32,220 nt of DNA from Candidatus Solincola quzhuomuensis (GTDB lineage Bacteria; Actinomycetota; Geothermincolia; Geothermincolales; RBG-13-55-18): assembly GCA_015711855.1 (NCBI GenBank), contig JACVJF010000019.1, positions 1-32,220 of the forward strand. The letters are read 5' to 3'. Below the pieces are notes generated by a model that searched no databases, was not told where the DNA came from, and saw only the letters and a list, made by a program, of their open reading frames with translations. Shown one piece after another: positions 1 through 32,220 of this stretch. Within the stretch, counting starts at the first letter, position 1. Every line of letters starts with the position of its first letter. Made by a program: the position numbers and the translations under genes.

Positions 1-266
1 TTCCTCTCCCGCCTCGCCCCGCTTGGTGGGGCATTCGGGATCCAGACAGAAGGTCCAAGGTTTCCTCCCCTTACTCACCATCCTAACCCGGGGCGATCCG
101 CACTGGGGACAGACCTCGTCCGTGGGGTACCTATCCATTTTCCTCTCCCGCCTCGCCCCGCTTGGTGGGGCATTCGGGATCCAGACAGAAGGTCCAAGGT
201 TTCCTCCCCTTACTCACCATCCTAACCCGGGGCGATCCGCACTGGGGACAGACCTCGTCCGTGGGG
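1..266. repeat. Exact tandem direct repeat (127 bp, period 139) at the left edge
   Basis: Bases 1-127 are identical to bases 140-266; the copies are separated by 12 bases (128-139). Identity stops at 127/266 (next base t versus a) and on the left it runs into the window edge. Each copy encodes, on the minus strand, the last C4 zinc ribbon of topoisomerase I. The inner copy (140-266) is in frame with topA. The period of 139 is not a multiple of three, so the outer copy is shifted by one frame and lies beyond the TAG stop at 131-133. It is either a recent tandem duplication with a frameshift or a product of assembly: 127 is a common largest k-mer in de Bruijn assemblers, and contig ends often carry a k-length overlap. 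Confidence 0.95.
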
Positions 267-2170
267 ACCAGGTTACCGTTCTGGGGAAGGGGATAGGTGA
301 CCGTGCATTCCGGATAATTGCTGCAGCCCACGAACCTCTTCTTGCTCTTTTTGGCCCTAACCACCCGAAGCTGAGACCCGCAGCGCGGGCAGCTCCCCAG
401 TATGCGGTCCTCCTTTATGCCGTTGCGGATCTCGGCGGCCACCTCCGACTTGCTGTCCTCCAGGAGGCGCATCACCTCCTCCAGCATCTCCCGAGACTTG
501 TCCACCACCTCCAGGCGGGTCTCCGCACCCTCGGCGATGGCGTCCATGTCCCGCTCCAGGGCGGCGGTCATCTCCGGAGAGGAGATGACCCCGGCGAACT
601 TGCGAAGGGCTTCGGTAACGGCGATCCCCGTCTCCGTGGGAGCGATGGGGTCCCCGTATATGTAGCCCCGCTGGTAGAGGCTCTCGATGATGGCGTGGCG
701 GGTGGACTTGGTCCCCAGCCCCAGCTCCTCCATCTTCTCGATGAGCTTTCCCTGGGTGTAGCGCGGCGGCGGCTGGGTCTCCCCTCGCTTGGGGGGCGGT
801 GCCTCCACGACCTCAACCACCTCGCCCGGCTCCAGGTGAGGCAGGTCCGTCTCGCGTTTGCGCCCGTAGGGATAATATCTGTACCATCCCTCCTCCAGGG
901 TGTGCGAGCCCCGGGCCACGAAGGGCTCTCCTCCGCATGAGAGGTCGGCCCGCACGTTGATCACCCGCGCCTCCCCCGCCAGAGTGGCCATGAACCTCCT
1001 GGCCACGAGCTCGTATATCTTCCATTCCTGAGGCGAAAGGTCCCCGGAAGATGCGGAGGCCGTGGGGTGTATGGGAGGGTGATCCGTGGACTGCTTCTTT
1101 CCCCGCGTAGGCACCAATTTTTCCCTCTTCAAGAGCTCCTGGCTCAGCTCTCCCAGCTCGATGCTCCCGGTCAACTCCCTTAATATCCCCCTCAGGTCCA
1201 GGGAAGGGGGGTACACCGTGTTGTCCACTCGCGGATAGCTTATATACCCGTTCATGTATAGGTTCTCGGCCAAGCTCATGGCCTTGGCCGCGGAGAAGCC
1301 CAGGGAAGCGGCGGCGGTGAGCAGACCGGTGGTGTTGAAGGGCGGCGGGGGTTTGACGGTCTTCTCGTTCAGCTTTACCTCTTTCACGGAAGCCGTGTTC
1401 TCCAGGCGGGCATGCGCCCGCTCCGCCTCCTCCCGAGTGGGAAAGCGCTCGCGGGCGTGGGTGGCCTGGAAGATCTCCCCGTCCTTGCGGCATTCGATCT
1501 TCAGAGTCCAGAAAGGGGTGGGGACGAATTCCTTGCGCTCCTTCTCCCGATCCACGATGAGGGCCAGGGTCGGGCTCTGGACCCTCCCCACGGAAAGGAA
1601 GTTCTTTCCAAGACGCGTGGAGGCCAGGCTTATGAAGCGGGTGAGGCTGGCACCCCATATCAGATCTATGTCCTGCCTGGCCTCTCCCGCCGAGGCCAGG
1701 TTGTAGTACGGATCCTCCAGGCGAGCGAAGACCCTCTTTATCTCCGAAGGGGTGAGCGCGGAGAAGCGGGCCCGCTTCACCTTTATCTCGGGACGCACTT
1801 CCCGGATGAGGTTGATGGCGTCCACGCCGATGAGCTCCCCCTCCCGGTCGAAGTCGGTGGCGATTATGACCTCGTCCGCCTTGCGGGCCTCGCTCTGCAC
1901 CATCCTGATCAGGGATTTGTTGGTAGGGACCTTGACGATCTCGGCGCGGATAAGCTGTCGAGGCTCCACTTCCTGCCATTGTTGATATTCGGGAGGGAAA
2001 TCCACCTTGAGGATGTGGCCCTTGAGACCCAGGCAGTGGACCTCGTCCCCGTTCATGCGGAACACGTAAACCGGGTTTCGGGGAGACCCGACGGCCCGCG
2101 CTTTTCCTCCGGACAGGATGGTGGAGATCCTCCGCGCCGTCGTGTTCTTCTCCGTTATTATGAGCTTCAT
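131..2170 (-). CDS. topA: DNA topoisomerase I, archaeal-type (type IA)
   Basis: Type IA topoisomerase that relaxes negatively supercoiled DNA through a 5'-phosphotyrosyl intermediate. About 679 residues. The Toprim domain starts at residue 1 ([14 protein letters not shown]) and carries the acidic motif TDFDREGE at about 105-112. The catalytic tyrosine is in [10 protein letters not shown], about Tyr312. Two C4 zinc ribbons end the protein (CPRCG...CSNYPEC and CPQCG...CLDPEC). The opening and layout match the archaeal topA family rather than the E. coli form, as I recall those families. The ATG at 2170 is preferred because GGGGAG lies about 7 bases upstream; a reading-frame extension to 2275 has no such support and no family-like residues. 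The gene ends in a tandem repeat, and a one-base change at 128-139 would extend the protein with a further zinc ribbon, so the true C-terminus is uncertain. Confidence 0.93.
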
Positions 2171-2365
2171 GCGTCCGCTCCCCGGCCCAAGCCCTTGATG
2201 GAAATTCCTGGCATTATGCTCGCATGCCGTTCGACCGGCCACCGGGCCATCGACTTTCCCGCAAACATTCGGCAAATATCCGTACCATATTTAGACCGGT
2301 GCGTCAAGAAAACCTTCCCGGCGGTGTTCGCCGCTTTCTTTCCTTAATTTTCCATGATAATGGCG

Positions 2366-2395
2366 AAAAAAGGACGCCGCCCGAAGGCGGCGTCC
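2366..2395 (-). terminator. Intrinsic terminator of hppA
   Basis: A perfect 10-bp inverted repeat, GGACGCCGCC (2372-2381) with GGCGGCGTCC (2386-2395), encloses a 4-base loop. Read on the minus strand the loop is TTCG closed by C-G, the very stable UUCG tetraloop, and a run of six T (2371-2366) follows. It lies 14 bases past the hppA stop and separates hppA from topA. Confidence 0.95.
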
Positions 2396-2408
2396 TCCCC
2401 TTCCGTCC

Positions 2409-4544
<2,136 letters not shown>

Positions 4545-4659
4545 ATCTCACTCCTTCCCTTTCTACGACCCGGTCTCCGGTTGCACGGTATATGGAAAAG
4601 GGGCTTTCCCCACTCGCTCTCGATTCGTCCCGCGAAACCGCTTGTCCCGAACGCGCTTC

Positions 4660-4684
4660 GAGCACCTGATATGATCCGGTGCTC
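4660..4684 (-). other. Hairpin in the hppA leader
   Basis: Perfect 7-bp inverted repeat, GAGCACC (4660-4666) and GGTGCTC (4678-4684), with an 11-base loop, inside the roughly 200-base hppA 5' leader. Nearer the gene, a short GGGG-AAAG-CCCC stem followed by TTTT (minus strand) could act as a weak attenuator. I recognise no riboswitch class. Function unknown. Confidence 0.45.
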
Positions 4685-4737
4685 CGCATCCATCTCGCTG
4701 AAGGCCTCCGCCGGTTGATCCTTCAACAAGTCCGCTG

Positions 4738-4766
4738 TTGAAAATTCGGAATGTCGAAATTATAAT
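4738..4766 (+). promoter_or_regulatory. Sigma-70 promoter of the DtxR-type gene
   Basis: TTGAAA (4738-4743), a 17-base spacer and a consensus TATAAT (4761-4766). Transcription would start near 4773, giving a leader of about 34 bases to the ATG at 4807. Both hexamers are mirrored on the minus strand about the centre 4762.5, so this promoter overlaps the hppA promoter completely. Confidence 0.85.
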
Positions 4767-4787
4767 TTGGGATACTCAAAATTTCAA
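4759..4787 (-). promoter_or_regulatory. Sigma-70 promoter of hppA, mirror image of the dtxR promoter
   Basis: On the minus strand TTGAAA (4787-4782), a 17-base spacer and TATAAT (4764-4759). The two -10 boxes share the palindrome AAATTATAATTT (4757-4768). The predicted start is near 4752. RNA polymerase can probably occupy only one direction at a time. Confidence 0.82.
4766..4780. promoter_or_regulatory. Candidate operator in the dtxR/hppA promoter
   Basis: TTTGGGATACTCAAA is a near-palindrome centred on 4773. It covers the predicted start of the regulator gene and the spacer of the hppA promoter, where a bound repressor would block both. A related sequence (ATTT, GG, ATAC, C, AAAATTT) occurs at 21228-21249 before the V-ATPase operon. 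The size and form suit a DtxR-family site, but assigning it to the adjacent regulator is inference. Confidence 0.4.
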
Positions 4788-4806
4788 GGATTTTTCGGGA
4801 GGCCGG

Positions 4807-5481
4807 ATGAAATCTTCCCGCAACCTTTCGGCCAGGGACCAATACGGTGATTATCTGAAGCACATATTCCGACTTCAGCAGGCCACCAGTCCCGTCTCCA
4901 CCACGGCTCTGGCCGAATCGCTGAAGGTGGCGCCCTCCACGGTGACCGATACCCTGAAGAAGCTCTCCCAAAAGGGGCTGATAAATTACACTCCCTACCA
5001 CGGCATCACCCTCACCGAGGAGGGGGAGAGGATGGCGGTGAAGGCCATCCGCCGTCACCGTATAGTGGAGCGTTTCCTCACCGACATGCTGGGTTTCGAA
5101 TGGCACGAGGCCCACGAGGAAGCCCTTCTTTTCGAAAACAACATATCCGAGGAGGTGGAGCGCCGCCTCTTCGTGGCCCTCAACCGGCCCAAGGTCTGTC
5201 CCCACGGTTATCCCATCCCCTCCAAGGTGGAGGATGTGAAGGTCGAGGAGACCACCCTGTATTCCCTGGAGCCGGGGGAGACGGCGGAGGTCATAAGCGT
5301 CAAGGACGACGAGCCGGAGCTCCTCCAGTTCATGGCCTCCCTGGGCATAAAGCCCGGGGTCAAGATAAAAGTGGTGACCAAGGACCCCTTTAAAGGCCCC
5401 TTGCAGGCGGTGGTGGGTAGGAACCGCCGCACGGTGGGCTGGCACCTGGCCAACTCCATCCACGTTAAGAAACTGGGCTGA
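4807..5481 (+). CDS. DtxR/MntR-family metal-dependent transcriptional regulator
   Basis: Cytoplasmic metal-sensing repressor of the DtxR family, 224 residues. A winged helix-turn-helix occupies about residues 8-70 (TALAESLKVAPSTVTDTLKK is the recognition segment). The metal-binding and dimer region follows, with HRIVERFL at 84-91, HEAHEEA at 100-106 and the family hallmark CPHGYPIP at 131-138. A FeoA/SH3-like domain runs from about 140 to the end. The ATG at 4807 is chosen with GGGAGG at 4797-4802. A TTG at 4738 in the same frame is the -35 box of the promoter, so it is not the start. Its divergent neighbour is hppA, an arrangement that suggests autoregulation and control of hppA. The metal sensed (Fe2+ or Mn2+) cannot be told from sequence. 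Confidence 0.93.
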   Translation: MKSSRNLSARDQYGDYLKHIFRLQQATSPVSTTALAESLKVAPSTVTDTLKKLSQKGLINYTPYHGITLTEEGERMAVKAIRRHRIVERFLTDMLGFEWHEAHEEALLFENNISEEVERRLFVALNRPKVCPHGYPIPSKVEDVKVEETTLYSLEPGETAEVISVKDDEPELLQFMASLGIKPGVKIKVVTKDPFKGPLQAVVGRNRRTVGWHLANSIHVKKLG

Positions 5482-5502
5482 ACCGCGTGTTGCCGCCCCT
5501 TC

Positions 5503-5542
5503 GCTCCCGGACCTTGCCGAATCAGCTACTCGTTCCGGGAGC
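5503..5542. terminator. Inverted repeat between convergent genes, possible terminator
   Basis: GCTCCCGGA (5503-5511) pairs perfectly with TCCGGGAGC (5534-5542) around a 22-base loop. A smaller GGCCG/CGGCC hairpin follows at 5544-5560. It lies between the converging ends of the DtxR-type gene and the translin-family gene. There is no T-run, so termination is only a guess from position. Confidence 0.35.
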
Positions 5543-5584
5543 CGGCCGCACAATCCGGCCGAATCCGTATGGGGATGTGGCCAT

Positions 5585-6238
5585 CTACCGTCCTCCTGCG
5601 GGATCCGCATTCCCCTCCAGGCGAGCTTCCAGGTCGGAGATGGCCTGGCGCAGCTTGCTCTGGCGGATGGCGGTGGTGAGATCTCCCCGGGTACGCTCGA
5701 TTATCCCCCGGGCCATATCCGTGGTGCGGCGCAGGTTACCGGTGATGGCGTCAGGGTAGTCGAAGGAGACCAGCAGGTAGTATATGTCGTCCATGTAGGA
5801 GAGCAGCTCGTCGCTGCGGTCCAGGTGTCCCTCCCGGATGAGATCCAGGATAGCGCGCCGCAGCTCCCCCACCGCCTCTCCCAGGCCGTTGAGATAGGCG
5901 GGGTATTCCACCCCCAATTCCTCCGGGGTGGGTATATCCTCCTGGTTGATGAGGGCGTAGGTGATCCTCGCCTCAGCGTATTCCTTCTGGGCATCGTGGA
6001 CGAATCCGGCCGTATACACCTCCGGATGGTCGGCGGTCATATGGGCTATGCCGGCGGAGAGGGAAGCAGCTTGCTCCAGGAGCCCGGCCGCCTCCTCCTT
6101 CTCCCCCCGGTGCACGGCCCTGATCACGTAGCTCGAGGTCTGCACCAGGGAACGGCACAGCCTGAGGACCTCCTCCCGGGTGTTGTTTTTGGCGTCGAAA
6201 TCCGCCTTGATGCGCGCGCGCAGCGCCTCCCAATCCAT
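5585..6238 (-). CDS. Translin-family protein (COG2178-like)
   Basis: A 217-residue, almost wholly alpha-helical protein that I recognise as translin family, a group binding single-stranded nucleic acid and best known from eukaryotes and archaea. Family features: SSYVIRAVHRGE near residue 34, acidic QKEYAEARITYAL near 85-97, GLGEAVGELRRAILD near 117-131, MDDIYYLLVSFDYPDA near 147-162, and RRTTDMARGIIERTRGDLT near 168-186. The acidic residues within these helices (EYAEA, GELRR, MDDIYY) are those that form a nuclease-like site in catalytic homologues; whether this protein cleaves RNA is unknown. The ATG at 6238 has GGGAGAGG upstream; an extension to 6340 is not family-like. It is a single gene, convergent with the DtxR-type gene and divergent from the aminotransferase, so context gives no pathway. 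Confidence 0.82.
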   Translation of the reverse strand: MDWEALRARIKADFDAKNNTREEVLRLCRSLVQTSSYVIRAVHRGEKEEAAGLLEQAASLSAGIAHMTADHPEVYTAGFVHDAQKEYAEARITYALINQEDIPTPEELGVEYPAYLNGLGEAVGELRRAILDLIREGHLDRSDELLSYMDDIYYLLVSFDYPDAITGNLRRTTDMARGIIERTRGDLTTAIRQSKLRQAISDLEARLEGNADPAGGR

Positions 6239-6397
6239 GGCCTCTCCCTTCGCCTCGCCCTCCGGAAATCCCCGGGCACGAGACCAATATACATCATGGT
6301 CGTTCCTTGGATAAGCTCGGGGCCGGAGTTCTCGCCGCATGTAATATAATATCTTCCAAATTTCCCGGATAAGGTTTCCTTTTCGCGGAGGTCGCCG

Positions 6398-7549
6398 ATG
6401 TCAGCTTCCCGGGGAGAGCGCATACCACCCTTCATCGTCATGGAGGTCCTGGAGAAGGCCCTACAGATGGAAAGAGAGGGGTGCGACGTGGTGCACATGG
6501 AGGTGGGCGAGCCGGACTTCGACACCCCCCGCTGCGTGAAGGAGGCCGCCTATCGGGCATTGCTGGAGGGGAAGACCCATTACACCCACAGCCAAGGGAT
6601 CCGCGAGCTGCGGGAGGCCATATCCGAGCATTACCGGACCAAGTACAACGTGGACGTGGATCCCGACCGCATCGTCGTCACCAGCGGAAGTTCGCCGGCC
6701 ATGCTGCTTCTCTTCGCCGCCCTCCTGGACCCCGGCGACGAGGTCATCCTCTCCAACCCCTGCTACGCGTGCTATCCCAACATCGTGGAATTCGTGGACG
6801 GAAGGCCCGTGGAGGTCCCCGTCTTCGAGGAGGACGGCTTCCAATACCGCCCCGAGGAGATCGCCAGGCGGCTTACGCCGAGGACCAAAGCGATCATCAT
6901 CAACTCCCCCTCCAACCCCACCGGCAACCTCCTCGAGCCGGAGGTCATGGAGGAGATCGCCGGAATGGCTGGCGGGGACCTGTACTTGGTGAGCGACGAG
7001 ATCTATCACGGCCTGGTCTACGAGCGGAAAGAGCATTCCATCCTGGAATTCACGGAGCACGCCTTCGTCATCAACGGATTCTCCAAGCTCTATGCCATGA
7101 CCGGATGGAGGCTGGGGTACCTCGTGGTCCCCGAGGGTTTCGTGCGCCCCGTGCAGAAGATGATGCAGAACCTGTTCATCTCCGCCAACGCCTTCGTCCA
7201 GTGGGCGGGGATAGCCGCCCTCACCGAGGCCGGGGAAGAGGTGGAGGCCATGGTCCGCACCTACGACCAGAGGAGGCGCTTCCTGTTGCCCCGCCTGCGG
7301 GAGATGGGCTTCGGTGTCGCCGTGGAGCCCCACGGCGCCTTCTACATCCTGGCCAACGCCAGGCGTTTCACCGAGGACTCCTACTCCTTCGCCATGGAGC
7401 TGCTCGAGAAAACCCATGTGGCCGTGACCCCGGGCATAGACTTCGGTAGCGGGGCGGAGGGTTACATCCGTTTCAGCTACGCCAATCACCTGGACCGCCT
7501 GCGCGAGGGGGTCCGTCGCCTGGAGGATTATCTCTCCCGTAGAAAGTGA
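6398..7549 (+). CDS. PLP-dependent aminotransferase, class I/II
   Basis: Cytoplasmic fold-type I aminotransferase of the aspartate aminotransferase superfamily, 383 residues. The PLP site is clear: SNPTG at about 172-176, SDEIYHGLVY at 199-208, the Schiff-base lysine in NGFSKLYAMTGWRLGY (Lys230), and the phosphate- and substrate-binding arginines near 238 and in the C-terminal GYIRFSYA segment. The N-terminal MEVGEPDFDTP is typical of subgroup I-gamma enzymes (AspC/AspB, alanine or aromatic aminotransferases). The amino donor and acceptor cannot be fixed from sequence. The ATG at 6398 has GGAGG a few bases upstream. It is one of only two plus-strand genes here and appears monocistronic. A TATAAT at 6345-6350 could be its -10, but no good -35 is placed. 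Confidence 0.92.
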   Translation: MSASRGERIPPFIVMEVLEKALQMEREGCDVVHMEVGEPDFDTPRCVKEAAYRALLEGKTHYTHSQGIRELREAISEHYRTKYNVDVDPDRIVVTSGSSPAMLLLFAALLDPGDEVILSNPCYACYPNIVEFVDGRPVEVPVFEEDGFQYRPEEIARRLTPRTKAIIINSPSNPTGNLLEPEVMEEIAGMAGGDLYLVSDEIYHGLVYERKEHSILEFTEHAFVINGFSKLYAMTGWRLGYLVVPEGFVRPVQKMMQNLFISANAFVQWAGIAALTEAGEEVEAMVRTYDQRRRFLLPRLREMGFGVAVEPHGAFYILANARRFTEDSYSFAMELLEKTHVAVTPGIDFGSGAEGYIRFSYANHLDRLREGVRRLEDYLSRRK

Positions 7550-7562
7550 GCCCTCTCGGCTC

Positions 7563-8990
7563 TCAGCGCTTGTCCACGATGCGGGTGGCCTTTAAGATCC
7601 GAGAGGGATCGTAGATCTCCGGGGACTGCACGTACTGGATGCGCGGGGTGATGCCCACCCCCTCCCGTATCCTGGTCAGCACTTCTTCCTCCAGATCCCG
7701 GCGCAGCCGACCGGCCACGGAGAGGCGCAGGGTGAGAACGTCCTGGCTCAAAGGATTACCAGGATCTTCCTTTTCCACCACGAGCTGGTACTCCACGATC
7801 CCCTTGACCCCGGAAAGCTGGTTCTTTACCGCTTCCGGGTTGATTAGTTTGCCCCCTACCCGGATGACCTTCTCCGCCCGCACGGCATAGGTGGAACCCA
7901 TGCGGATGACCAGCCTCTGGCCACTCCTCCCGCAGTGGGGGCATACCCCATTCTCCACGGCGGCCAGGTCTCCCACCACGTACCGCAGGAGAACGGTCCC
8001 CCTGCGGTCCAGGTGGGTGATGGAAAGTAGCCCCAACTCCCCGTCGGGAAGCGGCCTCAGGGTCTCCGGGTCCAGGATCTCCAGGTAATAGAGGTTGGGG
8101 GCCGGGTTGTGGCATCCGCCCAACTCGCAGCATTCCACGAAACTGCCCTGGCACTCGGTGAACCCGTACCCGTTGATCACGAAAGCCCGTGAGGCCTCCC
8201 CCGGCAGGTTGGCACGCATCTCCTCGCGCATCCCCTCGGTGACTGTCTCCCCCAGGGAGAGGATTATCCTGATCGCGGAGAGGTCGGCTCCCAGCTGCTT
8301 TCCCCTCAGCACGAACCTCCTCTCCTGCCGGCCGATGCCCGCCAGTATGGTGGCCCGGTGCTCCACGGCCAGCTCCAGGGCCTCCTCCAGGGTTCGATGG
8401 AGGGGGAACCCGGGCACGTCCCTCCCCACGAGGGAGTTGACCAGCTTCATGCCCACCGAGGAGGCCAGATGTATGGTGCGGTAGAACCCGATGTGGGGCA
8501 GGTTCCCGTAGGGGAAGAGGTTCAACACGGTATCCTGCGGCGTCATCCAGCAGATCTCGGCCATGCGCCGCATAGCCAGGCTTATGTTGTACATGTCGTA
8601 AGCGGTGTTGAAGAAGGGGGCCGGTGTTCCGGTCGTGGTGCCGGAAGTGTAGGTTATCTCGTAGGTCACGTCCAGCTCCTGTGGGGGATCCACGGTCAGG
8701 AGGAAAGCCAAGGGGTTCTGGAGGTAGGCCTCCTTGGAGGTCACCGGAATACGCACCAGATCCCTCAGGGAGCGCACCTTTTCGTAATCCACCTTCTCCC
8801 GACGAAAGACCTCCCGATAGTAAGGGCTGAAACGGGCGGCCAACTCGAGCTGGTGGCGGAGGTTCCTTTCCTGGATGCCCCTCAGTTCCTCCGGTTTCTT
8901 CCAAAGGGGATTCTCCGTGTCGCGGGCGTATATCTTCCACGCGCCCACGAACTCCCGGACCTTGTCCGGGGTGATCTCTCCCATCCTCAT
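7563..8990 (-). CDS. Phenylacetate-CoA ligase-like (PaaK family) adenylate-forming enzyme
   Basis: ANL-superfamily enzyme that would activate a carboxylic acid as its acyl-adenylate and transfer it to CoA. 475 residues. Motif A, YTSGTTTGTPAPFF, is at about 114-127; the middle has NGYGFTECQG and a conserved Asp in GELGLLSITHLDRRG. The short C-terminal subdomain includes VRAEKVIRVGGKLINPEAV and ends in a PaaK-type segment. CPHCGRSG and ECCELGGCHN supply cysteines that could form a structural metal site, as in several PaaK-like proteins. It converges on the aminotransferase with only 13 bases between the stops. ATG 8990 is used, with AGAGG about 10 bases upstream; a second ATG lies two codons in. 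The substrate is unknown; aryl acetates or related acids are possible. Confidence 0.88.
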   Translation of the reverse strand: MRMGEITPDKVREFVGAWKIYARDTENPLWKKPEELRGIQERNLRHQLELAARFSPYYREVFRREKVDYEKVRSLRDLVRIPVTSKEAYLQNPLAFLLTVDPPQELDVTYEITYTSGTTTGTPAPFFNTAYDMYNISLAMRRMAEICWMTPQDTVLNLFPYGNLPHIGFYRTIHLASSVGMKLVNSLVGRDVPGFPLHRTLEEALELAVEHRATILAGIGRQERRFVLRGKQLGADLSAIRIILSLGETVTEGMREEMRANLPGEASRAFVINGYGFTECQGSFVECCELGGCHNPAPNLYYLEILDPETLRPLPDGELGLLSITHLDRRGTVLLRYVVGDLAAVENGVCPHCGRSGQRLVIRMGSTYAVRAEKVIRVGGKLINPEAVKNQLSGVKGIVEYQLVVEKEDPGNPLSQDVLTLRLSVAGRLRRDLEEEVLTRIREGVGITPRIQYVQSPEIYDPSRILKATRIVDKR

Positions 8991-9062
8991 GGCCCATCAA
9001 TCCTCTGCCCGGCGAAAACGACCTCCCAGAAAACGGCGATTCTAGGTCACAGCCATGCCTCG

Positions 9063-9068
9063 ATTATA
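9063..9068 (-). promoter_or_regulatory. Possible -10 box for the PaaK-like gene
   Basis: TATAAT read on the minus strand, 73 bases upstream of the ATG. No convincing -35 at 16-18 bases. The rest of the 200-base gap (8991-9193) holds GC-rich short hairpins without T-runs on the relevant strand. Confidence 0.35.
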
Positions 9069-9193
9069 AACCATGTCCCACCTAGGTCCGCCGGGAAAGG
9101 CGGTTTTCCTTCACCGGCCGCCGCGGGAACCTCGGCAGGGCGCCGGCTGCCCGATTCGCGACTCGTGGTCGGCGCGGGAAGAGGACGCGGAAC

Positions 9194-11830
9194 TCAAGCG
9201 GAATGCTTGATGTCGCAGAGAAGGAGGGTGAAGTCGTCCTCCATGCGCGCCCCGCAGAATTCGTTGAGGATGTTTACCAGATCCTGGATGAGCGCCTCCG
9301 CGTTGCGGGAACCGGAACCCTTGAGATAGCGGCGTAATCGCTTCTCCCCGAAACGCCTGCGCCGGGAATCCCGGCAGTCGACCACACCGTCGGTGTAGAA
9401 AAAGAGTCGGTCTCCCGGCTCCAACTTTACCGATTCCGCCCTCAGCTCGAGTTCCTCGAAAGCCCCCAGGATGGTCCGCGGTCCAGACTCCAGGGGTAGG
9501 ATCTCCCCTCCCTTGCGGATGAGGTAGGGGTCGTTGTGGCCGGCGTTCACGTAACGGAAGTCGAGGGTGTGGAGATCCAGCTCACCGTAGAGCACGGTGA
9601 TGAAGCGGTCCTCGAGGCGGTGCGGGAATATGGCCCGGTTGGCCTTCAGCAGGACATCCAGTATCTCCCGGCGATACTTGGCCTCGGCCCTTATGGCGCT
9701 CATGGCCAAGGTGGCCAAGAGCGCCGCCGGTATCCCGCTTCCCGCCGCGTCTCCCACCACGATGAAAAGACGACCGTCCTCCACCCAGTAATCGTACCAG
9801 TCGCCTCCCACTATGCGGGCCTGTTCCATGTGGGCGGTCACCCTCACCACGTCGTTCTCCAGCGTGCCCTCCGGGAGCAGGGCGTTCTGGATACTGGCGG
9901 CTATGTCCAGCTCCTTGTCCACCAGCGCCAGGTGTTGCAACCTCTTCTGCTCGGTCACGTCCCGGAAGGCACAGACGACGTTCTCTATCTGCCTCTTGCG
10001 ATTGCGGATGACGGAGAAGGTCCCGCTGATCCACACAGTGTTCCCGTCGCGGCGACGGTACTCCATCTCCAAGGCGATCGACTTCTCTCCCCGAAAGGCG
10101 GCCTCCACCGGGCAGTCGGGGACGGAACAGGACCCCGGCTCCGGGTTCTCCTCGCCGTAAAGTATCTCGTGTATGTGCCGGCCCAGCGCCTCCTCCTCCC
10201 GCCAGCCGAAAAGCTCTCCCGCCGCGGGGTTGAAGAGGATCACGTTCCTCCCGCGGTCCACCAGGAGTATGGCGTCGGGGTTGGCCGAGACTATGGCCTC
10301 GCTGCGCTCCCGCTCCCTATATATCCGCTCGTTGGCCTCCAGTTCCTGGAGTCTCCTCTCTCGTTCCTGGATGCGCTGGCGCAGGCCGGCCTGGGAGACG
10401 GCTACCGCCGCCTGGGCGGCCATCACCCTGACCGTCTCCACCTCCTCCTCGGTGAAGACGCGGGGCCTTCCCGCGTCTCCCAGGATCATGAGCCCCATGA
10501 TCTCTCCCTTGGAGAAAAGGGGGACGGCCAGGCAGGACCTCAGCTTGAAGGAGCGGATGTGATCCCTGTTGACCCGCTGGTCTTTCTCCGCATCCGTGAC
10601 CGCTCCCATCTCCCCCCTCTGGAGCACCTTTCTCGTGAGGTGGTCCAGTTCCGCGGACTTCCAGCGGACCCCACGCAACTTCCGGTTCGCCGGCACGGTC
10701 AGGCCGTGTCCGCGGACGAACTCCAGCTCCTCCTCGTCCGGATGGTACAAGAAGAGCAGGCATCTCTCTACCCCGGCAAACTCGGCCATCTTCCGGACCA
10801 CGATCCCCGCCGCCTGATCGAAATTGACGGCGGACGCCGCCTCCTCGGCCAGCTCTTTCATCATCTCCATCTGGCGGCTCCGCTTCCTCTCCAGCTCGAA
10901 GAGGCGCGCGTTCTGGATGGCCACTCCGGCCTGAGGGGCAAATGCGGCCAAAAGGGCCATGTCCACGGGATGGTAGGTACGGGGTTCCACGTCGTAAAGT
11001 TCTATCCCCCCTATGGGCGCATGGTCCTTAAGGATGGGGCAGGAAAGGGCGGAACGGACCCTTCCGCCCTTCAGAGGAACGGGCAAAGCCAGGCCTCTGA
11101 GGCCGTCGTCCACGCCGCTTACCGGCGCACCCTCTCCGATGGCGCGATCGAGGAGGGAGCGGCGTAGGTCGATCCTCCTGCCCTTGCCCCAGGGAGGAGC
11201 CAGCCCCACCTGGGAGACCAGCACAAGTTCCTTTCCTCCCTCATCCAGAAGATAGACAGCTCCCATGGGGGAGCGCATGATCCCCGCGGCAACTTCCAGA
11301 ATCTGGAGAAAAACCCGGTCCAGGTCCATGGTGGAAGTTATGGTGCGCCCCACTTCCAGGAGGCCGTGCAGCTCCCGCAATTGGCGGCTGATCATCTCGT
11401 CCTTGGTCTCCAGGTAGGAAGCGGATAGAGCGGCGATGATGTCCGCATAGATCTCTCCCTGCGCCTTGAGAAAGCTCATCCATTCCTCAGGGGTAAGAGC
11501 CCCCTCGGACAAGGCCGGAAAAACCCGTTCCCAGAGGACGGACTCGGCCATGAACACCGCCCGCACCAGATCGCCCAGGGGGATGTTCTGCAGGGCACGA
11601 TTCCTTCCCAGCCGGCGGGCGAAGGCGTAAAGCTCGTCCCGGTCTCCCCCGCGTCCGGTGAGTAGATCGGAGGAGTAGCGGATAAGATCGCCTATGCGGC
11701 GACGGAGGTCTTCCTTGGTGTCGTCCGAAAGAGCGGCGTATGTGGGCAGGCTCTCCTCGAGGGCTTCGTGTATCTCCTGGACCAGATCCGGGAGGCGCAA
11801 GGGGAGTTTTCCGGCGATTTCCCTAAGCAT
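9194..11830 (-). CDS. Multidomain sensor phosphatase: RsbRD-like N-domain, GAF-GAF-PAS-SpoIIE (PP2C)
   Basis: Predicted soluble 878-residue signalling phosphatase of the RsbU/SpoIIE type, which normally dephosphorylates an anti-sigma-factor antagonist in a partner-switching pathway. In order: an all-helical N-domain at about 1-140 resembling the RsbRD/RsbT co-antagonist N-terminal domain; GAF 1 at about 150-310; GAF 2 at about 345-490; a short coiled coil (QRIQERERRLQELEANERI); PAS at about 510-625 (SANPDAILLVD...) with two cysteines at GSCSVPDCP; and the SpoIIE PP2C domain from about 640 to the end, with metal-binding aspartates in GGDWYDY, VVGDAAGSG, FFYTDGV and EDDFTLLL. No transmembrane helix is evident. 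The ATG at 11830 follows GGGAGATCCC. It is transcribed from its own promoter at 12010-12039, just after the V-ATPase terminator. The partner anti-sigma proteins are not in the window. Confidence 0.9.
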   Translation of the reverse strand: MLREIAGKLPLRLPDLVQEIHEALEESLPTYAALSDDTKEDLRRRIGDLIRYSSDLLTGRGGDRDELYAFARRLGRNRALQNIPLGDLVRAVFMAESVLWERVFPALSEGALTPEEWMSFLKAQGEIYADIIAALSASYLETKDEMISRQLRELHGLLEVGRTITSTMDLDRVFLQILEVAAGIMRSPMGAVYLLDEGGKELVLVSQVGLAPPWGKGRRIDLRRSLLDRAIGEGAPVSGVDDGLRGLALPVPLKGGRVRSALSCPILKDHAPIGGIELYDVEPRTYHPVDMALLAAFAPQAGVAIQNARLFELERKRSRQMEMMKELAEEAASAVNFDQAAGIVVRKMAEFAGVERCLLFLYHPDEEELEFVRGHGLTVPANRKLRGVRWKSAELDHLTRKVLQRGEMGAVTDAEKDQRVNRDHIRSFKLRSCLAVPLFSKGEIMGLMILGDAGRPRVFTEEEVETVRVMAAQAAVAVSQAGLRQRIQERERRLQELEANERIYRERERSEAIVSANPDAILLVDRGRNVILFNPAAGELFGWREEEALGRHIHEILYGEENPEPGSCSVPDCPVEAAFRGEKSIALEMEYRRRDGNTVWISGTFSVIRNRKRQIENVVCAFRDVTEQKRLQHLALVDKELDIAASIQNALLPEGTLENDVVRVTAHMEQARIVGGDWYDYWVEDGRLFIVVGDAAGSGIPAALLATLAMSAIRAEAKYRREILDVLLKANRAIFPHRLEDRFITVLYGELDLHTLDFRYVNAGHNDPYLIRKGGEILPLESGPRTILGAFEELELRAESVKLEPGDRLFFYTDGVVDCRDSRRRRFGEKRLRRYLKGSGSRNAEALIQDLVNILNEFCGARMEDDFTLLLCDIKHSA

Positions 11831-12009
11831 GGGATCTCCCGTCCATTCCGTGCGGCCGACATCCGCCCTAATTCACCTGCGCCGAGCCTATCCCCGGTCG
11901 CCCTGCCTTCTCGGTACCCGTGAGACGACCCGTCCCAACCTTCTTTGTCGCCTCTTCTTCCGGTGAGGGGACTTGGAGTCGAAACAAGCGATTAGAAAAC
12001 CCAATTAGA

Positions 12010-12039
12010 AGTATAGGAGCGGGGGAAAAGCCCTGTCAA
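12010..12039 (-). promoter_or_regulatory. Sigma-70 promoter of the SpoIIE-type gene
   Basis: On the minus strand TTGACA (12039-12034, full consensus), an 18-base spacer and TATACT (12015-12010). The predicted start is near 12003, about 170 bases before the ATG. The -35 box overlaps the T-run of the preceding V-ATPase terminator. Confidence 0.8.
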
Positions 12040-12068
12040 AAAGCGTGCCGCGGCCCATTATCCGCGGC
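12038..12068 (-). terminator. Intrinsic terminator of the V-ATPase operon
   Basis: GCCGCGG (12047-12053) and CCGCGGC (12062-12068) form a perfect 7-bp stem with an 8-base loop. On the minus strand TTTTT (12042-12038) follows after a 4-base gap. The stem begins inside the last codons of the subunit D gene and its stop codon lies in the loop. Confidence 0.82.
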
Positions 12069-12693
12069 CAGCCAGCTCCTCCTGCATGCTCTTTATCTTC
12101 ATGAGCTGGGTACGATAGGAGCGCTCCATCTCGTCCAGCTTCATGGTGATGTAGGTGATGGTCTCCTTCAGGGAGGGGATGAGCACGTGCTCCAGGGCGT
12201 TCACCCGGCGCCGGGTGCGCTCTATCTCCTGGGCCAGAAGACCCACGTTGTTCTCCATCTCCGCGAGCTTGATCAGCTCGGGCACGAGGTCTCGGTAGTA
12301 GAGGAGGGCGGCGTCCAGTGAGAAGGGGGTGGAGAGGAGGCTGTAGCAGTCTATCGCGCCCTCCATCCTCACCTCGAAGCGGGGCACGCGCACGCCCATA
12401 ATGCTGGCTTGATCCACGTCCACCTCCAGGTCCATGGTGGGGACGGAGAGGGATTCCTCCACCTCCTCGGTCATGACCTCGGAGCGGGCTATGGCGAAGA
12501 TGAGATGGGCATCGGCCAGGCGGGACTCCACCTCACGGCGCAGATTCCGGCTTTCCTGGACCAGGGCCATGAACTGTTTCATGAGCTCGTCAAGCTTGTC
12601 CTTGAGCAGCTTGTGGCCCCGCTCCGCGATGGCTGTGCGCTTGCGCAGCTTGAGCAGCTCCATGCGGTTGGGGTTCACCTGGATGCGCGCCAT
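12058..12693 (-). CDS. ntpD: V/A-type ATPase subunit D (central rotor shaft)
   Basis: Central-stalk subunit that turns inside the A3B3 head; homologue of eukaryotic V-ATPase D and functional analogue of F1 gamma. 211 residues. The protein starts with the family signature ARIQVNPNRMELLKLRKR, has long N- and C-terminal helices predicted to form the antiparallel coiled coil, and a C-terminal run EIERTRRRVNALEHVLIPSL that is highly typical of NtpD. The ATG at 12693 has GGAGGAG about 7 bases upstream. Last gene of the operon, 40 bases after subunit B; the operon terminator overlaps its stop. Confidence 0.96.
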   Translation of the reverse strand: MARIQVNPNRMELLKLRKRTAIAERGHKLLKDKLDELMKQFMALVQESRNLRREVESRLADAHLIFAIARSEVMTEEVEESLSVPTMDLEVDVDQASIMGVRVPRFEVRMEGAIDCYSLLSTPFSLDAALLYYRDLVPELIKLAEMENNVGLLAQEIERTRRRVNALEHVLIPSLKETITYITMKLDEMERSYRTQLMKIKSMQEELAGRG

Positions 12694-12733
12694 CTTACGC
12701 TCCTCCTGGACGGGGACCTTGGCCCTTGCCCTC

Positions 12734-14110
12734 TTAACCCATATTATCCATATATTTCCTTATGTGCTCCTCCTTGACCCTCTTCAGCTCCGCACGGGGC
12801 AGGATGCGTAGAAGGTCCCAGCCGATGGCCAGGGTCTCCTCAATGCTGCGGTCCTCGTACTCGCCCTGGCGGATGAAGCGGTCCTCGAAGGCCTCGCTGA
12901 ACTGCACGAAGAGCCTATCCTCCTCGGAGAGGGCCGCTTCCCCCAGGATTACCGCCAGCTCCTTGGCCTCCTTGCCCCGAGCATAGGCCGAGAAGAGCTG
13001 GTTGGATAGGGGCGAGTGGTCCTCGCGGGTCTTGCCCGGGCCGATGCCCTTCTCCTTGAGGCGGGAGAGGGAGGGCAGGACGTCGATGGGCGGGTAGACG
13101 CCCCTCCGGTGCAAGTCCCGGGAGAGTATGATCTGCCCCTCGGTGATGTAACCGGTAAGGTCGGGGATGGGGTGGGTCTTGTCGTCGTCGGGCATGGAGA
13201 GCACCGGGATCTGGGTGATGGACCCCCGAGCCTCCTTTATCCTTCCCGCGCGCTCGTAAATGGTGGCCAAGTCGGTATATAGGTAACCGGGGTATCCCCT
13301 CCGCCCGGGCACTTCCTTGCGGGCCGCGGAGATCTCCCGCAGGGCCTCGCAGTAATAGGTCATGTCGATGAGGATGACCAGGACATGCATGTCCAGGTCG
13401 AAGGCCAGATACTCCGCGGCGGTGAGGGCCATGCGCGGGGTGGCGATGCGCTCGATGGCCGGGTCGTCGGCCAGGTTGATGAAGAGGACCGCCCGTTCTA
13501 TGGCCGCCGTGGAGCGGAACTCCTGGATGAAGAACTCCGCCTCCTCGAAGGTGATGCCCATGGCGGCGAAGACCACGGCGAACTCCTCCTCCGCTCCCAG
13601 CACGCCGGCCTGACGGGCGATCTGGGCAGCGAGGCGAGAATGGGGCAATCCGGCACCGGAGAAGATGGGGAGCTTCTGTCCTCGCACCAAGGGGTTGAGG
13701 CCGTCGATGGCCGAGATGCCGGTCTGGATGAAGTCGGTGGGAAAGTCCCGCGCGTAGGGGTTGATGGGGTTTCCGTTGATGTCCAGCCTCTTGTCCGGGA
13801 TGATGCGCGGCCCGTTGTCGATGGGGCGGCCCAGGCCATCGAAGACCCGTCCCAGGATGTCCCGGGATACCGGGAGCTCCAAGCCGCGACCAGTGAAGCG
13901 CACCTTGGTCCGGGCTATGTTCAGGCCGCTGGTGGCCTCGAAGGACTGCAGGAGGACCAGGTCCTCCTCCACCTCCAGGACGTTCCCCAAACCCACGGAG
14001 CCGTCCGGAAACTCCACCTCCACCAACTCGTTGTACTTGGCTCCCTCCACGCCCTCCAGAAGGATGAGAGGCCCCACGATCTCCTTTACCGTCAGGTACT
14101 CCTTGAGCAT
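12734..14110 (-). CDS. ntpB: V/A-type ATPase subunit B (non-catalytic nucleotide-binding)
   Basis: Regulatory subunit of the A3B3 hexamer, 458 residues, the usual length. The P-loop position has the degenerate sequence [16 protein letters not shown] instead of a Walker A motif, as expected for B. Other family marks are [12 protein letters not shown] at the start, the arginine-finger region [25 protein letters not shown], and [32 protein letters not shown]. The ATG at 14110 is chosen because AAGGAG lies nine bases upstream. An upstream GTG at 14131 in frame is less likely, since that same Shine-Dalgarno would lie inside the coding region. The gap to subunit A is 143 bases (14111-14253), unusually wide for this operon, and I see no gene or clear signal in it. 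Confidence 0.96.
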
Positions 14111-14253
14111 CTTCTCCGACTCCTTCCCCACTCGTATCTACATGCCGCGCCGGCACCCCCGGCTTTTTATCCTTTCCGCAGCGGATCACGGTCCTTTCTC
14201 CGTCCTCACGGCTATTTTCCGTTCGGGCCGTTCGCCGCCCGGCTTGCCACGCC

Positions 14254-16017
14254 TCAAGCCCTCACCTCCGAAGCCCGCCCGGCCAGCTGCTCGGCCACCT
14301 TCTCCTCCAGGCGGTCGAACCTCTCCAGCTCCTCCTCGGGGATGAACTTGGCCCGGGCGATCTCCTCCTGCACCGGGAGGTCGATGAGCTCCTCGACGGG
14401 CCTCCCCTTTTCCAGCTCCCGGGCGGCTAGGCGGTGGTAGGTCATGATCAGTCTGAGCAGTCGGTACTGCTTGCGCAAGGAGGTGAAGGCGTCCGCGTCG
14501 TCGAAGGCGTTTTGCTGCAGGAAGTCCTCCCGCAGGGACTTGGCCGTCTCCATGATCAGCCGCTCCTGGTCGGAGAGGGCCTCGATGCCGATGAGGCGCA
14601 CCACTTCCTGGAGCTCCGCCTCTCTCTGCAGGATGCCCATGGCCTCCTCGCGCAGCTCGGCGTAGGCCGGCTCCACCTCCCTCCTCCAGTAATCCTCCAC
14701 CTTGTCCAGGTAGAGGCTATAGCTGTTCAGCCAGTTGATGGCCGGGAAATGGCGGGCGAAGGCCAGCCGGTCCTCCAGCCCCCAGAAGACCTTGACCACT
14801 CGCAAGGTGGCCTGGGTCACCGGCTCGGATAGATCGCCGCCCGGAGGGGATACGGACCCTATGGCGCTCACCGAACCCTCCCGCCTGTCCTTGCCCAGAC
14901 ATACCACCCTCCCGGCCCGTTCATAGAAGGCGGCCAGGCGGGTGCCCAGGTAGGCGGGATAGCCTTCCTCGCCGGGCATTTCCTCCAGCCTCCCCGAGAT
15001 CTCCCGCAAGGCCTCCGCCCAGCGTGAGGTGGAATCAGCCTGTAGGGCCACGTGGTATCCCATGTCCCGGTAATATTCGGCGATGGTGATGCCCGTGTAA
15101 ACCGATGCCTCGCGGGCGGCCACCGGCATGTTGGAGGTGTTGGCGATGAGCACGGTGCGCAGCATGAGGGGCTCCCCGCTGTATGGGTCGGTTAGTTCGG
15201 GGAACTCGAGGAGCACGTCGGTCATCTCGTTCCCCCGCTCCCCGCAGCCCACGAAGACCACGATCTGGGCATTGGCCCACTTGGCGATGGCGTGCTGCAG
15301 GACGGTCTTTCCCGAACCGAAAGGTCCGGGCACGCAGGCCGTACCACCCTTGGAGATGGGGAAGAAGGTGTCCACTATGCGCTGCCCGGTGACCAGCGGC
15401 TCTTGGGGGGTCATCTTCTCCGCATAAAGACGGGGGCGGCGCACCGGCCAGCGCTGCATCATGGTAACCGGAACCTCCCCTTTGGGGGTCTCCACCACGG
15501 CCACCACGTCCTCCACGGTGAACTCCCCTTCCTTGATCTCGGAAACCTTCCCCTCCACCCCCACGGGGACCATTACGCGGTGGGTGATGACCTTGGTCTC
15601 GGGGACGGTGCCCAGGATGTCCCCCGGCCCTACTTGGTCTCCAACCTTCACCGCGGGGGTGAAGGCCCACCGGCGCTCGCGGCTGAGGCCGGGTTCCTCC
15701 ACTCCCCGGGTCACGTAGTTCCCGTACTTGGCCCGGATGACGTCCAGTGGGCGCTGCACACCGTCGTATATGGAGGTCAAAAGTCCCGGCCCCAGCTCCA
15801 CGCTGAGAGGCTCACCCGTGGATATCACCTCGTCCCCCGGCCCAAGACCCGCCGTCTCCTCGTACACCTGGATGGAGGCCAGGTTTCCCCGCAGCTCGAT
15901 GATCTCCCCCATGAGGCGGTCCTTGCCCACCTTGACCAGGTCATACATCTTGGGATCGGGCAGGTCTCTGGCCACCACCAGGGGTCCGGAAACCTTGACC
16001 ACTACTCCCGCTTCCAT
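14254..16017 (-). CDS. ntpA: V/A-type ATPase subunit A (catalytic)
   Basis: Catalytic subunit that hydrolyses or makes ATP in the A3B3 head. 587 residues, normal for bacterial and archaeal A subunits. Walker A is GPFGSGKT at 231-238, typical of this family. The A-specific non-homologous insert at about 115-185 is present ([16 protein letters not shown]...), and [15 protein letters not shown] and the region [24 protein letters not shown] are intact. The ATG at 16017 has GGGGAG seven bases upstream; a longer in-frame start at 16062 adds residues not seen in the family. It lies 81 bases after subunit F. No intein or frameshift is seen. Confidence 0.97.
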
Positions 16018-16098
16018 CTGGCTCTCCCCTCTTTTCCACGTGTTCCTCGATCCACCGCACAACGGTCTCGGATATATTTCCAGATTATCCCAACCAAA

Positions 16099-16428
16099 TC
16101 ATCTCTCCAAGTCGGCACCCACCGCCTTCACGATGCGCTCCCGCATCCGGGCCACGGCCATCTCCCGGGTCCCCGTCACCGCCGGTATCACCAGCACCAC
16201 GGGCAGCCCGCCGAAGGGAGGGAACCCGGGTATCTCCCGCTCCAGCACCTCGAAGACCGGCTCGGTGACCATGACCACCGCGTATCTGTCCAGGTCCAAT
16301 CCCTGCCATATGCGCGGGCCGTCCTCGGGGAGGGGGGCCACGAAGGTCTCCACTCCCAGGGCTCGAAAACCCAAGGTGGAGGTCCTGCCCCCGATCATGG
16401 CCACCTTTTTGCCCGCCATCTGCGTCAT
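16099..16428 (-). CDS. ntpF: V/A-type ATPase subunit F
   Basis: Small central-stalk subunit that binds subunit D and modulates rotation. 109 residues, normal length. The Rossmann-like fold is recognisable from KKVAMIGGRTSTLGFRALGV, YAVVMVTEPVFEVLE and LPVVLVIPAVTG. Two starts are possible: ATG 16428 directly after GGGGAGGAGG, and ATG 16419 (MAGKKVAMIGG) nine bases past the same Shine-Dalgarno. The second gives the more typical N-terminus. It sits between C and A in the usual operon order. Confidence 0.93.
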   Translation of the reverse strand: MTQMAGKKVAMIGGRTSTLGFRALGVETFVAPLPEDGPRIWQGLDLDRYAVVMVTEPVFEVLEREIPGFPPFGGLPVVLVIPAVTGTREMAVARMRERIVKAVGADLER

Positions 16429-16490
16429 CCTCCTCCCCTTAAGGCATCATCCTCGCTCCTCCACGGCGTATACGCGCCTGCTCGCCGCCG

Positions 16491-17606
16491 CTACTCCAGG
16501 TAGGGCTTGCGGAGCATCTTCTCTATGGCCTCCGGGGCCAGGTTGTGCAGCTTGGCCATGAGCAGCATGCGCACCATGGTCACCTCGTTCTCTCGAGCCC
16601 GCACGAAGGCGAACACCGGCTCCGCCCCCACGGAGATGCGGCGGCTAGCCCGGAGCATGTCCATGATGTAATCGTCGCTTTTCCGGTCGAAGTCGCTCAG
16701 GCTGGGTTTCTCCTCTCCTTCCCCCAGGATCTCCAGCAGGCGGGAGGAATACCGGGTCTGTTCCAGCTTGCGCATCATCACCTCTTCGGGGTCGCCGTAG
16801 ACCTCAAGGATATAGGTGACGGGGATGTATCCCCCTTCCACCAGGGACCTCTGGAAGACCTCCCGGTCCTTGCCCAGTTGCCGCGCCCGCAATAGCGCCT
16901 TGAGGTTGGCGAAATCTATGCTCGTACGGGAGAACTCCAAAAGGAAGTCGCTCCCCTCCCGCCGCGCCAGATACAGGCGATAGCGCAGGAAGTGGCGGTC
17001 GATGACCGTCTCCGCTTCCGGCGGGGAGGGCTCTTTCTCCAGCACCTCCACCACCACTTCCTTGTACGGGGAAGGTAGCTCCAAAGGATTCTCCACACCC
17101 CGCCTCAGTACCTCTACGTCTATCCTCCCCAGTCGAGGCAAGAGGGCTTCCTCCCCCGTCCCCTCCAGCCGCGCCTTGAGCAGGACCTTGAGGTTGTGGA
17201 AGTCGTACCGGCAGTGGAAGAACTCGAAGAGCACCGAGTCCTTAGGCAGGGCTTCCCGCAAGAACTCGTAAACGTCGTGGAGATAATCGATGAGAGCGTC
17301 GTCCACCTCCCGGGCCGTGGAGGCGCCGGCCAAGTAGTCCCCCATCTCCACCTCGTCCAGGATGTGCAGGGCCTCCTGGAAGTCGGCCTCGATGAGCCTC
17401 CCCACGTGATGGGGCATGAGCAGCCTCATCTCCTGGGCCCTTATCCTCCCCACGGCGTGCCCGTAGCGGAGGGTCTCGTGGAAGGGCTTGATGGCCCCCA
17501 GGTCGATGCGCAGGTAATCCGGCAATTTCTTCAGCTTCCGGCCCTCCGCCTGGGGTGAGGGCTGCTCCTTCAGGGGATCCACCTCCAGCCGGTACTTGCG
17601 GTACAT
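16491..17606 (-). CDS. ntpC: V/A-type ATPase subunit C (V0 d-like)
   Basis: Funnel-shaped linker that seats the central stalk on the proteolipid ring (homologue of AC39/V0 d). 371 residues, predicted all-helical and soluble. The family is recognised from LLMPHHVGRLIEADF, the repeated pattern FFHCRYDFHNLKVLLKARLEG / FSRTSIDFANLKALLRARQLG, and the C-terminal EPVFAFVRARENEVTMVRMLLMAKLH. Three related helical repeats are typical of this subunit. The ATG at 17606 has AAGGGG upstream and lies only 7 bases after the subunit E stop, so the two are probably translationally coupled. Confidence 0.93.
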   Translation of the reverse strand: MYRKYRLEVDPLKEQPSPQAEGRKLKKLPDYLRIDLGAIKPFHETLRYGHAVGRIRAQEMRLLMPHHVGRLIEADFQEALHILDEVEMGDYLAGASTAREVDDALIDYLHDVYEFLREALPKDSVLFEFFHCRYDFHNLKVLLKARLEGTGEEALLPRLGRIDVEVLRRGVENPLELPSPYKEVVVEVLEKEPSPPEAETVIDRHFLRYRLYLARREGSDFLLEFSRTSIDFANLKALLRARQLGKDREVFQRSLVEGGYIPVTYILEVYGDPEEVMMRKLEQTRYSSRLLEILGEGEEKPSLSDFDRKSDDYIMDMLRASRRISVGAEPVFAFVRARENEVTMVRMLLMAKLHNLAPEAIEKMLRKPYLE

Positions 17607-17613
17607 CTACCCG

Positions 17614-18225
17614 TTATCCCCTTTCCTCCGGCCCGAATAGAATGCGGGAGACCTCCTCCTCGCACTCCTCACGCACCTTTTGCAGGACGGCCTCTGCCGA
17701 GAGATTGGTCTCTGTCTTCTCCCCGCGCAGGATGACCCCCCTCTCGAAGGGGGCGTCTTCCTCCGCCAGCCTCAGCTCCCCGGCCAGACCGCGCGAGCGA
17801 AGCTCCTCGTTCAGCTCCGTGAGCAGGCCTCCGTCCAGGAGTTCCCGGTCGTGCGGCGAGGGCACCAGTTCCTCCTGCCCGCTGCCCACGTTCACCAGGA
17901 GGACGGCTTTGAGCCAGGACCGGTATTCCTCGGCCGGCAGCCGACCGAAGGACGCGGAGACCTCCCGGAAGACCTCCTCCAGCACCTGATCCTTGGCCGC
18001 CAGGAGGTCGATGCGTCCCTCCAGTCGGGCCCGGCTGATTATCCTCAAGCGCTCGTTCTCCGCACGTATATGGAAGGATCTGGCAATGGCTTCGGCCTCC
18101 TGTCCGGCTTGCTCCTGCGCCTCCTTCCTAATCCTGGCGGCCTCTTCCTCCGCCTCGGCCAGGATGCGTCGTCTCTCCTCCCGGGCGTCGTTCTCGATCT
18201 TCTCCAGCAGCTTCTCCAGGGACAT
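17614..18225 (-). CDS. ntpE: V/A-type ATPase subunit E (peripheral stalk)
   Basis: Peripheral-stalk (stator) subunit that pairs with the H/G subunit as a right-handed coiled coil and binds the head. 203 residues. The first 100 or so residues are a charged coiled coil (ENDAREERRRILAEAEEEAAR...), followed by a mixed globular domain ending in DDPPLERG-like acidic and basic stretches (EEDAPFERGVILRGEKTETNLS), where AERGVIL/ERGVIL is typical of E subunits. ATG 18225 has GGGAGAG upstream. It lies between K and C as in other ntp operons. Confidence 0.92.
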   Translation of the reverse strand: MSLEKLLEKIENDAREERRRILAEAEEEAARIRKEAQEQAGQEAEAIARSFHIRAENERLRIISRARLEGRIDLLAAKDQVLEEVFREVSASFGRLPAEEYRSWLKAVLLVNVGSGQEELVPSPHDRELLDGGLLTELNEELRSRGLAGELRLAEEDAPFERGVILRGEKTETNLSAEAVLQKVREECEEEVSRILFGPEERG

Positions 18226-18246
18226 CTCTCTCTCCCGCGCCGGGCG

Positions 18247-18762
18247 TCAGATTCCCAGGGTCGAGTAGAAGGGCCTGATGACCACGAAGAAGTAGAGGAT
18301 GGTGATGATCAAGGAGAGCACGGCGTAGGTCTCCACCAACGCCGGGAGCACCAAAGCCCTCCCCATCTCCTCGCGCCTCTTGGCCACCATGCCCGCCGCG
18401 CCGGCCGAGGTCAACCCCTGGTAGGCTCCGGATACGAAGCACACGAAGCATACCGGCAGGCAGGCCAGGAATATCTGGAAGCCTACCCAACCGGGGAGCG
18501 CCTCCCATCCCGAACTCGGCTTCATGACGAAGGCCACCAGAACCCCAGTGATGAAACCGTAGATCCCCTGTGTGCCGGGGATGACCACCAGGGGGAGCAG
18601 GGGTCCGAACCGGTCCGGCATATCGGTGAGGATGCCACCGGCCACGTTGGCCACGTAGGTGATGCCCATGGAGGACCCCGAACCTCCTCCTATCACCGCC
18701 AGCGCGGCTCCCAGCAGCGCCCAGTGCAGGCCGGACAGTCCTCCGAATGTCGCTGCTTCCAT
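18247..18762 (-). CDS. ntpK: V-type ATPase subunit K (proteolipid ring) with Na+-binding signature
   Basis: Membrane rotor-ring subunit, 171 residues, two fused hairpins (four transmembrane helices), as in Enterococcus hirae NtpK. The residues that bind Na+ in the E. hirae enzyme (Thr64, Gln65, Gln110, Glu139, with Tyr68 closing the site) are all present here: PGTQGIYG gives Thr64, Gln65 and Tyr68, AYQG gives Gln115, and LVETYAVL gives Glu144. One carboxylate serves two hairpins, as expected for a doubled c-subunit. This points to Na+ coupling, although some H+ enzymes keep parts of the site. A strong AAGGAGG Shine-Dalgarno lies between the I stop and the ATG at 18762. Confidence 0.95.
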   Translation of the reverse strand: MEAATFGGLSGLHWALLGAALAVIGGGSGSSMGITYVANVAGGILTDMPDRFGPLLPLVVIPGTQGIYGFITGVLVAFVMKPSSGWEALPGWVGFQIFLACLPVCFVCFVSGAYQGLTSAGAAGMVAKRREEMGRALVLPALVETYAVLSLIITILYFFVVIRPFYSTLGI

Positions 18763-18774
18763 GCCTAACCTCCT

Positions 18775-20748
18775 TTAGCGATCGTCTATTACCACTTTCT
18801 CCGTGCGGAGGGCGAAAGGCGCGAAGGGCTCCCCTCCATCCTCGTAGAACTTCCCGAAGAACTCCACGTACTGCAGCCTCAACGGATGGACGAAGGCGCT
18901 CAACAGGTTGATGAGCAGATTAAAGATATGTCCCCCCACCAGGATGACCACCATGCCGATGATCCCCAAGACCGGGATGCCCAGCACCATCCCGGCCATG
19001 CGATTGACCACGCTGCCGATGGCTACCGTGGCCATGCCCAGGGCGTAGAGACGTAGGTAAGAGGCTACATCCCCGATGGTTCCCCCGAACAACCCATAAA
19101 GATTATAAAGACCGCCGAAGAACTTGCCCAGGACGCTCTTGCTGGAGATGTTGGAGAGGAAGACCACCCCGGCGGCCCCTCCCGCCAAGAGTATCGTGCC
19201 CACCGTCTGCACCGGCTTGACCTTGACCCCGCCCCCCAGGGCCATGACCGCCAGTCCCAACCACATGAGGAGAGTGGTCCCTTGCTCGCAGAAGCCCAGC
19301 CATATGGAGTTCTGGCGCATGTTGTCGTACATCTCGATGGCCACGCCGATGGAGATGTGCAAAAGGCCCAGTCCGGCGCATATGAGCATCATGGGCACGG
19401 GGTTCATAAGAACGTCCAGGGAGCCCTTGAACTTGAGGAAAGAGGGCAGCGACTCGCTCTCGACGCCGAACCATCCGCGGGTGAATATACCCACCACGAC
19501 GGCGGCCACTCCGCAGTACATGATGAGGCGGAAGAATCGCCTGGCCGCCTCGGAGAGGTCCAGCTTCCTCTGCACCAACCAGGTCACCAGGGCGAGTATG
19601 GCTCCATATCCCACGTCCGCGATGCACATCCCGAAGAAGAGGATGAAGAAGGGGGCCACAAAGGGCGTGGGGTCGGTCTCCGCGGGATGGGGTAGTCCGA
19701 AGAGGTTGATGAGGCTCTCGGCGGGTTTCACCCTCCTACTGTTGACCAGGAGGGTGGGGGGCGTTTCCCCCTCCTCGGGGGGGGAGAAGGAGACGTCCAA
19801 TTCCTCCCCCAGATCCGCCAGCCCTTGTAGTAGCTCCTCCCGGCGCGAATCCTCCACCCATCCCTCCACAGCCACCACCCGCTCCGTGCTCAGGAAGTTC
19901 TCCTTCACCTCCTCCTTGAGCAGGAGGTTGCGGAGATAATCGTTGAGGGCCAAGAGCTTGGGTTTGATCGGAAGTTTTTCTCTTATCCGCGACTGGAGGT
20001 CCTCCTTGACGGCCTCTTCCTCCTTCAATTCCCCTTCCAGCCGTCGGATCTCTTCCTCCGGGGTTCCCTCCAGGCCCAGGAAGGAGACCTCCTCCAGGCC
20101 GTATTTCTGCGCCAGCGCCTGGTAGGTATCCAGGGACTCGCGGTGCACGAGGACGGCCAGGTATAGGCGCTCTCCCTCCCGGTGCAGCTCCACCCAGGTG
20201 GAGTGCGGACAGGCCGCCTCCATCTCCTCCGCCCAGGCGGCATAGGAGAGAAGTCCCATGGTCGCTAGCCCGACCCGGCACCAACGCAGTCGTGCGAGAT
20301 CAGCCAGGGGAAAGGCCAGTCCTCTCCAGGGGTGCAAGGCCTCCAGGTTTCTTCTGATCTCCGTGATGCGACTCTCGGCGTGCCGGAGCTGGATGTCCAC
20401 CTCCTCCAGGTCCCGATAGACCTCCTCCAGGTCCACTTCCCGCTCCACCCGGATGAACTCCTCGTAGGTGAGGTGGACCCTTTCCTGCATAAAGCCTCCC
20501 AGCAGGCCACCCCTTTTGTCCTCGAAGCGGCTCAGGAGATCGAGGAGGAAGTCGGACCGGGAGAGGGCCAGCCTAAGTTCCCTTGCCTCGGGCCGGCAAG
20601 GTCGGGCCACTTCGTCCAGTTCGTCCCCCAGTTGGGAGGGAAGGTTCACCACGTGTACGGCCCCCAGCTCGTAAAGACGTTGGATGAGCTCGTCTCTCCG
20701 CTCGCAGGGAGCCAGGATGGCGACCTTGGACATCCTGGCGACGGGCAT
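18775..20748 (-). CDS. ntpI: V/A-type ATPase subunit I (a-subunit, ion channel)
   Basis: Membrane stator subunit that forms the two ion half-channels beside the K ring. 657 residues, normal length. The N-terminal half (to about 330) is a soluble region with long charged helices that anchor the peripheral stalks (VARMSKVAILAP at the start; VEGWVEDSRREELL near 285). The C-terminal half has about seven to eight transmembrane helices, including FFILFFGMCIADVGYG, the region LYGLFGGTIGDVASYLRLYALGMA that carries the essential arginine (SYLRLYALG), and GGHIFNLLINLLSAFVHPLRLQYVEFFGKF. The ATG at 20748 has GAGGTGA upstream; ATG 20733 is an alternative. The start of subunit K follows the stop by 12 bases. 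Confidence 0.95.
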   Translation of the reverse strand: MPVARMSKVAILAPCERRDELIQRLYELGAVHVVNLPSQLGDELDEVARPCRPEARELRLALSRSDFLLDLLSRFEDKRGGLLGGFMQERVHLTYEEFIRVEREVDLEEVYRDLEEVDIQLRHAESRITEIRRNLEALHPWRGLAFPLADLARLRWCRVGLATMGLLSYAAWAEEMEAACPHSTWVELHREGERLYLAVLVHRESLDTYQALAQKYGLEEVSFLGLEGTPEEEIRRLEGELKEEEAVKEDLQSRIREKLPIKPKLLALNDYLRNLLLKEEVKENFLSTERVVAVEGWVEDSRREELLQGLADLGEELDVSFSPPEEGETPPTLLVNSRRVKPAESLINLFGLPHPAETDPTPFVAPFFILFFGMCIADVGYGAILALVTWLVQRKLDLSEAARRFFRLIMYCGVAAVVVGIFTRGWFGVESESLPSFLKFKGSLDVLMNPVPMMLICAGLGLLHISIGVAIEMYDNMRQNSIWLGFCEQGTTLLMWLGLAVMALGGGVKVKPVQTVGTILLAGGAAGVVFLSNISSKSVLGKFFGGLYNLYGLFGGTIGDVASYLRLYALGMATVAIGSVVNRMAGMVLGIPVLGIIGMVVILVGGHIFNLLINLLSAFVHPLRLQYVEFFGKFYEDGGEPFAPFALRTEKVVIDDR

Positions 20749-20767
20749 CTCTCACCTCTGAACCACG

Positions 20768-21103
20768 TTAAAAGGAGGCCCTCCCGGCCTCCTTCAATCT
20801 TTTCAGCAGGAAAGCTACCGCCTCTTCCTTTCGTCCCCGGGCGGCTTCCAGCATGGCGGACTTCCTTCGGCCGAATTCGGCGGCGATTTCCTCGGCCTCC
20901 CGCCTGGCCTCCTCCAGCCTCCGCTCCAGCTCCTGCTCGCCGGCTTCCCGCGCTCTCTGCCTTCCCACCTCCATGTGGGCTTCCGCTTCCGCCCGGGCTT
21001 TCTTGACCAACTCCTCCGCCTCCCGTCGAGCGTCGGCGATGACCTGCGAGGCGCTATCCTCTGCTTCTTTGACCCTCCTTAACTTCTCCGCCGAGGTCTT
21101 CAT
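20768..21103 (-). CDS. V/A-type ATPase subunit H/G (peripheral stalk coiled coil)
   Basis: First gene of the operon. 111 residues, nearly all predicted coiled coil rich in Glu, Lys, Arg and Ala (KAEDSASQVIADARREAEELVKKA...), matching the AhaH/NtpF-like partner of subunit E in the stator stalk. Low-complexity composition makes the family call rest partly on position: it directly precedes subunit I, as in Thermus and archaeal operons. ATG 21103 has AAAGGG eight bases upstream. The stop is 19 bases before subunit I. Confidence 0.82.
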   Translation of the reverse strand: MKTSAEKLRRVKEAEDSASQVIADARREAEELVKKARAEAEAHMEVGRQRAREAGEQELERRLEEARREAEEIAAEFGRRKSAMLEAARGRKEEAVAFLLKRLKEAGRASF

Positions 21104-21212
21104 CTCCCGATTCCCTTTCCCGGTTCAGCCGTTTCCGACAGGCGATGGACTGCCTGCGGGCTTCTCCACATGCTATTCTATACCCCTCCCTGGTCGGCGG
21201 CGATAATTTCAG

Positions 21213-21257
21213 ATTTCCGTAATTTTGATTTCGGAAATACCAAAAATTTATTTTTGG
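21213..21257. promoter_or_regulatory. AT-rich operator-like palindromes in the V-ATPase leader
   Basis: Three nested inverted repeats in an AT-rich island: ATTTCCG (21213-21219) with CGGAAAT (21232-21238); TTTCGGAAATACCAAAA around centre 21237 (TTT.GG.....CC.AAA, 21229-21245); and CCAAAAA (21240-21246) with TTTTTGG (21251-21257). They sit just downstream of the predicted promoter at 21266-21294, a typical repressor position. The middle motif resembles the element at 4765-4784 in the hppA/dtxR region. The binding protein is unknown. Confidence 0.45.
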
Positions 21258-21265
21258 CCGTAGAC

Positions 21266-21294
21266 ATATTAATGCTATTCCCGCTCCTTGACAA
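21266..21294 (-). promoter_or_regulatory. Candidate promoter of the V-ATPase operon
   Basis: Minus strand: TTGTCA (21294-21289), a 17-base spacer and TAATAT (21271-21266). The predicted start is near 21259, about 155 bases before the first gene. The rest of the gap, 21295-21474, holds no gene or clear terminator that I can see. Confidence 0.55.
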
Positions 21295-21474
21295 GGTCTC
21301 CGGCCACCAGTGTCGGCGCGCTCCGAGCCCCCGCCGGGTTGGTCGCCGAGAAGCAGGGTTTCTTCCTGGACCCCTCCTCCGCTTCCCGGACCTCGCGACG
21401 AAACCTCCCCTATGTGGAAATTCGATTATGGCTCACGTAAAGGTGGTACGCTTGCTTTTTGGCGGAGCACAGCG

Positions 21475-22122
21475 TCAACCGGTGAGGATGCGCTTCAGTT
21501 CCGCCTCCTTTTCCGGTTCGGTAACCGCGATCACCGTGTCCCCCGGCTGGAGGACCGTACTACCCTGAGGAATGATGACCTCGTCCCCGCGTATGATGGA
21601 CACCAACACGCAACCCTGGGGAAGGCCGAGATCACGCAGGGGAACCTCGCACGAGCGGCAGCGGTTCTCCGGGAGGTCCAGCTCCACCATCGCCAGCTTT
21701 CCCTTCTTCAGCGTATGCAGTGTTATGATGTCCCCTACCGTGGTCCTTTCCTCGATGAGCTGGGCGATGACCGTGGTGCTGGATATGGCGTCTATGCCCA
21801 GGCGGTTGAAGATCCTCTCGTTTTTGGGGTTGTTCACCCTGGCCACCGCGCGGGGCACCTGAAAATGCGTGCGCGCCAGCTGGCAGGCGACGAGGTTGTC
21901 GTCGTCGTCCCCGGTGACCGCGGCGAAGACGTCGGCCGTCCCCACCTGGGCCTCCTCCTGAAAACGGAGGTCGCACCCGTCTCCCTGTATGACCAGGGCC
22001 GATGTGTGGGTGGCCAGCCTCTCGCAGAGCTCCCGGTTGCGTTCGATAACCGTGACCTGGTGGCCCTTGGCCTCCAGCGTCTCGGCCAGGAAGGAGCCCA
22101 CCTTCCCTCCGCCCATGATCAC
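21475..22122 (-). CDS. TrkA/RCK-family K+ transport regulator, single module (CeoC-like)
   Basis: Cytoplasmic ligand-binding regulator of K+ channels or transporters, 215 residues. RCK-N Rossmann domain with GGGKVGSFLAE at the N-terminus and Glu at the end of beta-2 (VIERN), indicating NAD(H)- or nucleotide-type binding; AAVTGDDDDNLVACQLA and ARVNNPKNERIFNRLGID follow. RCK-C runs from about 130 to the end. The start is unclear: GTG 22122 is used, but the family N-terminus (M-R-I-V-I-M) would put the first residue at an ATA three codons upstream, directly after GAGGTGAG. Last of four adjacent TrkA-like genes, 123 bases after the double-module gene. Confidence 0.9.
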   Translation of the reverse strand: MIMGGGKVGSFLAETLEAKGHQVTVIERNRELCERLATHTSALVIQGDGCDLRFQEEAQVGTADVFAAVTGDDDDNLVACQLARTHFQVPRAVARVNNPKNERIFNRLGIDAISSTTVIAQLIEERTTVGDIITLHTLKKGKLAMVELDLPENRCRSCEVPLRDLGLPQGCVLVSIIRGDEVIIPQGSTVLQPGDTVIAVTEPEKEAELKRILTG

Positions 22123-22245
22123 GATCCTTATCTCACCTCACCCCTTCCCGCTCCGCAAGGCATACGGATCGTCGGCTACCGGCCCTGATCGCGTTCCGAG
22201 ACCCCTTCCCGCAGGCAGCGGTCACATCTGCCTATCCGGGGCTCC

Positions 22246-23667
22246 CTACGATAAGTGGATCGCTCGTCTTCTCGCGGCTCTCCTCAAGGTCTCCGGCCTC
22301 CCCTCCTGCGCCAACTTCCTGAGGCGGGCCAGGCGCGGAGCCAGCATGGCCGCCACCAGACGGTCACCCTCCTGGAGGGTCATCTCCGGCGAGGCCACGA
22401 GGATCTCGTTCTCCCTGGATACCAGGCCCACCCGGAGGACCTCCTCCTGCTCCATCGCCACAATCCTCTTACCCCGATACCGCCCGGGGCATTCGAACTC
22501 CACGAGCAATACGCGGTTGTTGGCCGTCCGGGACAGCACCCTCGGCCGGGTAGGCATGAGCCTTTCCATTACATGATCCGCCAGGAGCGAGGTCCCGCAT
22601 ATGAATTCTATGCCCAGGGCCTGATAGGTGTCTCCTTTGTCCGGATTGTACAACCTGGAGACCACCCTTTCCGCTCCGTATATGCCCCTGACCACCTCCG
22701 CAGCCATGAGGTTGGTGTTGTCGTAGTTGGTGAGGGCGGCGAAGGCGTCGGCCTCCCTTATGCCCGCTTCCTCCAGGACGTCCATGTCGAAAGCCATGCC
22801 GGTATGGAACTCTCCTTGAAAGGTCTTGCTCAACTTCTCGCCGGCTGCTGGGTCTTTGTCTATCACCGAGACCCCGTAACCGTCCAGGGAGAGCATCTCC
22901 GCAAGCTGTGACCCAACCCGGCCGCACCCGGCAAGGACGATCTTCCATCTACCCCTGTCCTCCCTCGAGGGTCCTCCCGGGCCTAGTGCTTCACCGGGTA
23001 AGTGCTCCGCAAGAGGATGAAAGCCGAGCGCGGATAGGAAATCATCCCAGGAGAACTCCCTGAGGTTCACCGCTAAAACTAGATGATCGCCGGGCTGGAC
23101 GCAACTTCCCCGCTCCAGATAAACGGGCTTCGCCTTCCGGTTCAACGACATAAGCCTGGCCTTGCCCGGTTGCCTAAGTTCATAAAGACGGCAGCCCCGA
23201 CTTCCCGGAGGCACCTCCACCTCTAGGACCTGGAATCCACCGGTTTTTTCCGCATGAACCAGGATACCCTGCCAGGTGAGTTCCCGATGGAAGGCCTGGG
23301 CCAGGATGGCGCTTCCCGAAAGGTAATCTATACCCACGCTCCTGTAGGTGAGCTCCTTGTCCGGGTTGTAGACCCTGGCGATCACTTGGGGGACCCCGAA
23401 CATGTCGGTGGCGATCTCCGCGGCCATGAGGTTGGTGTTGTCGTAGTTGGTGAGAGCTAAGAAGGCATCCGCCTCCTCTATCCCCGCCTCCCGGAGCACG
23501 TCCAGGTCGAAGGCGACGCCGGTGATGGTCAGACCGTTGAAGGGAAGCTCCAATCTCTGGAACGCCTGCGGGTCCCGGTCTATGACCACCACGTTGTGGC
23601 CCTCGTGGGAAAGGAGCACGGCCAACTGCGAGCCTACCCTTCCGCAACCGGCGATGATCACCCGCAT
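22246..23667 (-). CDS. TrkA-like protein with two tandem RCK modules
   Basis: 473-residue regulator built like E. coli TrkA: RCK-N and RCK-C twice. The first Rossmann fold starts at residue 1 (MRVIIAGCGRVGSQLA), the second near residue 240 (KIVLAGCGRVGSQLAEML). Both halves share GCGRVGSQLA, ALTNYDNTNLMAAE and YNPDK, so this is an internal duplication. Both beta-2 strands end in Asp (VVIDRD, SVIDKD), typical of NAD-binding sites. A Gly/Pro-rich linker (LGPGGPSREDRGR) joins the halves. The C-terminus is basic (RRAARRRAIHLS). ATG 23667 has GGGGAAG upstream; the in-frame GTG at 23682 includes that Shine-Dalgarno and is rejected. It is 15 bases after the preceding RCK gene. Confidence 0.92.
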   Translation of the reverse strand: MRVIIAGCGRVGSQLAVLLSHEGHNVVVIDRDPQAFQRLELPFNGLTITGVAFDLDVLREAGIEEADAFLALTNYDNTNLMAAEIATDMFGVPQVIARVYNPDKELTYRSVGIDYLSGSAILAQAFHRELTWQGILVHAEKTGGFQVLEVEVPPGSRGCRLYELRQPGKARLMSLNRKAKPVYLERGSCVQPGDHLVLAVNLREFSWDDFLSALGFHPLAEHLPGEALGPGGPSREDRGRWKIVLAGCGRVGSQLAEMLSLDGYGVSVIDKDPAAGEKLSKTFQGEFHTGMAFDMDVLEEAGIREADAFAALTNYDNTNLMAAEVVRGIYGAERVVSRLYNPDKGDTYQALGIEFICGTSLLADHVMERLMPTRPRVLSRTANNRVLLVEFECPGRYRGKRIVAMEQEEVLRVGLVSRENEILVASPEMTLQEGDRLVAAMLAPRLARLRKLAQEGRPETLRRAARRRAIHLS

Positions 23668-23682
23668 GGTCGTCTTCCCCAC

Positions 23683-24345
23683 TCAGCCGATACCGAGAAT
23701 CCTCTTCAGCTCCTCGGTCTTTTCCGTCTCGGAGATGAAGAGCACCTTGTCTCCTTCCCGCAGCACCAGGTCCCCTCTGGGGATGAGTAGGTGGCGGTCG
23801 CGCAGGACGGTGGCCACCAGTATTTGCGGGGGAAGGTTCAACTGGCTTATGCTCTTGCCTACCGCCCCACTTCCCCTCTCCAGGACAACCTCCTCCACGG
23901 CCAGGTTCTCGCGGCGCAGCTTGAGCAGGGTCACCATCTCTCCCAGGGAGATCTCCTCCTGCACCAGGTGCACGATTATAGAGGCGCTGCAGATGGCCTC
24001 ATCCACGCCCCAGTCCTGGGTGAAGAGCCACTCGTTCTTGGGGTTGTTCACCCGGGCGAAGACCAGAGGTACGCCATACTCGAACTTGGCCAGATAGGAG
24101 ATGACCAGGTTGTCCTCGTCGTCCCCCGTGACCGCGGCGGCCACGTCCGCCCCGGCCATCCCGGCCGCGTCCAGGACCTTCGGCTCGCAGGCGTCGCCGT
24201 GGATGATGTTCGCTCCCGGGAACCGCTCCCGTATCTCCTGGACCCTGTCCGGCCGGCTTTCCACCACCACCACCTTGTGCTCCCTCCCCAGGGCCTCCAT
24301 CAAGTACTGCCCAACCATACCCCCGCCAAGCACGATGATGCGCAT
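23683..24345 (-). CDS. TrkA/RCK-family regulator, single module (CeoC-like)
   Basis: 220-residue RCK protein. RCK-N begins at MRIIVLGGGMVGQYLM with Glu at the end of beta-2 (VVVES). AAVTGDDEDNLVISYLA and ARVNNPKNEWLF match the gene at 21475 closely, so the two are paralogues. RCK-C (TrkA-C) covers about 130-220, ending ISETEKTEELKRILGIG. It lies 10 bases after the CeoB-like gene, the same pairing as ceoB-ceoC in Actinobacteria. ATG 24345 is chosen with GAGGGG six bases upstream; a GTG one codon earlier is possible. Confidence 0.91.
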   Translation of the reverse strand: MRIIVLGGGMVGQYLMEALGREHKVVVVESRPDRVQEIRERFPGANIIHGDACEPKVLDAAGMAGADVAAAVTGDDEDNLVISYLAKFEYGVPLVFARVNNPKNEWLFTQDWGVDEAICSASIIVHLVQEEISLGEMVTLLKLRRENLAVEEVVLERGSGAVGKSISQLNLPPQILVATVLRDRHLLIPRGDLVLREGDKVLFISETEKTEELKRILGIG

Positions 24346-24355
24346 CACGATCCCC

Positions 24356-25006
24356 TCACCTAAGACCCAGGAGCCTTTCCAGCTTGGACTGGCTCTCTTT
24401 GGCCACGGCCACGTAGATGACGTCCCCTTCCCGGAAGGTGGTCCCCGGAACGGCCAGCCTGGCGCTTCCCTCGCGCAACACGGTGACCACCTGGACCTCT
24501 CCGGGCACGGTGAGGTCGGCGGCCTTCCTCCCCGCCAGGTGGAGAGGCAGATCCAGCCTCACCAGGTCGACTTCACCGCTCCCGAATTGGAACTCGCTGT
24601 CCAGCTCGCCGTGGGATATGTAGCTCAGTATGCGGTGTCCGGCCCAGGCCACGGTGGCCACGGTGAGGATCTTCAGGCGGCGGTATATCTCCGCCCTCCG
24701 GGGATCGTAGATGCGGGTGATGACCCTGGGTACCCGGAAATGTTCCTTGGCCACGCGGGCGCTGACGATGTTGCTGTTGTCACCGCTGGTCACCGAGGCG
24801 AAGGCGTCCGCTCTCTCGATCCCCGCCTCGATGAGGGCGTCGCGGTCGAAGACCACTCCCTTGACCTTCTTCCCGGAAAATCCCTCCCAGAGATTCTCGA
24901 AGGCTTGTGGGTCCTTGTCGATGACCGCCACCGTGTGGCCCTCCCTCTCCAGCATGTAGGCCAGATAAGAACCCACCCGACCGCAACCGCCGATGACCAC
25001 GTGCAT
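24356..25006 (-). CDS. TrkA/RCK-family regulator, single module (CeoB-like)
   Basis: 216-residue RCK protein and first gene of the RCK cluster. RCK-N starts at MHVVIGGCGRVGSYLAY with VIDKD at beta-2. The stretch FASVTSGDNSNIVSARVAKE and the following RIYDPRRAEIYRRL...TVATVAW are what I know from actinobacterial CeoB. RCK-C covers about 130-216. ATG 25006 has GGGGGTGA upstream; an in-frame TTG at 25027 is unsupported. The 133-base gap up to the P-type ATPase stop shows no clear promoter, so read-through from that gene is possible. Confidence 0.92.
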   Translation of the reverse strand: MHVVIGGCGRVGSYLAYMLEREGHTVAVIDKDPQAFENLWEGFSGKKVKGVVFDRDALIEAGIERADAFASVTSGDNSNIVSARVAKEHFRVPRVITRIYDPRRAEIYRRLKILTVATVAWAGHRILSYISHGELDSEFQFGSGEVDLVRLDLPLHLAGRKAADLTVPGEVQVVTVLREGSARLAVPGTTFREGDVIYVAVAKESQSKLERLLGLR

Positions 25007-25139
25007 CTTTTCACCCCCGGTTTCCAATATATTCTATTTCACCGGCTTCCCCACCGCCCGGGCTCTTCCTCTGTTCCCTCCACAATCTCTTATCTCGATA
25101 GTATCATCCGCCGACCGCCCCGCGCACCGCCACGCAAAA

Positions 25140-27935
25140 TCACCCTTCGTCACCCTTCTTCCTCCTCCTTAGATAGGCCCGAAGCAGGGCTTTCCTTATC
25201 TCGTCCGCCACAAGGCAGGTGGGGATGAAGGGCGCCAGGAAAAGCCAATCCTTAAAGGATATGGGCGCCGTCTCGAACACCCGGTTCAGGAAGGGCACAT
25301 AGACGATGAGCACCTGCAGGGAGACCTCGGTGGCGATGCCCAGTAGGTACAGGCGGTTGGTATGGAAACCCACCCGGAAGATGGATTCCCGAGTGGTTCG
25401 GCAGGCGAACCCGTTTCCTATCTGGGTCATGACGATGCCGGTCAGGGACATGGTGGTGGCCTTGACGTAGGTGAGGGGGTCAGCTTCCCTTATGGCTCTC
25501 AGGTCGGCCCCCCACTTCCAACCGAACATGTACAGGTAGCCCAGCATGCACACCAGCGCTTCCAGGGGACCTAAAAACCCGTAGGCGCGCAGGAGCACCC
25601 GGATATTTAGGAGCCTCTCCTTCATGGGACGGGGCGGACGCTCCATTATCCCGGGCTCGGGCGCCTCCGTGCCCAAAGCCAGGGCGGGCAAGAGATCGGT
25701 GCCCAGATCCACGGCGAGGATCTGTATGATGGTCAGGGGAAGGGGGATGTTGAAGAGGACCATGAGTATGAAGGGCACGATCTCCGGGATGTTGGAGGCC
25801 AGAATGTAGGTTATGAAGCGGCGGATGTTGTCGAAGATGGCCCTCCCCTCCTCGACGGCGGCCACAATGGAGGCGAAGTTGTCGTCGATGAGGATCATGT
25901 CCGCCGCTTCTTTGGCCACGTCGGTGCCGGTGACGCCCATGGCGATGCCGATGTCCGCGGTTTTGAGAGCCGGCGCATCGTTCACCCCGTCGCCGGTCAT
26001 GGCCACCACTTCACCCATATCCTTGAGCACCTGTGCGATGCGCATCTTGTGCTCCGGGGCCACGCGGGCGAAGAGGACCTCCTCCTCGCGAAGCCGCCGC
26101 TTGAGCTCCTCGTCGCTCATCTCCTCCAGGTCCGCCCCGGTGATGATGGCCGGTTGGCCTCTTACCATCCCTATGCGCCTGGCGACGGACTCCGCGGTGA
26201 GGCCGTAATCCCCGGTGATCATGATCACCCGGATCCCCGCCGTCCGACATTTGCGGATGGCTTCCTCCACCTCGGGGCGCGGGGGATCCATCATGGCCGC
26301 CAGGCCCACGAAGGTGAGGTCCGTCTCCGTGTTCTCCACCTCGTAGCGCGGTATATCTACGGGCATCTCGCGCACGGCCAGGGCCAGGACGCGCAGCGCG
26401 GAACGGGCGTAACGGTCGTTGACCCCCATGATGCGGTCGCGGTCCTCCGGCCGCATCTCCCGCACCCCCTCCGGGGTGAGGATGCGGGTGCACCTGCGCA
26501 CGACCTCTCCCGGAGCGCCCTTGACGTAGGCTTTCCTCGTTCCCTCCGCCTCACAGACCACGCTCATCATCTTCCGGGAGGAATCGAAGGGGAGCTCGAC
26601 CAGGCGTACATATTTTTCGCTTATCGTCCTCGGGTCCAGTCCCCCCTTCATCCCCATGACCATCAGCGCTCCCTCCGTGGGATCACCGATGACCTTCCAC
26701 TTTCCCCCCTCTTCCACCAAGCGGGAATTGTTGCACAGCACGGAGACCAGCAGAGGTTCCCGGAGGCGCTCCAGCTCCTCCGCGGAGAGGCGCCTTCTGT
26801 CATTACCCTTCCCGCCCCCCCTACCGTTCCCGTTTCGCTTGAGGAATTCGCCTTCCGGGGCGTAACCCACTCCGCTCACCTCCGCCTCCATCCAGGGCAC
26901 CCACAGGGAGCGGACGGTCATCTCGTTCTGGGTGAGGGTTCCCGTCTTGTCGGTGCAGATGACCGTGGTGGAGCCCAAGGTCTCCACGCTGGAGAGTTTC
27001 TTGACCAGTGCGTTGCGCCTGGCCATGCGCTGGGTGGCCATGGCCAGGGCCAAGGTGACCGTGGGCAGCAGGCCCTCGGGGACGTTGGCCACGATGATGC
27101 CTATGGCGAAGATGAGGTTCTCGGTGAAGGGAAGATGCACCGCGTATTCCCCCAGGAGGAAGAAGACGATCCCCAGCCCTATGGCCAGGACGGCCACGAA
27201 CTTGGTGATCCGCTTCATCTGTATCTGTATGGGGGACTCCTCCTCCTCCACGGTCTGAGTGAGCTGGGCTATCTTGCCGAACTCGGTGTTCATCCCCGTG
27301 GCGTAGACCACCGCCCTTCCGGTTCCGATGGTCACCGTGGTGCCCATGAACACCAGGTTCAGGATGTCGCTGAAGGAGAGACCCTCGTCGATGACCGGTG
27401 CGGAGGAACGGCGTACGGGCTCCGACTCACCGGTGAGGGCGGAGTTGTTGGTGCGCAGGTCCGCGCTGGCCACCAGGCGGGCGTCGGCGGAGATGTGGTC
27501 TCCCTCCCGCAGGATGATGAGATCGCCGGGTACCAGGCGCGTGGCCTCGATCTCCCTCTCCTCCCCCTCGCGGATGACGGTGGCCTTGGGGGGCAGGAGC
27601 CTCTTCAGCGCTTCGGTGGCCTTCTCCGCCTTATACTCCTGGATGAAGGTGAAGACGGCGTTGATGACGATGACCCCGATGATGGCCCAGGCCAGCGGGG
27701 CCTGGTCGGCGACGAAGGCCAAAGCAGCGCCTATCCACAGGAGAATGGCGAAGAAGTTGGTGAAATGGGCCAAAAGTTTCTTCCATAAGGGAACGCCCTT
27801 TATCTCCCTTATCTGGTTGGGGCCATATCTTTCCAGGCGGAGGGAGGCTTCCTCTTCGGTCAGTCCCCGGGGGGAGGAACCTAGCGCCTCGTAGACCTCC
27901 TCGGGATTGAGGCGGCAGATCTCCGCGATGTCCAT
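25140..27935 (-). CDS. P-type cation ATPase, P2 class with Na+,K+-ATPase (P2C)-like ion site
   Basis: 931-residue membrane pump with about ten transmembrane helices. Cation-ATPase N-domain at 1-75, actuator motif TGES at 168-171, phosphorylated Asp329 in DKTGTLT, and MTGDGVNDAPALK in the hinge. The ion-site helices follow the Na+,K+-ATPase pattern: M4 VANVPEGLL (282-290, Glu287), M5 YILASNIPEIVPF (Tyr, Ser, Asn and Glu kept) and M6 VDLGTDLLPALALG (both Asp kept), then MERPPR. Ca2+ pumps usually read PEGLP in M4. No beta-subunit partner is seen. Substrate (Na+, K+ or Ca2+) is unproven. ATG 27935 has AAGG upstream; the promoter is at 28030-28058. The nucleotide domain contains a Gly/Asn-rich stretch near residue 375. 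Confidence 0.93.
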   Translation of the reverse strand: MDIAEICRLNPEEVYEALGSSPRGLTEEEASLRLERYGPNQIREIKGVPLWKKLLAHFTNFFAILLWIGAALAFVADQAPLAWAIIGVIVINAVFTFIQEYKAEKATEALKRLLPPKATVIREGEEREIEATRLVPGDLIILREGDHISADARLVASADLRTNNSALTGESEPVRRSSAPVIDEGLSFSDILNLVFMGTTVTIGTGRAVVYATGMNTEFGKIAQLTQTVEEEESPIQIQMKRITKFVAVLAIGLGIVFFLLGEYAVHLPFTENLIFAIGIIVANVPEGLLPTVTLALAMATQRMARRNALVKKLSSVETLGSTTVICTDKTGTLTQNEMTVRSLWVPWMEAEVSGVGYAPEGEFLKRNGNGRGGGKGNDRRRLSAEELERLREPLLVSVLCNNSRLVEEGGKWKVIGDPTEGALMVMGMKGGLDPRTISEKYVRLVELPFDSSRKMMSVVCEAEGTRKAYVKGAPGEVVRRCTRILTPEGVREMRPEDRDRIMGVNDRYARSALRVLALAVREMPVDIPRYEVENTETDLTFVGLAAMMDPPRPEVEEAIRKCRTAGIRVIMITGDYGLTAESVARRIGMVRGQPAIITGADLEEMSDEELKRRLREEEVLFARVAPEHKMRIAQVLKDMGEVVAMTGDGVNDAPALKTADIGIAMGVTGTDVAKEAADMILIDDNFASIVAAVEEGRAIFDNIRRFITYILASNIPEIVPFILMVLFNIPLPLTIIQILAVDLGTDLLPALALGTEAPEPGIMERPPRPMKERLLNIRVLLRAYGFLGPLEALVCMLGYLYMFGWKWGADLRAIREADPLTYVKATTMSLTGIVMTQIGNGFACRTTRESIFRVGFHTNRLYLLGIATEVSLQVLIVYVPFLNRVFETAPISFKDWLFLAPFIPTCLVADEIRKALLRAYLRRRKKGDEG

Positions 27936-28029
27936 TATCCTTGGTCCTTTCCGCCCGCCGGTCGACGATCACGGCGTCGTCCTGCCGTCCCGATGCCGTA
28001 CGATGACCGTCCGCCGGTCATGAAAAAGG

Positions 28030-28058
28030 ATACTAAACGCGGCTGCTACGGGTGTCAA
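28030..28058 (-). promoter_or_regulatory. Promoter of the P-type ATPase gene
   Basis: Minus strand: consensus TTGACA (28058-28053), a 17-base spacer and TAGTAT (28035-28030). The predicted start is near 28023, with a leader of about 88 bases. Confidence 0.75.
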
Positions 28059-28074
28059 CTCTTGCCGAAAGGGT

Positions 28075-28102
28075 CCTCCGCTACAGGCCCAGCCGGCGGA
28101 GG
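28075..28102 (-). terminator. Possible terminator after the acyl-CoA synthetase-like gene
   Basis: CCTCCGC (28075-28081) pairs with GCGGAGG (28096-28102), with an inner GGC/GCC pair. It lies 23 bases past the stop of the preceding gene and just before the P-type ATPase promoter. The T-run after it (CCCTTT) is weak. Confidence 0.4.
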
Positions 28103-28124
28103 TCATCGGATATCCTCGTTGGAC

Positions 28125-29744
28125 TTACCCCTTGTCGGGGGCGCGAACATGCCCGCCCCGTAAGCCGGCCCACCATCCTCCCCCGTTCTCCCTCAACCAA
28201 CGGGAATAACCGGCCAACTTCCCGGCCACGCGAACCGCTCTCTCGGGTGTGGAGGCGGTGAAGACACCGGAGTCGCGCATGCGGAAGGATGCGGAACGCT
28301 CCCCCTCGTTGACGGCCACGGCGATGATGGGCTTGCCTTCCTCCCGCATTAGCCGCTTGATGCGACGCACCACGGCCAGATCCGTCCATTGCAGGGCCTC
28401 CGTGGGGTCGATACCCCCACTTCCCTCCCGGCTGCGCCCACCGTGCTCACGCAGCGACTCCCGGAACCCCTTCCATATGGAGAACTGGAAGAACGGTAAC
28501 AGCCGGGTATGCCGGAAGAGCATGTTCAGGAAGGGTCTCACGGCGGTCTTGAACATGTTCTCCAGCCAGAAGTCACGCCCCATGAGGGTGCCCATACTTA
28601 TGACCATGTCCACCTCGGGGCAGCGGGCCAGGGCGTCGATGACCCGGAAGTGGTTGGATCGCTGCACGTTGCCCACGATGTCCACCGGGTTGCGGCGGCT
28701 CCAGAATGCCGGGAGATAACGGTCCAGTTCCTCGACCACCTCTCGTGGAAGCACGGCCATCTCCAGTCCCTCCCGATCGAAGTAGTCGGCGGCGGCCACT
28801 CCCCATCCCCCTCCCAGCGTCATAACCGCCGTGCGCGGACCGCGGGGGACGGGTAAAGAGGAGAAGGCGGCGGCGAGGTCCACGAGCTCCTCGGTGGTCT
28901 CCGCTTCGATGATCCCCGCCTGCTCCATGGCTCCCCGAAAGAGCTCGTAGGGCCCGGCCAGGGAACCGGAATGGGAGAGGACCGCCCGCTGGCCTTGGCG
29001 GCCTTTTCCTGCCTTAAGGGCGATGACCGGCTTGCGCGGGGTGATGCGTCGGGCTACTTCCAGGAATTTCCTGCCATCCTTCACCCCCTCTATGTAGAGG
29101 ATGATGGTCTCCGTCTCCGGGTCCTCTCCGAGGAATTCCAGCCAGTCGCTGATGTCCGTGTTGGCGGCGTTGCCGCTGCCTATGAAGCGGCTGAAACCCA
29201 CCCCCTTACGGTATCCCCAGGTCATGAGCTGCACTCCCAGGTTCCCGCTCTGGGAGACGAAACCCACCGTTCCCTTCAGCGGGAAGACGGGGGCTCCCAG
29301 GCAGCACAGGGAGCTAGTCTTGCTGTAGATGCCCATGGTGTTGGGGCCCACGACGGTGATGCTTGCCTGGTTGGCAATCTCTGCCAGATGACGTTCCAGG
29401 CGGGCACCCTCCTCGCCCACCTCGCTGAAGTTGGAGGAGACGACGACCGCGTTCTTCACCCCCTTCTCCGCCGCGTCGGATATGACGTCGGGCACCTTGC
29501 GCGCCGGGATGGCCACCACCACCAGGTCTATCTCCTCCTCGATGTCCTTCAAGGAAGGGTAGGCGGGAAACCCCAGGACGCGCTTCTCTCGAGGGTTGAC
29601 CATGAAGAGCTTTCCCCGGTAACCTCCACCGATGATGTTCATGGGCATGTTGAACCCCCATTTCCCGGGCAGGTTGGAAGCCCCCACCACGGCTATGGAA
29701 CGAGGGTCGAAAAGTCTATCGAAATGTCGCTCGAAATCGCTCAT
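28125..29744 (-). CDS. CoA-binding NDP-forming acyl-CoA synthetase-like protein (alpha part only)
   Basis: 539 residues resembling the alpha half of ADP-forming acetyl/acyl-CoA synthetases, which interconvert acyl-CoA plus ADP and acid plus ATP. In order: CoA-binding Rossmann domain (FDPRSIAVVGASNLPGKWG at the start), the succinyl-CoA-synthetase-like domain with TMGIYS and SQSGNLG, the phospho-histidine segment LSHSGSLAG, and the second ligase-CoA domain (TAVMTLGGGWGVAAADYF, RRNPVDIVGNV). The ATP-grasp (beta) domain found in fused forms is absent, and no beta gene is next to it. The final 130 residues are a divergent extension. ATG 29744 is used (GGAAGG about 10 bases upstream) rather than GTG 29762. 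Substrate unknown. Confidence 0.85.
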   Translation of the reverse strand: MSDFERHFDRLFDPRSIAVVGASNLPGKWGFNMPMNIIGGGYRGKLFMVNPREKRVLGFPAYPSLKDIEEEIDLVVVAIPARKVPDVISDAAEKGVKNAVVVSSNFSEVGEEGARLERHLAEIANQASITVVGPNTMGIYSKTSSLCCLGAPVFPLKGTVGFVSQSGNLGVQLMTWGYRKGVGFSRFIGSGNAANTDISDWLEFLGEDPETETIILYIEGVKDGRKFLEVARRITPRKPVIALKAGKGRQGQRAVLSHSGSLAGPYELFRGAMEQAGIIEAETTEELVDLAAAFSSLPVPRGPRTAVMTLGGGWGVAAADYFDREGLEMAVLPREVVEELDRYLPAFWSRRNPVDIVGNVQRSNHFRVIDALARCPEVDMVISMGTLMGRDFWLENMFKTAVRPFLNMLFRHTRLLPFFQFSIWKGFRESLREHGGRSREGSGGIDPTEALQWTDLAVVRRIKRLMREEGKPIIAVAVNEGERSASFRMRDSGVFTASTPERAVRVAGKLAGYSRWLRENGGGWWAGLRGGHVRAPDKG

Positions 29745-29834
29745 TTTAGGGTTACCTTCCACTCCTCCACTCCCCTTCCAGCGGTTATCGTCGTTACGCC
29801 GTTCCTCCCCGCATCCGGGGGTTATTGTTTTCAG

Positions 29835-29863
29835 ATTATACTGGCTTCCCCGGAGACATTGAA
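29835..29863 (-). promoter_or_regulatory. Promoter of the acyl-CoA synthetase-like gene
   Basis: Minus strand: TTCAAT (29863-29858, weak), a 17-base spacer and consensus TATAAT (29840-29835). The start would be near 29828, about 85 bases before the ATG. It lies immediately after the hydrolase stop, so the two genes need not be co-transcribed. Confidence 0.6.
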
Positions 29864-29876
29864 CAGGGCGGAGATA

Positions 29877-30707
29877 CTACTCAGAGTCGATCCAGGTCCG
29901 CGGAGGGGGTTGCGACGCCGCCAGGAACTCCTTGACCATCGCGCCCACCTCCTGCGGGTACTCGTAGTTGGGACAGTGCCCGCAGTCGGCGATCAGGCGC
30001 AAGCTGGGGCGCGGTAGGGCATCCCGCAAAAGAAAAGCCTCTGCGGGATTCACCGAGCGATCCCTCTCCCCTTGAATGAGTAGGGCGGGGACCTCGATCT
30101 CGGACAAGATGGCCCTCAGGTCCAGGTGCCTCAGCATCCGGGTGGTCCCTAAAAAGGCGCGGCGGTCGAGCTTGCACGCCTGGGCCACCGCCCGCTCCAG
30201 CCATCCCGGGGGTAGCCTCTCCGGATGGCGCACCGAGGACCTGATGGTGAAGGCCGCTATCCTCGGGCCCCAGAAGCGGTGTATCAGGCCGAGGATCCGC
30301 TCCACGAACGGGAACCGAGCCGGCCAGGCTATGGAACGGACGCGGGTCGGCGTATCCATGAGCACCAGCGAGGAGACCCTCTGCGGATAGTGCGCCGCGT
30401 AATGAGCGGCGATGCATCCTCCCATGGAGTGACCCACCGGCGTGAAGCGCTGCAGGCCGACGGCCTGGCGAAAGCCGTCCAGGAAGCCGGAAAAACCCTC
30501 CAGGTCGAAGGAGAATCCCTCGGGCACGCCGGAATCGCCGTGCCCCGGGAGATCCGGGGCCAATACCCGGAAGCGGCTCGACAGCTCCGGGATCAGAAGA
30601 TCCCAGAGCGCCGCAGACCCTATCCACCCGTGTATGAGGACGAGGGCCTCCCCTCTCCCCTCATCGGTGTAGCTTACGTGGGCTCCGTCCAGGATCAGCC
30701 GAGGCAC
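29877..30707 (-). CDS. Alpha/beta hydrolase
   Basis: 276-residue alpha/beta-hydrolase fold enzyme. Oxyanion-hole motif LIHGWIGSAALWD near 24-36, nucleophile elbow GHSMGG with Ser94, acid Asp216 in GERDRSVNP and His244 in DCGHCPNYE, so the catalytic triad is complete. A cap domain lies at about 122-200. No signal peptide is seen. It could be an esterase, lipase, C-C hydrolase or proline iminopeptidase-like enzyme; the sequence does not decide. The GTG start at 30707 has GGGGAGG six bases upstream. No pathway partner is evident. Confidence 0.9.
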   Translation of the reverse strand: MPRLILDGAHVSYTDEGRGEALVLIHGWIGSAALWDLLIPELSSRFRVLAPDLPGHGDSGVPEGFSFDLEGFSGFLDGFRQAVGLQRFTPVGHSMGGCIAAHYAAHYPQRVSSLVLMDTPTRVRSIAWPARFPFVERILGLIHRFWGPRIAAFTIRSSVRHPERLPPGWLERAVAQACKLDRRAFLGTTRMLRHLDLRAILSEIEVPALLIQGERDRSVNPAEAFLLRDALPRPSLRLIADCGHCPNYEYPQEVGAMVKEFLAASQPPPRTWIDSE

Positions 30708-30724
30708 AGGAAACCTCCCCTCAT

Positions 30725-30960
30725 GGGGTCATGTCTTGAATTTTGACTCGCGTACGAAAAAGGAACCGCCTAAGCGACCCCGACATCCATGCCCCCGGGA
30801 AACAAGTATCGAGCCTTGGCATCCGGTCCAAGAAATCTTCTGCGGGCCCACCGGGCCAAATACCTGTGCGGACCAGGTCTTCCCGTCCCTTCCCGTCGAA
30901 CAAAACCACTCGGGACCACAGCTCGCTTAATATACTCCGGGAGGTATCGAAACTCAAGAC
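30725..30960. repeat. Segment bounded by imperfect inverted repeats; no recognised gene
   Basis: GTCTTGAATTTTGA (30733-30746) recurs inverted at 30959-30946 as GTCTTGAGTTTCGA, 12 of 14 matches. The left copy is preceded by GGGGTCAT (30725-30732), which reminds me of the ends of small mobile repeats in other high-GC bacteria. An 84-codon minus-strand frame spans the segment but shows no known domain. The right copy overlaps a candidate promoter, so the resemblance may be chance. Confidence 0.35.
30929..30957 (-). promoter_or_regulatory. Candidate promoter of the hydrolase gene
   Basis: Minus strand: TTGAGT (30957-30952), a 17-base spacer and TATATT (30934-30929). It would give a leader of about 215 bases before the hydrolase start. 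It lies only about 20 bases from the end of the insertion sequence. Confidence 0.5.
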
Positions 30961-30974
30961 GCTGTGCTGGTTCA

Positions 30975-32003
30975 CTACATCGTGGACACCTTATCCCTAT
31001 TCCTGCTTCCTTCACTCCATTCCCGATAGAACTCCATCGGCGTGAGATATCCCAGGCTCTGGTGGGGCCTCACGTAATTGTAGATGTAGTTCCACTCATC
31101 TAACAAATCGTTCAAATCCTTGACCGTGTATGCCTCCTTGAAGGCCCACAGCTCATACTTGGTGGTCTGGATCTTGCGCTCCACGAAGGCGTTCTCCTTG
31201 GGGCAGTAGGGATGGGAGAAGTAGTGGGTGATGAGCTCCTCCTCGGTGGCCCGGTCGAAGTGGCGCAGGAACTCCGAGCCGTTGTCCGTCTGCAGCGCCA
31301 GGACCGAGAAGGGCAGGTAGGCCTTGACCTCCTCGAGGAAGGCCCGGGCGCAGCGGGAGCCCGCGGAGGAGTAAACCCGGCAGAAGGCCATGCGGGAGAA
31401 GCAGTCGATGGCCGTGAACTGGTAGTACCTCCTGCCCCCGTAGCGCAGGTGCTTGGTGTCTATCTGGACGAGACAGCCGGGGAAGGCCTTCCTCATCCAG
31501 GGCTCGGAGCGCAGGCGCTTCTTTCTCCTCCTCTGCGCCCTGCTCTTCCTTCTGGAGAGCCTCTCGCCTTGGAGGCCCTTCCTCTTCATGATCCTCCCCA
31601 CCGTGGAGGGGGAAAGGGAGATGCCGTGGTCCCTTTTCAGGATGACGGCGATCTTGTGCTTGGACCAGGCGGGGTGTTCCCTCCTCAGGAGGCAGATGAG
31701 CTCCACCGTCTGCCAGGGGACGGTTGAGGCCCTCCTCCTTTTGGGGGTTCTGGGTCGGTCCTCCAGGCCCCGGGGCCCTTTCTCAGCATACCTCCTCAGC
31801 CACTTGTAGAGGGTGGTTCTTGCGATGCCGAACCTGCGGCAGGTGACGCTCGCGTTTCCCTGCTTTTTGTAATGCCCGATCCAGGAAAGCCTCACCCTGG
31901 CTTCCTTGGAGAGATCCAGGCATCTCGCCATTCTTTCTATCCGCCTTGGGTGCGGAAGCCTGGTATGATAGATGCCGGTGGTGGTCCCTACACTTCCTTT
32001 CAT
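30975..32003 (-). CDS. IS481-like DDE transposase
   Basis: 342-residue transposase. The N-terminal helix-turn-helix (CRRFGIARTTLYKWLRRY) binds the ends, a second HTH follows, and the rve/integrase core holds the catalytic triad: Asp182 (VQIDTKHL), Asp240 (QTDNGSEF) and Glu275 (NAFVERK), with 34 residues between the last two. It ends with the family-typical NYVRPHQSLGYLTPMEF. The ATG at 32003 is chosen because AAGGAGGT lies five bases upstream; the ATG at 32030 has no Shine-Dalgarno. The frame looks intact. The last codons read through the terminal repeat, and the TAG stop (30977-30975) lies at the element boundary. Confidence 0.92.
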   Translation of the reverse strand: MKGSVGTTTGIYHTRLPHPRRIERMARCLDLSKEARVRLSWIGHYKKQGNASVTCRRFGIARTTLYKWLRRYAEKGPRGLEDRPRTPKRRRASTVPWQTVELICLLRREHPAWSKHKIAVILKRDHGISLSPSTVGRIMKRKGLQGERLSRRKSRAQRRRKKRLRSEPWMRKAFPGCLVQIDTKHLRYGGRRYYQFTAIDCFSRMAFCRVYSSAGSRCARAFLEEVKAYLPFSVLALQTDNGSEFLRHFDRATEEELITHYFSHPYCPKENAFVERKIQTTKYELWAFKEAYTVKDLNDLLDEWNYIYNYVRPHQSLGYLTPMEFYREWSEGSRNRDKVSTM

Positions 32004-32063
32004 GGACACCTCCTTGCTTCGCTCTGACATTTACAAAGCAAGTATAGGGGGTGTCCACCATGT
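30977..32063 (-). mobile_element. IS481-like insertion sequence, about 1.1 kb
   Basis: The element surrounds one transposase gene. Outward-reading ends match: GGTGTCCACGATGT (minus, 30990-30977) and GGTGTCCACCATGT (plus, 32050-32063), 13 of 14. The similarity continues inward with gaps (AAGCA.G.ATAGGG). A third, internal copy of the motif (GAAGCAAGGAGGTGTCCATG, minus strand 32020-32001) forms the transposase ribosome binding site and start. I see no target-site duplication, so the exact ends are uncertain by a few bases. Confidence 0.85.
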
Positions 32064-32170
32064 TTCTGAGCCTAGGCAACCCAGACCGGCCCGGGCCTCG
32101 CAGCCGAAGGATGTTCGAGGGAAATCTCTTCGAGGACTTGACAGGCCTTCCTTCCGGCGGCGGGGCGGCT

Positions 32171-32220
32171 TCAGGCGCGGATGGCCTCGTTCAACTCCTC
32201 CGTGTAGGCGGCCGGAGCGG
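32171..32220 (-). CDS. Possible 3' end of a truncated gene
   Basis: An open minus-strand frame enters from the right edge and ends at TGA (32173-32171), encoding APAAYTEELNEAIRA. The helical, charged sequence looks like a protein C-terminus, but 15 residues cannot identify a family. The stretch 32064-32170 between it and the insertion sequence shows nothing recognisable. Confidence 0.3.
   Translation of the reverse strand, partial: APAAYTEELNEAIRA

Follow-up and report, generated by a model that had tools for sequence, protein, structure and literature searches.

A putative bidirectional promoter-operator element between the genes for a membrane pyrophosphatase and a DtxR-type regulator in Geothermincolia

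Bidirectional promoters of prokaryotes have been defined as promoters in which opposed -10 elements have bases in common and the transcription starts lie about 10-23 bp apart (Warman et al., PMC12825309). RNA polymerases exclude each other at such promoters, and in five bidirectional promoters from E. coli competition had an effect only under strong activation of one direction (PMC12825309). For the DtxR/IdeR regulators the roles of the metal-site residues have been described, and the IdeR half site consists of CCTAA repeats with a 4-bp spacer (PMC10317159). Transcriptional control of a pyrophosphatase gene has been described for Rex, which responds to NADH/NAD+ and binds the palindrome TCGTGAATCAATTCACGA upstream of Streptomyces avermitilis hppA (PMC5355995). 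Besides Rex in Streptomyces, we found no transcriptional control of a bacterial membrane pyrophosphatase in the literature searched. The open-access literature yielded no paper that pairs DtxR with a membrane or proton-translocating pyrophosphatase, and searches on broader topics gave nothing on point.

The mirrored element and its operators

The window, i.e. the whole stretch of 32,220 nucleotides analysed here, carries hppA (PF03030) opposite a gene for a DtxR-type regulator (PF01325, PF02742 and FeoA), the gene pair given in the initial annotation. The two genes are separated by 262 bp (Table 1). Within this gap TTGAAA, a 17-bp spacer and TATAAT are present on both strands, mirrored about position 4762.5. 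Each promoter matches the consensus at 11 of 12 positions, and the block AAATTATAATTT (4757-4768) is common to both. When the 262-bp intergenic region was shuffled 5000 times with dinucleotides preserved, no mirrored pair of at least 11/12 on both strands arose (best shuffle 9), and the same holds for 5000 shuffles confined to its AT-rich 65 bp. Across the 32-kb window no second mirrored pair at 9/12 or better was found. The opposed -10 elements share ATTATAAT, with predicted starts at 4773 and 4752; the predicted promoter is of an already known, bidirectional kind, and what is new, within reach of the open-access literature searched, is the unit of regulator, operator and target.

Table 1. 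Features of the pyrophosphatase-regulator locus (positions in the window)
Feature	Position	Strand	Remarks
Archaeal-type topoisomerase I	131..2275	-	Directly downstream of hppA
hppA, membrane-bound ion-pumping pyrophosphatase	2409..4544	-	PF03030 (H_PPase), 872 bits, above cut-off
hppA leader, ~208 nt	4545..4752	-	Gap from hppA to element 134-438 bp in relatives, unconserved
Bidirectional promoter-operator element	4738..4787	.	Conserved 50 bp, centre 4762.5; putative by sequence
Regulator promoter -35, TTGAAA	4738..4743	+	Invariant in 13 orthologues
Operator 1, core ATTCGGAATGTCGAAA	4744..4759	.	20-bp palindrome 4742-4761, centre 4751.5; putative
hppA promoter -10, TATAAT (plus strand ATTATA)	4759..4764	-	Invariant in 13 orthologues; predicted start ~4752
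Regulator promoter -10, TATAAT	4761..4766	+	Invariant in 13 orthologues; start ~4773 predicted from standard spacing
Operator 2, core TTTGGGATACTCAAAA	4766..4781	.	20-bp palindrome 4764-4783, centre 4773.5; putative
hppA promoter -35, TTGAAA (plus strand TTTCAA)	4782..4787	-	TTGA in 13/13 orthologues
DtxR/MntR-type regulator with FeoA/SH3 domain, 224 aa	4807..5481	+	ATG 4807 behind GGGAGG

Intergenic regions for comparison were taken from orthologous regulator genes in relatives; the nearest named relative of the window's Geothermincolia-type organism is Candidatus Solincola tengchongensis. Among the nearest relatives, 13 of 15 intergenic regions between regulator and hppA keep the element with identical spacing; both the set of 15 regions and the set of 13 orthologues include the window's own genome. 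One locus (L015/G027) has the divergent gene pair and lacks the element. Across the 13 orthologues 34 of the 50 columns are invariant while the flanks are unalignable, and mean pairwise identity is 0.86 in the element as compared to 0.29 and 0.25 in two 50-bp stretches left of it. Variation is greatest in the N4 centres of both palindromes. Allowing 0-2 mismatches in the mirrored hexamers, the 50-mer occurs as one copy per genome in 13 genomes; the only extra place, at 3 mismatches, is in G016. In all 13 sequences the best hppA-ward consensus match is the mirrored promoter.

According to the initial annotation, hppA and the regulator have perfectly mirrored, overlapping divergent promoters, a reading to be abandoned if relatives lacked the mirrored hexamers. 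The mirrored hexamer pair proved exact and unequalled in the shuffles, and the overlapping promoters are borne out by the sequence and by the 13 conserved regions. The mirroring is perfect for hexamers and spacing; in their sequence the two spacers show partial symmetry only.

Dyad symmetry, profiled over the 13 sequences, peaks at 4751.5, 4762.5 and 4773.5, in steps of exactly 11 bp. The outer peaks, 22 bp from each other, are the centres of two palindromes, each with 7 matching pairs out of 10. Operator 1 reads ATTCGG-AATG-TCGAAA and operator 2 TTTGGG-ATAC-TCAAAA. Each operator covers one promoter's predicted start as well as the other promoter's spacer. The near-palindrome at 4766-4780 that had been annotated as operator-like is a real dyad, but it is one of two. 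In the relatives L008-L010 and L014 operator 2 is a weak palindrome.

Neither window operator reads as the canonical DtxR/IdeR box TTAGG-N4-CCTAA. When gapped palindromes upstream of the regulator were counted blindly in 68 loci from outside Geothermincolia, TTTTG-N6-CAAAA and TTTTGG-N4-CCAAAA ranked among the top items. TTTYGG-N4-CCRAAA with at most one mismatch is found in 37 of these loci vs 0.1 expected, leaving 31 without an operator at this threshold. In other classes the operator precedes operons that have regulator and hppA on the same strand, frequently in two copies 22 bp from each other. In a recurring layout the operators are positioned at -76 and -54; TTGACN immediately precedes operator 1, the -10 lies between both operators, and operator 2 lies at the predicted start. 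Upstream of 10 non-linked DtxR paralogues the TTTYGG box was not found; TTAGGN4CCTAA is perfect in three of them and has one mismatch in three more. With TTTYGG boxes at linked loci and TTAGG boxes at non-linked paralogues, the operator motif thus tracks the regulator subfamily. No other operator with at most one mismatch was found in the window's genome beyond this locus. A wider regulon was considered and rejected for this genome, with one 2-mismatch site (C1:36289) and 3-mismatch counts close to control, and likewise for the relatives.

The hppA-ward promoter half and the gene neighbourhood

The symmetry of the element might merely be that of its operators, with hppA transcribed from another promoter further down. 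The AT-rich operator arms indeed make up most of the -10 region, the hppA leader is long (Table 1), and L011 and L013 have a further promoter-like sequence (10/12) that faces hppA at a distance of about 120 bp. However, the outer TTTCAA is no part of the operator cores, and loci in which hppA is not divergent hardly ever have it: a mirrored -35 scoring 4-5/6 is present in 10 of the 11 divergent loci vs 2 of the 37 same-strand loci (background level), in a rank test that compares loci without correction for relatedness. Since the divergent loci form one clade, this contrast counts as one evolutionary event. Two exceptions to it are informative. In G005 (L160, G005:C56:4700-6250) no regulator gene lies between hppA and its neighbour; the regulator-ward -35 has decayed, while both palindromes and the hppA-ward half (TTGAAT-17-TATGAT) are retained. 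As this genome is 78% complete, the regulator may lie elsewhere, in an unbinned contig. In G015 the regulator has another nearby promoter, and the hppA-ward half TTGCAA-17-TACAAT is kept. Survival of this half both where the regulator gene is missing and where it has its own promoter argues against a symmetry of operators only, which we consider unlikely.

Upstream of hppA in 10 genomes of the same class or family that lack the regulator subfamily beside hppA, the operator and the mirror are absent. In Geothermincolia a one-way promoter with two operators, like that of other classes, was probably the origin of the mirrored arrangement; a second -35 and a symmetric -10 would have been gained when hppA lay divergent. 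The locus lends itself to a clean, natural comparison of how bidirectional promoters evolve, the same operators being combined with a one-way promoter in tandem loci and with a mirrored one in divergent loci.

The window hppA carries a GNTTA motif, also found in the linked hppA genes of close relatives, and is presumably of the K+-dependent type. By the GNTT[A/K] motif, which we take to distinguish K+-dependent from K+-independent pyrophosphatases, the linked pumps comprise 19 K+-dependent and 40 K+-independent enzymes. In two loci of the same genus, L006 and L007 (G002 and G001), the hppA product beside an unchanged element is a much more distant homologue, only 54-56% identical to that of the window (N-terminal part); the pump has apparently been exchanged in situ. 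An RNA element in the hppA leader was rejected, the best Rfam match being mraW (19/50 bits, below the gathering score).

The topoisomerase I passes the TIGR01057 and PRK07220 cut-offs but not that of bacterial topA. Its gene also lies downstream of hppA in close relatives and, judged by position alone, is possibly co-transcribed with it. Further away, a V/A-type ATPase operon (12058-21103, minus strand) is found in the neighbourhood of the pyrophosphatase, its rotor subunit (18247-18762) identified by Pfam and the remaining subunits assigned from sequence only. Four consecutive TrkA-type genes (21475-25027, minus strand), one with a double TrkA_N, adjoin a P-type cation ATPase (25140-27935). 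A large GAF-GAF-PAS-SpoIIE phosphatase (9194-11830, minus strand) is a probable signalling protein, and a transposase gene with an integrase core (rve; 30975-32030, minus strand) lies near the contig end.

The regulator subfamily and its metal site

When 84,980 species genomes were searched with a profile, hppA lay within the locus in 72 of the 80 subfamily members found, a proportion that describes the hppA-linked subfamily and not DtxR at large, since the query alignment was built from linked members. Eleven of these loci are divergent, and in most others hppA follows the regulator on the same strand. Near non-linked paralogues hppA was found in none of the loci checked. In a quick tree with several long branches the subfamily was split from the non-linked paralogues with 100% support. 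As judged from these genomes, the regulator-hppA association is phylum-wide and spans many classes of Actinomycetota.

The regulator belongs to the DtxR fold by its Pfam scores for Fe_dep_repress (60.6 bits, cut-off 26) and Fe_dep_repr_C (93 bits, cut-off 27), and its top PDB matches are metal-dependent regulators; the NCBIfam equivalog cut-offs for MntR (158.8/350 bits) and DtxR (102/290 bits) are not reached. The primary metal site of the DtxR family is composed of Met10/Asp8, Cys102/Glu99, Glu105 and His106, from which the window regulator, with D15, L107, E110 and N111, departs. In hppA-linked members the position of DtxR Cys102, which is Glu99 in MntR, is occupied by L, V, P, G, T, A, S, R or I, and in the window's clade the His106 position is N, T, S or G, whereas both Cys and His are intact in the seven non-linked paralogues examined. 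The window's genome also encodes a second, ligand-intact DtxR paralogue. The ancillary site comprises His79, Glu83 and His98 plus two ligands from the SH3 domain. His79, Glu83 and Glu105 are retained throughout; the window's clade has H84, E88 and H103 (corresponding to His79, Glu83 and His98), and many same-strand members have Asp at 98.

The initial description of the protein as a metal-sensing repressor is not supported, given the loss of ligands that the non-linked paralogues sampled keep. These replacements make a classical Fe/Mn switch appear less likely, while metal binding at the ancillary-type site is possible. Because the primary site is altered and the ancillary-type ligands are kept, the signal may be some other ligand or a metal that binds chiefly at the ancillary-type site. 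The altered site makes it possible to test how the signal of a metalloregulator fold changes.

Proposed regulation and comparison with known systems

Probably the 50-bp element is a bidirectional promoter for hppA and a dedicated regulator of the DtxR subfamily, with two operators for this regulator that would serve co-repression and autorepression. The promoter elements, their conservation, the operator motif and its tie to the subfamily are present in the sequences, and from these we infer binding of the motif by the subfamily protein, repression and the positions of the starts. The regulator would bind one or both of the dimer-sized operators that overlay the promoter and block RNA polymerase both ways, by which the pump would be co-repressed and the regulator autorepressed; a signal that removes the regulator would allow the polymerase to take the site in one direction or the other. 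As each operator spans one start and the spacer of the other promoter, a bound repressor should shut both directions.

The initial annotation had instead a metal-sensing repressor tipping a hard-wired either/or between transcription of hppA and of the regulator. The promoters fully overlap and both are near consensus, so competition between them is possible; steric exclusion is established at bidirectional promoters, and the regulator is a member of the Fe_dep_repress and Fe_dep_repr_C families. The exclusion part of this proposal stands, but competition was negligible at basal strength in the five tested E. coli promoters (PMC12825309). The repressor should close both directions rather than shift the balance, since its two operators cover both promoters symmetrically, and the ligand replacements at Cys102/Glu99 and, in the window's clade, His106 also speak against a metal-operated choice, to which we give little credence. 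Activation instead of repression is known for some targets of IdeR (PMC10317159) but is very unlikely here, with operators in spacers and on starts, positions typical of repression, and with 17-bp spacers that need no MerR-type correction. That the regulator is an ordinary cellular Fe/Mn regulator placed incidentally beside hppA would fit its family membership and its PDB matches, but is highly improbable in view of the linkage seen in most subfamily loci and at none of the non-linked paralogue loci checked, the ligand-intact paralogue in the same genome and the absence of another good operator there.

We tentatively suggest that Actinomycetota may have a regulator family dedicated to membrane pyrophosphatases. 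It would be a branch of DtxR without the canonical metal switch, its operator changed from TTAGG-N4-CCTAA to TTYGG-N4-CCRAA, that senses another energy or pyrophosphate signal, or metal by a new site, and governs both K+-dependent and K+-independent pumps, the promoter having been made symmetric in Geothermincolia. The subfamily and its recognisable operator offer direct access to the question of what the cell senses before it switches the pump on.

Similar to the prokaryotic bidirectional promoters described by Warman et al. (PMC12825309), such as soxR/soxS and acrR/acrA, the window element has a symmetric -10 region common to opposite promoters and lies between a regulator and its divergent target. 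Its predicted starts, 21-23 bp apart, are close to the 23-bp class of that study. Unlike those promoters, it also mirrors the -35 elements and the 17-bp spacers, near consensus, and its symmetry incorporates two operators for the regulator. Rex in S. avermitilis is likewise a case of transcriptional control of an actinobacterial hppA (PMC5355995), by a palindrome that differs from and is unrelated to the window operators. With DtxR/IdeR and MntR the window regulator has the winged-helix, dimerisation and FeoA/SH3-like domains in common, and the GG-N4-CC spacing of its operators is like that of the IdeR half site (PMC10317159). It differs from these proteins in the replaced Cys102/Glu99 ligand and the His106 lost in its clade, in an operator of the form TTYGG-N4-CCRAA vs TTAGG-N4-CCTAA for DtxR/IdeR, and in its apparent target, which is a pyrophosphatase instead of metal uptake.
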